From Methanosphaera sp. (lineage in GTDB: Archaea; Methanobacteriota; Methanobacteria; Methanobacteriales; Methanobacteriaceae): a DNA stretch of 64,000 nucleotides. The notes under the pieces were generated by a model. It saw only the letters and a list, made by a program, of their open reading frames with translations, ran no database searches and had not been told where the DNA came from. Made by a program: the position numbers and the translations under genes. Of the stretch, positions 1 through 64,000 are shown piece after piece. The DNA lies in assembly GCF_022768985.1 (NCBI RefSeq), contig NZ_JALEKL010000001.1:62001-126000 (forward strand), written 5' to 3'. Within the stretch, counting starts at the first letter, position 1; every line of letters starts with the position of its first letter.

Positions 1-2
1 AT

Positions 3-1271
3 TCATTTCTTTCAAGATATACAGCAGGTGTAATGCTTTTTGCAATAATATTTTATATCCTCGTAAATAAGCTTGATATGGCAAAGATTAAGGATATTAT
101 AGTTGGAGCAGTTATTGGAGTAGTAAGTATAGTATGGTTTTTAAATCAGTTTAATAAAACACTTGGTACACCATTTCCATTTCTTGGACAATTTAGTGGT
201 ACAGTATCAAATGTTAAGGTGATGGATGCAGGATTTCTACCAGATTCATGGTATTATATAAATCATATACCAAACTATCTTGCAAGTACAATACCACGTG
301 GTGCAACATTTAATGCACTTATAAATCCAATGGGAAATATTCCAACAATACTATCAACACTTTACATTATACTTATGGTGGCAGGAATTGCAGCTGTATT
401 TTACAAGATTATCAAAACTGTATATACATCAGATATTAAATTTGCAACAAAGAAAAATATCACATTAACAATTCTTGCAGCTGTATTGTTTATTGTATGT
501 TTTATAACAATATGTGGTGTATCATATCTTATGTCATCTATTATATTCATGGTTGCACTTTTAATATTATACTATGTTCTTAGAGGCTATGATATTAAAT
601 ATCTTGACTATGATTTTATGATGATACTACTGTTGTTTGTATATGTGGTTTTCCAGTCTGTAATTTATACAAAAAATGACAGATACTTCATAACAGCACT
701 TCCATTTATTGCATATTTCATAATTAATGCTATTAGTTGTATTTATGAATTTATAGATTCAAAAATATCTCTAAAACCTAAAATATCAACAATCATATCT
801 ATATGTGCTGTTATATTTTTAGTAGTTAATGCACTTTCATTTACACAAAGTATACCAACTGAAAATCAGTACTCAGATATTGATGATGCATGTAACTGGT
901 TTAATGAAAATCATGGCAATTATAACAATTCAACAATTATATATTCAGATAACTGGCCTGCTGTTACATGGTATCTTAACTTATATATTCAAAGAGGAGT
1001 ACCAGAATCAGACACACCAGATGGACTTGCCGAGTTTTCAAAGTTTATGTTATGTGAAAATTCAACACATAGTGCAGCATCATACTATATTCAGACAACA
1101 AATACAGATAAAAATATGACTTTTCCTGGATTTTCAAAGATCTATGAAAAAGGAACTGTTGCAATCTATCAAAATAACTACCTAGAAGATCATAATCAGT
1201 CACAATTTAGAAGTAGTGAATATAGAAACTATACAGATAACTTATTTAGCAATATGACAGAGGAGAAATAA
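3..1271 (+). CDS. GT39-type membrane glycosyltransferase, 5' end outside window
   Basis: Multi-spanning membrane protein related to the protein encoded directly downstream. The frame is open from base 3, and its codons before the first ATG at 33 read SRYTAG, matching the RYTEG segment of the downstream paralogue, so the true start lies before the window. At least nine hydrophobic segments fill the first two thirds of what is visible. A soluble C-terminal stretch follows, with WFNENHGNYNN and several NxS/T sequons that would face outside. This fits family 39 (dolichyl-phosphate-mannose or ArnT-like) glycosyltransferases, which use a polyprenyl-phosphate sugar donor at the membrane. The catalytic N-terminal loop is outside the window, so the assignment rests on the architecture and the paralogue. 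Only 3 nt separate it from the next gene, so the two are probably co-transcribed. Confidence 0.7.
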   Translation, partial: SFLSRYTAGVMLFAIIFYILVNKLDMAKIKDIIVGAVIGVVSIVWFLNQFNKTLGTPFPFLGQFSGTVSNVKVMDAGFLPDSWYYINHIPNYLASTIPRGATFNALINPMGNIPTILSTLYIILMVAGIAAVFYKIIKTVYTSDIKFATKKNITLTILAAVLFIVCFITICGVSYLMSSIIFMVALLILYYVLRGYDIKYLDYDFMMILLLFVYVVFQSVIYTKNDRYFITALPFIAYFIINAISCIYEFIDSKISLKPKISTIISICAVIFLVVNALSFTQSIPTENQYSDIDDACNWFNENHGNYNNSTIIYSDNWPAVTWYLNLYIQRGVPESDTPDGLAEFSKFMLCENSTHSAASYYIQTTNTDKNMTFPGFSKIYEKGTVAIYQNNYLEDHNQSQFRSSEYRNYTDNLFSNMTEEK

Positions 1272-1274
1272 TAA

Positions 1275-2912
1275 ATGTTTGAAAAACTAAATACTAAGAA
1301 AAATATGCTAGCTGTTGTTTTTGTATGTTCTGTCATATATACATCAATTCTTGTATGTATGCAAAATATTATTGGTGTTAATTACTGGGATATATTTGTA
1401 TATCTTCAAAATGCAATGTTATTTTCAAATATTAATATTGGAAGTCAACTTGCACTTCCACCAGTACTTTCTCTTCTTGTTGCAATACCATTTAGAATGG
1501 GATTTATATCAGAGTTAAGTTTGTTTTGTGTTTCAGGATTGCTTTTTATTGCACTTCTTGTTGGAATATACCTGCTTTTCATAAGACGATATACACCTTT
1601 TATATCATTTATGGGAAGTATGTTTTTTGGAATGCTTTCTGTTGTTGTAACATGGGCTGTTAGTGGTTCATGTGATCTTCCAGCATTATCATTTGCAATA
1701 TGGGCAATACTTTTTACAATCTATGCACTTGACTATGATTTTAAATACTTCTATGTTGCATTTATATGCTTTATATGTGCATTTTTCACACGTTATACTG
1801 AAGGATTTATCTTATTTGTAATTCTTAGATATTTTGTTATGAATATTGATAAATTTAAAAAACAGGCAACAAAGAAGAAGGTTATAAAGTTAGTGGCTTT
1901 CATGCTTTTATGTGGTGGTGTTATTGCTGCTGCATATCTTATAAATCAGGGAAGAATTCCATTTATTAGCCAGTTTATTGAGGTGTCAAAAAGTAGTCAG
2001 GTATCAAGTGTAAATATTGGATATGATCCAAATCCATTGTATTATATCCAGAATATGCCACAGCTTTTAACATCAATGTATGTATCATCTACATATGATG
2101 CTACACTAACTTGTGTATCTAATATGCCAACAATTCTTTCATATGTTATCATGGCACTTGCAGCTGTAGGTGTTGTATCTGTATTTTATCCACTCTTTAA
2201 AGATAGATGTGAATTTAGCAGATCTGATAAAATCATTATAGCAATATGTACACTTTTAGCTATTGTATGTATAATTTCATACACTCATGTATCTTATATA
2301 ATATCAGAAGTACTTTTCCTTGCAGTAGTGATCTTATTATGTAAGAAGTTTCGAAGTAAATTTAATGATATGGATATATCTATGTTTATATTAATGGGAG
2401 TTTTCATAATAATGCATTCCTATCATCCAGTAAAAGTTGACAGATACATAATGGCAGTATTCATACCTGTAGTATACTTCATGATAAAAACAATAGTTGA
2501 AATACCAAAACTAAACATAAAAAATGCAACAAAAATAATAGCAGTACTACTAATAATATTAACACTAATAAATACAAGCTACATCACATCACTAGCACAT
2601 CCAAATGAACATACAACAGATGAAAAAGATGCAGCAAACTGGCTTCAAAACTACGATGAAAACTACACACAACACAACATATCATCAGATCGAGGAGTAG
2701 CATTTAGCTGGTATCTAAAAAAATACACATACACAACAATACCAAGGGTAGTTGAGGCAAACAACGACTCATTTAATGAGACATTAAATTCAATAAATGC
2801 AACATACTACATAGATTCAACATCAAACCTAACACATATAGATGGATATCATGAAATATATTCAAGTAACTCAACACAGATAAATAAGATAAAAATATAT
2901 GAAAAAAATTAA
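1275..2912 (+). CDS. GT39-type membrane glycosyltransferase (tandem paralogue)
   Basis: 545-residue integral membrane protein with about ten to twelve hydrophobic helices and a soluble C-terminal domain. An extracytoplasmic loop near residue 30 carries NYWDIFVY, in the place of the acidic catalytic loop of GT39 enzymes, and FFTRYTEGF near residue 175 matches the upstream gene. The likely role is transfer of a sugar from a polyprenyl-phosphate carrier to a cell-surface polymer or protein; donor and acceptor are unknown. The ATG follows GGAG in the tail of the upstream gene. Codon choice changes within the gene: T-ending codons dominate up to about position 2450, then A-ending codons (cta, ata, aca) to the end. 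Confidence 0.75.
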   Translation: MFEKLNTKKNMLAVVFVCSVIYTSILVCMQNIIGVNYWDIFVYLQNAMLFSNINIGSQLALPPVLSLLVAIPFRMGFISELSLFCVSGLLFIALLVGIYLLFIRRYTPFISFMGSMFFGMLSVVVTWAVSGSCDLPALSFAIWAILFTIYALDYDFKYFYVAFICFICAFFTRYTEGFILFVILRYFVMNIDKFKKQATKKKVIKLVAFMLLCGGVIAAAYLINQGRIPFISQFIEVSKSSQVSSVNIGYDPNPLYYIQNMPQLLTSMYVSSTYDATLTCVSNMPTILSYVIMALAAVGVVSVFYPLFKDRCEFSRSDKIIIAICTLLAIVCIISYTHVSYIISEVLFLAVVILLCKKFRSKFNDMDISMFILMGVFIIMHSYHPVKVDRYIMAVFIPVVYFMIKTIVEIPKLNIKNATKIIAVLLIILTLINTSYITSLAHPNEHTTDEKDAANWLQNYDENYTQHNISSDRGVAFSWYLKKYTYTTIPRVVEANNDSFNETLNSINATYYIDSTSNLTHIDGYHEIYSSNSTQINKIKIYEKN

Positions 2913-2939
2913 AATATAAAAAAAAGGGAATAATTTGCA

Positions 2940-3965
2940 ATGTATAGTAAAGATGAAATAATAGAAAAAATAACACAAATAAGACAACAAATCAACCATG
3001 AACAAGTTGATGTAGAAATAAAAGACATACAATATAAAGACGATGAACTTACAATAATAACACCAGATAGACCAGAAAAATCAATAGTAATAGGAAAAGG
3101 TGGATGGGTAGTAGGAAAACTTAAAGAAGATCTTGGCGTTAAATCTGTCCATGTAGTATCATATACAGATATAATGCTTAAAGAATATCAGATGAATCTA
3201 TCACTAAAACATCTAAAAAAGATGATGCAAAACGGCACAATAGATGATAAATACATGGAAGTATTTGAAAATATCTATGAACTACTCACACTTAAAGCAC
3301 AAAGAGCATATGACAATACCATAGTTGCAAATTACATAAAAGAAAACATAGACAGAAAACCAGTAGATGGAGCAGACGTTGTAGTTGCATTATCTGGTGG
3401 TGTTGATAGTAGTTTTTCAACTCTTCTTTCAAAAGCTGTAGGATTTAATATACATCCAATGACAGTAGATCCAGGAACAATAGTACTGCCAAAACAATTC
3501 CATCGTAACATTGATAATTTAGTTGAAAAAATAGGCATAAAACATGAATACCTGAAAACTGACATGTCAGATATAATAAATGATGCACTATCAGGTAAAA
3601 TACATCCATGTGGACGTTGTTCATCACACATTGAAGATGTAATAACACAAAAAACACGTGATCTAAATATATCATGTATGATCTATGGAGATCTACTATC
3701 TACAGGTTCACAATCTGTAGTAAAAAAAGATTCTCTAATGAGAATAAATCTACCAGCACTCTTTAGAATGGAGAAAACTGAGATTAAAAATGTAATCATC
3801 AACTATGATGTTAAAAAAATAAAAGGATATGGATGTCCACTTATTGTTGAAGTTCATAAGAATCATCCACAATACAGGTCATTTTCAATACAAAGAGTTC
3901 TACGTGAAACACGTGCTGGTATACTAGAACCTGGTGAAGCTCTAGATTTAATTAGAACTATTTAA
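2940..3965 (+). CDS. PP-loop superfamily ATPase with N-terminal KH-like domain
   Basis: 341 residues. A KH-like nucleic-acid-binding segment with IGKGGWVVGK lies at residues 51-60. The PP-loop SGGVDSS is at 152-158, and a CGRC pair at 224-227 is followed by a GYGCPL cysteine near 295. PP-loop ATPases activate a substrate by adenylation. Those with a CxxC pair and an RNA-binding domain are usually tRNA thiolases or sulfur-transfer enzymes, so sulfur transfer to tRNA is the best inference; the substrate cannot be read. It starts at ATG 27 nt after the glycosyltransferase, behind a GGGAAT-type ribosome binding site. Its last 8 nt overlap a convergent small gene. Confidence 0.75.
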   Translation: MYSKDEIIEKITQIRQQINHEQVDVEIKDIQYKDDELTIITPDRPEKSIVIGKGGWVVGKLKEDLGVKSVHVVSYTDIMLKEYQMNLSLKHLKKMMQNGTIDDKYMEVFENIYELLTLKAQRAYDNTIVANYIKENIDRKPVDGADVVVALSGGVDSSFSTLLSKAVGFNIHPMTVDPGTIVLPKQFHRNIDNLVEKIGIKHEYLKTDMSDIINDALSGKIHPCGRCSSHIEDVITQKTRDLNISCMIYGDLLSTGSQSVVKKDSLMRINLPALFRMEKTEIKNVIINYDVKKIKGYGCPLIVEVHKNHPQYRSFSIQRVLRETRAGILEPGEALDLIRTI

Positions 3966-4092
3966 TTAATTCAAGAACACCATATGCTATAAGTATAAGA
4001 CCTATAATGTATGCAGCTAAGTTTGGATAAATTAATATAAGCAATCCTAAAATTACAAGGATTGTATATCCATATCTTTCAAGATTTGTCAA
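3958..4092 (-). CDS. 44-residue membrane protein, DUF3096-like
   Basis: Very short gene: TTG start at 4092 behind a GGGAGTGGAT ribosome binding site, TAG stop at 3958. The peptide has a short polar N-terminus (LTNLERYGYT), two hydrophobic helices separated by YPNLAAY, and ends VLELIK. The pattern helix, I-Y-P, helix, G-V-L-E-L resembles the small hydrophobic DUF3096 proteins of methanogens and bacteria, function unknown. It converges with the PP-loop gene (8 nt overlap) and lies downstream of argH on the same strand, so it may share the argH transcript. The reading frame and ribosome binding site are good; the family match is from memory. Confidence 0.6.
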   Translation of the reverse strand: MTNLERYGYTILVILGLLILIYPNLAAYIIGLILIAYGVLELIK

Positions 4093-4121
4093 AACATCCA
4101 CTCCCAAATTTTCCCTTTTTT

Positions 4122-5525
4122 TTATTCATTTAAGAATTTTTCCATGTTATCTATTGCATCACGTACAGCAGATGGTGCACATCCACCTTTTACTGTTCTT
4201 GATTTTACATTTAATGCAGGATCAAGTGCTTGACGTATAAGATCCTCACCAAGTTCTATAGGTTCACCAAGAATTTCCTCAGACACTTTATTTACAAATT
4301 CATTATCAATATCTTCTGTTGTAATACCTTTCTCTATTGAATCTGATACAATTTTTCCAACAATTGTATGTGCACTTCTAAATGGAAGATTTTTTTCACG
4401 TACCATAATATCTGCTAGTTCTGTTGCTGTTGCAAAGTTTGCAGATGCAAGCTGTTTTGTTCTTTCTTTATTAATTGTAAGTGTTGCAACCATACCATGT
4501 ACAATTTTAAGAATATCATTAGTATTATCTACTGTATTCCATAGATGTGGTGTAAGTTCTTGTAAGTCACGGTTGTAGCTGTGAGGTATTGCTTTAAGCA
4601 TACTTAGTATTGTCATAAGTTCTCCATATGCTACTGTACTTTTTCCACGTGCAAGTTCTGCAATATCAGGGTTTTTCTTTTGTGGCATAATTGATGATGT
4701 AGATGAATATGCATTTGAACATTCAACCATTCTAAATTCATAACTACTCCATATTACAATTTCATCTGCTATTTTTCCAAGTGTTGTTGCAAGCATTGCA
4801 TAGTCAAATGCTGCTTCTGCAACAAAGTCACGACTACTTACAGAGTCAATTGAGTTATCCATTACTTCACTAAATCCTAATAGCTCTGCTGTTCTTTGAC
4901 GATTAATTGGAAATCCTGTTGTTGTAAGTGCTGCAGCACCAAGTGGACTTATATCTACACGTTTATATGTATCATAGAATCTTTCACAATCACGTCTTAG
5001 TTCATTTGCATATGCCATTAGGTGGTGTGCAAATGTTGTAGGTTGTGCATGTTGAAGGTGTGTGTATGCAATGAAAAGTGTGTCAAGGTTTTCTTTTGCC
5101 ATTTCAACTATTGTTGTGATAAATTGTTTTATATTTTTGGTTGTATTTTCAATTTCACTTTTTAGTTTAAGACGTATATCTGTACATACCTGGTCATTTC
5201 TACTTTTTGCTGTATGCATAAATCCTGCTTCTTTTCCCACAAGATTTGTTACATAGTCTTCAATAGCCATGTGAATATCCTCAAAGCTAGGATCAATATT
5301 AAGTGCACTAAGACCTTCACTTTCAAGTTTATTTAATGCATTAATAATTTTAACACCAGCATCTTCTGGAATTATTCCTTCTTCCATAAGCATAGTAGTA
5401 TGTGCACGGTTAGTTTTTACATCTTCTTCAAAAATTCTCTGATCAAACTCAATAGATGTTGAAAATGCAGCAGCATCATCAGTCATCTTTTCATCAAAAC
5501 GTCCAGCTCTTAAAAAGTCATCCAT
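4122..5525 (-). CDS. argH: argininosuccinate lyase
   Basis: 467 residues, normal length for the family. It cleaves argininosuccinate to arginine and fumarate, the last step of arginine synthesis, and belongs to the fumarase/aspartase superfamily. Visible landmarks are the N-terminal [18 protein letters not shown] near residues 104-113, [11 protein letters not shown] at 154-164 with the conserved His, and the signature loop [11 protein letters not shown] at 277-287 with the catalytic Ser. The ATG start at 5525 follows AGGAATTGAT. No other arginine gene is nearby. It is the first minus-strand gene after an A+T-rich gap and probably has its own promoter there. Confidence 0.97.
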
Positions 5526-5941
5526 AAAAAATCAATTCCTAAAAGTTTTTATTTAATTTAAAAAAATAATTTATATAATTAAAATTCCTAAAAAATGTAA
5601 TCTAAATTTTTATATTAAAAAAAATAATAATTACTTCATATAAAACTTATATTTCTATTAATCTTTAAATGTTTCTAAAAAAAAGCCATGGAATATATAC
5701 TAAAATTATAAATAAAATTTTAAAAGTAAAAATAAAAAAGTATTTGGTGGTGAAAAGAAAATTTTTTTTTTGGATTTATGTATTTTTAGATTTGTGTTTA
5801 TGAATAATTAATAGTTAATAATAAAATCAACTCTTAATATCTAATATTATATTTATAAAATATATTTAATAAACCTTTCCAAAATACAAAATCACTTAAA
5901 AAAAAAATTAAATAAAAAATAAACATTAAAACTAATTATGC
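5526..5941. other. A+T-rich intergenic gap
   Basis: About 415 bases between the start of argH and the end of rps27ae, both on the minus strand. It contains only A/T runs and short T-tracts. The part next to 5525 must carry the argH promoter, and the part next to 5941 the terminator of the ribosomal cluster. I see no convincing gene or RNA. Confidence 0.6.
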
Positions 5942-6097
5942 TTATTCATTTTTCCATTGTGTGTATCCACAACGACCACATGCGTATCTGTCACCGTGAT
6001 CTGCCATGAAAATACCGTGTGAACATCTTACACATTCAGGATTTTTTCTCACGATTTTACCGTCTTTAACTTCATATAATTCGTATTTTTTTGACAT
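5942..6097 (-). CDS. rps27ae: 30S ribosomal protein S27ae
   Basis: 51 residues beginning [10 protein letters not shown] and ending TQWKNE. Four cysteines form a C2-C2 zinc ribbon (CVRC at 22-25 and CGRC at 40-43), typical of archaeal S27ae, a zinc-binding protein of the small subunit. The ATG at 6097 lies 26 nt after the rps24e stop, and the S24e-S27ae pair is standard in archaea. It is the last gene of the minus-strand translation cluster. No unusual residues are seen. Confidence 0.95.
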
Positions 6098-6123
6098 TTA
6101 AATAATCTCCCTAATATCTAAGC

Positions 6124-6438
6124 TTATTCTTCTGCTTCTTCTTCTACTTCTTCAACTTCAGGTTCTTCGTTTTTGCTTATAACAGCTGCTGGTTCGATTT
6201 CGTTGAGTTTTTCAACAGAGTCGTAAATTTTTGCAAAACCTTCAGCTTTAGAAACTCCATAACTAGGCTTCATTGTGTCCACCACGAGGAGATCATTAGA
6301 TGAGTCTTCCATAGCAACAAGTTTGTGTTTTACATCTAATAATTTTGGTGTTCCTTCTTCTGGGTATTCGCATTCAAATTCAATTTCAATCCTATTGAGT
6401 AAAGGATTTTCTTTACGATTAATTACATTTATATCCAT
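6124..6438 (-). CDS. rps24e: 30S ribosomal protein S24e
   Basis: 104 residues from the chosen start MDINVINRKE. The core RKENPLLNRIEIEFE and the KLLDVKHKL stretch are typical of S24e, and the C-terminal tail is very acidic (EEPEVEEVEEEAEE). An upstream in-frame ATG at 6453 would add five residues and overlap the kinase gene by 8 nt. I prefer 6438 because GTGAT lies just before it and family members start at M-[DE]-I. It sits between the dephospho-CoA kinase and S27ae genes. Confidence 0.93.
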   Translation of the reverse strand: MDINVINRKENPLLNRIEIEFECEYPEEGTPKLLDVKHKLVAMEDSSNDLLVVDTMKPSYGVSKAEGFAKIYDSVEKLNEIEPAAVISKNEEPEVEEVEEEAEE

Positions 6439-6445
6439 ATTATCA

Positions 6446-6955
6446 CTATTCATTAATTAATTGTTTATAAAAATTTTCAACCTTATCAAAGGCTTCATCA
6501 ACTTTAAGCATTACAACACCTTCTTTAGGTTGTCCATAAAGAATAAGAGTGTCGCTTGGTGCTTTTAATACGCAAGGTAAAACTGCCAAATCTTCTTCTC
6601 CATCTACAATGATAATTATACGATTATCACTACTAGCATTATTTAAAGCATTATCTATTGCTTCATCTAATTCTTCAGTTAAATACCCTGCAGGGTTATT
6701 TACATATACTATATTATCTGTATGATCTAAGTTATTTTGTACAGGTTCTCTTTCAATCAAGTTATCAATAATACATATCTGAGGATGCATTTGCATTTCA
6801 ACAAGATTTCTAGATGTAACATCACCTATACTAATTATAAGCTTATCTTCTGATAATTGTTTTTTTAGTGGATCTTTGATTAAATCAATAGATTTGTGCA
6901 ACTCACCTAAAGGTTCTTTTAATTCTCCTCTAAGAGATTTTGGTAGTTTTAGCAC
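6446..6955 (-). CDS. GTP-dependent dephospho-CoA kinase (archaeal, DUF359 family)
   Basis: 169 residues. The opening LPKSLRGELKEPLG, the SIGDVTSRNL segment near 46 and the VDGEEDLAVLPCV motif near 120 are hallmarks of DUF359, shown in Thermococcus to phosphorylate dephospho-CoA with GTP, the last step of archaeal coenzyme A synthesis. There is no Walker A P-loop, as expected for this family, which is unrelated to bacterial CoaE. It lies between spt4 and rps24e, a conserved archaeal arrangement. The other CoA gene in the window, coaD near 50 kb, catalyses the preceding step. Confidence 0.9.
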   Translation of the reverse strand: MLKLPKSLRGELKEPLGELHKSIDLIKDPLKKQLSEDKLIISIGDVTSRNLVEMQMHPQICIIDNLIEREPVQNNLDHTDNIVYVNNPAGYLTEELDEAIDNALNNASSDNRIIIIVDGEEDLAVLPCVLKAPSDTLILYGQPKEGVVMLKVDEAFDKVENFYKQLINE

Positions 6956-6987
6956 AGATTATATCTCCCTAAAATTTTTATTTAAAT

Positions 6988-7176
6988 TTATTTACTGACT
7001 TTTAATGCATATCTGCCAGGAGTTTCAATATCTACTTCTTTAGCTAACATTGAGTTTTCTGGATCAGTTACAACAATAAGTCCACTCCAATCACTAGATG
7101 TTTCTTCCCCACATAAAGGACATTGCTTTTCATATGAGATATATTTACATCTTTGACATGCTCTTTCAGCCGCCAT
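6988..7176 (-). CDS. spt4: transcription elongation factor Spt4 (RNA polymerase subunit E'')
   Basis: 62 residues. A zinc finger is formed by C7, C10 (CQRC) and C19, C22 (CPLC), followed by SSDWSGLIVVTDPENS, the surface that binds the NGN domain of Spt5. The Spt4-Spt5 complex clamps RNA polymerase for processive elongation. It lies directly after the Rpo7 gene on the same strand, the usual archaeal rpoE1-rpoE2 pair. The start ATG at 7176 follows a GAGGGAAT ribosome binding site. Confidence 0.95.
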   Translation of the reverse strand: MAAERACQRCKYISYEKQCPLCGEETSSDWSGLIVVTDPENSMLAKEVDIETPGRYALKVSK

Positions 7177-7200
7177 AATAATTCCCTCATTTAACTAGGT

Positions 7201-7767
7201 TCATACTTCTTCATTAAAATTTTTAAGTTTTTCTTCTTCAATCCATTCGAAACGACCAAGACCTGGCTGTCTCATTGTTAGACCAATTTTACAATCTTTT
7301 GTTGAGTTACCTTTCATACTAAGAGCTACAATTCTTGCTCTTACAAAGTTAGTTTCATCAAGAGATTTATCAGTTTCATTTGCAACTAAAGCTCCACGTT
7401 TCATATCATATGTAATGTAATCATTTGTGATCTGTGAAACGTGTACAAGTCCATCCATAGGACCAATTCTTACAAATGCACCGAATTCTATAATTTCAAT
7501 AACTTCTCCATCAACAATTTCATGTAACATAGGTTTATAGAATAATGCATTGAATTTTACATGATAAAATGCTGCTCCATCACCGATAACAACACGTCCC
7601 TCATCATGTTCAAGAACATCAGTAACTATTACAAGTATACCAAGATTTTTATCAACTTCTCCAACATATTTCCTATTAAGAATTTCAGCTGCAACTTCAT
7701 CAAATGGCTGATCAAACATACTAGGTGGAACTCTTACTGTATCTTCAATGGTTACTATTTCGTACAC
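7201..7767 (-). CDS. rpo7: DNA-directed RNA polymerase subunit Rpo7 (E')
   Basis: 188 residues. The N-terminal RNP-like domain starts [18 protein letters not shown]. An S1/OB RNA-binding domain begins near residue 80 ([23 protein letters not shown]) and ends near 165. Rpo7 forms the stalk of archaeal RNA polymerase with Rpo4 and contacts nascent RNA. No rpo4 gene is in the window. It lies between the pyrophosphatase and Spt4 genes with short spacers, consistent with one transcript. Confidence 0.96.
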
Positions 7768-7795
7768 TTTATTAACCTCAGTAAAATTTTTTTAT

Positions 7796-8323
7796 TTATT
7801 CATATTTTTCTTTATAAAGTTCGATAGCATGCATTACAGCATCTTTTGCAGCACTACTGTCTTCCCAGCCATTAATTTCAACAGTTTTGTTTTCTAATGC
7901 TTTATATTGGCTGAAGAAATGTTCAATTTCTTTAAGGTAATGTTCTGGTAGTTGTGAAATATCATCAATACCTTCAAATCTTGGATCTTCAAGAGGTACT
8001 GCAAGAAGTTTATCATCACTATCTCCTTGGTCAATCATTCTCATAATTCCAATAGGTCTAGCTTCAATAATACATCCAGGGAATGTTGGTTGATCCATAA
8101 TTACAAGTACATCAAATGGGTCTCCATCGTCCCAGAGTGTTTTTGGCATAAAACCATATTCTGCAGGATAGTGGAATGGTGAGAATAATACACGATCAAG
8201 AGCAAAAGCTTCTTTATCTTTATCATATTCATATTTATTACGTGATCCTGTAGGAATTTCTACAACTACTGTAATTTCATCAGGTACATCTGATCCTGAA
8301 TTTATATCTTTCCAAAGATTCAT
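7796..8323 (-). CDS. ppa: inorganic pyrophosphatase (family I)
   Basis: 175 residues, normal for soluble family I enzymes. It hydrolyses pyrophosphate released by nucleotide-consuming biosynthesis. The metal-site signature DDGDPFDVLV is at 65-74, preceded by the active-site stretch FHYPAEYGFMP; EIPTGSRNKYEYD near 22-34 binds phosphate. The start ATG lies behind AGGAAATATA. It sits inside the translation cluster between the PIN and Rpo7 genes. Confidence 0.96.
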   Translation of the reverse strand: MNLWKDINSGSDVPDEITVVVEIPTGSRNKYEYDKDKEAFALDRVLFSPFHYPAEYGFMPKTLWDDGDPFDVLVIMDQPTFPGCIIEARPIGIMRMIDQGDSDDKLLAVPLEDPRFEGIDDISQLPEHYLKEIEHFFSQYKALENKTVEINGWEDSSAAKDAVMHAIELYKEKYE

Positions 8324-8394
8324 AGTATATTTCCTCCAAATAATCTATATTTTAATTCCAAATTTCTTATAATTTTAAACTTAAAGTCTTATAT

Positions 8395-8804
8395 CTACTT
8401 AAGATATCCATCAACTTCAAGAAATCTATGCTGTCTTAAATAAACTACATTAATACCTCTTTTTTTTGCACGCATTTTAAGATTCCTATCGTTAGTACAC
8501 AATACATCTCCCACATTGCAGTATTTAAGAAGTACATTATCTACATGTTCACCATTTCTATCAATTTCATCAACAGTAAATGGATCACACTTTGCAATCT
8601 GTAATGCTACAGATGCTGCAAGTTTATTTTTACCCTTAGATTTCTTTTTAAGTGTAGTTAATTCATCAATTACAATGGATGGAACAACTAAATCATAATA
8701 TGATGGCAAGATACTCTTTAGTTGATCTGCAACATCAATATTTAGCTGAAACATCATCATCAAAAATTTGTATCAACTACTGCCTTATATTTTGATGATA
8801 CCAT
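8395..8804 (-). pseudogene. PIN-domain (Fcf1/Nob1-like) nuclease gene with an apparent -1 frameshift
   Basis: The C-terminal 122 codons (8763 down to 8395) encode a conserved archaeal PIN protein: FQLNIDV, SYYDLVVPSIVIDEL, GDVLCTNDRNLK and the ending VVYLRQHRFLEVDGYLK. The frame opens only at a TTG at 8763, which would omit the first catalytic Asp. That Asp lies in another frame: ATG at 8804, with GGAGG 10 nt upstream, gives [14 protein letters not shown] and then TGA. A one-base slip on the A-AAT-TTT heptamer (8769-8763) joins the two as VVDTNF-LMMMFQ, exactly the family sequence. The gene overlaps the end of eif2g by 20 nt. Acidic residues D of VVDTNF, E of IDEL and D of TNDR would complete the PIN active site, implying RNase activity. 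It may be a frameshift mutation, a sequence error or translational frameshifting. Confidence 0.75.
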
Positions 8805-10014
8805 AACCAATAAGCCTCCATCTTGCCCCTACACGACGACTTAATGCAACACGTTGACCTTCTTCTGCACATACAGGAAGTCTTAGTTGTACATCAACCA
8901 TGTTTTTTCTTGCACTACTTACAAGTCCAACAGTTGTGGTTGTACCAATGTTTATCATTAAGTTTTCAGATGATCTTATAGGTTCAACATCTGTTTCATT
9001 TCTTGTACCAACAACACGATCAAGGAGGAATGTTTCCATAGTAAATTCCATGATTGTATCTGGTAATGTTCCAGGTTTTCCTGCTATAGATCCTGAAAGT
9101 GAATCTGCCTTTGTAAGTGATGGGTCAAGTTGTAATGCTACACCAATTAATCCTCCAGGTTGAACTTCATCAACAAAGTTATCAGCAGCTTCAAGACCTG
9201 TGATTGTTGATGTTAAACTCTTCCATTCAGATTTACCTTTGTGTTTAACCTGAATACCTGGTTTAATTTCGATTTCATCTCCAACTTTAAGTTTTCCCTG
9301 TACAAGAGATCCTCCAATAATACCACCATTAATTTTTTTAGGTGTTGTTCCAGGTTTGTTAATATCAAATGATCTTGCAATGTAAAGTTTTGGATCTTTA
9401 CTTAGTGATCTTTCAGGTGTTTTTATGTATTGCTGTATTGTTTCAATAAGAATATCAATATTTGCACCTTGTTGAGCTGATATAGGTATGATTGGTACAC
9501 CATCAGCACATGTTCCTTTTACAAACTCCTTAATTTCATGGTAGTTTTCTATTGCTTTTTCCTTAGTTACAGTATCAACCTTGTTTTGGACAACAATAAC
9601 ATTTTTTACACCAATAACATCTAAAGCCATTAGGTGCTCTTTTGTCTGTGGCTGTGGACATGGTTCATTTGCTCCTATTACAAGGATTGCACCATCCATA
9701 ATTGCAGCACCAGAGAGCATTGTAGCCATAAGTGTTTCGTGTCCTGGTGAATCAACAAATGATACTTTTCTAAGTACTTCTGTTTCAGAACCACATACTT
9801 CACAAGTTTCTTTTGTAGTGTAACATTGCGGTGCTTCACATTCAGGACATTGTCTGAATGTAATATCAGCATAACCAAGTCTTATTGAAATTCCTCTTTT
9901 AGCTTCTTCACTATGTGTGTCTGTCCAAATTCCAGATAAAGCTTTAGTTAATGTTGTTTTACCATGATCAACGTGACCTACTAATCCAATGTTAATTTCG
10001 GATTGTACTTTCAT
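8785..10014 (-). CDS. eif2g: translation initiation factor aIF2 gamma subunit
   Basis: 409 residues, a GTPase of the heterotrimeric aIF2 that brings Met-tRNAi to the small subunit. The G1 P-loop GHVDHGKT is at 13-20, a zinc knuckle with Cys 56, 59, 71 and 74 follows, DSPGHE is at 88-93 and QNKVD near 144. The C-terminal EF-Tu-like barrels end in [12 protein letters not shown]. The start ATG at 10014 has GGAGG upstream. It follows rps6e, and its end overlaps the PIN gene. Confidence 0.97.
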
Positions 10015-10091
10015 AAGTTACACCTCCAATTAATTAAATATAAAAATCCAAGCTCATAACTATTATTAGTTAGAGAGTTGAAATTTCATAT

Positions 10092-10484
10092 TTATTCTTC
10101 TTGTTCTTCTTCAGGTTCTGCAAAGATTTCAGTTAAGGTTTGTTCTCCTCTTTGTGAAACTTTAACATTTATTTGGGATATATCATCAGCAATTGTGTTT
10201 CCACGTACTGTTTTTCTTCTTCTTAATCCTTTTTTGGTAGGTTTAAATCCTGTTCCACCGCTTACGAGACTTTTGAATCTTCTTGTTCCGTCAACGTCTG
10301 CTTTCATTGGGAAACCGTTTTTGTCACTACCACCTGTAATTTCTAATTTGTAACCTTTAAGACCGAGAATTCCACCGTTGAATTCATCTCCGATTTTAAG
10401 ACCGTTTACAACTTTTGCGTCGTTTCCTTCAAGTTCTAATTGGTAAGTTACATCTTCATCTGATACTACTACTTTGTATACCAT
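10092..10484 (-). CDS. rps6e: 30S ribosomal protein S6e
   Basis: 130 residues starting MVYKVVVSDEDVTYQLELEG. The core GFPMKADVDG and the basic KKGLRRRKTVRGNTI are diagnostic of S6e. As in other archaea the long eukaryotic phosphorylated tail is absent; the C-terminus is a short acidic EPEEEQEE. It lies between infB and eif2g, separated from infB by about 110 bases of A+T-rich sequence that may contain a promoter. The ATG follows an AAGGAGA ribosome binding site. Confidence 0.96.
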   Translation of the reverse strand: MVYKVVVSDEDVTYQLELEGNDAKVVNGLKIGDEFNGGILGLKGYKLEITGGSDKNGFPMKADVDGTRRFKSLVSGGTGFKPTKKGLRRRKTVRGNTIADDISQINVKVSQRGEQTLTEIFAEPEEEQEE

Positions 10485-10598
10485 TATATGTCTCCTTATA
10501 ATCTTTTTTTGGTTTTAAGTAAAATTTTTTTTAGAGTAGTTTTTCTACTTAAAATAAAACTACTATAATTTTTGGTTATTGTATAAAACTTTTTTTAT

Positions 10599-12443
10599 CT
10601 ATTCAAAAAAGTCTTCATATTCATCTTCATCTAAAGTATCAAGTTCACTCCAATCAGTGTTAATACTTCCCCAGTTAGGATCTTCTGATTGTTGTTTGAT
10701 TTCTTTAAGTTCATCCATTGTATGAATTTCATCATCTAGAAGTTTTGATTTAAATTCATCTTCTATAGCAAAGAAGTTCTGCTCTGACATGTCAACATAC
10801 AATACATCGCCTTCTTCGAAGTCTTTTTCAAATACAGCATCTTTTATTGCCATAGCAACTTGTGATCCTCTTGATGCTTTTGAAAGATTTTCTCCATTAT
10901 CTTCCATACTTTCAACAGAACCTACAACAACACCTTTATCATTTATAAGATCTACACCTGTTTGTATAATTCCTGACATAATTTCAACACCAGCAATTGC
11001 AGGTTTACTGTGCCTAAATACAAGCTTTGGTATGATTCTTATCTTGGAAGGTCTGATAATTGATGCTAATTTCTTCTCTTTTTGACGTTCTTTAGCAGTA
11101 TTTACCCATTCAAGGTAGTCTTCAGTTAACTGATAAATTACCTTATCTTGGAATACCTTAATTTCTTGATTATTAAGTTCTTCTTCTGCTGATGGTAGAA
11201 TACTTACATTAAATCCTACAACTACTCCATATTTCTTATCTTCTTCATACATTATTGATGCATTAATTATATCACGACGTGATATATCACCAATTTCTGC
11301 AGATTTAATAGGAATATCTTTTGCATCAAGGATATTAACAAGTGCTTCTAAAGAACCAAGAGTATCTGCTTTAACAATAATACCAACATCATTTGTTTGA
11401 ATACGTATGTTATCAACTTCAGAGAGCAATTCATCTTCTACTTTATCATCATCTACGTTTGCAACTTTTAGTGGAGAACCAGATACTACATCATCAACAT
11501 GGGGTGCTACAATTTTCACACCTGCTGCTGCTACAATTTCATCTGTTTTTTCAAACATTGTCTTTGATTCTCTGATTTCCTCAAGAGGCTTAGGTTTTAG
11601 CAGTGATCTTATCTTTGTAGATATTGCACGATTATCTTTTGTTAACATCATAATACGATCATTTTTATTTAAAAGACCATCGTATATGATAGTATCAATA
11701 GTTAATCCTAGACCTTTTTCTTCTTTAATTTCAAGTACTGTTCCTGCAGCAGGAGCATCTTCACTAATTTGAAGCTGTTCTCTAAGATATTGATATGCAA
11801 GTCCTAGAAGCATAGTTAAAAGTTCTGTTAAACCTTCACCAGTATATGCACTAATTGGAACTATAGTAATTTGACTTGCAAAGTTACTTACTCTATCAAA
11901 TCTTTCAGATTCAAAACCTTCCTGGTGGAGGGTTCCAACAATTTCATAGAGTTTCTGGTCTAGTTCAAATATTACGTCACTATCCTGGTTTTTCATACTT
12001 TCTGTGAAAGACTTAGTATTTGTAGACTTCCACCTAGGTATTTTATCAATCTTGTTTGCTGCTACAACAAACGGTGTTTTTGATGATTTAAGAATATTTA
12101 AAGCTTCATATGTTTGAGGCTTAAATCCTTCAGTAACATCTAATATAAGAATAGCTAAATCTGCTAGTGATCCACCACGTTTACGTAGTGTTGTAAAAGC
12201 TTCATGTCCTGGTGTATCTATAAAAAATAGACCTGGTATATTTTCTGTAACATTCATCTTTTCAAGGTATTGACCACAAATTGATGAAATAACTTCCATT
12301 GGAATTTCTGTTGCACCAATATGCTGTGTTATACCACCTGCTTCTTTTGCTGCAATAGTACTACCTCTGATATGATCAAGAAGAGTAGTTTTTCCATGGT
12401 CTACATGACCTAAAACAGATACAATAGGTGATCTAGTCTTCAT
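10599..12443 (-). CDS. infB: translation initiation factor aIF5B (IF2 homologue)
   Basis: 614 residues, normal for archaeal aIF5B, a ribosome-dependent GTPase promoting subunit joining. [10 protein letters not shown] is at 12-21, [10 protein letters not shown] is the switch I region, DTPGHEAF is at about 75 and AANKIDKIP near 129. Barrels and the linking helix follow, with the conserved [13 protein letters not shown] in the C-terminal half. No intein interrupts the P-loop. The acidic tail [10 protein letters not shown] is typical. Upstream is a 478-base gap, so it probably has its own promoter within the cluster. Confidence 0.97.
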
Positions 12444-12921
12444 TTTTCTTATCTCCTATAAAAAAACATGTCCTTTATAAACTTAGTTATGAATTCATCT
12501 TATCTAAAATCTTAGAATAATATTCAAATCATAAAATATACCTATTATCTAGATGTATTATGTTGAATTTTACTAAAAAATATTTAATTTTCAATACTTT
12601 TTTTTATAAAATATTCTTTATTTCAAATAAAAAAATATTCTCTGAAAATACTTTTACTATTATTATTTCTATAAAATGTAGAATCTTGTCCAATTCTAAA
12701 TTTCAAGCATATTAAATTATTAAGTCTAAAAGTTTTTACCAATAAAAAGAAATGTTAAGATATTATTTTTTTTACGCGTAAATTAAAATAAAATTTGGAT
12801 TTTGAAGTTTTATTGGACTAAAACTTATATTTTATTTAATATCCTATCATTTATCATCTACATTGATAAACTAATAATAGCAAAAAAGAGCAAATAAAAG
12901 AAAAAATTTCTTAAATGGCTC
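12444..12921. other. A+T-rich gap upstream of infB
   Basis: About 478 bases between infB and ndk, both on the minus strand. It is made of A/T runs with one short G+C island (TTTACGCGTAAA, a palindrome at 12770-12781). It should contain a terminator for ndk and a promoter for infB. No open frame with a ribosome binding site or RNA fold was recognised. Confidence 0.5.
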
Positions 12922-13374
12922 TTATTCATATATTATATCTTCATCAGGTAATTCATAATCACAGAATTCTGATTCATCGAAGAATAAATTAATTTCTCTT
13001 TCTGCTGATGCTTCGGAATCTGAAGCGTGTATTACGTTACGTCCTAAGTCGATTGCATAATCTCCACGGATTGTACCAACATCTGCTTCTTTTGGATTGG
13101 TTGCACCAACCATTTTTCTTACCATACTTATTACATCATCGCCTTCTAATACCATTGCAAATACTGGTCCACTTGTGATGTATGATATTAAATCACCAAA
13201 GAATGGTTTGTCACTGTGTTCACCATAGTGTGTTTTTGCAAGATCATCAGAAATCATGAGAGTTTTAGCTGCTACTATTTTAATACCACGTTTTTCAAAT
13301 CTAGCTAAGATTTCTCCAGTTAATCTTCTTTTAACTGCATCAGGTTTTAACATGGTAAAAGTTCTTTGTCTCAT
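12922..13374 (-). CDS. ndk: nucleoside diphosphate kinase
   Basis: 150 residues, usual length. It transfers a phosphate between nucleoside triphosphates and diphosphates through a phosphohistidine. The active-site motif NVIHASDS places the catalytic His at 116; [12 protein letters not shown] at the N-terminus and [12 protein letters not shown] near 86-97 are further signatures. Its ATG overlaps the rpl24e stop in an ATGA junction (13371-13374), which indicates translational coupling. The C-terminal DEDIIYE is acidic. Confidence 0.97.
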
Positions 13375-13529
13375 TGTTTAACCCACTTAACTTTTCTTGG
13401 AACTCTTCCAAGTTTATTGTTTTTTTCACATTTGCTGCTGCAGAAGAAAGAAATTGAACCATCTTTACGTACAAACATTTTTCCTGTACCTTCTGGCATT
13501 TCTTTTCCACAAAATGAACAATTTCTCAT
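13371..13529 (-). CDS. rpl24e: 50S ribosomal protein L24e
   Basis: 52 residues, [16 protein letters not shown] to RKVKWVKQ. A treble-clef zinc site is formed by C4, C7, C30 and C34 (FFCSSKC). The ATG at 13529 has GGAGTTTGAAT upstream. The stop overlaps the ndk start by 4 nt, and rps28e lies about 80 bases upstream, the standard archaeal order L7Ae-S28e-L24e-Ndk. Confidence 0.95.
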
Positions 13530-13609
13530 ATTCAAACTCCTTTATTAAATAATTGTTGTATGAATATTCACAATTACAATAAAAAAATAATAAAAATCAT
13601 AAACTCAAT

Positions 13610-13816
13610 CTAAGGAGTTCTGATTTCTTTAGCTTCTCTTATTGTATCTAGTAACATTAAAATGTCGCCTTCTTTAATAGCACCCATAACGTTTCTAGTG
13701 AGTATTCGTCCTTTATCTCTTCCATCAAGTATTCTGCATTTTACTTGCATTACTTCTCCAGTCATTCCTGTTCTTTTTAAAACTTCAATAACTTCTGCTG
13801 GAGTACCGTCTTCCAT
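13610..13816 (-). CDS. rps28e: 30S ribosomal protein S28e
   Basis: 68 residues. The diagnostic stretch [21 protein letters not shown] forms the OB fold of S28e, followed by [14 protein letters not shown], and the protein ends REAKEIRTP. The ATG at 13816 follows AAGGTGATTAT, a strong GGTGAT ribosome binding site. It is separated from rpl7ae by about 190 A+T-rich bases. Confidence 0.95.
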
Positions 13817-14008
13817 ATAATCACCTTATATTGTTTTGATTGGGTTGTTTTAATTTAAAAAATATAATATAAATAAATTCTTATTTTCTAATATAGTGAA
13901 TTATTATCTTAATATAATAATTATATTATTTTAAAAAAAATTTTTAGAATAAAAAAAAATTTTAATTATAAAAATATTTTTGTGTTAAATTATTTCTGCC
14001 AATCTAAA

Positions 14009-14380
14009 TTAGTTTTTGAGTTCTGCGACTTTTTCAACTATTTCGTTAACGAGTTCTTGACCTTCACCAGCATCGATGATACATGCAGATGCTGTGCCCA
14101 CGTTAAGTCCAGCAGCTTCTCCTAATTCATCTTTGGTTGGAAGATATACGTAAGGAATTTCTTTTTCTTCTGCAAGGATAGGTAAGTGTGCAACGATTTC
14201 AGCTGGTTCGATGTCTTCTGCGATAACAGCTAAAGCAACATTGTTTCTTTCAATGTTTTTTGTTACTTCGTTTGTTCCTTTTCCTATTTTTCCTGTATCT
14301 CTTGCTACTTCTAAAGCTTCGTAAACTTTATCAGCTATTTCTTTTGGTACTTCAAATTTTACATATACTGAATTTGCCAT
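14009..14380 (-). CDS. rpl7ae: 50S ribosomal protein L7Ae (also C/D and H/ACA RNP protein)
   Basis: 123 residues. The kink-turn binding core [25 protein letters not shown] spans about 36-60 and the [14 protein letters not shown] motif about 88-101. In archaea this protein binds k-turns in the ribosome, in box C/D and H/ACA guide RNPs and in RNase P. It is the first gene of the minus-strand cluster, with GGAGG at 14388-14392 and a TATA-like box at 14431-14440. Confidence 0.97.
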
Positions 14381-15009
14381 TTAATGTCCTCCATTATCAT
14401 CTGGCTTTTAACCATCCATTACAAGTAAATATTATATATTTCAATTTTTAATGGGAAAGTGAGAATTTTCCATAAAGATTTATGTTATATAATCTTGCTT
14501 GGCTGATTAAATGACCTATTAATAAAATATTTTATATATAATAAAAAATATTCTAATTTAAAACTCCTTAATGAGTGAGATAACTCATTCGCTCACAGTT
14601 TTAAGTATGTTAAAAATTAGTTATTATTTAATTATATATCTTATTTAATATAAAGTTATGTATTTATTCTACATAAATAAAAATTAGAATTACAATAAAA
14701 TTTACTAGTTTTTTGTAATTTAATATTTATAAAGAAGATTTTTCCTCTTCCATATTATATGTTATATTATAACTCATAAAAAAAAATTAATACTTTTAAA
14801 AATATGAATTTCCTAACTAATGCCTAAATTTTTAGATAAAATAAATTTTTTTTAGTTTTTATATTTATAAACATGAATTGTTAATATAAAAGAGTAACTA
14901 CAAACATTAATATTAATATATAAGAAAATAAAATTCAATCTATTTATTCTATTATGGATATAAAATGAAAATTAATCCTAAAAATAAATAAGGGTGGTGA
15001 AGTAATACC
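14381..15009. other. divergent A+T-rich gap with nested inverted repeats
   Basis: About 630 bases separating the minus-strand ribosomal cluster from the plus-strand genes that begin at 15010. Besides the rpl7ae promoter it holds a compact inverted repeat: AATGAGT at 14570-14576 pairs with ACTCATT at 14583-14589, and GTGAG at 14575-14579 pairs with CTCAC at 14592-14596. The rest is A/T runs. Because orc1/cdc6 lies about 1 kb further on, this gap is a candidate for replication-origin sequence, but I recognise no ORB element. Confidence 0.45.
14388..14440 (-). promoter_or_regulatory. promoter and ribosome binding site of the rpl7ae cluster
   Basis: Reading the minus strand, the A+T box AATATATAAT (14440-14431) is followed about 38 nt later by GGAGG (14392-14388) and then the rpl7ae ATG at 14380. 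That spacing suits an archaeal box A with initiation near 14410 and a leader of about 30 nt. Confidence 0.5.
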
Positions 15010-15846
15010 TTGAATGCCTATATTGAAATTCTAAGACCAGGCAATGCTTTCATGGCAGTAGTTGCAGTAATACTAATGGCAATTATTGACAAACAATTTA
15101 CAGCAAATGTATTAATAGGCTGTATACTAGTATTTATTGCAACAGGTGCAGGAAATGTAATAAATGACTACTTTGACTTTGAAATTGATAAGATAAACAG
15201 GCCAGATAGGGCAATACCATCAGGTCGTATAAAAAGAGAACATGCACTATATTATAGTATAATACTTTTTATAATCTCAATCATTCTATCATTTACAATA
15301 TCTACTGAAATTGTAGCAGTTGTAGTAATATGTGATATATTAATGATACTATATGCATATGATTTTAAAAAACGTATACTAATTGGTAATATAACAGTTG
15401 CACTACTTACTGCTATTACATTTATATATGCAGGAGTAATAGTTTCTGATGTAAATCTAGGATTTTATCTTGCAGTATTTGCATTTATCATGACATTATC
15501 TCGTGAAATAATAAAAGATACAGAAGATATAATAGGAGATCGTCAAGCTGGTGCAAATACATTTCCAATAAAATATGGACAAAAAAGTGCAGTAATAGTT
15601 GCTGTAATTTTAAATATAATTGCATGTATACTAACACCATTTCTATATACAACAGGAGTATTTGACATAGACTACCTTGTTGTTGTAGTATTTGCTGATA
15701 TTCTATTTTTAATATCAGCTAAAATGGCACTAAGTGATTATTCAAAAGAAAATCTTCATAAAGTTTCAAGTTACATGAAAATAGCAATGTTCATATCATT
15801 TATATCATTTATGCTTGGAAGCTGGATAAATATAATACCAGTATAG
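15010..15846 (+). CDS. UbiA-family prenyltransferase, likely digeranylgeranylglyceryl phosphate synthase
   Basis: 278 residues with eight or nine membrane helices. The first Asp-rich motif NDYFDFEIDKINRPDRAIPSG is near 51-71 and the second, REIIKDTEDIIGDRQAGA, near 165-182. Both bind the Mg-diphosphate of the prenyl donor. In archaea this subfamily adds the second geranylgeranyl chain to geranylgeranylglyceryl phosphate, making the core diether lipid. It starts at TTG behind GGTGGTGA. It is the first gene of the plus-strand block. Other UbiA functions are possible, but IKDTEDIIGDRQ is characteristic of the lipid enzyme. Confidence 0.85.
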   Translation: MNAYIEILRPGNAFMAVVAVILMAIIDKQFTANVLIGCILVFIATGAGNVINDYFDFEIDKINRPDRAIPSGRIKREHALYYSIILFIISIILSFTISTEIVAVVVICDILMILYAYDFKKRILIGNITVALLTAITFIYAGVIVSDVNLGFYLAVFAFIMTLSREIIKDTEDIIGDRQAGANTFPIKYGQKSAVIVAVILNIIACILTPFLYTTGVFDIDYLVVVVFADILFLISAKMALSDYSKENLHKVSSYMKIAMFISFISFMLGSWINIIPV

Positions 15847-16032
15847 AAACATTACAAAAAAAATATCTCCCCCTCCCCAATTATTTAATATTTTTTTTTA
15901 AAACTAATTTTTATCTGTGGATTTTACCCTCCTTTTATTTCATAATATTAGATAAATGTTAATTAAAAATGAGAATCTTAATTAATTATTAACTATTATA
16001 TTAAATACAAAAAATAAGAGGTGGATGAGAAT

Positions 16033-17181
16033 ATGAATCAAGATAATATAAATGACATACTACTATATGATGAAACAGTATTTAAGGATGTAACAGTGTT
16101 TAATCCTGACTATATACCAGAAAATTTCAAGCTTCGTGATGGACAAATTCGTGAAATGGCACTCTCCATACGACTTCTACTTCAAGGAGGAAAAGCAATA
16201 AATAACCTTATACTTGGACCTCCTGCAACAGGAAAGACAACAGCAGTAAAGAAGTTATTTGAAAGTGTAGAATATAACTATTCAAATAAAATAGTATGTA
16301 TACATATAAATTCACAGCTTCATTCTACAAAGTTTGACATATTCTCACAAATATATAAGAAAGTCTTTGGACACACACCACCTGAAACTGGAGTTCCATT
16401 TGCACGAATATATAACAGTATAATGAATGAATTATCACAAAAAAACATGGCACTTATTGTAGCACTTGATGATATAAATCACCTATTTTCAAAAAATGTG
16501 ATAAGTGAGGTATTCTATGATATACTACGTGCATATGAATCATATCCAAATGTAAAAACAGCCATCTTTGCAATACTATCAGATGTTGAATTCAGACACG
16601 TACTTGATAAAAATGTAGGATCAATATTTAATGCAAATGAAATACATTTTAGCCCCTATACATACGATGAAATGTCAATGATTCTTAAAGAACGAATAAA
16701 GCTAGGTTTCTATCCAACAGTAATAAGTGATGAATTAGTTGATGAAATAATAGATTATACATATAGTAGTGGAGATCTACGTCTTGGAATTGACTTACTT
16801 TGTATGAGTGGAAACAATGCAGAAATCAGGGCATCAAAAACAATAACAGATGATGATGTTACAAAGGCAATAAATTCAGCAGATAGTATGTCAATTGAAT
16901 ATGTACTGGAAAATCTTTCACAACAAGAAGCAAGTATGCTTTACTTTATAAGTTCACTTAAAGATAAAAATATAACATCAGGAAAATTATATGAAAAATA
17001 TAATCGTAAAAATAAGATAAGCTATGCAACATACAATCGAATAATAAATAAACTAGAATTTCTACGATTAATAGATACTACATATACAGGACTTGGACAG
17101 AAGGGAAACTCAAGATATGTAGCATTAAGATTTGACAAAGAAATAATAAACAAACAACTAGAAGATAAGATAAATAATTAA
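16033..17181 (+). CDS. cdc6: Orc1/Cdc6-type replication initiator
   Basis: 382 residues from the ATG at 16033. An in-frame GTG at 16021 is part of the GAGGTGGAT ribosome binding site, so I do not use it. AAA+ domain: Walker A GPPATGKTTA at 62-71, Walker B IVALDDINHLF near 137, sensor 1 ILSDVEF, and a DLRLGIDLL segment near 250 matching sensor 2 (DxRxxxDLL). A C-terminal winged helix follows from about 290 (TYNRIINKLEFLRLI). It recognises origin DNA and loads MCM. In archaea such genes often lie beside an origin; the nearby gaps at 14.4-15 kb and 15.85-16.03 kb are A+T-rich, but no origin repeats were recognised. Confidence 0.93.
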   Translation: MNQDNINDILLYDETVFKDVTVFNPDYIPENFKLRDGQIREMALSIRLLLQGGKAINNLILGPPATGKTTAVKKLFESVEYNYSNKIVCIHINSQLHSTKFDIFSQIYKKVFGHTPPETGVPFARIYNSIMNELSQKNMALIVALDDINHLFSKNVISEVFYDILRAYESYPNVKTAIFAILSDVEFRHVLDKNVGSIFNANEIHFSPYTYDEMSMILKERIKLGFYPTVISDELVDEIIDYTYSSGDLRLGIDLLCMSGNNAEIRASKTITDDDVTKAINSADSMSIEYVLENLSQQEASMLYFISSLKDKNITSGKLYEKYNRKNKISYATYNRIINKLEFLRLIDTTYTGLGQKGNSRYVALRFDKEIINKQLEDKINN

Positions 17182-17285
17182 ATTAACAAGCACATATTTA
17201 ATTTAAATACAATGTTTTATTATATTCACCACCCTCAATTAATATTCTTTCTTTTAAAACTTTTTTTTTATAATATATTAAATAT

Positions 17286-17435
17286 ATGAAACTATTAAAA
17301 ATACTAAATACTATGATATCAACCATAATTCTATTACTACTATGTATTATCACATGGATTGTTATATTCATATTTTTCAATGATTCATATCTTAAGTTAT
17401 ATACAAAAAGAGATAACGATGATGATGAAAAATAA
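17286..17435 (+). CDS. small single-span membrane protein, unknown
   Basis: 49-codon frame starting MKLLKILNTM. One long hydrophobic segment (about residues 10-31) is followed by a charged tail ending YTKRDNDDDEK and a TAA stop. It lies in the 295-base space between cdc6 and the archease gene, same strand. There is no clear ribosome binding site, though a TATA-like A+T run precedes it. The helix plus acidic tail looks protein-like, but a chance frame cannot be excluded. Confidence 0.4.
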   Translation: MKLLKILNTMISTIILLLLCIITWIVIFIFFNDSYLKLYTKRDNDDDEK

Positions 17436-17476
17436 AAGTTGAATTTAATATTATCAAAAAATAGATATATTTAATT

Positions 17477-17911
17477 ATGAGAAATAATTTTAAATACTTT
17501 GATACAACAGCAGACATTGGAGTTGAAGTAGAAGCTGATAGTCTAGAAGATGCATTTATAAAATCAGCACAAGCAACATTAAATCTTATAAGTGATTATG
17601 ATAAAATACAACCAAAAATAGAAAAATCACTAACAATAAATGCAGAAGATGAATATGGACTTCTTTATGACTGGGTTACAGAACTACTAATAAATCTAAG
17701 CTGTGATAACTACATGCCAGCAGATTATGATGTTAAAATAACACAAGATCCTGAAACATCACAATACACACTAAAAGCTGACATGTTAGGTGACATCTAT
17801 GACACAACAATATACAACTATAAAACAGAAGTAAAAGCAATAACATACCACCTAATGAAAGTTAACATGGACGATAATAATGTTCATATAAAATTCATAC
17901 TAGATTTATAA
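17477..17911 (+). CDS. archease (RtcB cofactor)
   Basis: 144 residues. YFDTTADIGVEVEADSLEDAF at the N-terminus, LLYDWVTELL near 57 and VKAITYHLM near 117 are archease signatures. The acidic residues of TADIG and the C-terminal D bind the metal that promotes guanylylation of RtcB and allows multiple turnover in tRNA splicing. rtcB begins 261 bases downstream on the same strand, which supports the pairing. The ATG at 17477 has no strong ribosome binding site. Confidence 0.93.
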   Translation: MRNNFKYFDTTADIGVEVEADSLEDAFIKSAQATLNLISDYDKIQPKIEKSLTINAEDEYGLLYDWVTELLINLSCDNYMPADYDVKITQDPETSQYTLKADMLGDIYDTTIYNYKTEVKAITYHLMKVNMDDNNVHIKFILDL

Positions 17912-18172
17912 GAAGATATATTCACCACCACACCACCCCTTTTTTTAATAATATTCTCTTTTTCATAAAAATACTAATTTCTTAGAGATATTTTATAGTG
18001 ATTATTCATAATAAATAATCATAAATTAAAAATATAATTTTAAACATAGATTTATTTATATAATATAATTTGATAAAAAAAAATAGAAAATTTAAATTAA
18101 TTAATAGATTACAAATTATTTAAAAAAAAATTATAATAATAAAAAAATAAATTTTAAGAGGAATGAAAAATA

Positions 18173-19621
18173 ATGGTTTCAAAAGATGACTTAGTAAAAG
18201 TACGTGATTGTGTATATGAAGTTCCATCATCAACAAGAAAAGATATGAGAGCACCAGCAAGATTATATCTAGATGATGAATCAGTAAAAAATATATCAGA
18301 TGGAGCAATAGAACAAGTAGCAAATGTAGCAGCACTTGAAGGAATACAGAAAAGATCAATAGGATTGCCTGATATTCACTTTGGATATGGATTTCCAATA
18401 GGTGGAGTTGCAGCATTTGCATCAAACAATGGAGTTATAAGTCCAGGTGGTGTAGGATTTGATATAAACTGTGGAGTAAGACTTCTTAAAACAAACCTCA
18501 CAAAAGATGACATAAAACCATACATGAAAGATCTAATAGATGAACTCTTCCACATGGTACCATCAGGTCTTGGAAGTAATGGAATAACACATATCAAAGA
18601 AAAACAGGTGGATGATGTACTAATAAACGGTGCAAAATGGGCTATTGAAAATGGATATGGATGGGATGAAGATCTTAAATTTATAGAAGAAAATGGATGT
18701 ATGGAATCAGCAGATCCTGATAAAGTATCAACAAAGGCAAAAAGACGAGCAATACCACAACTAGGATCACTTGGAAGTGGAAATCATTTCCTTGAAATAC
18801 AAGCAGTTGGAGATATCTATGATGAAGAAGTTGCAAAAACCTTCGGACTTCAAAAAGATCAAGTAGTAGTACTTATCCATACAGGATCACGTGGATGTGG
18901 ATACCAGATATGTGCAGATAGCCTACGTGACATGGATAAAATTGCAAAAAAACTACAAATGAATATACCAGACAGACAACTTGCATGTGCACCAATAGAC
19001 TCTGATGAAGGACAAAACTATCTTAAAGCAATGGCAGCAGGTGCAAACTATGCATGGGCAAACAGACAAATGATCCAACACTGGGTACGTGAGTCTTTTG
19101 AAAATGTACTAAAACAAGATGCAGAATCACTAGGACTTAATCTTCTCTATGATGTAGCACATAACATAATTAAAAAAGAAAAACATCAAGTTGGAAAAGT
19201 TGAAAAAACAGTATATGTTCACAGAAAAGGTGCAACAAGAGCATTTGGACCAGGACGTGAGGAAATTCCTGAAGAATATCGTAGTGTAGGACAGCCTGTA
19301 ATAATACCAGGTACAATGGGAACAGCATCATATGTACTTTCAGGTACACAAACTGCAATGGATGAAACATTTGGTTCAACAGCACATGGAGCAGGACGTG
19401 TACTTAGTCGTTCAGGTGCAAAACGTGAATTTACACCAGAGGAAGTTACAAAATCATTAAATGATAAAGGAATACTTATTAAGTCAACATCACAGCCTGT
19501 AATTGCAGAAGAAGCACCAGGTGCATATAAGGATGTTGATGAAGTAGTAAAAGTTGCAGATAAAACAGGTATAAGTAACCTTGTAGCACAACTTAAACCA
19601 CTTGGTGTAATAAAAGGATAG
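18173..19621 (+). CDS. rtcB: RNA-splicing ligase RtcB
   Basis: 482 residues. It joins 2',3'-cyclic phosphate and 5'-OH RNA ends after tRNA intron removal, using GTP. Metal site: [15 protein letters not shown] with Asp97 and Cys100. Also visible are [22 protein letters not shown], and near residue 400 [10 protein letters not shown] with the His that becomes guanylylated. The family often carries an intein at these motifs; none is present here. ATG at 18173 follows GAGGAATGAAAAATA. It lies downstream of its partner archease. Confidence 0.97.
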
Positions 19622-19661
19622 ATTTATAAAAAATTAAAAATTAGGTATGGGTAGGTATAAT

Positions 19662-20423
19662 ATGATAGGTCTAATAGGTGGAACAGGAACAAAATCAATA
19701 CTTGACAATTATGATACAATTGAAACAAAAACCATAGATACAAAGTATGGAAAATCTCCTGAAATATCAATAATTGAAGTTGAATCAAAAAAAGTTGCAT
19801 ACATGCCACGACACAGCAAAGGACATAGTGTGCCACCACACAAGATAAATTATCGTGCAAACATAGAAGCACTTGATATGCTTGGTGTAAATAAGGTATT
19901 TGCAACAAATGCAGTAGGATCACTAGATACAAACATAAAACCTGGTGACATCCTAATTGCTGATAACTTCATAGACTTCACACATGGACGAAATAACACA
20001 TTCTTTGATGAGGAAGTTGTACATATTGATGCTACCAAGCCATTTTGTGATGACCTACGATCTAACCTTACAAGTAGTGGAGATGTACATCCATATGGTG
20101 TATATATTTCAACACAAGGACCAAGATTTGAAACAAAAGCTGAAATTGATTTCTACAGACTAATAGGTGGAAAAGTTGTAGGAATGACATTAACACCTGA
20201 AGTTATACTTGCACGTGAAAAACAGATGTGTTATGCAAGTGTATGTGTAATAAGTAACTATGCAGCTTCAATATCACCAACAAAACTTACAATATCAGAG
20301 GTAAGTGAGGCAATGGATGAGGCTAGTGAAAGACTAATAAATTTAATAGCATCTGCAATTAAGAAAACTGACACAGACTATGTATGTGAATGTCAAAGCA
20401 TACTAGATGATGCAATAATCTAA
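19662..20423 (+). CDS. purine nucleoside phosphorylase, MTAP/MTIP family, Asn in base pocket
   Basis: 253 residues from MIGLIGGTGT; an in-frame ATG at 19647 is possible, but the paralogue aligns from 19662. Phosphate site: GTGT, MPRHSKGHSVPPH at 48-60 and ATNAVGS. Base site: QGPRFET at 152-158 and SNYAAS with N199. An Asn here favours 6-oxopurines, as in PNP and S-methylthioinosine phosphorylase, the route used by methanogens to salvage methylthioadenosine after deamination. It is about 26 nt downstream of rtcB and immediately upstream of a close paralogue. Confidence 0.88.
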   Translation: MIGLIGGTGTKSILDNYDTIETKTIDTKYGKSPEISIIEVESKKVAYMPRHSKGHSVPPHKINYRANIEALDMLGVNKVFATNAVGSLDTNIKPGDILIADNFIDFTHGRNNTFFDEEVVHIDATKPFCDDLRSNLTSSGDVHPYGVYISTQGPRFETKAEIDFYRLIGGKVVGMTLTPEVILAREKQMCYASVCVISNYAASISPTKLTISEVSEAMDEASERLINLIASAIKKTDTDYVCECQSILDDAII

Positions 20424-20551
20424 ATTAAAGTTAATTTAAAATATTACACAAATAATTGACTAATATAAAATTAGATCTGATAAAACTATAAAAGAAATTA
20501 AATTATAAAATAATTATCAGATATTAAACTAATTTAACAGTGGTGAATAAT

Positions 20552-21313
20552 ATGATAGGAATTATAGGTGGAACAGGTACAGATTCATTACTTGACACAT
20601 ACGATGTAGTTGAAAGAAAAACCATAGATACAAAGTATGGCACATCACCTGAAATATCAATAATAGAAATGGGATCAAAACAGGTAGCATACATGCCACG
20701 ACACAGTAAAGGACATAGTATGCCACCACATAAGATAAACTACCGTGCAAACATAGAAGCACTAGATATGATCGGAGTAAATAAGGTATTTGCAACAAAT
20801 GCAGTAGGATCACTAGATACAAACATTATACCGGGTGATATTCTAATTGCTGATAACTTCATAGACTTTACACATGGACGAAATAACACATTCTTTGATG
20901 AGGAAGTTGTACATATTGACTGTACCATGCCATTTTGTAAAGATTTACGTAGCAATCTTATAAGTTGTGGTGATGTACATCCATATGGTGTATATATTGT
21001 AATTGATGGACCAAGATTTGAAACAAAAGCAGAAATTGACTTCTACAGACTAATTGGTGGAAAAGTTGTAGGAATGACATTATGTCCTGAAATTGTACTT
21101 GCACGTGAAAAACAGATGTGTTATGCAAGTATTTGTGCAGTAACAGATGATACAGCAGCAACAACAGAAGATAAGCTTACAATGACAGAAATTACTGAGA
21201 CAATGAAGTTGTGTAGTGAAAATTTACTTCAATTACTAACAAAAACAATTGAAAAAACAGATGAAAAATTTAAATGTGAATGTCAAAGCATACTAGATGA
21301 TGCAATTATTTAA
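20552..21313 (+). CDS. purine nucleoside phosphorylase paralogue, Asp-Asp in base pocket
   Basis: 253 residues aligning without gaps to the upstream gene, sharing MPRHSKGHS, ATNAVGSLDTNI, the DNFIDFTHGRNNTFFDEE stretch and the C-terminal CECQSILDDAII. The base pocket differs: the upstream SNYAAS is TDDTAAT here (D199, D200) and TQGPRFET is IDGPRFET. In MTAP an Asp at this place selects adenine bases, so this copy may prefer 6-aminopurines such as methylthioadenosine. I chose ATG 20552 because GTGGTGA precedes it; the GTGs at 20540 and 20543 are part of that site. A recent tandem duplication followed by divergence is likely. Confidence 0.85.
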   Translation: MIGIIGGTGTDSLLDTYDVVERKTIDTKYGTSPEISIIEMGSKQVAYMPRHSKGHSMPPHKINYRANIEALDMIGVNKVFATNAVGSLDTNIIPGDILIADNFIDFTHGRNNTFFDEEVVHIDCTMPFCKDLRSNLISCGDVHPYGVYIVIDGPRFETKAEIDFYRLIGGKVVGMTLCPEIVLAREKQMCYASICAVTDDTAATTEDKLTMTEITETMKLCSENLLQLLTKTIEKTDEKFKCECQSILDDAII

Positions 21314-21373
21314 TATAATATATACTACAAAACTTTAAATACTAACTATAAAATTTATAATGGGTGAGGTTAG

Positions 21374-22291
21374 ATGACTGATGAAATTATAAAAGAAATT
21401 AAACAATTAAAAGAAGATAAAAATGCCATAATACTGGCACATAACTATCAACCAAAAGAAATACAGGAAGTAGCTGATTTTATTGGTGATTCACTTGAAC
21501 TTTGTCTTAAAGCAAGTGAAATAGATGATAGTGATATAATAGTATTTTGTGGTGTTAACTTTATGGCAGAAACAGCTGCTATAATATGTCCAGATAAAAA
21601 AGTACTACTACCAGATAACAGGGCAAACTGTCAAATGGCAGATATGGTTTCACTAGAAGAACTAAAACAGGCAAAAGAGGAAAATCCAGACTGTGAAGTT
21701 GTATTATATGTAAATAGTCGTGCTGAAACAAAAAGTGAAGCAGACATAGTATGTACATCAGCAAATGCAGCAAAAGTAGTATCAAGTTTAAATTCAGATA
21801 ATTTCATCTTTGCTCCAGATCACAACCTCGGAGTATATTCTGCAAAAGCAGCAGGTAAAGATGCAATAATTGTACCAGAAGATGGACATTGTTATGTACA
21901 TACAATGTTTAAACCAGAAGATATTGAAAATGCTCGTCGTGAATATCCTGATGCAAAAATTGTAGTACATCCTGAATGTAATGAAGATATAAAAGAACTT
22001 GCAGATTATGTTGAAAGTACAGGTGGAATGGTAAGACTTGCAAAAGATCCAGAAATAAAACAGCTTGTAATTGGTACAGAAATAGACCTTGTAACACGAC
22101 TTAAACGTGAAAATCCAGATAAGGAATTTATACCACTTAGAGCTGATGCATTCTGTCTTACAATGAAACTTATAACACTTGAAAAAATACGAGATGCACT
22201 GCTTGAGGAAAAATTCCTTATAACAGTAGATGAAGATATTGCAGCAAAAGCACGTATTGGAATTGAACGTATGCTTAACTTATCAAAATAG
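21374..22291 (+). CDS. nadA: quinolinate synthase A
   Basis: 305 residues. It condenses iminoaspartate with dihydroxyacetone phosphate to quinolinate in NAD synthesis, using a [4Fe-4S] cluster. Cluster ligands are Cys86 (NCQMAD), the Cys of HPECNED near 200, and the Cys of FCLTMKL near 257. Substrate residues are in LAHNYQ (21-26) and YVNSRAETKSEAD. ATG follows GGGTGAGGT. No L-aspartate oxidase, aspartate dehydrogenase or nadC lies nearby. T-rich tracts after the stop look like an archaeal terminator. Confidence 0.97.
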   Translation: MTDEIIKEIKQLKEDKNAIILAHNYQPKEIQEVADFIGDSLELCLKASEIDDSDIIVFCGVNFMAETAAIICPDKKVLLPDNRANCQMADMVSLEELKQAKEENPDCEVVLYVNSRAETKSEADIVCTSANAAKVVSSLNSDNFIFAPDHNLGVYSAKAAGKDAIIVPEDGHCYVHTMFKPEDIENARREYPDAKIVVHPECNEDIKELADYVESTGGMVRLAKDPEIKQLVIGTEIDLVTRLKRENPDKEFIPLRADAFCLTMKLITLEKIRDALLEEKFLITVDEDIAAKARIGIERMLNLSK

Positions 22292-22293
22292 GA

Positions 22294-22348
22294 TTTTTTT
22301 TAATTTAATATTAACCTCCCAAAACTTTTTTTATTTTTTTTTACTCTT
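22294..22348 (+). terminator. T-tract terminator after nadA
   Basis: Immediately after the nadA stop there are T runs of eight and more, interrupted by a short C-rich element (ACCTCCC). Archaeal RNA polymerase terminates at such U-rich tracts. Similar C-rich/T-rich tails follow several other plus-strand genes here, for example near 17925, 37385 and 47575. Confidence 0.5.
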
Positions 22349-22449
22349 TTTGTTTTATTGTTTTAAAAAACTTAAAATATTTATATTATTTTAGAAATAG
22401 AATTATTAATTAAAAAAAATATAATCATGGGGTTGGTGATTTAATTTTT

Positions 22450-23508
22450 ATGGATTTTAGAAAATTAATAAAAGATAAGTCTGCCATTTTTGGAGTTTTG
22501 CTTATTGTCATTGCAGCTTTTATTCTTATGACAGATTTTCTTGATAGCTTTGTTACATCACTTCTTTGGCCTCTTCTTGAGGGGTCATCTGAGGGTAAGA
22601 CTGTGATGTTTCTAACACTTCTTGGTAGTGTTTTTATTATCATACCAATACTTCAAAATAGTGATAGATTTAATGCTAAATTTAATAAAAGTGGCAATTA
22701 TTATTTTAAGTATATTGCATATTTGATTGTTATAATGTTTATATGTGCACTTTTTGGTCTTTTTATTGAGATTTTAATTAGAAATAGTTATGGTGTGTCA
22801 TATTTTACAATTCTTACATCAATGAAGGATACAACAAGTACTACAAGTCCTATGCATTCTCATCTTTATAAGTCTGTTTTAGGTTATGTTGCATCTGCAT
22901 TTGTACCATCCCATATTAATACTGCAACATCAATTCTACGATATAGCTTGCCTTATAGTTTGGTTGTTATACCTGTTGTGGTTATATCATATATTCTTGG
23001 TGTTGTTGCAATTTCAAAAATTGGCAGGTTTTCACGTTATATTGCATCTGTTGCATTGATTGTTATGATTATTGGTCTTTTTGATGGTGGTATTTATTCT
23101 CAGCCATTTCTTATTGGTATTTTTGCAATGCTGATAATTTACTTTATGGGTGGAAATTTCAATTATGTTAAATTTATTAACCCTGTTGTTATTATGGGAT
23201 TTATCCTGCTTCTTGGTGTGATAATTGAAGTTGGTGGTAGTGATCCTGTTGATCATACATTAACTGTTATTAATCAGACACAAGATGTTGATATGTCAGG
23301 TTTAAATGTAACATGTGTCATACATGATGGTGATAAGACAATTTATACAATTAATTCAACAAAGTCTGATAAGGAAATTATTCAGGAAGTTTTCAAGTTA
23401 TATGAGGGAAAATGTGATTTGACATTTATGACGTGGGATTTTTATAGTTATCTTGAAAATCCTACTATGAAACAAAGACAGATTCAAAAGTATGGCTATG
23501 AATTATAG
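22450..23508 (+). CDS. multi-spanning membrane protein, unknown function
   Basis: 352 residues with about seven hydrophobic helices up to residue 263, then a soluble C-terminal domain of about 90 residues (VDMSGLNVTCVIHDG to KYGYEL). I recognise no family. The ATG has a good GGTGAT ribosome binding site 8 nt upstream. Codon choice is strongly T-ending (ctt, ggt, att), unlike the A-ending nadA gene before it. Its last 50 bases, coding for the final residues NPTMKQRQIQKYGYEL, are repeated exactly at 26897, beyond the restriction-modification gene. The gene itself appears intact. Confidence 0.7.
   Translation: MDFRKLIKDKSAIFGVLLIVIAAFILMTDFLDSFVTSLLWPLLEGSSEGKTVMFLTLLGSVFIIIPILQNSDRFNAKFNKSGNYYFKYIAYLIVIMFICALFGLFIEILIRNSYGVSYFTILTSMKDTTSTTSPMHSHLYKSVLGYVASAFVPSHINTATSILRYSLPYSLVVIPVVVISYILGVVAISKIGRFSRYIASVALIVMIIGLFDGGIYSQPFLIGIFAMLIIYFMGGNFNYVKFINPVVIMGFILLLGVIIEVGGSDPVDHTLTVINQTQDVDMSGLNVTCVIHDGDKTIYTINSTKSDKEIIQEVFKLYEGKCDLTFMTWDFYSYLENPTMKQRQIQKYGYEL
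23457..23506 (+). repeat. 50-bp direct repeat, left copy
   Basis: Identical over 50 bases to 26897-26946, at a distance of 3440 bp. This copy lies within the last codons of the membrane protein gene, up to two bases before the end of its stop codon. The two copies flank the type IIG restriction-modification gene and look like a long target duplication. Confidence 0.95.
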
Positions 23509-23653
23509 ATGATTATCCGCCCCACATTCTTTTTTCCTATTTTTTTTCATGATATTGCTCTTTTTAAAATTCGATTATTTCTTTCCTTAATCAAGTACTA
23601 ATATATATTTCAAGAAATACAAAGTATGACTAAAAAACTAACTTTTTTGAGAA

Positions 23654-26600
23654 TTGAATAAAATGTGTGTTGGAACTATAAAAAATCATATTTTTGATGA
23701 TAAACTAATAGAAGAATACTTGGAAGATTATGAGGATAATTTAATAATTACAGAAGAAATTGAAAATGCTATACAAAAATGGTTAAAAAAATTAAATAAT
23801 AAAGAACTCATAAATGAAGAAAATAATTATCCTAAATTTTATGAAATTATTTTGCATCAAATTCTTGGTTATACTTCTGATGATTATATAACTGAAGGAA
23901 CTCAAAGTGATAGGCAGCGTCCTGATATAATATTTAAAAAAGATAATGAAGATTATGTTGTTTGTGAATTAAAAGGGTCAAAAACTGATATTGAGAAGAG
24001 ATACAATGGAAAACGGAGTGCAATTGATCAGGTGACAATTTATGCAAATAAAAATGAAGAAATTAAATGGTCTTTTGTATCAAATTATAATGAATTTAGA
24101 TTAATTTATGCATCTGCTACAGAAAAGTATATTTCATTTGATTTTGAATGTCTAACAGATCCACATAATCTTAAAATATTTTTACTTATTTTTAGTAAAT
24201 TTTCTTTAATTGATAAAAAAATACCAGAAACACTTTTAAAAGAGACAAAAGTTATTCAGGAAAAATTTGAAGATAAGTTTTATGAATTATTTAGTGAAAC
24301 AAGATTAATGATTATTAGAGAATTAGAATATTTCAATGCAAATTCTGAAGAATTTTCTCTCTCTTTAAATGATAAAATTTATTACGCACAATTAATTTTA
24401 AATAGATATTTATTCATATGTTTTGCAGAAGACTTAAAAATTCTGGATCCATTTCTTACAACTGAAACTCTAATTAATCCTTTATCCAGAAGAACTATAA
24501 GTAAAAATAAATTGTGGAAGGAACTTAATGAGTTATTTGAAACTATATATGAGGGAAACGAATACAGAAATATAAGTGAGTTTGGTGGAGTTCTTTTTGA
24601 AGAAAAGTTAGTAAATAAATTAAATATTAGAGATTTAGTAAGGGATCAGGAAGAATTTTTTGAAGGTTGTTATAAAAATCATGGTTTTCAATATGATAAT
24701 GTTGAAGTGAAAAAATATAAAGATTTAAATCCTATTTTTAAAAATTTACTTATAATTTCATCTTTTGATTTTGAATCTGAACTTGATGTAAACATACTTG
24801 GACATATTTTTGAAAGTAGTCTTAAAGATATTGATGAACTTAAAAAAAATTTAGAAAAAGAAAATGATATACAAACTTCAAATGGAATTTATTATACTTC
24901 AGAATATGTTACTGATTATATGTGTAAAAATGCAATAGTATCTCAACTTAGTAAAAGTGGAAATGCTCAAAGTATAGATGAATTAATTGATGAATATAAA
25001 GAATCTGGAGAATTGGATTTATTAGATGAAAAATTAAAGAATATTAAAATTTTAGATCCAGCATGTGGAAGTGGTGCATTTCTTAATAAATCAGTAGATG
25101 TACTTTTTAAGATTCATGAAGTTCTACATAGAAATAAATTTGAGAATGATATGACTTTATATCGTCATTTTGATAATTTAGAAAATCGTAAGGCTATTGT
25201 TAAAAATAACATATATGGTGTTGATCTTAATAGAGAGTCAGTTGAATTAACTAAATTATCTTTATTTCTTAAGTTAGCTACTTCTTTTAAATTAGAAAAA
25301 GGATTTAAGTTACCTAATTTGGATAATAATATAAAATGTGGTAATTCTTTAATAAGTGATAAAAATATTGTTGGAAATAATGCTTTTAATTGGGAGAAAG
25401 AATTTGATGAAATTATAAATGATGGTGGTTTTGATGTTGTAATTGGAAATCCTCCTTATATAAAAGCTGGTTTAAAAGATGAAGAATATCAAAAACAACG
25501 AGCATATTTAAATACTTCTACTGAATATGTAACTTTAAAAGAAAAATGGGATTATTATGTGGCTTTTATAGAAAAGGGTCTTCATTTATTAAAAGAAAGA
25601 GGAGAACTTTCTTTCTTAATATCTGATTCATATGCTTTATCTGAATTTTCAGAAGAATCAAAAAAATATATATTTGATAATTTTCATTTTAAAAAAATAG
25701 ATTTTTTTCCAAATATTAAATTATTTAAAAATGCCAATGTTAAAAATATTATTTTAACAGTTGATGATAAAAAATCAGATAATCTTCCTACTGAAAGAAT
25801 TTTACATGATTGTGAATTTGATAATATGATCAAATTAGAAAATACAACAGATCCTCAAAAGATATTTAGATTTGAAGATTATGAATTAGATAAGTTTTCA
25901 AAAAATTCAAAGTTATTATCGGAAATTTGTTTAGTTACTAAAGGTTTACAACCTCATAGTAGTAATAGTTATAATTTAAAATTTAAAAAAGATGATGTAT
26001 TATCAGAAGTTCAAGATGAAATATATAATAAACCTTATGTTGAAAATAAAGATTTAAGACCTTATGGAATTAATAAAATCAGATATTTAGAGTGGGGAAC
26101 AGAAAGAGTTCCAGATAACATATATAGAAAAACATTTCCTGAATTATATATTAATCCTAAATTAATTGTTGGAAAAATTGGTAAAAATTATATTTATGAT
26201 GAAGAAAAGATGATTTGTAATGATTCATGTTATGTACTAACTTTACATCATTATCTTAAAGGAGTTGAAAATAGAAGTATTAATAAGGCAAGAAATAATT
26301 TTTCTAATCCAAACAAAAGAAGTCTTGAAGAATTAGAATTAATTTCAATGCAATTTAATTTAAAATATATATTAGCTATTTTAAATTCTAAATTCATGAG
26401 AAAGTATTTGAATTTAACATCGCATGCTGTTATTAAGGATAGTAAGTATGTTAATGATTTGAAATATTTGCCTATAAAAGAAATTTCATTAGATGATCAA
26501 GAAGTCTTTGTTGATTTAGTTGATAATATCATGTTATTTACTGCAGATTTTATTAAAGAACAAAATTCTTTTATAAAATGGTTAAATAATTATTATAATA

Positions 26601-26881
26601 CTAATATTAACTTAGATACAAATTCTTCTTTAAAAAAATATTATAATTTAGATTTTAATGAATTTTTTAAAAAAATAAAAAATAAAACCAAAATTAAGAA
26701 TAGAGAAGATACTGAATTATTAGAAAATGAATTTACTAAAAGTTTAAGTAAGCTTAATAGTCTTAAAAATAAAATTATTAAACTAAGTGATGAAATTGAT
26801 GATAATGTATTTGAATTATACGAATTATCTGATGAAGATAAAAAATCAATTAAAGAGACATATAAACAGGAAATAATCTAA
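23654..26881 (+). CDS. type IIG restriction-modification enzyme (Eco57I/PglX-like)
   Basis: 1075 residues combining cleavage, methylation and target recognition. A PD-(D/E)xK nuclease site is near 89-105 (PDIIF and VCELKGS). N6-adenine methyltransferase motif I DPACGSGAF is near 466 and motif IV GNPPYI near 598. A TaqI-like recognition region follows (KGLQPHSS, then NSKFMRKYL), with a helical C-terminus. It would recognise, methylate and cut a specific DNA site; no separate specificity gene is present. The start is uncertain: TTG 23654 or ATG 23663. Leucine is mainly tta and arginine aga, unlike its neighbours, which suggests transfer. It is flanked by a 50-bp direct repeat. No brx genes are adjacent, so BREX membership is unlikely. 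Confidence 0.88.
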   Translation: MNKMCVGTIKNHIFDDKLIEEYLEDYEDNLIITEEIENAIQKWLKKLNNKELINEENNYPKFYEIILHQILGYTSDDYITEGTQSDRQRPDIIFKKDNEDYVVCELKGSKTDIEKRYNGKRSAIDQVTIYANKNEEIKWSFVSNYNEFRLIYASATEKYISFDFECLTDPHNLKIFLLIFSKFSLIDKKIPETLLKETKVIQEKFEDKFYELFSETRLMIIRELEYFNANSEEFSLSLNDKIYYAQLILNRYLFICFAEDLKILDPFLTTETLINPLSRRTISKNKLWKELNELFETIYEGNEYRNISEFGGVLFEEKLVNKLNIRDLVRDQEEFFEGCYKNHGFQYDNVEVKKYKDLNPIFKNLLIISSFDFESELDVNILGHIFESSLKDIDELKKNLEKENDIQTSNGIYYTSEYVTDYMCKNAIVSQLSKSGNAQSIDELIDEYKESGELDLLDEKLKNIKILDPACGSGAFLNKSVDVLFKIHEVLHRNKFENDMTLYRHFDNLENRKAIVKNNIYGVDLNRESVELTKLSLFLKLATSFKLEKGFKLPNLDNNIKCGNSLISDKNIVGNNAFNWEKEFDEIINDGGFDVVIGNPPYIKAGLKDEEYQKQRAYLNTSTEYVTLKEKWDYYVAFIEKGLHLLKERGELSFLISDSYALSEFSEESKKYIFDNFHFKKIDFFPNIKLFKNANVKNIILTVDDKKSDNLPTERILHDCEFDNMIKLENTTDPQKIFRFEDYELDKFSKNSKLLSEICLVTKGLQPHSSNSYNLKFKKDDVLSEVQDEIYNKPYVENKDLRPYGINKIRYLEWGTERVPDNIYRKTFPELYINPKLIVGKIGKNYIYDEEKMICNDSCYVLTLHHYLKGVENRSINKARNNFSNPNKRSLEELELISMQFNLKYILAILNSKFMRKYLNLTSHAVIKDSKYVNDLKYLPIKEISLDDQEVFVDLVDNIMLFTADFIKEQNSFIKWLNNYYNTNINLDTNSSLKKYYNLDFNEFFKKIKNKTKIKNREDTELLENEFTKSLSKLNSLKNKIIKLSDEIDDNVFELYELSDEDKKSIKETYKQEII

Positions 26882-26896
26882 GAATTTCATCTAATC

Positions 26897-26946
26897 AAAT
26901 CCTACTATGAAACAAAGACAGATTCAAAAGTATGGCTATGAATTAT
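26897..26946 (+). repeat. 50-bp direct repeat, right copy
   Basis: Exact copy of 23457-23506, beginning 15 bases after the stop of the restriction-modification gene. Here it codes for nothing complete: it is a displaced duplicate of the 3' end of the membrane protein gene. The bases beyond it (GATGAGATT) again resemble those after the left copy (AGATGATT), offset by one base. Confidence 0.95.
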
Positions 26947-27608
26947 GATGAGATTCTACATTTCAATCTCCTTTTTTTATCTTTTTTTAAAAGTTACATC
27001 TATATCATATTTTAATATTATTTCATAATTTGTGGTTGGTTGATTTATTTTATTTTTATATTTTATTATTTGATGTGTTTTATCATGTTTTTATATAATT
27101 TTTAATTGTTTTGTTGTTTATTTTATGTAGTTGTTGAGTGGTTTTTTTTGATTTTTTCTGGTGGTGTATTTTCATATCCTATTTTTTTGTGAATTTTTTT
27201 CTTTACTATTTTCACATATTTTAGTGATTTTCTAAATATTAACCTTTTAAAATAAAAAATAAAGTTTAATTTAACTATTTTTTAAGTAATTTTAATTTTT
27301 TTTCTTTTAAATAGGTATTTTTAATAAAAAAAGAAGTATTTACCTATAAAAATTATTAATTTCATGTTTAATTAATTTTAAAGTAAAGTTTAGTTAAATT
27401 TAGATAAAAAATTTAATTTAATATATTAATTTCAAATTTAAAAGAGTTTTATATCAATAATTTAATTAAAAAGAAATAATAGGTCTTAATTTTTAAAATA
27501 AGGTTTATAAACTCGGGGGGGGGGGTAAAAGCCATGTTAAATTTAAAAAAGATAAAAAAAGAAAAAGTAGTGTATTTTTTAATTTTAAAATTTACTATTG
27601 AAAAAGGC
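26947..27608. other. long A+T-rich gap with an 11-G tract
   Basis: About 660 bases without a gene between the right direct repeat and the histone gene. T-tracts at the left end could terminate the restriction gene. Its most unusual element is a run of eleven G at 27515-27525 in otherwise nearly pure A/T sequence. A 22-codon frame just after it (27534) overlaps the histone gene and is not convincing. Confidence 0.6.
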
Positions 27609-27806
27609 TTATAAAGCAAGTTCTATGTCGCTAGCTTTCACTGTTTTTCTTCCAGCATGTTTTGTTAAAGCTACAGCGTCTTCACTTATTTTTTCTCCAA
27701 TTTCTTCAAGTATTTTTTTTAATTCTACTTTAGCATCTTCACTTACTCTTACAGCACCTGCATTTTTGATTATTCTTCCAACTGGTGCGATTGGTAATTC
27801 TGACAT
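27609..27806 (-). CDS. archaeal histone (HMf type)
   Basis: 65 residues, a single histone fold without tails. The opening [23 protein letters not shown] and the end [17 protein letters not shown] match HMfA/HMfB of Methanobacteriales. The protein dimerises and wraps DNA into hypernucleosome fibres. R10 of the GRI turn and the RKT loop contact DNA. The ATG at 27806 follows AAGGAGGATAAT. It is monocistronic, with a TATA-like box at 27845-27855. Confidence 0.97.
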
Positions 27807-27844
27807 AAATTATTATCCTCCTTAAAATTTCTTATTATATCTAT

Positions 27845-27855
27845 AATATATAAAA
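27845..27855 (-). promoter_or_regulatory. TATA-like box of the histone gene
   Basis: On the minus strand TTTTATATATT lies about 40 nt before the histone ATG, with GGAGG in between. This spacing suits initiation near 27825 and a short leader. Confidence 0.45.
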
Positions 27856-28204
27856 GCTATAATATATATTTAATTGAATAATTTTGTTTTTATTTTGAAA
27901 TTAATTAATATTTTTTTTTATTTTAAAATAAAAAGTTTTAATTAAATTATAATTAACTTTTAAATTCTTTCATAATCTTTTTTAATAAAATACAACTTTA
28001 TTATTTTTATTTAAGCTTTTATATTTAATATTTTACTATAAATTTATATTTTTAAACATTATACTTTTGTTTTCATAAAAAAAGTATTAATTGTAAATAT
28101 TAATATTTTATAATTAAAAATAACATACTTATAAATTAGATAAACAAATTAAAAAACAAAAAGATATATTTCATTTCTTATTTTTCTTTATGGGTGATTT
28201 AACA

Positions 28205-29983
28205 ATGAATGTGAGTATAATAATTCCAACATACAATGAAGAAGACTACATTGAAAATCTACTTAAAAGTATAAAAAGACAAGACTATAACGATGACATA
28301 GAAGTAATAGTAGCAGATGCATTTTCATCAGATAAAACAGTAGAAATTGCAAAACAATATGATTGTATTGTTGTAGATGGAGGACTTCCAGCAGTAGGAC
28401 GAAACAGGGGAGCTGAAGTTGCAACTGGAGAATTTCTAATATTTCTAGATGCAGATTCAGTACTAACAGATAACTATATAACACAGGCAATAGATGAATT
28501 TATAGAAGATGATCTTGCAATTGCAATAACACAAATTGTACCACTTGAGAAGGGATTTATAAATGAACTATCACATTCTCTTGCAAATTATATGACACGT
28601 GCAATATCAGAGATAAAACCACATGGTGCAGGATGTTATGGAATATTAACATATAAATCATTACATAAAAAAGCAGATGGATTTGATGAAAGTATTGATT
28701 TTGGAGAAGATACAGATTATATTGAAAGAATTGCACAGATGGGAAATTTCAAGGTACTTTCAAATCCAAGATTGCTTGTTTCAACACGAAGACTTGAAGA
28801 GGAAGGAATAAAAAGTTTAACACTAAAATATGCAAAAAGTACAACAAAACAATTAATAGGTGAAAAAGTGACATTAGAAGAACTAGATTATAGCTTTGAT
28901 CATGAAAAGAAACTTACAAGAAAACCACGCATACTATATTCACTTTGTGGTGAAGGACTAGGACATGCAATACGAAGTGCAATAGTGATAAAATACCTTA
29001 TAATGGAGGGATATGATCTTATTGTATTTGCAAGTGATAGAGCATATAAATACCTTGACTCTAAATTTGAAAATGTCTATGAAATTAATGGATTTAACAC
29101 AGTATATGAAAATAATACTGTGCGAAATAAGAAGACATTTGCATATAACATGAAAGATGTACCATCAGATCTTCAAGAAAATATGAATAAAATGTATAAA
29201 CTTGCACATATATTTAAACCAGATGTTGTAGTATCAGACTTTGAATTCTATGCAAATATGCTCTCACACATACTACACATTCCACTTGTTAGTGTAGATA
29301 ATATGCATGTGCTAACTGAGGCTAAATATTCAGTACCTAAACGTTACATGAAAGATCGTATATTTGCAGAAGCTGTAGTTCATGCATTTATTCAAAATGC
29401 AAATAAAACACTAATCTATTCATACTTCTATCCCCCACTAAAAGATGACAGTGGAGATGTACAGTATATACAACCATTAGTACGTGAGGAAATTTCATCA
29501 TTAAAGCCTGAAATTAAAGATCATATCCTTGTATATCAGACAAGTGATTCAAATCATGAACTTATAGAACTTCTAAAGAAAAATAAAAATAGAAAATTCA
29601 TAATCTATGGCTTCCATAAAGATGAAGAAGATGAAAATTTAATCTTCAGATCATTTTCAGAAGAAGTATTATTTAATGATCTTAAAGATGCAAGGTGTGT
29701 AATAACAAATGGTGGATTTTCATTTATAACAGAAGCATTAACACTTAAAAAGCCAGTTCTCAGCATACCTGTAAATAAACAATTTGAACAAATACTAAAT
29801 GCAATCTATCTTGACAAGCTAGGATATGGAGAACATCACAATAAGATAACACAGGAAATTCTTGACAACTTCATAGACAACACACACATCTATGCCCAAA
29901 ATATTGAAGAAAACTATAAACCAACACCAAATAATGAAACACTAGAAATTATACGCAATACTATTGAAAGTGTTGTCAGATAG
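28205..29983 (+). CDS. two-domain glycosyltransferase: GT2 fused to MurG-like domain
   Basis: 592 residues from ATG 28205, which has GGTGAT 7 nt upstream; the ATG at 28190 precedes that site and is not used. The N-terminal GT2 domain (1-235) has SIIIPTYNEEDYI at 4-16, RNRGAEVATG at 67-76 and the metal motif LDADS at 81-85. A second domain from about 240 begins RILYSLCGEGLGHAIRSAIV and carries the nucleotide-sugar loop GGFSFITEALTLKKP near 505, as in MurG/GT28 enzymes. The separate gene at 51082 has the same GxGHxxRS opening. It probably builds a surface glycan with two linkages; the substrate is unknown. Confidence 0.82.
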   Translation: MNVSIIIPTYNEEDYIENLLKSIKRQDYNDDIEVIVADAFSSDKTVEIAKQYDCIVVDGGLPAVGRNRGAEVATGEFLIFLDADSVLTDNYITQAIDEFIEDDLAIAITQIVPLEKGFINELSHSLANYMTRAISEIKPHGAGCYGILTYKSLHKKADGFDESIDFGEDTDYIERIAQMGNFKVLSNPRLLVSTRRLEEEGIKSLTLKYAKSTTKQLIGEKVTLEELDYSFDHEKKLTRKPRILYSLCGEGLGHAIRSAIVIKYLIMEGYDLIVFASDRAYKYLDSKFENVYEINGFNTVYENNTVRNKKTFAYNMKDVPSDLQENMNKMYKLAHIFKPDVVVSDFEFYANMLSHILHIPLVSVDNMHVLTEAKYSVPKRYMKDRIFAEAVVHAFIQNANKTLIYSYFYPPLKDDSGDVQYIQPLVREEISSLKPEIKDHILVYQTSDSNHELIELLKKNKNRKFIIYGFHKDEEDENLIFRSFSEEVLFNDLKDARCVITNGGFSFITEALTLKKPVLSIPVNKQFEQILNAIYLDKLGYGEHHNKITQEILDNFIDNTHIYAQNIEENYKPTPNNETLEIIRNTIESVVR

Positions 29984-30000
29984 GAAAAAAATAAAGAACT

Positions 30001-30078
30001 TAAATTAGGGGGGGAGGAGTATTTATTAGAGGAAATTCCATAATAGAATCCCCTCATCTACTACTATTTTTTTTTATA
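30001..30078. terminator. intergenic terminator region between convergent genes, with G7 tract
   Basis: This stretch lies between the ends of the glycosyltransferase (+) and adhesin-like (-) genes. It contains seven G at 30008-30014, a CCCCTC element at 30051-30056, and a T-tract at 30066-30074 that could end plus-strand transcripts. No stable perfect hairpin is evident. Confidence 0.4.
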
Positions 30079-33000
30079 TTATTTTATTGTTAATGGTATT
30101 TCAAATCTTTTCATATTATAAAGCCTGTTTTCACCAACAATTAAGGAAATTGTATGATTTCCAGACTTCATATTACATGTATTAAGGTTGAGTCTTATTT
30201 TACCATCAACTATTGTTGTTGTATTTTGTGTTTTACCATTAATTTTTATGGCAATTTTACTGTTTGTTGTAATTTGTTTTCCAACTTCATCACATAATGT
30301 AATGTTAAGTGTTGTATTTTCACCTTTTGGTGTATCAATTTGTATTGAAACATCATCAAGGTCTGATTTTATGATACTTGTTTTAACTGTCTGATTTTCC
30401 TGGATGTAATTTTTAGCCCTGTAATGAGCACTTATATTTACACTACCTGCATTATATGCTGATGTTAGAATGTAATTTAGTTGTGCAGTATTGTTTTTAA
30501 CATCAACTGTGATTGTTCTACCATTTTCATCTTTTAATGTTTTACCATTAATTTTAAATATTACAAATCCCTCATTTAATGTACGTCCTGCATCATCAAT
30601 TGTTACATTTAAAGATAAATTCTGTGTTGTTTTAGGATTATTTACATCAATATTCATTTTAATATTACGTTCAACAATGCAAAGATTAATATTTTGCTCT
30701 TTATAGTCATAGAATGAATTTTTTGCAAATTTAAATGTTAATGTATAGTTTTTAAGCTGTAATTTAGCAGTATTAAGTGTAACATTAAGTACTCCATTTT
30801 GCATTGTATAATCTGTAAATGTTTTATTATTTAACTTAATGACAACCTTAGTATTTCCAACTAATTGTTTTGCTTTAATATCATTAACTACTATGTTAAT
30901 ATTTGTCATGTCATATGCTTTTGTTGTAATATCTGTAAGTTTTATATCCTCAATTGTTAATCTTTTTAGTGTAAATTGTTCTGTTGATTTTGTTGTATTA
31001 TAGCATCTATCACCAATATATGTTACAACAATATCATATACTCCACATCCTATATTGTTTGGTAGTTGATATTTATATCGGCTTGATGAATTTATAACCT
31101 CAGTTTTTAATGTATTTCCATTTTCATCTTTTATTGTTTTACCATTAATTTTATAAATTACAAATCCACCATCTTCTTTTATTTTTCCTCCATCTTCATC
31201 AATAAGGTCAACTTTTATGTCAACTATATTCATTACCTTTGGACTATTAGGTGTAATATTAATTGTTAAATCACGTCTTATTATCTCAAAGTATGTATCT
31301 TCACATATCTTTTGATCTAAATTGTTAATAACTACACTAATTTTATATTCTGAAGGATCAAAAAATGATATATTAAGTGATGTATTAAATTTTCCATCTA
31401 TAACTTTCACATTTTCATATGCACCATCATCAATAAATATTGTAGCTTCTATTTCATGATCTAGTAGTTGTCCATTGTTTGTAATATTTCCTGAAACTAT
31501 TATATTTTCATCACTATATCTTTTAAGTTGTCCTATTTCATCAATATTGATCTTAAGATCATCAGATTTAGTTGTATATACTACATTAATATCACATGTA
31601 TTATATGATGGATATTCAATTTTCACAGTATTTCTACCTGCAGTTTTAAATGTATAATTTATTGATACTACTTTACTAGTTTCATTAATTGTTCCAATAA
31701 TTTTACTTTCTTCAGGATAGAATGATACAAGTTCAGACATATCTATTTTTTTAAGTACTATTGGTGAGTGTATTGTCAGCATATCAAATGGATAGTCAAG
31801 TTTTATTGTATTGTTAATTGTGGTATTTATTATTGTAATATGTTCTGCTGAAAATATTGTTGTATTAAAACAATCAAAGTTGTCAATAAATGTAGATCCA
31901 TTAATTATAAGATTATTATCATAGTTGTAAATTGCACTTCCATATTTTTCTGCAGTATTATTTTTAAATGTTGAATTTATTATATTACATTTCTTGTCAA
32001 GAAAATCATATATAACACCAGCATTTTGTGCATTTGATGTAAATGTTGAATTTATCACATCTACTGTGGCATTTTGTATGTATAATACTCCACCATATTT
32101 TATAGCTGTGTTATTTGTGAAGTTTGAATTTGTAATTATTGCTGTTGAATTTCGCATTATAAAGTTTACTCCACCACTTGTTGTTGCATTGTTGTTTGTG
32201 AAGTTTGAATCTGTAATATTTAATGTTCCATTACTACTTAATGATATATCATTATAGTTTACTCCACCTTCACGTGTTACAGAATTTCCATGGAAGTTTG
32301 AAGTAATTATTGTCATATTTCCAGTATTATGATTTACACCACCACTACGTGCCTGGTTATTTGTGAAGTTTGATGATTTTATTATCATAGTTGAAAATCC
32401 ATGATTAAAGTTTACTCCACCTTCTCCACCACGTTTTAAGGTTTTATTTACAATTGCCTTATTTCTATCAAAGTTACAATCAACAATAAGCATATATCCA
32501 TAGTTGAAGTTTACTCCACCTGTAAGACCAGTATTATCTGTGAAATTTGAGGATTTATAAGACATATTTCCAAGATTATATGCTACTCCTCCACCAAATT
32601 GCTGACTACTTCCACCATTGCAATATTCTGTGTTATTTCTGAAATTTGAATTTGTAACATTCATACATCCTGTATTGATTATAACCATACCACTACCATA
32701 GCGTTCACTGTTTTCAATGATATTATCTGTGAAATTTGAATTGTTAATTGTTGTATTTCCATGATTTATTATTACAGAACCATTTTCTGCTCTACAGTTA
32801 TTTACTGTGATATTTTCAAGATGTAGTGTATATCCATTTGTAACTGTTATAAATCTGTATGCTTTATTACCATCTAGTATTATATTGTTTGCATTTATTG
32901 TAAGTGTCTTTGTTGTGTGTGTAGTGTTTCCCCAGTTAATTGTCTTTGTAATATTATAATTACCAGGATTAAGATTTATTGTTTCTGCATTTTCATTTGA

Positions 33001-33303
33001 ATTTATTTTTATATCTTCAATCGTATTATATAGTTCATCATAGCTTGATACATCATGTCCTCCTTTTTTGTTTTGTTTTATCTCTCTTATCTGTTGTTTA
33101 TTAATTTTATCAGATGATAAAGTAGTGTTTTTCACATCAGCATTTGTATTTATTTGATAACTACTGTTGTTTTGATGTGAAATTGTATCATCTTGAATAT
33201 TATCTATATTTTGAGCATTTACTGCTGTAATTGTTATGAAAAATAATAATATGCAGATAAAAGAAATAAAACTTCTTCTATCAAGTTTCATAATATTTAA
33301 CAT
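30079..33303 (-). CDS. adhesin-like surface protein with beta-helix and Ig-like repeats
   Basis: 1074 residues. A signal peptide covers about 1-30 (hydrophobic FISFICILLFFITITAVNA). A region of about 150-480 has repeated [N/S]SNFTNN and GGVNFN/GGVNYN motifs, one turn each of a right-handed parallel beta-helix as in polymorphic outer-membrane-like proteins. From about 580 to the end there are Ig-like repeats with KINGKTLKDENG recurring at least three times. NxT/S sequons are very frequent. No membrane anchor or sorting motif is visible at the C-terminus (PLTIK), so attachment may be non-covalent. Such adhesin-like proteins are abundant in gut Methanosphaera and Methanobrevibacter. The start could also be the second Met at 33294. 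Confidence 0.88.
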   Translation of the reverse strand: MLNIMKLDRRSFISFICILLFFITITAVNAQNIDNIQDDTISHQNNSSYQINTNADVKNTTLSSDKINKQQIREIKQNKKGGHDVSSYDELYNTIEDIKINSNENAETINLNPGNYNITKTINWGNTTHTTKTLTINANNIILDGNKAYRFITVTNGYTLHLENITVNNCRAENGSVIINHGNTTINNSNFTDNIIENSERYGSGMVIINTGCMNVTNSNFRNNTEYCNGGSSQQFGGGVAYNLGNMSYKSSNFTDNTGLTGGVNFNYGYMLIVDCNFDRNKAIVNKTLKRGGEGGVNFNHGFSTMIIKSSNFTNNQARSGGVNHNTGNMTIITSNFHGNSVTREGGVNYNDISLSSNGTLNITDSNFTNNNATTSGGVNFIMRNSTAIITNSNFTNNTAIKYGGVLYIQNATVDVINSTFTSNAQNAGVIYDFLDKKCNIINSTFKNNTAEKYGSAIYNYDNNLIINGSTFIDNFDCFNTTIFSAEHITIINTTINNTIKLDYPFDMLTIHSPIVLKKIDMSELVSFYPEESKIIGTINETSKVVSINYTFKTAGRNTVKIEYPSYNTCDINVVYTTKSDDLKINIDEIGQLKRYSDENIIVSGNITNNGQLLDHEIEATIFIDDGAYENVKVIDGKFNTSLNISFFDPSEYKISVVINNLDQKICEDTYFEIIRRDLTINITPNSPKVMNIVDIKVDLIDEDGGKIKEDGGFVIYKINGKTIKDENGNTLKTEVINSSSRYKYQLPNNIGCGVYDIVVTYIGDRCYNTTKSTEQFTLKRLTIEDIKLTDITTKAYDMTNINIVVNDIKAKQLVGNTKVVIKLNNKTFTDYTMQNGVLNVTLNTAKLQLKNYTLTFKFAKNSFYDYKEQNINLCIVERNIKMNIDVNNPKTTQNLSLNVTIDDAGRTLNEGFVIFKINGKTLKDENGRTITVDVKNNTAQLNYILTSAYNAGSVNISAHYRAKNYIQENQTVKTSIIKSDLDDVSIQIDTPKGENTTLNITLCDEVGKQITTNSKIAIKINGKTQNTTTIVDGKIRLNLNTCNMKSGNHTISLIVGENRLYNMKRFEIPLTIK

Positions 33304-34677
33304 TCCAATTAAATAATTTTTTCATATAAAAAAATTTTTTGCTCAAATTAAATACTTAATTTTCTTTAGATTAAATACATTGAAAAAAATTTTAATATAA
33401 TATAATATAATTTATTTTTAGTTTTATATTAATATTAATCAATTACTTTTTAAAAATACTATTTTTTATCTATCAATTTTATTTTAAAAACAAATTTATT
33501 AAAAGTAGATTAATTATTTAAATTTATAACTAATTGATTCTTATTTAAACACTAATGGGGGGGTATTTTCTATTTTTATAAAAATAAAAGGAGTTTAATT
33601 TTTTGAATAATTTTATTTATATGATTTGTAATTTTATATTAAAAATTAAGATAAAACAACATTTCTATTTAAAAAAAGGTCTTCTAGTATTTCTTTAATT
33701 TAATTTAAAACAAGTAAATAGCTGTAGTTGTAAATTATTTACTAAAAAAATGTAGATTATATAAATCTTGAAAGTTTTCATGTTTAAATAGTATTAAAAG
33801 TTGGAAAATTCAAAAAAAAGTAGATTATATTTAAAAAAACCAGTATTTAAAAAAAATAATAAGAAAAATATGGTTAAAATCTTTAAAAAGTAGTGAAAAA
33901 GATTTCCATATTTTTTTTCCTTTAATTTTTTTAAGTATTATTCTAAAATTTTAAATAAGTATTTTCTAATAGGATGATAAACTATTAAAATACGTCCCAG
34001 TTATCACTCTAGGATTGTATCTTAACTACTATTTTTCATTCAAATCAAAAAAAATTTTATAAATTACAATTTTATTATTAATTTTTGAGTTTAAATTGTA
34101 TTTACTGATGTTACTAGTTGAATATTATTGTTTTGTTATTAATTTAACTCATTTTTTCATAATAACGTAATTTATTAGCATTTTTCATGCTATGATATTA
34201 TATGATAAATAAAAGAAAATTTATTTCTTTCATATTTAAATTCAAATCTAGTGTATAAATTAATCAAAAAAAAGTAATTTAAGTAAAATAATATATTTAA
34301 AGTTATTTTAGTAAATTACTAGTTTCACATAATTTATTAATTATTATATTATAATACATTCTTTATATATGTTTCATAGCTTTCATACTAAAATTTAGTT
34401 AAAACTAATAAAAATAAAAAATAATTTAATCACATTTAAAAATTGTTTAAATAATATTTATATATTATAAACGACCTTTTTTTATTTTAAATTAATAAAA
34501 AAAAGTAAAAAAATTATATTCTATTTTTAACATAAATAATACTTAGATAATAAAAACAATAAAATTGTAGTATTTTTTAATAATATTATAATTAAAATTT
34601 TTTTACAAAAAAAGAAACATAAAAAAAATTACAACTTTTTCTTTTTTATACAATATAATTTAGGAGACATACATTAA
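33304..34677. other. 1.37-kb gene-free A+T-rich region
   Basis: The longest gap in the window, between the divergent adhesin-like and valS genes. It must hold both promoters. It includes seven G at 33557-33563, about 250 bases upstream of the adhesin start, and a slightly richer segment near 33992-34020. I found no frame with a ribosome binding site, no tRNA and no repeat array. Confidence 0.6.
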
Positions 34678-37314
34678 ATGAGTAATAATGAGATTCCAAA
34701 AGACTATGATCATAGTCAGGAAGATGAATTACAAACTTTATGGCAGAAAAAGAATCTTTACAGATTTATTGGTGATGGAACAAAACCAACATACATCATA
34801 GATACACCACCACCATATCCAACAGGTAAACTTCACATGGGACACGTACTAAACTGGGTTTACATGGATATAATTGCAAGATATAAACGTATGAACAACT
34901 ATGATGTACTATTTCCACAAGGATGGGACTGTCATGGACTACCAACTGAGGTAAAAGTAGAAGAAATACATGACATCAAAAAGAACGATGTATCACGTGA
35001 AACATTCAGAAAATACTGTATTGACCTAACACATGAAAACATTGAAAAAATGCAAATACAAATGCAGAAAATGGGGTACTCCCAGGACTGGGATCATGAA
35101 TACATCACCATGCTTGATGAAAATAAGATGAGAACACAACTATCATTCCTTAAATTATATGATCAAGACATGATATACCAGGATATTCACCCAATTAACT
35201 GGTGTCCACGTTGTGAAACAGCAATAGCATTTGCAGAAGTAGAATATTCAGATAATACAACAAAACTAAACTATGTAAACTTCCCATCAACAGATGGAGA
35301 TGGAAATGTAACAATTGCAACAACAAGACCAGAACTACTCTGTGCATGTGTAGCAGTAGTTGTACATCCTGACGATGAAAGATACACCTATCTTCATGGA
35401 AAAACACTAACACTTCCAATATATGAACGTCAAGTAAAAGTAATAACTGATGAATCAGTAGACCCAGAATATGGTACAGGTGCTGTAATGATCTGTACAT
35501 TTGGGGATAAAACAGACGTTGAATGGGTAACACGTTATGATCTTGATGTTATCAATGCAATTGATGAAAAAGGAAACATGGAAGAAGTTGCAGGAAAATA
35601 CTCAGGAATGGCAATAAAAGAATGTCGTGCTGCAATAATTGAAGATCTTACAGATCTAGGATATCTAATAAAACAAGAAGATGTAGATCAAAATGTAGGA
35701 CTATGTTGGAGATGTAAAACTCCAATTGAAATAATGACCAAAAAACAATGGTTTGTAGCAGCAAGTAAGATGAGTGAAGACATCATAGAACAGGCAAAAG
35801 CTATGCGTTGGGTACCAGAACATATGTATCAAAGACTTGAAAACTGGACAAACTCCATGGACTGGGACTGGTGTATATCAAGACAAAGAATCTTTGCAAC
35901 CCCTATACCTGTATGGTACTGTGATGATTGTCACAATGTTGTACTTCCAAGTGAAGAACAACTACCTGTAGATCCAACAGTAGATCAGCCAGATCATGCA
36001 TGTAGCTGTGGATGTACACACTTCACACCAGAAGAAGATGTACTAGATACATGGATGGACAGCTCAATTACACCACTTACAATTGCAGACTGGCCAAATC
36101 CTGGATGGGAAAATATCTACCCTGCAACACTAAGACCACAAGGACATGACATTATAAGAACATGGGCATTTTATACTATTCTTAGATGTTATGCATTAAC
36201 TGATGAAAAACCATTTGATGAAATCATGGTAAATGGTATGGTATTTGGTGAAGATGGACATAAAATGAGTAAATCACTAGGAAATGTAATTGCACCAGAG
36301 GAAGTAATAGAAGAATATGGTGCAGATGCACTAAGACTCTGGGCTGCAAACAGTACACCTGGATCTGATGTACCATTTGGATGGAAAGATATAAAACATG
36401 CATATAAATTCCTACGTAAATTCTGGAATGCATTCAGATTTATCAGCATGAACCTTGATGATGAAACACCAGATGAACTTACATCAAATAATATCATAGA
36501 CAGATGGCTACTTTCAAAACTTAACCGTTTAAATAAAACAGTAACAAATGCATTTGAAGAATACAACTTTGCAAAAGCAGAACAGGCAATATATGACTTT
36601 GTATGGCATGACTTCTGTGATGAATACATAGAAGCTGTAAAATACAGATTATATGATGAACTTGACACAACAGCAGATGCAAAATACACACTCAAACATA
36701 CAATAGAAACAGTACTAAAACTTATGGCACCAATTACACCGTTCTTTGCAGATAGTGTAAATGGATATCTTGGAAATACTTCTGAAGATCTTCATATAGG
36801 TGGATGGCCAGAAATTAATGAAGAATTAATATCAGATGATATAGAACTTATTGGAAGCTATGCAATTGATATTATAGATGAACTTAGACGTTATAAATCA
36901 TCACATGGAATAGCACTAAATCAGCCACTTACAACTGTAAATATCTACACACAAGATATTGATAAAGTAGAAGCTACAGTTGATGATATTAAAAATACAA
37001 ATCGTGTAGAAAATATGGCTGTATTTGAAGGAAAACCAGACCTACAAGAGAAAGTTATAGAAGTAGAACCTGTTATGAGTGTTATAGGACCAGAATTTAA
37101 AGGTGATGCTAAGAAAATTATCAGCTACATCCAATCAACTGATGCATCAGTTATTGCACAACAACTTGAAGATAATGGATATGTAGATGTAGATGGTATA
37201 AGATTTACAGATGAGCATATCACCAAAAAATCAGAACTTCTCAGTGAAACAGGAGAAGTTGTAGATATACTAAAAACACCAAACATGAATGTAATACTTG
37301 AAGTACAAAAATAA
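34678..37314 (+). CDS. valS: valyl-tRNA synthetase
   Basis: 878 residues, class I synthetase with editing domain. [13 protein letters not shown] near 41-53 contains the HIGH-type motif and KMSKSLGN near 528 the KMSKS loop. Between them lies the CP1 editing domain ([20 protein letters not shown]), and a zinc-binding CPRC/CWRC pair is present. It charges tRNA-Val and hydrolyses mischarged threonine. ATG follows TAGGAGACAT. No T-box or other leader element was recognised. Confidence 0.97.
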
Positions 37315-37520
37315 ACAATAAAAAATGGGAAATAGTATTATATAAACTGAAGCATTAAACTTCAAATAAAAATATAATACAAATACACATCATATTTCCC
37401 CTTTTTTTCAAACTTTTCTCTTTTTTTTAGGAATTAAAATTTTTTTCTATTTTTCCACTAATAAAAAAATAATTTTAATAAAAATCCAACATAAATAAAT
37501 AATTAGGAGTTTAGATAGTT

Positions 37521-38798
37521 ATGGATTTAGAAGTAAAAAAAGTTGACCAAATAACAGGTACAATAAAAGCACCAGCATCAAAAAGCTACTCACACAGAGC
37601 CTTTATTGCAGCAGCACTAGCAGAAGGTGAATCAGTACTACGTGATCCCCTATATTCAGAAGATACTCTTGCAACCCTTGAAGCATGTGAAAAACTTGGA
37701 GCACTTTTCCAGAGATTTCCAGATAAATGTATAGTACAAGGAACAGCAGGATATATAAGAACACCAGATGATATAATAGATGTTAAAAACTCAGGAACAT
37801 CAATAAGAATACTAAGTAGTATTGCAGCAATAGCACCAAGAGCAAACTTCACAGTATTTACAGGTGATGAATCACTAAGAAAAAGACCAATGGCAGATCT
37901 TATAGATGCACTAGAAAATCTAGGTGTAATGATATACTCAGCACAAAACAATGGAACACCACCAATAATTGTAAAAGGTGGATTTGATGGTGGAGAAACA
38001 GACATAAAAGGTGATGTAAGTAGTCAATTTATATCATCAATACTAATGGCAGCAGCATACTCTAAAAATCCTGTAACATTAAATGTACGTGGAAAATTTG
38101 TATCAAAACCATACGTTAAAATGACACTCTCTGTAATGGCAAAGTTCGGAATACAATTTGAATATGACACATCAAATGAGCCAGAATACTCATCATACTA
38201 CATAGAACCACAAAAATATGAATGTACAGACTATACAATTGAAGGAGATTACTCATCAGCATCATACATAATTGCAGCAGCAGCACTAATGAAGTCAGAT
38301 ATAACAATTAAAAATCTCTACAAAAACTCAATGCAGGGAGATAAACTAATAGTTGACATAATCAAGAAAATGGGTGCAACAGTAGATGTTAATGAAATGG
38401 ACATTCACATAAAAAGTAATGGAAATCTCAGAGCATTTGACATAAACCTATCTAATGCACCAGATCTTCTTCCTACAGTTGCAATACTAATGGCAGCAGC
38501 AGATGGAACATCAAAAATTAGTGGTGTAGAACATGCAAGATTTAAAGAAACAGACCGTGTACATAACTGTGCAATAGAACTTGAAAATGTAGGAGTTGAA
38601 GTAGAGGAATTCCAGGATGGAATAATAATTAAAGGAAATCCAACAGGAGGAGTTGTTAACTCACACCTTGATCATCGTATGGTAATGGCATTTTATGTAC
38701 TGGGACTTAAAATTGGAAATATCACAATAAAAGATGCAGCATGCTATGATATATCATTCCCTAACTTCCTTGAAGTAATGCATAAAATATCACAATAA
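37521..38798 (+). CDS. aroA: 3-phosphoshikimate 1-carboxyvinyltransferase (EPSP synthase)
   Basis: 425 residues. It adds enolpyruvyl to shikimate 3-phosphate in aromatic amino acid synthesis. Signatures are APASKSYSHRAFIAAALA at 18-35, NSGTSIRI near 92, RKRPM near 119, GDVSSQFISSILMAA near 164, and the C-terminal catalytic segment RFKETDRVHN near 340. ATG lies behind TAGGAGTTTAG. The nth gene follows after 17 nt, so the two are probably co-transcribed although functionally unrelated. Confidence 0.97.
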   Translation: MDLEVKKVDQITGTIKAPASKSYSHRAFIAAALAEGESVLRDPLYSEDTLATLEACEKLGALFQRFPDKCIVQGTAGYIRTPDDIIDVKNSGTSIRILSSIAAIAPRANFTVFTGDESLRKRPMADLIDALENLGVMIYSAQNNGTPPIIVKGGFDGGETDIKGDVSSQFISSILMAAAYSKNPVTLNVRGKFVSKPYVKMTLSVMAKFGIQFEYDTSNEPEYSSYYIEPQKYECTDYTIEGDYSSASYIIAAAALMKSDITIKNLYKNSMQGDKLIVDIIKKMGATVDVNEMDIHIKSNGNLRAFDINLSNAPDLLPTVAILMAAADGTSKISGVEHARFKETDRVHNCAIELENVGVEVEEFQDGIIIKGNPTGGVVNSHLDHRMVMAFYVLGLKIGNITIKDAACYDISFPNFLEVMHKISQ

Positions 38799-38815
38799 AG
38801 AGGTTGTGTTAATTA

Positions 38816-39463
38816 ATGACTTATGAAAAATATATGGGAGACTTCACAGTTGATGATATAAAACGTATCATAGATACACTTGAATCTATCTTTCAAAGAC
38901 GTACATTTTCTCATCTTTCAGCATATGAAGTACTTGTTCGAACCATACTATCCCAGAGAACACGTGATGAAAATACAGATAAGGCAACAGAAGAACTTCT
39001 AAGTATATATCCTACAATGGAAGATATAGCAAATGCACCAGTTGATGAAATTGCAAAACTCATAAAATCAGCAGGTTTCTATAATGTAAAAGCAAAACGT
39101 ATCAAGGAAGTATCACAGATATTACTTGAAGACTATGATGGTATAGTACCAGATACTGTTGATGAACTTATTAAACTTCCAGGTGTAGGACGTAAAACTG
39201 CAAACTGTGTTCTTGTATTTGGATTTCAAAAAGATGCAATACCTGTAGATGTACATGTTCACAGAATATCAAATCGTCTAGGTCTTGTTAAAACTGATGA
39301 ACCAGAACTTACAGAGGCAGTACTATGTGAGATGATACCCCAGGAGTACTGGATTCCTATTAATGATTTAATGGTACAGTTTGGTCAGAATATCTGCAAA
39401 CCTATATCACCAAGACATGATATGTGTCCATTTACAGATATTTGTAAATTATATAATTCATAA
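38816..39463 (+). CDS. nth: endonuclease III (DNA glycosylase/AP lyase)
   Basis: 215 residues, usual length. It removes oxidised pyrimidines and cleaves abasic sites. The helix-hairpin-helix [13 protein letters not shown] near 121-133 contains the catalytic Lys, and the catalytic Asp is in [14 protein letters not shown] near 143-156. The iron-sulfur loop is altered: after the first Cys the pattern is C-x6-H-x2-C-x5-C, a His (RHDMC) replacing the second of the four usual Cys ligands. It starts at ATG 17 nt after aroA, behind AGAGGTTGTG. Confidence 0.93.
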
Positions 39464-39871
39464 AATGTGTGAGGAATAAATTTTTCAAATTTTCTTCACA
39501 TCTTTCTTTTTTTCTATTATTTTTTTTATTTTAAAACTAAAATAACCTCCTTTTAACTCTTTTTAGCAATTAAAGTATATTTTAATAGTTTTTTAATAGT
39601 TAATTGTTTTTATAAATATTTTATTTAATTATTTTAATTAAAAGAAACATAAATAATAAATGTTTTAATTAATATTTAAAATAAAAGTTTATATGAAAAT
39701 TAAAAGAAATACTCTTAAAATAGTTTAATTTAATACTAGATGGAGATAAAAAAAAATTTTCATATACATATAATTAAAATCAATGGTAAAATTATAGAAG
39801 ATAAAAAAAATTGGGAAAAAATTCTTTTTTTTTATCTAATGAATAATTTCAAACCACACGGGAGTTAAAAT
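39464..39871. other. A+T-rich gap before the RecJ-like gene
   Basis: About 408 bases on the plus-strand side. A T-tract near 39505-39530 probably ends the aroA-nth transcript, and the remainder should hold the next promoter. The ribosome binding site GGGAG is at 39860-39864. No gene or RNA was recognised. Confidence 0.5.
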
Positions 39872-41773
39872 ATGAGTAAATCTAACGATACATATACAAA
39901 GCCTATCGTGTATGTATTAAATCCTTCATGTCAAATTGAAGATCTTGAAATTGGAAGTGACTATGAAGGAGTCATTACTAGAGTGGAAAAATATGGATTT
40001 TTTGTAAGTCTAAGTAAAAGTGTATATGGACTTCTAAGAACCCGTAATCCAAAAGAAAAAGTTGGAGACAAGGTTGTTGTAAAAATATCAGAAATCAAGC
40101 CACACAAAGGTAAGATGGATGTAGATCTTGGATATTCCAAAACCAAATATGGTAATGACTATGAAACAATTACAGTAAAACGTAACATTAAAAAGACAAA
40201 AATTGAAGACTTATCAGAAGATATAATAGGTCGTAACATAGCAATTAATGGTGAAATCATCCAGATTCAACAAACAAGTGGACCTACAATCTTTACAGTA
40301 CGTGATGAAACAGACATTACATGGGCTGCAGCATTTAATGAGCCTGGTGTAAGAATGTATCCTGAACTTGAAGTAGATGATGTTGTAGAAATTCTAGGTG
40401 AAGTATCACTACACAGTGGTAAAATTCAGATAGAATCAGAATCCATTGAAAAACTTGATGATGATGAAGCTGAAGAACTTAGAAAATCTATAGATCTTGC
40501 AGTAGATAAGAAATCTGAATCACCAGATACATCTGTAATGATTGAAAGTGAAGTACTAGATAAACTAAGACCAAAACTTGCAAAAGCTGCAAAGGCAATT
40601 AGACGTGCAATCTATGATGGAAGATCAATTCTTGTACGCCACCATGCTGATGCTGATGGTATATGTTCTGGTATTGCAGTAGAACAAGCTGTACTTCCAT
40701 TATTACGCGAAGAAAGTAATGATGCAGATGCAGAATGGCACTTCTTTAAAAGATCACCAAGTAAAGCACCATTTTATGAACTTGAAGATGTTGTAAAAGA
40801 TTTATCATTTGCACTTGAAGATCAAGAACGTCACGGACAAAAACTACCACTTCTTGTACTACTTGATAATGGTTCAACAGAAGAAGATGTAGCAGCATTA
40901 AGACATTCAAAAGTATTTGGAATTGAATCTGTTGTTGTAGATCATCACTATCCTGGTGAAGTTGAAGATGGACGTGCACTTATTGATGATTATGTAGATA
41001 TACATGTAAATCCATACCTTGTAGGTGGAGATTCACAACTTACAGCAGGAGCACTAGCAGTAGAACTTGCAGGTATGATAAATCCTGATATTCGTGATAA
41101 AATCAGACATTTCCCTGCAATAGCAGCAGTTGGTGATCATGCAGAATGTAGTGAAGTTGACCAGTATCTTGAAATTGCAAAAGAAGAAGGTTATTCACGT
41201 GATGATTTAGATCGTATAGCAACATGTGTTGACTTTGAAGCATACTTCCTAAGATTTAATAATGGTCGTGGAATTATGAATACTCTACTTGGTCTTGAAG
41301 AAAAAGAACGTCAAGAAGAGTTAGTTGACATATTAATGGCAGAATCAGATAAAAGAGTTGACACTCAACTTAAAGCAGCATTCCCTAATGTTGAAACAGT
41401 ATTCTTTGATAATGGTATTCAACTTAACAGATTAGATGTTGAAAAATATGCTCATAAATTCACATATCCTGCACCTGGTAAAACAACAGGTTATGTACAT
41501 GATAAGATTGTACAACAAAAAGGTGAAGATCAGCCTATCATGACACTTGCAAATGGTCCTGATTTTGCTGTACTTAGAGCAACAGAAGTTATTAAAAATG
41601 ATTTTGACTTTAACTTAAACAATGTAATTACAAAAATACAACAAGAACTTCCACAGGCAGGAGCTGATGGTGGAGGACACGAAGTTGCAGGTTCTCTAAA
41701 ATTTGTTGAAGGTTTAAGAGATGAAGTTCTAGAATTGTTTATTAAAGAGGTTAAAGATCTAAATAGAGATTAA
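39872..41773 (+). CDS. archaeal RecJ-like DHH phosphoesterase with S1 and OB domains
   Basis: 633 residues. The N-terminal S1 RNA-binding domain has DYEGVITRVEKYGFFVSLSK near 29-48. A second OB-like nucleic-acid domain spans about 110-200 (INGEIIQIQQTSGPTIFTVRDE). The DHH core has VRHHADADGICSG near 251-263 and VVVDHHYPGE near 352-361, and the DHHA1 end has GADGGGHEVAGS near 596. It is an Mn-dependent 5'-3' exonuclease on single-stranded DNA or RNA; archaeal relatives associate with the replisome (GINS) or act in RNA turnover. The S1 domain and length match the methanogen group whose precise partner I cannot assign. Confidence 0.88.
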   Translation: MSKSNDTYTKPIVYVLNPSCQIEDLEIGSDYEGVITRVEKYGFFVSLSKSVYGLLRTRNPKEKVGDKVVVKISEIKPHKGKMDVDLGYSKTKYGNDYETITVKRNIKKTKIEDLSEDIIGRNIAINGEIIQIQQTSGPTIFTVRDETDITWAAAFNEPGVRMYPELEVDDVVEILGEVSLHSGKIQIESESIEKLDDDEAEELRKSIDLAVDKKSESPDTSVMIESEVLDKLRPKLAKAAKAIRRAIYDGRSILVRHHADADGICSGIAVEQAVLPLLREESNDADAEWHFFKRSPSKAPFYELEDVVKDLSFALEDQERHGQKLPLLVLLDNGSTEEDVAALRHSKVFGIESVVVDHHYPGEVEDGRALIDDYVDIHVNPYLVGGDSQLTAGALAVELAGMINPDIRDKIRHFPAIAAVGDHAECSEVDQYLEIAKEEGYSRDDLDRIATCVDFEAYFLRFNNGRGIMNTLLGLEEKERQEELVDILMAESDKRVDTQLKAAFPNVETVFFDNGIQLNRLDVEKYAHKFTYPAPGKTTGYVHDKIVQQKGEDQPIMTLANGPDFAVLRATEVIKNDFDFNLNNVITKIQQELPQAGADGGGHEVAGSLKFVEGLRDEVLELFIKEVKDLNRD

Positions 41774-41925
41774 TTAATATAATCTCACCTTTAAACATAT
41801 TTTCCTCTTTTTTTACTTAATCACCTCTTTAATTATTTATTAACTATTTTTAATGATTTATAGCAATTATTTTCAGTTATTATTCGATTTCATAATTTTT
41901 TTATATGTTGTTAATAACAACAAAG

Positions 41926-41934
41926 TATATAAAT
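41926..41934 (+). promoter_or_regulatory. TATA-like box of the SRP RNA gene
   Basis: GTATATAAA lies about 27 nt before the proposed 5' end of the SRP RNA, the normal distance between archaeal box A and the initiation site. Confidence 0.55.
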
Positions 41935-41957
41935 ATTAACATATATATTACTAATAA

Positions 41958-42240
<283 letters not shown>

Positions 42241-42355
42241 TATGTCCATCCATTTACATGCTACTAAAAAAAATGGTAGTATTTTTATTATTAAAACCAT
42301 AAAATATATATACTAAAATAGATAAACTATTATATACTTGTTTTCAATTGTAAAT

Positions 42356-42439
42356 GTCGAGGTGGCCCAGCCTGGTACGGCGGTGGCCTGCTAAGCCACT
42401 GGAGAGATCTCCACCCGGGTTCGAATCCCGGCCTCGGCG
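42356..42439 (+). tRNA. tRNA-Ser (anticodon GCU)
   Basis: A class II tRNA. The acceptor GTCGAGG (42356-42362) pairs with CCTCGGC (42432-42438), with one U-G pair. The anticodon stem GTGGC/GCCAC encloses loop CTGCTAA, anticodon GCT, reading AGC and AGU serine codons. The long variable arm is TGGAGAGATCTCCA, the T arm CCGGG-TTCGAAT-CCCGG. The discriminator is G, as serine tRNAs require. The 3' CCA is not encoded. It lies about 115 nt downstream of the SRP RNA. Confidence 0.96.
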
Positions 42440-42627
42440 CTTAAAAAACTTTTAACTAATTTTTAATTTTAATTTTTATATAAATATTACACTTTAATTT
42501 CTTAATAATAAATTTTATTTTCCAAACAATTTTTATGAAAATTTTTTTATTTACAATACTATAAACATAATAATTAGAATAAAATAAAATTTAAAAACTA
42601 AAACAATAAAAAAGGGGAGAAATTAAA

Positions 42628-43140
42628 GTGTCAGATCAAAATACATTTTTACTAAAAGCAAAAGAAGAAATTAAACAAAAAATAGCAGAAGAAACCAAAC
42701 AACTAGAATTAATAAAAAAAGAACAACAAGAACTTCAAAGAGCAAAACAGGGATATGCAGATTTTTATGAAAACCTAGTACATTTCTTCAAAGAAAGTAT
42801 GGAAGATTTTGAAGTAACAGAAGATGAACTATCAGATTATTTCAAAGAAAACATTGATGAGGTATACCAGAACTATGTACAAATAAGATCTGATGCAATA
42901 GCAGAAATTGATGCATTAAGCCAGTACATCTCCCATATTAAAAAACAATTAGCATCAAATCAGAGAACACTTAAATTCTACAGATCACAATACATAGACA
43001 GTGACTTTTTTGATGAATGTATGCCACTAGTTGCATTATATCAAGATAAAATAGATACATACAATGAAAATATAGCTCTTACAGATGATATAATACATAA
43101 ACTTGGTGAAATATCAGATAAGCTTGTAGGATGGAATTAA
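42628..43140 (+). CDS. coiled-coil protein, unknown function
   Basis: 170 residues from a GTG start behind GGGGAGAAATTAAA. It is highly charged, with predicted coiled coils at about 8-50 (KAKEEIKQKIAEETKQLEL) and 88-125, and an acidic middle. No catalytic motif, membrane segment or zinc site is visible. It stands alone between tRNA-Ser and a convergent aminotransferase. The composition suggests a cytoplasmic scaffold or prefoldin-like protein, but no family is recognised. Confidence 0.7.
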   Translation: MSDQNTFLLKAKEEIKQKIAEETKQLELIKKEQQELQRAKQGYADFYENLVHFFKESMEDFEVTEDELSDYFKENIDEVYQNYVQIRSDAIAEIDALSQYISHIKKQLASNQRTLKFYRSQYIDSDFFDECMPLVALYQDKIDTYNENIALTDDIIHKLGEISDKLVGWN

Positions 43141-43184
43141 AAAAAAGAGTAAAAAAAATAGAAAAAAAGGTGTGTATGGATTAT

Positions 43185-44297
43185 CTATGCTATTTTTGCA
43201 AGACGTTCCATTGCAGTTTGTAGGTTTTCATAGCTTTGTGCATAGGATAATCTTATATATCCTTCACCCATTTCTCCAAATGCATTACCATTTACAAGTA
43301 CAACATCTTCTTTTAATGCTTTTTGTATGAATTCATCAGGATTGTCTTGTTTGAAAAATACATAAAATGCACCATCAGGACGAATACATTCAACACCCAT
43401 ATCATATAATGAATCAACAACAAGATCACGTCTTTTTCTAAACTCACTTGTCATATCAGATACACATTGTTGTGGACCTGTTAATGCTTCTGTTGCTGCA
43501 ATTTGTGTTGCTGTGTCAATACATGCAACGTTATATTGATGTACTTTAAGTACTTCATCTATTATTTCACTACATGCAGATAAATATCCTACTCTTAGTC
43601 CTGTCATTGCATATGCTTTTGAAAATCCATTTATTGTAACTGCATTGTCTGTATATGCTTGGAAGCTGTAGTGTTTTTTATCATATATGATTTTTTCATA
43701 GATTTCATCTGATATTATTATAATATCATTTTCATCTGCAAATTCTGCTATTGCTTTTATTTCATCTTTTGGCATTACAGATCCTGTTGGATTTGCTGGT
43801 GAGTTGATAATCATTGCTTTTGTATTTTCTGTTACTGTATTTTCTACATCATCAAGTGTTGTGTTAAATCCATTTTCTGCACTTGTTTTTAGTGCTACTG
43901 GATTTGCTCCTGCTATTTTTACAACTTCCCTGTATGATAGAAATCCTGGATCTGGTATTAGCACATCATCTTTTGGATCTATGAGTGCATTTACTGTTGA
44001 ATATAATGCTTCACTTGCACCTACTGTTAGTATTACATTATCTGCTGTTGTGTTGATGTTATTGTCTTTTTTTAGTTTATCTACAATTGTTTCTCTTAGT
44101 TTTACTTCTCCTTTGTTTTGTGAATAATGTGTATATCCTTCATCTAGTGCATTTTTTAGTGCATCTATTATGTGTTTTGGTGTGTCAAAGTCTGGTTCTC
44201 CAAGTGCAAGATTTATTGCTGTTGGTGATGCTTGTTCAAACATTTTTCTTACTTGTGATAAGTTTATATCAGATACTCTTTGTGCTCCATATTGCAT
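43185..44297 (-). CDS. PLP-dependent aminotransferase, class I/II (aspartate aminotransferase type)
   Basis: 370 residues. NLALGEPDFDTP is near 29-40, NSPANPTGSVMP near 164-175, and DEIYEKIIYD holds the Asp and Tyr contacting PLP. The Schiff-base Lys is in INGFSKAYAMTGLRVGY near 222-238, and the last Arg that binds the substrate carboxylate is in GYIRLSYA. It resembles archaeal AspC-like enzymes of amino acid synthesis; the amino donor and acceptor cannot be assigned from sequence. The start region has a GGAAAGGAATATAAC site. It diverges from the first MATE gene. Confidence 0.9.
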   Translation of the reverse strand: MQYGAQRVSDINLSQVRKMFEQASPTAINLALGEPDFDTPKHIIDALKNALDEGYTHYSQNKGEVKLRETIVDKLKKDNNINTTADNVILTVGASEALYSTVNALIDPKDDVLIPDPGFLSYREVVKIAGANPVALKTSAENGFNTTLDDVENTVTENTKAMIINSPANPTGSVMPKDEIKAIAEFADENDIIIISDEIYEKIIYDKKHYSFQAYTDNAVTINGFSKAYAMTGLRVGYLSACSEIIDEVLKVHQYNVACIDTATQIAATEALTGPQQCVSDMTSEFRKRRDLVVDSLYDMGVECIRPDGAFYVFFKQDNPDEFIQKALKEDVVLVNGNAFGEMGEGYIRLSYAQSYENLQTAMERLAKIA

Positions 44298-44512
44298 GTT
44301 ATATTCCTTTCCTTAAAATTTATTATATTCCTTTTTAATAGTTTTTTTTCTTAAAATCAATATAGTATTATATTTGTTTATTTTTACATAAAAATAGATT
44401 TATTTTTTCTTCAATTATATATAAAATTATTTTAATGTTAACTTAAAGATATAAATTAAAAACACAAAAAAAGTTTATAAAATTATAAAACTATTATTTT
44501 TCAGGTGATATA

Positions 44513-45892
44513 TTGGAGAATGTAGAAGCTAGTAATTCAAATATTGAAATGATACGTGGTGATCCTAAAGTTGCACTTAAAAAGCTTGCCTGGCCATTAA
44601 TTTTTACACTTGTTCTTAACATGGTTTATAATCTTGTTGATAGAATATGGGTTGCAGGTCTTGGTGCAGGTCCTCTTGCTGCTATTGGTTTTATTTTACC
44701 TATCTTTATGATGATTAGTGGTATTGGTAATGGTTTTGGATCTGGTGCAAATTCTGTTATTTCACGATATATTGGTGCAAAAGATAAGGATAATGCATCA
44801 AATAGTGCAATTCATTCGATTCTTATTGGTATTGTTATATCAATATTAATTCCACTTTTGCTTTTGCCATTTCTTGGTGATTTACTTGTTATGATGGGTG
44901 CAGGTAATGTTTTATCTTATGCATCAGATTATGCAACTATTATTATTTTAGGTTCATTTACATTGGTACTTAATGGTATTCTTTCAAGTCAGCTAAGGGC
45001 TGAAGGTGATATTAAGCGTGCATCACGTGCTCTTATAATTACTGGTGTTCTTAATATGGCTATTGATCCTATTTTTATCTATACTTTTAATCTTGGAGTT
45101 CGTGGTGCTGCTATTGCAACGATATTATCTGCACTTGTTGCAACAGTTCTTATGTTTTACTGGATTTTAGTTAAAAAAGATACATATGTTAATGTGGAGG
45201 GTAGTTATTTTAAGTTTTCACCTACAATTATACGTGAAATTATTTCTGTTGCAATTCCTGGTACTGTTGAGGAAGTTATAATGTCAAGTGTTGCTATTAT
45301 GATTAATGCTACTCTTGCAGTAATTGCTACAACTGAGGTTATTGCAGCATATACTGCAGCTTGGAGTATTGTTGATATTGCTATGATGATTCCTCTTGGT
45401 ATTGCTACTGCAGCAATTACTGTTGCAGGTGTTGCATATGGTGCACGTGATATTAGGCGTGTTGATTTTGTGTGTAATTATTCAATAAAGCTTTCAATGA
45501 TTCTTGTGGTTGTTGTATTTATTGTTATTGAAATTTTTGCACCTCAAATTGCAATGATCTTTTCATATTCATCTCCTGGTGCATTTAATGGATTAGTTTG
45601 TGATGTTTTAAGAATTCTTGCATTGTTTATATTAACTGTTCCTGCAGGTATTTGTTGTGCATTTGTATTTCAGGCTATTGGACGTGGTATGATTTCACTT
45701 ATCTTAACAATTCTTCGTGAGGTTGTATTTGTTCTTATTGCATTATTTATTCTTGTTGATGTGATGCATCTTGGTGCTATTGGTGTTTATCTTTGTATGA
45801 CTCTTGGTGGTCTTATGGGTGGTATTGTTGCAATTGTAGCATTTAAGTATTATATCAGAAAAATTGAAGCCTTTGAGGGAGCTTCAATTTAA
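44513..45892 (+). CDS. MATE-family multidrug/Na+ or H+ antiporter, copy 1
   Basis: 459 residues, twelve hydrophobic segments in two six-helix halves. The opening IRGDPKVALKKLAWP and the first-helix region MVYNLVDRIWVAGLG are typical of NorM/DinF-like MATE exporters, and SSQLRAEGDIKRASRALI is the usual segment in the cytoplasmic part. It starts at TTG just after GGTGAT. It is a tandem paralogue of the gene at 46166. Synonymous codons are mostly T-ending (ctt, att, ggt), the opposite of copy 2. Confidence 0.92.
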   Translation: MENVEASNSNIEMIRGDPKVALKKLAWPLIFTLVLNMVYNLVDRIWVAGLGAGPLAAIGFILPIFMMISGIGNGFGSGANSVISRYIGAKDKDNASNSAIHSILIGIVISILIPLLLLPFLGDLLVMMGAGNVLSYASDYATIIILGSFTLVLNGILSSQLRAEGDIKRASRALIITGVLNMAIDPIFIYTFNLGVRGAAIATILSALVATVLMFYWILVKKDTYVNVEGSYFKFSPTIIREIISVAIPGTVEEVIMSSVAIMINATLAVIATTEVIAAYTAAWSIVDIAMMIPLGIATAAITVAGVAYGARDIRRVDFVCNYSIKLSMILVVVVFIVIEIFAPQIAMIFSYSSPGAFNGLVCDVLRILALFILTVPAGICCAFVFQAIGRGMISLILTILREVVFVLIALFILVDVMHLGAIGVYLCMTLGGLMGGIVAIVAFKYYIRKIEAFEGASI

Positions 45893-46165
45893 TTTTTTTC
45901 TTCTTTTTTTTATATTTTTTTTAGTAGTAACTTTTATATATTATAACTTAATTAACTATTACTAACAACAGTTGCATATGCAACTATTTACATATTAAAT
46001 AATTGTATTTACAATTATAATTATTTTAAGTAATTTTAAATAAATATTGAAATTTTTCAAAAAACAAATTAAATAAAATATATTTACAATACTAATAATT
46101 TTTTTTATTTTAACAAAAAAAGAGAAAAACACAACAAAATATAAAACAAAAGGAGAGGTGAAAGA

Positions 46166-47560
46166 TTGCATCAAAATGAAAATGATGACACAACTAAAGT
46201 AGATGTAATACGAGGAGATCCAAAAGTAGCACTAAAAACCATAGCATGGCCTATGATATTTACACTTGTACTAAACATGATATATAACATGGTAGATAGA
46301 GTATGGGTAGCAGGACTAGGAGCAGATCCACTAGCTGCAATAGGATTTGTAGCACCAATATTTATCATAATAGGTGGAATAGGAAATGGATTTGGAGCAG
46401 GAGCAAACTCCCTCATATCACGATACATCGGAGCAAAAGATAAACAAAACGCATCAAATAGTGCAATACATTCAATACTAATAGCCCTGGCACTATCAAT
46501 AATAATACCAATAATACTCATGCCACTACTAAAACAATTACTACTTCTTATGGGAGCAGAAAGTGTACTTAAACTTGCAACAGACTATGCAACAATCATC
46601 ATTATTGGAGGATTTACACTCATATTCAATGGAGTACTTTCAAGTCAACTAAGAGCAGAAGGAGATGTAAATCGTGCAACAAAAGCACTTGTAATAACAG
46701 GTATATTAAACATAATAATAGATCCAATATTCATATATGTACTAAATCTAGGAGTAGCAGGAGCAGCAATAGCAACAGTATTATCAGCACTTGTTGCAAC
46801 AGTCCTAATGCTTTACTGGATTTTAGTTAAAAAAGATACATATGTTGATGTAGGACGTGACCAATTTAAATTCAGTCCAAAAATTATCAAAGAAATCATT
46901 GCAGTAGCAGTACCAGGAAGTGTAGAACAAGTAATTATCTCACTCATATCAATTGTAATGAATGCAGTACTTGCAATGGTAGCATCAACAGATGTAATTG
47001 CAGCATTCACAGCAGCATTTAGTATAATACAGGTAGGAATGATGTTCCCAGTAGGAATTGCAACAGCAGCAATTACAGTTGCAGGAGTAGCATATGGAGC
47101 ACGTGACTTTAAAAGAGTTGAATTTGTATGTAAATATGCAATAAAACTATCAATGTCTATAGTAATAGTAATTGTAGCATTAATGGCAATCTTTGCACCA
47201 CAAATTGCAATGCTATTTAGTTATTCAGCAGCAACAGCATCACTCAATGCACTAGTAACTGAAGCACTACGTGTATTACTTGTATTTTTAATTGGTGTAC
47301 CTGTAGGATTATGCTGTGCATTTACATTCCAAGGAATAGGAAAAGGAACAATATCACTCATACTTACAATTCTAAGAGAAGCAGTATTTGTACTAGTATT
47401 TTTATACTTATTTGTATTCGTACTTGGAATGGGACAAATAGGAGCATATCTATCAATGGGTATGGCAGGAGTACTCGGATCAGTAGTAGCAGCAATACTC
47501 TTTAAATACTACATGAATAAACTTCAAAAATTTGAAGGAAAAGCACCAGATGAATGCTAA
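46166..47560 (+). CDS. MATE-family antiporter, copy 2
   Basis: 464 residues, colinear with copy 1: VIRGDPKVALKTIAWPM, MIYNMVDRVWVAGLGADPLA, SSQLRAEGDVNRATKALVI, and a VGIATAAITVAGVAYGARDF segment shared almost exactly. Twelve membrane segments. TTG start behind GGAGAGGTGA. Codon choice is A-ending (cta, ata, aca, gga), so the copies diverged strongly at the DNA level while the proteins stayed alike. A MarR regulator follows on the same strand and may control it. Confidence 0.92.
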   Translation: MHQNENDDTTKVDVIRGDPKVALKTIAWPMIFTLVLNMIYNMVDRVWVAGLGADPLAAIGFVAPIFIIIGGIGNGFGAGANSLISRYIGAKDKQNASNSAIHSILIALALSIIIPIILMPLLKQLLLLMGAESVLKLATDYATIIIIGGFTLIFNGVLSSQLRAEGDVNRATKALVITGILNIIIDPIFIYVLNLGVAGAAIATVLSALVATVLMLYWILVKKDTYVDVGRDQFKFSPKIIKEIIAVAVPGSVEQVIISLISIVMNAVLAMVASTDVIAAFTAAFSIIQVGMMFPVGIATAAITVAGVAYGARDFKRVEFVCKYAIKLSMSIVIVIVALMAIFAPQIAMLFSYSAATASLNALVTEALRVLLVFLIGVPVGLCCAFTFQGIGKGTISLILTILREAVFVLVFLYLFVFVLGMGQIGAYLSMGMAGVLGSVVAAILFKYYMNKLQKFEGKAPDEC

Positions 47561-47802
47561 ATAACTCAATTTAACCACCCAAATCCACTCTTTTTATTTT
47601 TTTAAAAAAAACTACTATTTTTTACTAAGTTATAGATAATTTAATAAATTACACATTAGTAGTAGAAAATAAAATATTACAATAAAATAAAAGATAGAAA
47701 AAATATAAATATAAAAATAATAATGAATATTTTTTATCTAAAAAAGTGGTGTTTTAATATATAAATAATATAATAACCAAAAATTTTCTTTAAAGTGATA
47801 AA

Positions 47803-48264
47803 ATGAAAAATATAAATGAAAAAGATGAAAATAACCTACATGTAAGTTTTCTTTTTTCAACAACAATAAGACAACATAACATATGGATGAATCAAGTACT
47901 AAAGCCATATAATCTATCAGCAAGTGAATTTCCACTACTTATGAAACTACACTTTGATGGTAACATAACACAACATGAACTTGCCGGAGAATTCTACCTA
48001 ACAGAAGGAACAATAGCAAGAAGTGTACGAAAACTGGAAGATAAAGGATTTATACAAAGAGAAGTTGATGATAACAACAGACGAAAAAAATATGTATCAC
48101 TAACACCCAGAGGACATGAAGTTGCAATATTTATGCAAGACTTAGAGGAAAAATGGGAAGCAGAAGTAATACGTGAACTTGATACAACTGAAAAAGAAAA
48201 CTTAAAGAAAATATTAAAAAAAATAGCATTAAAATCATTTAAAATAAAAGATATAATAAAATAA
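47803..48264 (+). CDS. MarR-family transcriptional regulator
   Basis: 153 residues. A winged helix-turn-helix spans about 35-105: LSASEFPLLMKLHFDGNITQ, then the recognition helix LTEGTIARSVRKLEDKGFI and the wing VDDNNRRKKYVSLT. Helices at both ends (FSTTIRQHNIWMNQVL and the C-terminus) form the dimer interface. MarR proteins commonly repress adjacent efflux genes and respond to small aromatic compounds, so the MATE gene upstream is the natural target; that link is inferred. ATG follows AAAGTGATAAA. Confidence 0.92.
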   Translation: MKNINEKDENNLHVSFLFSTTIRQHNIWMNQVLKPYNLSASEFPLLMKLHFDGNITQHELAGEFYLTEGTIARSVRKLEDKGFIQREVDDNNRRKKYVSLTPRGHEVAIFMQDLEEKWEAEVIRELDTTEKENLKKILKKIALKSFKIKDIIK

Positions 48265-48299
48265 TTTAGAATACAAAAAATGAGTGGAGGATTTAATTT

Positions 48300-49856
48300 T
48301 TGATAGAAGAATATAATACTGTTATTAAAAATCCAAGAAAGGTAATAACACGCTTTGCATCATGTTATCCAAATGTATATCGTGTTGCAATGTCATCAAT
48401 GGGATATCAGATAATATATGACTTTCTTAATGCACGTGAGGATATCTATTGTGAACGTGTAATATATCCACAGACAAAAAGTATTGAGACAAGATCAAAC
48501 TTATCAGAATTTGACATTGTAAGTTTCACACTACAATTTGAAGAAGACTATCTTAACATGATTGACATGTTAAAGCGAAGTAATATTCCTCTAGAATCAA
48601 AAAATAGAAGAGCTAAAGATCCACTTGTAATTGCAGGTGGACCATGTGCTACATCAAATCCACTTCCTATCTCTGAATTTGTTGACATATTCATAGTAGG
48701 TGATGCAGAAGTTGTCCTTGATAATGTGATCGATGTATGTAGTGATACAAACGATCCAAGGGCTGATATTTTTGATCTTCTTGACATTCCTGGTGTATAT
48801 AAGCCAGGCTATCCTGCAAAAAAACAGCAGATAAAATCAATGAAGGATGCATGGAGGCCAATATATCAGATTGTAACAAAAACAGACAATGATAAATTCA
48901 CACCAGCATTTGGTAGTGATACATTTCTTCTTGAAGTATCACGTGGATGTAGTCGTGGATGTCGTTTTTGTATGAGTGGATGTATGTACAGGCCACGTCG
49001 TGAAGTTGACATGGATACACTCATTGACACAGCACTTAAGTGTCGTCATGCAACGGGACAAAATAGAGTAGCACTTCTTGGTGAGGCTGTAAGTGATTAT
49101 AGTCGTATTGAGGATCTTGTATGGAATCTTTCTGAGGAAGGATTTAATGTTGTTACACCTTCTCTTCGTGTGGAATCAGTATCTGATGAGCTTCTTGAAA
49201 TACTAAAAAGTAATGGTCTTAAAACTATTACCATTGCACCTGAAACTACTATGTCTCAGAGATTAAAGCTTAATAAGCCAATGAGTGATGAGGAAATTAT
49301 TTCAACTGTTGATCGTGCTATTGATCTTAAATTTAAGGTGAAGATGTATCTTCTTTTAGGTACTCCTGGTGAGACAACAGAGGATGTTATGGATCTTGTT
49401 AATTTCCTTCGTAATATTGTAGGTCGTGGTGTCAGATATAATACTATTAAAACTAGTGTTAATCCTCTTATTCCAAAGCCTCATACTCCACTGCAGTATA
49501 TGGGCTTTGATTATGATGATATTTTTGAAAAATATAAAAGATATTCATCACGTCTAAAATATAGATATAAGAAGGAGTCACTCAGGAAAGCTACAATGCA
49601 GTATGTTCTATCAAATGGTGGTGCTGAGATGAATAAGATTCTTAAAATAGGAGATCAGCTTAAATTTAAGGATTGGTATAAGCTTGCATCTAAGATTAAT
49701 GAGGTGAAAGCTAAAGATAATGGTAAGCTTCCATGGCATGAAATAGATGTTGGAATTACAGATAAGTATTTAAGACGTGAATATGATAAGATGTTAAATT
49801 CCCAGATTACTCCATGGTGTGAGGAGGATAAATGCTATGGTTGTGGTGCATGCTAA
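48300..49856 (+). CDS. radical SAM protein with N-terminal B12-binding-like domain
   Basis: 518 residues. The radical SAM motif CSRGCRFC (C-x3-C-x2-C) near 217-224 binds a [4Fe-4S] cluster and S-adenosylmethionine. It is preceded by a Rossmann-like N-terminal region of about 200 residues (FDIVSFTLQFEEDYLNM, VIAGGPCATSNPLPISEFVDI), as in cobalamin-binding-like radical SAM enzymes. A second Cys group CYGCGAC ends the protein. Substrate unknown. TTG start behind GTGGAGGATTTAA. Codons switch from A-ending to T-ending about halfway. Confidence 0.85.
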   Translation: MIEEYNTVIKNPRKVITRFASCYPNVYRVAMSSMGYQIIYDFLNAREDIYCERVIYPQTKSIETRSNLSEFDIVSFTLQFEEDYLNMIDMLKRSNIPLESKNRRAKDPLVIAGGPCATSNPLPISEFVDIFIVGDAEVVLDNVIDVCSDTNDPRADIFDLLDIPGVYKPGYPAKKQQIKSMKDAWRPIYQIVTKTDNDKFTPAFGSDTFLLEVSRGCSRGCRFCMSGCMYRPRREVDMDTLIDTALKCRHATGQNRVALLGEAVSDYSRIEDLVWNLSEEGFNVVTPSLRVESVSDELLEILKSNGLKTITIAPETTMSQRLKLNKPMSDEEIISTVDRAIDLKFKVKMYLLLGTPGETTEDVMDLVNFLRNIVGRGVRYNTIKTSVNPLIPKPHTPLQYMGFDYDDIFEKYKRYSSRLKYRYKKESLRKATMQYVLSNGGAEMNKILKIGDQLKFKDWYKLASKINEVKAKDNGKLPWHEIDVGITDKYLRREYDKMLNSQITPWCEEDKCYGCGAC

Positions 49857-49997
49857 TGGGAATTTTCTTTTTCTTTTTCTAATTTTTTTATTTTTTTTAT
49901 TAATTTTTACACTTTTTTTAGGGATAGTTTTTTTATTATATTAAAAAGAGATATTATATTTAGGAAAAATAATTATGTAAAATTTGAGGATTATTAT

Positions 49998-50462
49998 ATG
50001 GATTATACTTACAATAAGATTGCAGTTGGTGGAACTTTTGATAAGTTTCACAAGGGACATGAACAGTTAATTAAAACAGCTTTTGACATGGCAGAAAATG
50101 TCTTAATAGGCGTTTCATCTGATGCATTTGCATCAAGAAAGTCACATAATGTTGAGTGTTGTGAAAAAAGAATTAAAAATGTAAAAGAAGCTATCAAAGA
50201 TTATGATAATAATTATACTATTATTGAAATTAATGATGCTATGGGTACTGCTGATATTGATGCAAATCTTGATGCTATTGTTGTAAGTGAGGAGACTGAG
50301 GAATCTGCTGTTTATATTAATAAGATTCGTCATGAAAATGGTCTTAAGTTACTTGATATTGTTGTTATTAAATGGGTTTTAGCTGATGATAATATTCCTA
50401 TTTCATCTACTCGTATTCGTAAAGGTGAAATTACACAAGATGGTGTTATTATATCAGACTAG
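49998..50462 (+). CDS. coaD: phosphopantetheine adenylyltransferase, archaeal type
   Basis: 154 residues. Nucleotidyltransferase fold: KIAVGGTFDKFHKGHEQLI at 7-25 with the HxGH-type KGH, and ISSTRIRKGEI near 135-145 as the ISTTR-like loop. It converts 4'-phosphopantetheine and ATP to dephospho-CoA, the substrate of the kinase encoded at 6446. It belongs to the archaeal/eukaryotic group, not bacterial CoaD. ATG at 49998 lies behind GAGGATTATT. Confidence 0.93.
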   Translation: MDYTYNKIAVGGTFDKFHKGHEQLIKTAFDMAENVLIGVSSDAFASRKSHNVECCEKRIKNVKEAIKDYDNNYTIIEINDAMGTADIDANLDAIVVSEETEESAVYINKIRHENGLKLLDIVVIKWVLADDNIPISSTRIRKGEITQDGVIISD

Positions 50463-50521
50463 GATTTTTTTTTATCTTCTTTTTTTTTAATTCCCTTTTT
50501 TTATCTACTATTACTTTTTTT

Positions 50522-50701
50522 TTATATTTTATTTATGATTGAATTGTGTGTTGTATTTAGTATTGTTTTTGTATTTGTTGCTATTGTTGTGTAGTAGTTT
50601 ATTGTGAAGTTTGCAACTACTAGTATTATAATAAGTACTGTTGTAACTATTAGTATTACTTCTATGCTTATTTGTGCTTTTTGGTCTTTTATTATTTTCA
50701 T
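50522..50701 (-). CDS. class III signal-peptide (type IV pilin-like) protein, 59 residues
   Basis: Short frame MKIIKDQKAQISIEVILIV to NTTHNSIINKI. KDQKAQISIEV matches the class III signal peptide QxSxE[YV], cleaved before the Q by the peptidase EppA, and is followed by a hydrophobic helix and an N/T-rich tail. The ATG overlaps the stop of the sister gene upstream (ATGA at 50698-50701), so the two are translationally coupled. The mature chain would be only about 50 residues, perhaps a minor pilin. No pilus ATPase or EppA gene is in the window. Confidence 0.75.
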   Translation of the reverse strand: MKIIKDQKAQISIEVILIVTTVLIIILVVANFTINYYTTIATNTKTILNTTHNSIINKI

Positions 50702-50889
50702 GGTGTTGTTGTTTTGTTTGTTAGGTTGTTTCGTATTTGTTGTGCATCTTCTTTTGCTGTGAAGTTTTGTGATTGGCTGAAGTAGTTTGAATATATTTGT
50801 AGTGCTACTAATGCTATTATTATTACTCCTCCAAATAGTAGTATGTATTCTGCTGCTGATTGTCCTTTTTGATCTTTTATTATGTTCAT
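50698..50889 (-). CDS. class III signal-peptide (type IV pilin-like) protein, 63 residues
   Basis: 63 residues. KDQKGQSAAEYILLFGGVIII contains the class III signal peptide QSAAEY, then a hydrophobic helix and a short polar tail ending NKTTTP. This is the DUF361-type N-terminus known from methanogen pilins processed by EppA. ATG at 50889 lies behind GGAGGTGTAAAAAAG, a very strong ribosome binding site suggesting high expression. It is the first gene of an overlapping pair with 50522. Confidence 0.85.
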   Translation of the reverse strand: MNIIKDQKGQSAAEYILLFGGVIIIALVALQIYSNYFSQSQNFTAKEDAQQIRNNLTNKTTTP

Positions 50890-51081
50890 CTTTTTTACAC
50901 CTCCTATTTTGTATTACTAATATTATATTTAGTATTACTTTTTATATAAAGTATTACAATTTAGCTTAAAATCCACATAAAAGTATTACTTATTTTTTTA
51001 GTATATAAATAAAATCTATTTAGTAAATAAAAAACAAAAATATAATAATATTAAAACAATAATTTCAAGGAAAAATAGTCA

Positions 51082-52215
51082 ATGAAGATACTAATAATAA
51101 CATGTGGGGTAGGAATAGGACATGCATCAAGAAGTCTTACACTATCAAAGATTCTAAAAAAACATGGACATGAAACAATATTTGCAAGCTATAATGCAGG
51201 CTTGCATTTCATACATAAAAACAATGAAGAAGTATATCCAATTCCTGCAATGAACTTCCAAGGAGAAGATGGGGAAATTGATATTGAAAAAACAGTATCA
51301 AAATCAAAAGACATACCATTTACCTTTATAAAATCCTTAATTGAAGAATATAAGATAATTAAAAAAACAAACCCTGACATTATTATTACAGATTCAGACT
51401 ATGGAGCTGTATTTGTTTCAAAAATACTAAAAAAGCCATGCTATATTATAACAAATGACCTGGAATTTGGATTTTCAAATTCAACAGATAAAAGATACAT
51501 AAAATACCTTGAAAAATTTATTAAAAAACTAATCCTGGGAATTTCAAAACTAGCAGATGCAATACTAATACCTGACATTCCAGGATCTGTTGATGTACCC
51601 AGGAAACTTGAAGATAAAACACATTTTATAGGATCACTCATATATCATGATGAAACACTCACAAAAGATGATTTACGTCGTAAATATGGTGTTGGTGTTG
51701 ATGCTAAAGTTATTGTTGTAACAATTGGTGGAAGTGATTTTGGTAAAATATTAATAGAAAATATGTGTGATATAGCCCACACACTTGATGTTGATTATAT
51801 TTACATGTTCACTGGTTTTGAAATAAATCCTGATGAATTTAAATGTAAAGTTAGGAGTAATAATGTTATAATAAAACAGTTTACATACAACTTAGTTGAA
51901 TGGATGAAACTTTCTGATTTAACAGTTGCACTTGCAGGACACACAACAACAATGGAATTAATATCAATAGCAAAACCCAACATACTAATACCACTAAAAA
52001 ATCATATAGAACAACAAAAAAATATAGAAAGAATAAAGCCATATAATATAACACAAACACTAGATATAAATAATAAAGATCAACTAAAAACAACAATAAA
52101 TGAAACACTAAAAAAACTAGATACAATAAAAGTAGATGAAAAACAACACAAAGAATTTATGAAATATGATGGCTGTCAAAATACATTAAAAATAATAGAA
52201 GAAAACAACATATAA
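51082..52215 (+). CDS. MurG-like (GT28-type) glycosyltransferase
   Basis: 377 residues of GT-B fold. The N-terminal glycine-rich turn ITCGVGIGHASRSLTLSKIL is at 5-24 and PDIIITDSDYGAVF near 94. In the C-terminal half VTIGGSDFGK lies near 213-222 and the donor-binding segment ALAGHTTTMELISIAKPNILIPL near 276-298. It likely transfers a nucleotide-activated sugar to a lipid or surface glycan. The second domain of the fusion at 28205 has the same GxGHxxRS opening. It stands alone; UPF0173 follows after 51 nt. Confidence 0.85.
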   Translation: MKILIITCGVGIGHASRSLTLSKILKKHGHETIFASYNAGLHFIHKNNEEVYPIPAMNFQGEDGEIDIEKTVSKSKDIPFTFIKSLIEEYKIIKKTNPDIIITDSDYGAVFVSKILKKPCYIITNDLEFGFSNSTDKRYIKYLEKFIKKLILGISKLADAILIPDIPGSVDVPRKLEDKTHFIGSLIYHDETLTKDDLRRKYGVGVDAKVIVVTIGGSDFGKILIENMCDIAHTLDVDYIYMFTGFEINPDEFKCKVRSNNVIIKQFTYNLVEWMKLSDLTVALAGHTTTMELISIAKPNILIPLKNHIEQQKNIERIKPYNITQTLDINNKDQLKTTINETLKKLDTIKVDEKQHKEFMKYDGCQNTLKIIEENNI

Positions 52216-52266
52216 AACAAAATAATGAAAAAAATAATTATAATATAAAATATTAGGTGATTTATT

Positions 52267-52971
52267 ATGGATATTAAATATTATGGACATTCAGCATTCC
52301 AGATAACAACACAAGAAGGACTTAAAATATTAATAGACCCATTTATAAGTGGAAATGAAAAATGTTTAACACCAGTAGAGCTAATAAATCCTGATGTAAT
52401 ACTAATAACACATGGACATTCAGACCACTTTGGTGATGCAATGGAAATTGCAAATAATTCATCAGCACTTATCATAGGAACACATGAAATTGCAAACTTC
52501 ATACAAAAACAGGGACTTGAAGCTATAGGAATGAATATTGGTGGAACTGTATCAATTAATGATCTTGTAAATATTTCAATGGTAGATGCAAAACATACAT
52601 CTTCACTTGACTTTACAGAAAATGCAGAAGTAGGAGGATCTGCAATAGGATATATAATAACACTTGAAAATGGAAAGAAAATCTACTTTGCAGGAGATAC
52701 AGGACTTTTTGGTGATATGAAAACAGTTATTGGTGATATTTACAAACCTGACATTGCATTGCTTCCAATTGGTGATAGATTTACAATGGGACCTGAAGAT
52801 GCAGCAATTGCAGCTAAATGGTTAAATGTACGTATTGTAATTCCTATGCATTATAATACATTCGATGCAATAGCACAAGATCCTGAATTGTTTGCTGATA
52901 TGGTTTCAGAAAAAGCTGCAGGTACATATACTGTAATTCTTGATCCTGGAGAAACATACTCTGAAGAATAA
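52267..52971 (+). CDS. UPF0173 metal-dependent hydrolase (metallo-beta-lactamase fold)
   Basis: 234 residues. The zinc motif [11 protein letters not shown] (HxHxDH) is at about 48-58, a further His is in AKHTSS near 117, [11 protein letters not shown] near 139 gives the bridging Asp, and MHYNTFD near 196 the last His. The family is widespread and its physiological substrate is not established. ATG follows TAGGTGATTT. The gene is normal in length. Confidence 0.92.
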
Positions 52972-53235
52972 AAATATTTTTTTTTCCTAATCTTCCTCTT
53001 CTTTTTTTTTAATTCTTTATTTTTTCAAATAATAATTTAAGTACATGTAGCTGTAGTTTTTAATTTTTAATAAAAATAGTTATGATATGTATTTAAATGA
53101 ATTTATACTTTGATATAATCTATGATATTGATTAAATATTGATAAATATTGTATCTAAAATTAATTAAAATTAATAATAAAAAAAATAAAAAAAATAAAG
53201 TTTTTAGTGGGGTGGTGATTTGTATAATTTATCAT

Positions 53236-54741
53236 CTAATTACTATTTCTTTTTGAAATAACTGAATTTAATTTATTTATCTCATATACCACAACAAGTA
53301 GTATTGGCCATACACCTATTCTTCCAATCCAGAATTCAAGAATCATTACAAGTTTAACAACAGCTGGTGCTCCAACATTAATATATTCAGGTCCAACACC
53401 AATATTACCAATAGCAGATGCAGAAAGAGCATAAGCAACTTGTATATCATTACAAAATACCAGAATTATAGTTGCACTTACAACAAATATCAACAGATAG
53501 GCTATAATATACATTATAATTGGCCTAATTTCTGTATATGACAATTCAATATTACGACCATCATGTTGTACTTTTTTTACATTCACTGAATTTTTAGGTA
53601 AAAAGATTGTCTGACCTTCCCACCATACACTTTTAAGAAGTAAATATATGTTATAAAGCTTAATTCCCCCAGCTGTAGAACATATTCCTCCTCCACAAAA
53701 CATTACAATTATCAGTATATGATAACAAAATGGTGACCACATATTAATATCTGTTGATGTAAATCCAGTACTTGACATTACAGAGATAACCTGGAAAAGT
53801 GCATGTCTGAGTGTTATAAATACATCAGAGCCATATGTATGACTTGAAAGATGTGATAATGTTATAAGAATTGTAGCAGTAGCAATTAATGCAAACATTG
53901 TCTTTGTTTCAGAATCCTTATAAAATGCCTTGAAATTTCCTTTTATTAATCTGTATATAAGTATAAAGTTTGTACTTCCAAGTAACATCTGTATTATTGT
54001 TACAATCTGCACAGGAAGTGAACTAAATCCTCCAACACTGTCAGGATATATTGAAAATCCTCCAGTTGCAATAGCTGCCATCATATAACAGAGTGAATCA
54101 AATAAGTCAAGACCAACCATTATATATAATGCCACACCAATAGCTGAAATTAGCAGATATAACTTTATAAATATGATAGATGTATGACGTATATTTGGTG
54201 TCATCTGCTCTGTTCTACCTTCTGCTGTGTAGAGCTGATTTAATTTTCCTGTTGTTGGAACAAGTACTAGTATAAATATAATGAAACCAAGTCCACCAAG
54301 CCATTGTGTTAATGCTTGCCAAAGTGCAAGAGAATATGGTGTTCTTGATGCTGGTATAAATGAAAATCCTGTTGTTGTAATACCAGACATTGCCTGGAAG
54401 AATGAATCAATTACACCAAGAGTACCTGAAAAGTAGTATGGAAGTCCTGCAAGTAGTGCTGCAACACCCCATATACCAAATACAAAAATTAAATCTCCCT
54501 TAAGTGAAAGTTGTGTCTTTTTATAGTCTTTGTAGCTATAATACAATATCAAACCAGGAACAAGTGATATGATAGCTGATGCTATAAATGAGTAAAGATA
54601 CCTTATGCTATCATTATAAATAATAGCACATCCTACAGGTAATAATAGAAATAATCCAAGGATAATACATATAATTCCAGTAAAATGGGCAATAGCCTTA
54701 ATTTCACTTGCTTTTAATTTGTTTATAAAAAACGAATTCAT
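53236..54741 (-). CDS. trkH: Trk-type potassium uptake channel subunit
   Basis: 501 residues with four membrane-pore-membrane repeats. The first filter is SGITTTGFS near 118-126; others are ATGGFS near 226, SSTGFTS near 320 and IGNIGVG near 445. An Arg within the filter-lining helix region is usual. It takes up K+ together with a nucleotide-binding TrkA/KtrA ring; no trkA gene is adjacent, so the partner must be elsewhere. ATG at 54741 has GCGGGTAAT upstream. Confidence 0.93.
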   Translation of the reverse strand: MNSFFINKLKASEIKAIAHFTGIICIILGLFLLLPVGCAIIYNDSIRYLYSFIASAIISLVPGLILYYSYKDYKKTQLSLKGDLIFVFGIWGVAALLAGLPYYFSGTLGVIDSFFQAMSGITTTGFSFIPASRTPYSLALWQALTQWLGGLGFIIFILVLVPTTGKLNQLYTAEGRTEQMTPNIRHTSIIFIKLYLLISAIGVALYIMVGLDLFDSLCYMMAAIATGGFSIYPDSVGGFSSLPVQIVTIIQMLLGSTNFILIYRLIKGNFKAFYKDSETKTMFALIATATILITLSHLSSHTYGSDVFITLRHALFQVISVMSSTGFTSTDINMWSPFCYHILIIVMFCGGGICSTAGGIKLYNIYLLLKSVWWEGQTIFLPKNSVNVKKVQHDGRNIELSYTEIRPIIMYIIAYLLIFVVSATIILVFCNDIQVAYALSASAIGNIGVGPEYINVGAPAVVKLVMILEFWIGRIGVWPILLVVVYEINKLNSVISKRNSN

Positions 54742-54969
54742 TATTACCCGCCTTTTTTTGTGTTTTTAGTTTTAATCCATACAATAAATAATAATACTCT
54801 TATTTAAATAAAAAAAATAAAAAAATCCCGAAAAATATTATTAATATTATAATATTATTTACATAATTTCATATGTTAATTGTATTATTTAAATTTATAA
54901 TAATTAAAAAAATGGGAAAATTTTAAAAAAAAGAAAGGGAAGATATTTTTTTTTAGTTTATTTATAAGA

Positions 54970-55419
54970 TTATTTTTTTATTTTATCTTTTTCATATAAT
55001 ACTACAGAAACAACATCTCGTATTGTTCTTCCTATACTTCCACCAAGACTTCCAAGTACTACTCCACCAATTATTGTAAAAAGTAGTACAATTATAATTG
55101 ACATTGCAAATGACACATCATTTGTCATCATTAAAAGTGAGCTGAACTTTGGAATGTAGTATGATACGAGAAATATACTGAAAATAAAACATAAAATCAT
55201 ACTTGATGTTGTACATCTAAGAGCTCTGTGTTTTACATTCTTCTTATCTGATGGATTATATAAAAATGCTGCAACAAGTGGTGCCATAATAATGGCAAGT
55301 ATCACAGCACTTAGAGGATATCCCATAATTCTTCCAATAAATAAGATAAAACTTCCAATAAATAAACCTATTATAATTGACGTAAGATAGTCAAGATTAA
55401 TATAGTCTAGTTTTATCAT
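54970..55419 (-). CDS. four-helix membrane protein, unknown function
   Basis: 149 residues with four hydrophobic segments (about 13-31, 36-53, 71-88 and 103-130) and a charged C-terminus EKDKIKK. The fourth segment is glycine-rich (IIGGVVLGSLGGSIGRTIRD), a pattern seen in small DUF5518-like archaeal membrane proteins. The match is weak and no function is assigned. Start ATG at 55419. It lies upstream of trkH on the same strand but 230 bases away. Confidence 0.65.
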   Translation of the reverse strand: MIKLDYINLDYLTSIIIGLFIGSFILFIGRIMGYPLSAVILAIIMAPLVAAFLYNPSDKKNVKHRALRCTTSSMILCFIFSIFLVSYYIPKFSSLLMMTNDVSFAMSIIIVLLFTIIGGVVLGSLGGSIGRTIRDVVSVVLYEKDKIKK

Positions 55420-55589
55420 AGTTAATCTAAGTATTATTTTTATTTTCTAAAGATTATAATATTTTTTATTATTAAAACTTAGTAGAAGGATAATAAAAAG
55501 TAGTATTTTATATATAAATGAAATAGTTATCTATGGTTAGATAAAAATAAAATAAAAAAAATAGTGGGAAATAATTTAAAGTTTAATTA

Positions 55590-56015
55590 TTATTTTAATA
55601 ATGTAATTTTAGCATCTAATGACTCACCCTCAATTAGAATTGCATCATCTTTTGTTATGATAATTCTAATTTTTTTATGTTTATCTTCAATATAGATTAT
55701 GTCATCTTCTGTAATTTTTGAAATTATTGTATGTTTATCAACTAGATTTTTTGTCCTTTTAATTGATCTTATTGTATCGTTAATAATTACCATATCAACT
55801 TCTGGAATACATGTTAACCTTGTTTTTGATACTATTTCACTGTTTTCAAGTTCAATCATCTGAAGTGTATTGTTAGTATTTGTAATTATAATTTTATCTT
55901 TAAATAGATTGTTGTTATATTTATTAAATATAAATTCATCTATGAAGATATATTCCAGATGTTCTATATTATACTTTGATAAATTGTCTATTAGAATATT
56001 TATTTTTGAAGGCAT
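55590..56015 (-). CDS. hypothetical cytoplasmic protein
   Basis: 141 residues from ATG 56015 (MPSKINILIDNLS), preceded by GGTGGTATACAAA; an in-frame ATG at 56030 lies before that site. The protein is rich in Ile and Asp with alternating beta-like stretches (DKIIITNTNNTLQMIELENSE, DDIIYIEDKHKKIRIIITKDDA). There is no membrane segment, cysteine cluster or known motif. I recognise no family. Confidence 0.6.
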   Translation of the reverse strand: MPSKINILIDNLSKYNIEHLEYIFIDEFIFNKYNNNLFKDKIIITNTNNTLQMIELENSEIVSKTRLTCIPEVDMVIINDTIRSIKRTKNLVDKHTIISKITEDDIIYIEDKHKKIRIIITKDDAILIEGESLDAKITLLK

Positions 56016-56030
56016 TTTGTATACCACCAT

Positions 56031-56700
56031 TTATTTTCATTATTACATTTATTTTCATTATAATATCCCTCCTTTTTTTTTGTTTGAATTTAATAAAATA
56101 AAACCTTATTTTCATACTACCGATTCTAGTAAAATTTGTTAAATAATTAGTTTAAAGTTATATTTTTTTAAATTCTATTCTTAATTTTAACTTAATAGTA
56201 TTTAAAGGGCTGTATTTTCATAAATTCGTAAAATTTGATCTTATTTTGTTAAAATAATTAAATATTTAGGAGTTTTATTTTTAAGTATTTCATGATTTTT
56301 TCATATATTACTTTAAAGAAAAATCATCATATTTCATGAATTATAACTAAAATATGTTACTTTTATAGCAACTATTAAAGAAAAAAGAAGAAATTTTTTA
56401 TGAAAACATTAAAAAACACAACTATGTTATAAAAAAGAGGAAATTTAACATATATTCTAATGTAAAATATTTTTCTACTTCAAATTACCCTTTTTTTACA
56501 TTAGTTTTTAAAATAAAAAATTTTACTATCCATGTAATAAAGTATTATTTCAGTAATTTTTTTAGTAAAAAAAAGAATTATATTGAAAAAAAAAACAATA
56601 AAAAAGGTATTAAAAAACTTATTTTACCATATAACTCTATTAAAATTAGTATTTTTTTAGTACATATATTCAATACTTTTTTTTACATATAAATTTTTTT
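56031..56700. other. gene-free A+T-rich region
   Basis: About 670 bases between two minus-strand genes. It contains A/T runs, a few short direct repeats of TTTAGTA, and a T-tract that could end the transcript of the gene to its right. I see no open frame with a ribosome binding site, no tRNA and no hairpin of note. Confidence 0.5.
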
Positions 56701-56952
56701 TTAGTGTCTGTGTCTGTGTCTATGTTTATGTTTGTTATGTGATCCTGATTTTGATCCATCATTATTATTGTTTGTGTCATTATCATTTTGATCTGTTAGT
56801 TGATCATTATCAGCATTTGAATTTGTAGTATTATTTAAATGATCTGTTGTTGTGTTGTTATTGTTATTTGCTCCAAAAAAACCTCTACTTAAAAGAACTA
56901 CTAATATAAGTATAATAACAATGATGATTTGAATTATACGTATTTTCTTCAT
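56701..56952 (-). CDS. small exported or anchored protein with His/Arg/Lys-rich tail
   Basis: 83 residues from ATG 56952 (MKKIRIIQ), chosen because GGAG lies 6 nt upstream. A hydrophobic N-terminal helix of about 20 residues (signal or anchor) is followed by an Asn/Thr/Asp-rich linker of about 45 residues and a C-terminus HNKHKHRHRHRH with six His alternating with basic residues. The linker sequons suggest an extracellular location. The His-rich end could bind metal or polyanions. No family is recognised; its neighbour at 57139 has the same design without the His tail. Confidence 0.6.
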   Translation of the reverse strand: MKKIRIIQIIIVIILILVVLLSRGFFGANNNNNTTTDHLNNTTNSNADNDQLTDQNDNDTNNNNDGSKSGSHNKHKHRHRHRH

Positions 56953-57138
56953 AATATTCTCCATATTTCTTGTTTAATTTAGTATTAATTAAAATATAAT
57001 GTTTTTGTAGGTAATATAATATTAGTTAAAAAAAATATATTTTTATTGAAAATAGAGTTTAATAATTGAATTTTAAAAATTAGAATAAAAAAAAATAAAA
57101 AAATAAAAAAAAAGGTTTTATATCAAAAAAAATAATTT

Positions 57139-57471
57139 TTAATTATTCGCTTGGTTATCATTACTACTTGATGATTTAGCATTGTCACTTGAACTACTAC
57201 TTGATTGTTTGTCATTGCTTGATTTTTTGTCATCTTTTTTGCTTTCTTTTGGTGTATCTTGTTGTTTATTGTTGTTATCTTTGCTTTGATCTGCTATTTG
57301 TGTGTTTGTATTGTTTGTATCGTTATGTGTTGCATTTATGCTACTATTATTTGCACTATCATTTGTTGTATTGTTATCTGCAAAGTTGAAGTTAAGTCCA
57401 CCATTGCTAATAACAAGTAATAGTACAAGTATGGCTGCTACACCAACTAGAATTATTTTTCTATTTCTCAT
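57139..57471 (-). CDS. small exported or anchored low-complexity protein
   Basis: 110 residues from ATG 57471 (MRNRKIILVGVAA). A hydrophobic helix at 6-22 is followed by a low-complexity tail: first Asn/Thr/Ser with several sequons, then a Lys/Asp/Gln stretch, then Ser runs, ending DNQANN. I prefer this Met to the ATG at 57534 because a TATA-like box (57496-57505) lies 25-34 nt upstream, consistent with a leaderless transcript. It is probably anchored at the membrane with a disordered exterior. It shares its architecture with the 56701 gene. Confidence 0.55.
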   Translation of the reverse strand: MRNRKIILVGVAAILVLLLVISNGGLNFNFADNNTTNDSANNSSINATHNDTNNTNTQIADQSKDNNNKQQDTPKESKKDDKKSSNDKQSSSSSSDNAKSSSSNDNQANN

Positions 57472-57606
57472 AGTTGATATTTTTATAAGTATGAGTATAT
57501 AAAAACAGTGAAATAAAATATATATAAAACTCATCTTTTATTGTCATAAGAGTTATTATTTATTAATTATAAAAATTTTACTTGATTATTAATAAAATTT
57601 AGTAGG

Positions 57607-58002
57607 ATGATATTTTTGATTAATTGGGATTATGATAAACTAGAATATATGAATGATAACAACATCTATGAAAATAAGGTAAAACTAGACTATGTTAAAT
57701 TATCAGAAGTAATTGAGGAAATTATACCACTTGTATATGAAAATGGTGATTTACTACCACTTCTATTTGAGGATTTAAATGTAGCATCAAAAGATGATAT
57801 TTTCAAAGCAGTTAATCTACCTGAAGTTACAGATGAACATAAAAGTATACTTGATGAAAAACAAAGACAAAGAAATATACAAAAGCTTAAAAGATTTTCA
57901 CGAGACTTACAACACAAAGACTGGTATGAATACATGGACAATGAAGTACTGGAATTTCTCAAAAAATATCCACAATATGAAGATATTCTAAAAAAAGATT
58001 AA
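57607..58002 (+). CDS. hypothetical acidic protein
   Basis: 131 residues if it starts at ATG 57607; TTG at 57616 may be the real start, because GGATGAT lies before it. The protein is acidic and mainly helical, with IPLVYENGDLLPLLFEDLN near 40-58, a KQRQRNIQKLKRFSRDL basic helix near 85-101 and the end KYPQYEDILKKD. No domain is recognised. It converges with the next gene over 38 bases that include a GGGG element. Confidence 0.6.
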   Translation: MIFLINWDYDKLEYMNDNNIYENKVKLDYVKLSEVIEEIIPLVYENGDLLPLLFEDLNVASKDDIFKAVNLPEVTDEHKSILDEKQRQRNIQKLKRFSRDLQHKDWYEYMDNEVLEFLKKYPQYEDILKKD

Positions 58003-58040
58003 AAATTTCCAAAAAAAAGGGGTGGAAGGCATATGTTAAA

Positions 58041-58358
58041 TTATATACAATTAAATTTAACTACATGCTTTTTACACTTAAATGTATTTCCAAAACTATC
58101 ACTAAATACATCACCTTCAACTAAGTTAAAATACCTGAGTGTTGAATTTGAAAGTTTAAAGTAGTAAATATCACTAAGCATATCATTACATTTAAAATCA
58201 AATATTGTAACATGATATCTTTCCTGTTTTGGGAAATAGTTGATATGATATTCAATAGAATCAGATATAAGATGTGTCTGTTCACATTCTACTTTTCTTT
58301 GTTCATATAATGATTCTATTTCCCTGCTATTATCTCGTGTTTTATTTATTGTTTTCAT
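58041..58358 (-). CDS. hypothetical protein
   Basis: 105 residues starting MKTINKTRDNS behind AAGGAAAAATAAG. A charged N-terminal helix is followed by beta-like stretches (SIEYHINYFPKQERYHVTIFDF, GDVFSDSFGNTFKC). Four cysteines (C25, C57, C95, C104) are scattered and do not form a zinc motif. I recognise no family. It is convergent with 57607 and divergent from the transporter array. Confidence 0.55.
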   Translation of the reverse strand: MKTINKTRDNSREIESLYEQRKVECEQTHLISDSIEYHINYFPKQERYHVTIFDFKCNDMLSDIYYFKLSNSTLRYFNLVEGDVFSDSFGNTFKCKKHVVKFNCI

Positions 58359-58534
58359 TATCTTATTTTTCCTTTTTATTGTCTCTTATTTTATAGATAA
58401 ATAGTTTATATATTAAATAATTTTACATCAATTTTTATCTTATTTTTAACAAATATATTAAATAAATCTTTACATTAAAAAAAAAGAAAACTTAAACCCA
58501 AAAATAAATAAATTAGAGGAGATGAGTATTAATT

Positions 58535-59167
58535 TTAAATAATATTACACAAACTGAGAAAAGAATTATTCTAACAGTATTTTTCTGTATGTCATTTACA
58601 ATTTCAAATCTAATAACTGTAAAAATAGTAGATCTTGGAGTATTTAATCTTATAACTCCAGCTGCAGCAATTATATATCCTCTCATCTATGTTCTTACAA
58701 ATGTTATTACACAAGCATATGGTGAGGATGCAGCACAAAGAACACTAGTACTTGGAATTTTAGCTGATGTACTTTTTGTATGTATGACATCATTATTACT
58801 TATTCTTCCTTCACCTGCAAATTACACAGGTGATAGTGCTTTAGCATTTGTATTTATGAAAACTCCACGTATACTTGTTGCATCATATATCAGCTATCTT
58901 ATAGGAAATATTGTAAATGCACATCTTACAGTTAAATTAAAAAATGGATGTTCAAATGCTACACTTAGAAATATGCTTGCAATAGCAATTGGTGAGCTTC
59001 TTGATAATATAATGTTTATTACACTTGCATTTATCTTTGAAGTTTCATTTTCTGAAATTATAGTTATGATCTTTACACACTGGATATTAACTCTTATATG
59101 GATTGTTATAGCACAGCCTTTTATTCCAAGACTCCTAAATTGGGTATCATCTGATAAAGTAGAATAA
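58535..59167 (+). pseudogene. YhhQ/VUT-family transporter, array copy 1, no canonical start codon
   Basis: The frame is homologous to its six neighbours from NNITQTEKRIILTVFFCMSF to the C-terminus and intact for about 211 codons. It has the family core LIYVLTNVITQAYGEDAAQRTL, LPSPANYTGDSALAFVF and GELLDNIMF, and six membrane helices. At the expected start (58535) there is TTA, where copies 3 and 6 have TTG; the codon before is ATT, and no ATG, GTG or TTG lies in frame between the upstream stop (58523) and the internal ATG at 58589. A GAGGAGATGAG ribosome binding site is well placed. Starting at 58589 would lose half of helix 1. It may be decaying or use a rare start. Family role: uptake of 7-deazaguanine precursors. 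Confidence 0.7.
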
Positions 59168-59346
59168 TTAAATTATATCTCCTCCTTCTTTTTTTTGTTT
59201 ATTTTTATTCCATAAAATTTATTACTATATTTTAATATAAATAATAAGTAGAGCTTTTATTATTTTAAAAATGAGTTGTTAACTACCTACTTTTTTTAAT
59301 TTAGCTTTATTTTTTATCTAATTAATTTTAAGGGAGGAAAAAACAT

Positions 59347-59994
59347 ATGGATTTAAATATTACACCTACTGAGAAAAGATTGATTATTACTGTATTTTTC
59401 TGTATGTCATTTACAATTGCAAATCTTATTACAGTAAAAATTATTGATCTTCACATACTTGGTCTTGTAGTTCCTGCTGGTGTTCTTATTTATCCTCTTG
59501 TTTATGTTCTAACAAATGTTATTACAGAAGCATATGGTGAGGATGCAGCACGCAGAACTTTAATTCTTGGTATTGCAGCTGATGTACTTTTTGTGTTTAT
59601 GACAACATTACTGCTTGTTCTTCCTTCACCTGCAAATTATGCTGGTGATTCAAGTTTAGCATTTGTATTTACACAAACACCTAAAATACTTGTTGCATCA
59701 TATATCAGTTATCTTATTGGTAACCTTGTAAATGCACGTCTTACAACTATTGTAAATCGTAATGACTCAAATCATGCACTTAAAAACATGTTTGCAGTAG
59801 CAATGGGTGAACTTGTAGATAACATTATATTTATTGGTCTTGCATTTATTGGAGAAGTTCCAGTTATGGAAATTGCAATTATGATATTCAGCCACTGGGT
59901 ATTAAGTTTAATTTGGATTTCTATTGCAGAACCATTCACACTTAAAGTTCTTAAATGGGCAAAAGATGACACAAATGTAGAAGCAACAGCATAG
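59347..59994 (+). CDS. YhhQ/VUT-family (queuosine precursor) transporter, array copy 2
   Basis: 215 residues, six membrane helices. ATG behind GGGAGGAAAAAACAT, the best-formed start in the array. Core motifs are TEKRLIITVFFCMSFTIANL, VVPAGVLIYPLVYVLTNVIT, TEAYGEDAARRTL, LPSPANYAGDSSLAFVF and MGELVDNIIF. In bacteria this family (YhhQ, TIGR00697) imports preQ0/preQ1-type 7-deazapurines. In archaea preQ0 is the precursor of archaeosine at tRNA position 15, so precursor salvage is the likely role; the substrate is inferred. Confidence 0.85.
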   Translation: MDLNITPTEKRLIITVFFCMSFTIANLITVKIIDLHILGLVVPAGVLIYPLVYVLTNVITEAYGEDAARRTLILGIAADVLFVFMTTLLLVLPSPANYAGDSSLAFVFTQTPKILVASYISYLIGNLVNARLTTIVNRNDSNHALKNMFAVAMGELVDNIIFIGLAFIGEVPVMEIAIMIFSHWVLSLIWISIAEPFTLKVLKWAKDDTNVEATA

Positions 59995-60097
59995 ATTCTA
60001 CATTTTCTTACCTTTTTTTATGAGAGAATAAAGATTCTCTTCTTCTTTTTTTTATAAATTTATTTTAAAGTAAAATTTTTAGGGATGGATTAAAAAA

Positions 60098-60729
60098 TTG
60101 AATTTAAATATTACAAAATCTGAAAAAAGAATAATACTAAGTACAATTTTCTGTATTGCCTTTATGACAGCAAATCTAATAACAGAAAAACTTATTGAAA
60201 TAAAAGCATTAGGTCTTATATTTCCAGCAGGTGTTCTTATCTATCCTCTTGTATTTGTTATTACAAGTGTTATTACAGAAGTATATGGTAAGGATATTGC
60301 ACATAGAACATTGATAATTGGAATTATTGCAAATCTATTTTTTATAGTGATGACTACAATCATACTTTATCTTCCATCACCATCGTATTATACTGTGATT
60401 TAAGTCTTATGTATGTATTTGGTCAGGCTCCAAGATTTTTCTTCTCAGGATGTGTTGGATATTTTGCAGGAAATATTGTAAATGCTCATATTACAGCATT
60501 TGTTGCTCGTCGTAGTAGTAATCCTGATTCTGAGTTAAAAAACTTATTTCCTATAACAGTAGGTATTTTTGTTGATTTAATGGTCTTTATGACTATGGCA
60601 TATCTTGGAAAGCTTTCATTTATTGTGATATTTTCTATGACATTTAATTACTGGATTCTTAATGTTTTATGGGTTTTAATTGCAAAGCCATTTATTGGAT
60701 GGACTCTCAGGTGGGCAAAAACAGAATAG
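60098..60729 (+). pseudogene. YhhQ/VUT-family transporter, array copy 3, frameshifted
   Basis: TTG start at 60098 gives NLNITKSEKRIILSTIFCIA and continues normally to LPSPSYYT, then hits TAA at 60401. The rest (LMYVFGQAPRFFFSGCVGY to TLRWAKTE) continues in another frame to 60729. The break is at ACTGTGATTTAAG near 60395: other copies have GGTGAT (Gly-Asp) here, so a single G is missing. Restoring it gives a full protein of about 210 residues. It is either a pseudogene from a one-base deletion or a sequence error in a GG pair. Confidence 0.8.
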
Positions 60730-60927
60730 AAAAAAAGGAAGTGAAGTTATATTTTTTTCTACATATTTTTTTTCTTTTTTTTACTAAATTTTTATTATCT
60801 TATCTTTATAGATATATCAATTAAGTTAAACTAATTATGGATTTTTTAACTTTTTTTTTATGGAAATAAATATTATTATTTTTTTTTGATTTAATTAACT
60901 TTTTATTTGGAGGTTTGATTAGTTATT

Positions 60928-61557
60928 TGGAATTTTAAGTTATCTGCAGTTGAAAAGCGTATTGTTATTGGTACAATCTTTTGTATGGCATTTACCACTG
61001 CAAATATTATTACAACAAAGCTTATTAATCTTGAATTTATACATCTTATGATTCCAGCAGGAATTCTTATCTATCCACTTGTATTTGTCCTAACTAGTGT
61101 TATGACAGAAGCCTATGGTGAGCGTGTTGCACAAAGAACTCTTATTATTGGTATTTGTTTTAATCTTTTCTTTCTTTTTACGGTGATGCTTGTTGCATAT
61201 CTTCCATCACCACCAGGATATATGGGAGATAAACATCTGCGTTTTGTATTTGGTGCAGCACCCAGATTTTTTGTTGCAGGAATTGCAGGTTACTTTGCAG
61301 GAAACCTTGTAAATGCACATCTTACAGCAATTGTTGCACAACGTAGTGGTGGTTCTGATTCATCACTTAAGAATTTATTTGCAATAGCTGTTGGTATTCT
61401 TGTTGATATTATTGTATTTATTGGAGTGTCATATATTGGTATTATTCCAGTTGGTACTATTGCATATATGGTGTTTAATTACTGGATTATTAATATTGTA
61501 TGGATTATTATTGCAAAACCACTTGTTAGTTGGACACTCAGATGGGCTAAGTCCTAG
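60928..61557 (+). pseudogene. YhhQ/VUT-family transporter, array copy 4, start codon TGG
   Basis: Nearly identical to copy 6 (61938) and of identical length, 210 codons if counted from the same place. At the position where copy 6 has its TTG start, this copy has TGG. The ribosome binding site GGAGGTTTGATT is kept and the frame is otherwise open and unbroken. The next in-frame ATG is 60985, which would remove 19 residues and part of helix 1. Motifs: IPAGILIYPLVFVLTSVMTEAYG, LPSPPGYMGDKHLRFVFGAAPRFF and VGILVDIIVF. Function could survive only with non-canonical or internal initiation. Confidence 0.75.
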
Positions 61558-61813
61558 AATCTATTTCGAAATTATGAATTTTAACTCTTTAAATTAATTG
61601 ATAGTTTGTTTTATAACAAATTATTCTATTTTTATTATTCTTTTCTTATTTTTTTAATTATTATCTTTTATTTTCTAAAATAAAAACTTATTTATCTTAT
61701 TTAACTAAATATAATAAGTATATTAAGTTAAAAATTGAAATAAATTATTTTTATTAATTTTTAATTTAACTTAATTTTAATAAAATAAATAAAGTAGTGG
61801 AGGTGTATTATTT

Positions 61814-61879
61814 TTGGAATTAAAACTAGTTTTTGCTGAAAAAAGAATTCTTAGAAGAGCAATCTTTTCAATAACATAA
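61814..61879 (+). pseudogene. 5' fragment of a VUT-family gene (remnant of copy 7)
   Basis: TTG start behind GTGGAGGTGTATTATTT, then 21 codons ELKLVFAEKRILRRAIFSIT and a stop. The ribosome binding site, start and most codons match the beginning of the intact gene at 62801 (ELKLDYTEKRILTGVIFSIA). Similarity ends at about 61876, where sequence resembling the upstream side of copy 6 begins. The upstream 150 bases also match those before 62801. It is the relic left by a segmental duplication. Confidence 0.85.
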
Positions 61880-61937
61880 TATTAGTAAATATTTTTAAAT
61901 TTAATTAATCTTTTTAATGGAGGTTTGATTATTTATT

Positions 61938-62567
61938 TTGAATTTTAAATTATCTGCAGTTGAAAAGCGTATTGTTATTGGTACAATTTTTTGTATATCT
62001 TTTATCACTGCAAATATTATTACAATAAAACTTATTAATCTTGAATTTATACATCTTATGATTCCAGCAGGTATTCTTATCTATCCATTGGTGTTTGTCT
62101 TAACTAGTGTGATGACAGAAGCCTATGGTGAGAGGGTTGCACAGAGAACTCTTATTATGGGTATCTTTGCAAATCTTTTCTTTCTTCTTATGGTGATGCT
62201 TGTTGCATATCTTCCACCACCATCAGGGTATATAGGAGATGAACACCTACGTTTTGTATTTGGTGCAGCACCCCGGTTTTTTGTTGCAGGTATTGCAGGT
62301 TACTTTTCAGGTAATCTTGTAAATGCTCGTCTTACATCGATTCTTGTAGCACGTAGTGGTGGTTCTGATTCATCACTTAAGAATTTATTTGCAATATCAA
62401 TTGGTATTCTTGTTGATATTATTGTATTTATTGGAGTGTCATATATTGGAATAATACCTATTGCCACTATTGCATATATGGTGTTTAATTACTGGATTAT
62501 TAATGTTGTATGGGTTATTATTGCAAAGCCTCTTGTTAGTTGGACACTCAAGTGGGCAAAATCCTAG
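61938..62567 (+). CDS. YhhQ/VUT-family (queuosine precursor) transporter, array copy 6
   Basis: 209 residues, TTG start with GGAGG upstream (61919-61923). Six membrane helices, IPAGILIYPLVFVLTSVMTE, AYGERVAQRTL, LPPPSGYIGDEHLRFVFGAAPRFF, GILVDIIVFIGVSYIG and the end SWTLKWAKS. It is a recent duplicate of copy 4: long stretches are identical in DNA, and the offset is 1010 bp. Minor differences lie mainly in helix 3 and in the loop around residue 145. Substrate as for copy 2, inferred from family. Confidence 0.85.
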   Translation: MNFKLSAVEKRIVIGTIFCISFITANIITIKLINLEFIHLMIPAGILIYPLVFVLTSVMTEAYGERVAQRTLIMGIFANLFFLLMVMLVAYLPPPSGYIGDEHLRFVFGAAPRFFVAGIAGYFSGNLVNARLTSILVARSGGSDSSLKNLFAISIGILVDIIVFIGVSYIGIIPIATIAYMVFNYWIINVVWVIIAKPLVSWTLKWAKS

Positions 62568-62800
62568 AATTTATCTATAAATTGTATTTTAAATAGTTAA
62601 AATCATTTTGTAGTTAGTTTTAGGACTAATTATTCTTTTTTTTATTATTTTTTTTTAGTTTCTAAAATAAAAACTTATTTTATCTTATTTTACTAAATAT
62701 AATAATTATATTAATTTAAAAATTGAAATAAATTTTTTTATTAATTTTTAATTTAACTTAATTTTAATAAAATAAATAAAGTAGTGGAGGTGTATTATTT

Positions 62801-63424
62801 TTGGAATTAAAACTTGACTATACTGAAAAAAGAATTCTTACGGGAGTAATCTTTTCAATAGCATTAATTATGGCAAATATTATCACAATCAAAGTTATTG
62901 ATCTACAGTTATTTGATCTTAGAATCCATGCAGGATTAATAATCTATCCAATTGTTCATATAATTTCAAGTATAATGGCAGATGTATACTCTAAAAAAGA
63001 TGCTCAGAGAAACATTATCTTTGGTCTTGGAAGTTACATTCTATTTCTTATAATGATTATATTAGTTGTATTTCTTCCATCACCTGCAATTGGTAATGTA
63101 GATATAACAGGAGCATTTAATACCATGCCAAGACCTTTACTGGCTGCTAGTGTTGCATTTATACTAGGAAATTTTATAACAGTTGCCATGACATTACATG
63201 TGAAAAGACGATATATTAAATCAAAATCAATACTTAAAAATATAGTAGCAATAGATGTGGGATTAATAGTAGATACAATTATTTTCATATTAATTGCATA
63301 TATTGGAGTATTACTACCAGATAGAATACTTTCAATAGTTATTGTAAATTCAGTATTCTATATTATATGGACGGCAATTCTTACACCTGTTATTGGATGG
63401 TTTAAAAAGTGGATAAAATCCTAA
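62801..63424 (+). CDS. YhhQ/VUT-family transporter, divergent array copy 7
   Basis: 207 residues, TTG start behind GTGGAGGTG. The protein keeps the fold and the EKRI opening but departs at family motifs: LRIHAGLIIYPIVHIISSIMADVYSKKDAQRNI in place of the PAG, VLT and TEAYG elements, and a basic loop VKRRYIKSKS. The Asp of the late motif is kept (DVGLIVDTIIF). Loss of the TEAYG glycine suggests a different substrate or a relaxed copy. Codons are more A-ending than in copies 4 and 6, so it is older than the 4/6 duplication. Confidence 0.8.
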   Translation: MELKLDYTEKRILTGVIFSIALIMANIITIKVIDLQLFDLRIHAGLIIYPIVHIISSIMADVYSKKDAQRNIIFGLGSYILFLIMIILVVFLPSPAIGNVDITGAFNTMPRPLLAASVAFILGNFITVAMTLHVKRRYIKSKSILKNIVAIDVGLIVDTIIFILIAYIGVLLPDRILSIVIVNSVFYIIWTAILTPVIGWFKKWIKS

Positions 63425-63517
63425 AAATTTAGAAGAAAAACTATTAATTTTAAGTATTATTCAAAAAATTAAATTTAAATTAAAGAAATTTTATATAAAA
63501 AAAGGAGGATTATAAAC

Positions 63518-64000
63518 ATGGTCTTAGATAAACTAAAAGATAATGTTGAAGTTTCATATATTGAAAAACGTTTAATTATCACAATATTATTTTGTATATC
63601 ATTAACAATTGCAAATATACTTACAATAAAACTTGTTGATATTAACATTGCAAATCTTGTAGCACCAGCAAGTGTTATTATATATCCATTAACTTATGTA
63701 CTAATAAGTATTATCACAACAGTTTATGGTGAAAAAACAGCACAAAAGACATTAATACTGGGTATTATCACTGTTGTATTGTTTGTATTTATGACAACAT
63801 TACTTCTATATGTTCCATCTCCTGGATTTTACAAAGGAGATGTAAGTCTTAATTATGTATTTCAAAAGATTGATTCTATTGTTGTAGGATCACTTATTGC
63901 ATATATTATAGGAAATCTTATAACAATAAAGCTTACAGGAAATATTTCACGAAGTAATAATAAATTTAAATATAAAAACTTCTTTGCAATAGCAATAGGT
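63518..64000 (+). CDS. YhhQ/VUT-family transporter, array copy 8, cut by window end
   Basis: 161 codons are visible, open to the last base. ATG at 63518 follows AAAGGAGGATTATAAAC. The N-terminus is longer than in the other copies (VLDKLKDNVEVSYIEKRLI). Motifs: LVAPASVIIYPLTYVLISIITT, VYGEKTAQKTLILGII, VPSPGFYKGDVSLNYVF, and FFAIAIG at the end. Helices 1-5 are present; the rest lies outside. The array may continue beyond the window. Confidence 0.85.
   Translation, partial: MVLDKLKDNVEVSYIEKRLIITILFCISLTIANILTIKLVDINIANLVAPASVIIYPLTYVLISIITTVYGEKTAQKTLILGIITVVLFVFMTTLLLYVPSPGFYKGDVSLNYVFQKIDSIVVGSLIAYIIGNLITIKLTGNISRSNNKFKYKNFFAIAIG

Follow-up and report, generated by a model that had tools for sequence, protein, structure and literature searches.

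Nine tandem Vut_1 (COG1738) transporter genes at one locus of a Methanosphaera genome: growth in place and divergence on a conserved core

The window analyzed here, a stretch of 64,000 nucleotides, corresponds to positions 62001-126000 of contig C1 of G000, the 1.61-Mb genome of a gut-type methanogen, assembled in 15 contigs with a completeness of 98%. From window position 58526 onwards, it carries head-to-tail genes of the Vut_1/COG1738 family, all on the same strand, and this array comprises nine genes and ends at G000:C1:127737. Seven units plus a fragment had been reported in the original prediction; seven consecutive same-strand units and one fragment are indeed present in window 58526-64000, but the array itself consists of nine units and passes the window edge. 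Extending the contig, as had been proposed there, located the end of the array and added V8 and V9, which follow V7, whose own end lies 156 bp beyond the window edge. About 1.7 kb past that edge ordinary sequence resumes on the same contig, leaving the array unbroken with both flanks. The features are listed below; coordinates on L011 equal the window position minus 50000.

58526-59167, + strand: V1, Vut_1 gene with an open frame and no canonical start at the expected place
59347-59994, + strand: V2, intact; starts with ATG, has a Shine-Dalgarno sequence, and corresponds to the one Vut_1 orthologue found in other Methanosphaera
60098-60729, + strand: V3, Vut_1 gene with a 1-bp deletion near 60394-60397; frameshift, stop TAA at 60401
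60869-61893, + strand: tandem duplication of about 1,009 bp, first copy (V4, intergenic sequence, first codons of a V6 gene)
60919-61557, + strand: V4, Vut_1 gene, 88% identical to V5 in amino acids; start TGG where V5 has TTG
61814-61879, + strand: remnant between V4 and V5, comprising the initial 21 codons of another V6 gene; right-hand end of the duplication
61878-62881, + strand: tandem duplication, second copy (V5, intergenic sequence, V6 start)
61938-62567, + strand: V5, intact Vut_1 gene, TTG start
62801-63424, + strand: V6, intact Vut_1 gene, the most divergent; end branch of 2.8 changes per site
63518-64000, + strand: V7, Vut_1 gene truncated by the window edge; its full length is L011:13518-14156
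L011:14405 or 14429-15049: V8, Vut_1 gene beyond the window; start uncertain (TTG at 14405 or ATG at 14429)
L011:15057-15737: V9, Vut_1 gene beyond the window, last of the array

Ordinary starts were found in V2, V5, V6, V7, and V9, and lesions in three of the nine copies, namely the 1-bp frameshift of V3 and the absence of a standard start codon in V1 and V4. The start region of V1 reads TGA-GTA-TTA-ATT-TTA-AAT, with no in-frame ATG, GTG, or TTG at the expected place; its first in-frame ATG, at 58589, falls within the first helix. V1 shares 68% amino acid identity with V2 and retains all ten residues of the family core. We defined this core without the array, from 47 other relatives, as the ten positions whose conservation among them reaches 97% or more. 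In V3, both halves match the Vut_1 family and, because all ten core residues remain, its lesion is either recent or a sequencing error.

Profile searches confirmed the family that had been assigned from the sequence. Against Pfam PF02592 Vut_1 (cut-off 27.2 bits), the complete in-window copies score 87-116 bits (V2, 114.5 bits), the in-window units including the V3 halves 41-116 bits, and V7, V8, and V9 75-103 bits. The TIGR00697 model “queuosine precursor transporter” (cut-off 50.95 bits) is matched by the eight copies without a frameshift at 60-94 bits, and by the complete ones within the window at 62-94 bits, both V3 halves falling below the cut-off. The strict model for E. coli-type YhhQ, NF008406/PRK11212 (cut-off 252 bits), was not reached by any copy, the best score being 41.4 bits for V1 and the others being lower or without a match, and in this the array proteins differ from E. 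coli YhhQ. With the Vut_1/COG1738/QPTR family, including E. coli YhhQ, they have in common the ten most conserved positions, which are largely kept, and a predicted bundle of membrane-length helices. The claim that every unit bears an EKR-I / YPL-V / TE-YG / LPSP core proved too strong, since a comparison of the motifs revealed ADVYSK in V6, TTVYGE in V7, DKK and LPTA in V8, and AKY and LPGN in V9.

The AlphaFold2 model of V2 (mean pLDDT 84) predicts helices at residues 7-28, 49-63, 65-91, 101-136, 143-167, and 173-206, together with a short one at 44-47. A search by sequence found no solved homologue, and the best Foldseek match of the model was ThiT, an S component of an ECF transporter (probability 0.99, TM 0.45-0.52), with an E value of 0.16 that is not significant. 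This weak likeness (TM ~0.5) would suit a scheme in which the copies are interchangeable S components of one shared ECF energizing module, which we consider highly improbable. Only two EcfT genes are present in G000, both in CbiM-CbiN-CbiQ-like metal transporter operons (genes identified partly by eye), a search of this genome for PF12822 proteins found none, and E. coli possesses YhhQ while lacking the central ECF components (PMC5372724). In G000, none of the types of shared ECF module that were looked for was found; as both EcfT genes belong to CbiM/CbiN/CbiQ-type operons, this candidate was rejected, and the array proteins probably act alone.

The suggestion that the expansion is unusual was borne out for this genome of the Methanosphaera type, its copy number being far above that of its relatives. 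A Vut_1 match was detected in 102 of 139 genomes of the family, mostly one or two per genome. Among 96 Methanobacteriota genomes of at least 90% completeness, with one genome per species, the window genome gave ten matches (nine units, V3 being counted twice), G007 gave six (three whole, the others partial or interrupted by stops), and all remaining genomes gave three or fewer; intact copies elsewhere in Methanobacteriota number 0-3 per genome. A genome-wide search revealed no Vut_1 genes outside the array in G000, and no description of the array was found in the literature searched. G007, which belongs to another genus of the family, likewise has duplicated Vut_1 genes, with two copies side by side and, elsewhere, one more intact copy along with broken fragments, but these fall into a distant, different Vut_1 clade and the expansion is much smaller. 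Compared with Vut_1 and YhhQ systems in general, the array stands apart by its nine tandem copies and by having neither a neighboring Q/archaeosine gene nor a preQ1 riboswitch.

Single-copy orthologues occur in other Methanosphaera and some Methanobrevibacter (G108, G110, G111, L080-L086), with one copy per genome versus nine in the array. In G108, G110, and G111, the orthologue occupies the same place as the array, adjoining or near a homologue of the 260-aa gene that lies 3' of the array and has no NCBIfam match. The Vut_1 gene of G108 is flanked directly upstream by 5S rRNA and downstream by the 260-aa gene; with the 5S rRNA gene in this position, hidden copies past the contig end are ruled out for G108. 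V2 and the G108 gene are 85% identical in amino acids and are sisters in the tree. The nine copies cluster with the G108 gene in one group with a support of 91/99, or 97/97 after removal of the three longest branches (V6, V7, and V8), and the expansion therefore belongs to this lineage. Horizontal import of the array was rejected, given that every copy clusters with the orthologue of G108 and that the array sits at the ancestral locus. Thus the array grew in place from a single gene at the ancestral locus, V2 being the counterpart of the single orthologue. The duplications could predate or postdate the split from G108: a tree in which the array is a clade of its own without the G108 gene gives p-AU values of 0.25 and 0.39, and one in which V3-V9 branch outside the single-copy genes a p-AU of 0.31.

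The youngest step of this growth can be read directly from the DNA. The stretches 60869-61893 and 61878-62881 are 86.4% identical over 1,030 aligned columns. A single tandem duplication, about 1,009 bp long and spanning V5 and the first codons of V6, gave rise to V4 together with the 21-codon remnant. As one such duplication covers both, the remnant needs no separate deletion. In this archaeon, the locus displays an ongoing tandem expansion in which early lesions and the most recent duplication can both be seen.

Most array pairs are only 32-58% identical in amino acids. By the NG86 method, V2 and the G108 gene show a dN of 0.14 at a dS of 0.87, whereas the pairs V2/V7 and V2/V9 reach a dN of 0.43-0.46 at a dS of 0.77-0.80; the dS values are near saturation in this AT-rich genome, and ages are therefore only rough. 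Differences at fourfold sites amount to 0.35-0.54 between V2 and V3 or V5-V9, versus 0.42 between V2 and the G108 gene. Even with dS near saturation, the paralogues have clearly changed about threefold faster at the protein level than the V2/G108 pair. Their evolution is accelerated yet constrained: every paralogue without a frameshift keeps 8-10 of the ten family-core residues (eight in V6), while only 18-31 of the 42 residues conserved among the single-copy orthologues are retained per paralogue, that is, 11-24 have been lost (pooled Fisher test against the family core, p 5e-11). The copies differ at the orthologue-specific positions 79, 109-123, 137, and 175-187. At positions 79, 109, and 115, where D, T, and L are nearly invariable in the single orthologues, V4, V5, V8, and V9 all carry N, G, and F, and the same three changes are seen in V3; of these residues, N79 and G109 are typical of the remaining Vut_1 family. 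We take this pattern to mean that, probably, specificity has been relaxed or has shifted while the transporter core was maintained.

Such divergence bears on the view that the array serves dosage, with many copies of one importer increasing the uptake of one scarce compound. The 88% identity of V4 and V5 does show that the array includes recent duplicates of the same type, but with most pairs this dissimilar, many orthologue-specific residues lost, lesions accumulating in copies, and genes present by which preQ0 can be made, we regard dosage amplification as improbable, and divergence rather than pure dosage, in line with the prediction, is supported.

A more serious rival is a non-adaptive course of birth and death, in which recombination duplicates the gene, constraint is relaxed, copies are slowly lost, and only V2 matters. 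The lesions in three of the nine copies are in line with it, and so are the long end branches of V3 and V6-V9 in the tree, which relaxed constraint alone could produce. Moreover, G000 contains another species-specific tandem duplicate, a pair of MTAP-type genes. On the other hand, a simulated drifting frame of the same composition stayed open in less than 1% of runs at 82% nucleotide identity, and most array pairs compared, at a nucleotide identity of 57-76%, have frames that are open at a divergence where neutral drift would close them. The core residues have been retained while other positions changed, and the dN/dS of V4/V5 is about 0.25. Open frames and a kept core argue against decay as the cause for most copies; relaxed constraint with no new function acquired would account for the data nearly as well as diversification and is the main rival, and we consider birth and death as a whole to be rather unlikely, though less so than any other competitor.

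The MTAP-type pair (S-methyl-5'-thioadenosine/purine nucleoside phosphorylase) lies at window positions 19647-20423 and 20540-21313; its members are 78% identical, and the gene is single in all 19 other genus genomes searched. It is suggestive, with two cases, that both species-specific duplications, the MTAP pair and the Vut_1 array, touch purine salvage.

In E. coli, YhhQ transports preQ0 and preQ1 and is required for their salvage (PMC5372724), which lends some appeal to the idea that the array offsets an inability to make preQ0, with obligate salvage for archaeosine. This idea has been largely refuted and is hardly credible any more. G000 encodes QueC (218 bits, cut-off 150), a QueD-family protein (78.5 bits, just below the QueD cut-off of 89) whose gene adjoins a QueE-like gene (best matches to QueE models, all under their cut-offs), and TgtA (637 bits, cut-off 350). 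QueC and a QueD-family protein were found in 20 of 20 genus genomes searched, with or without a Vut_1 gene, so genus members with zero Vut_1 genes have them too. With QueC, QueD, QueE, and TgtA genes present, preQ0 auxotrophy is not supported, salvage of preQ0 is not forced, and salvage driven by missing synthesis, as entertained in the original prediction, finds no support. No Q, preQ0, or archaeosine genes were seen next to the array, such linkage being common for YhhQ but not obligatory, and L011 gave no match to an Rfam riboswitch, so that riboswitch control of the array was rejected as well. A 239-aa protein encoded at L076:4478-5194 (G000:C5) matches approximately the first 45% of the model for ArcS, the archaeosine synthase alpha (96 bits, cut-off 440); similar short homologues are found across the genus, and judging by this match the protein is possibly a split or reduced ArcS.

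Members of the family are known to differ in substrate, E. coli transporting preQ0 and preQ1 and Chlamydia queuine (PMC11130926), and subfamilies with differing substrates have been proposed by the authors of the YhhQ paper (PMC5372724). Against this background, we somewhat favor the reading that one Vut_1 (COG1738/QPTR) importer gene of Methanobacteriaceae underwent a lineage-specific tandem expansion at its ancestral locus and that its copies have drifted in specificity toward a range of related bases. Repeated tandem duplication of one gene would have led to nine units, of which V2 would have stayed near the ancestor and the others would have changed fast, mostly keeping open frames, while V3, and probably V1 and V4, may be undergoing loss. 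The surviving copies would most likely be solo membrane importers with drifted substrate-determining positions, and jointly they may take up related bases, purines or 7-deazapurines, with the host still able to make preQ0. Import as the direction of transport, the class of substrate, and divergence as a sign of different substrates are what we infer here; the scavenging of several related nucleobases, as originally suggested, is plausible. That the importers have split the ancestral role and gained different substrates, be it other purine, 7-deazapurine, or vitamin-like molecules, is a tentative proposal which we would put below even chances. The array fits functional diversification, with a relaxed birth-and-death course as the possible alternative.

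According to the characterization of YhhQ in 2017, the specificity determinants of COG1738 are still undefined (PMC5372724). Nine paralogues of recent ancestry with a kept core offer a ready series for mapping them and, if the copies do have different substrates, the array would be a natural series of COG1738 specificity variants in one archaeon and may serve as a natural experiment on how new functions arise within a transporter family.

Some further observations concern the surroundings of Vut_1 genes. The single Vut_1 gene of G123 (L055, 9138-9785) lies between homologues of window genes 34678-38795 and 39872-41770, a place other than that of the array, which means that this locus has undergone rearrangement in the genus. 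A TrkH-type potassium transporter (by eye) is encoded a short way upstream of the array, at window positions 53236-54741; since TrkH-type homologues also occur close to the Vut_1 genes of G112 (L048) and G115 (L051), synteny may extend beyond the 260-aa gene. The contig L079 (CAMOWA010000022.1, from a MAG titled “uncultured Bacillales bacterium”) carries nearly the same genes in nearly the same order as Methanosphaera G110 and is probably a mis-binned contig or part of a mislabelled MAG. Finally, window positions 44513-45892 and 46166-47560 encode adjacent, similar proteins resembling MATE-type multidrug/toxin exporters (by eye), followed by a MarR-like regulator at 47803.
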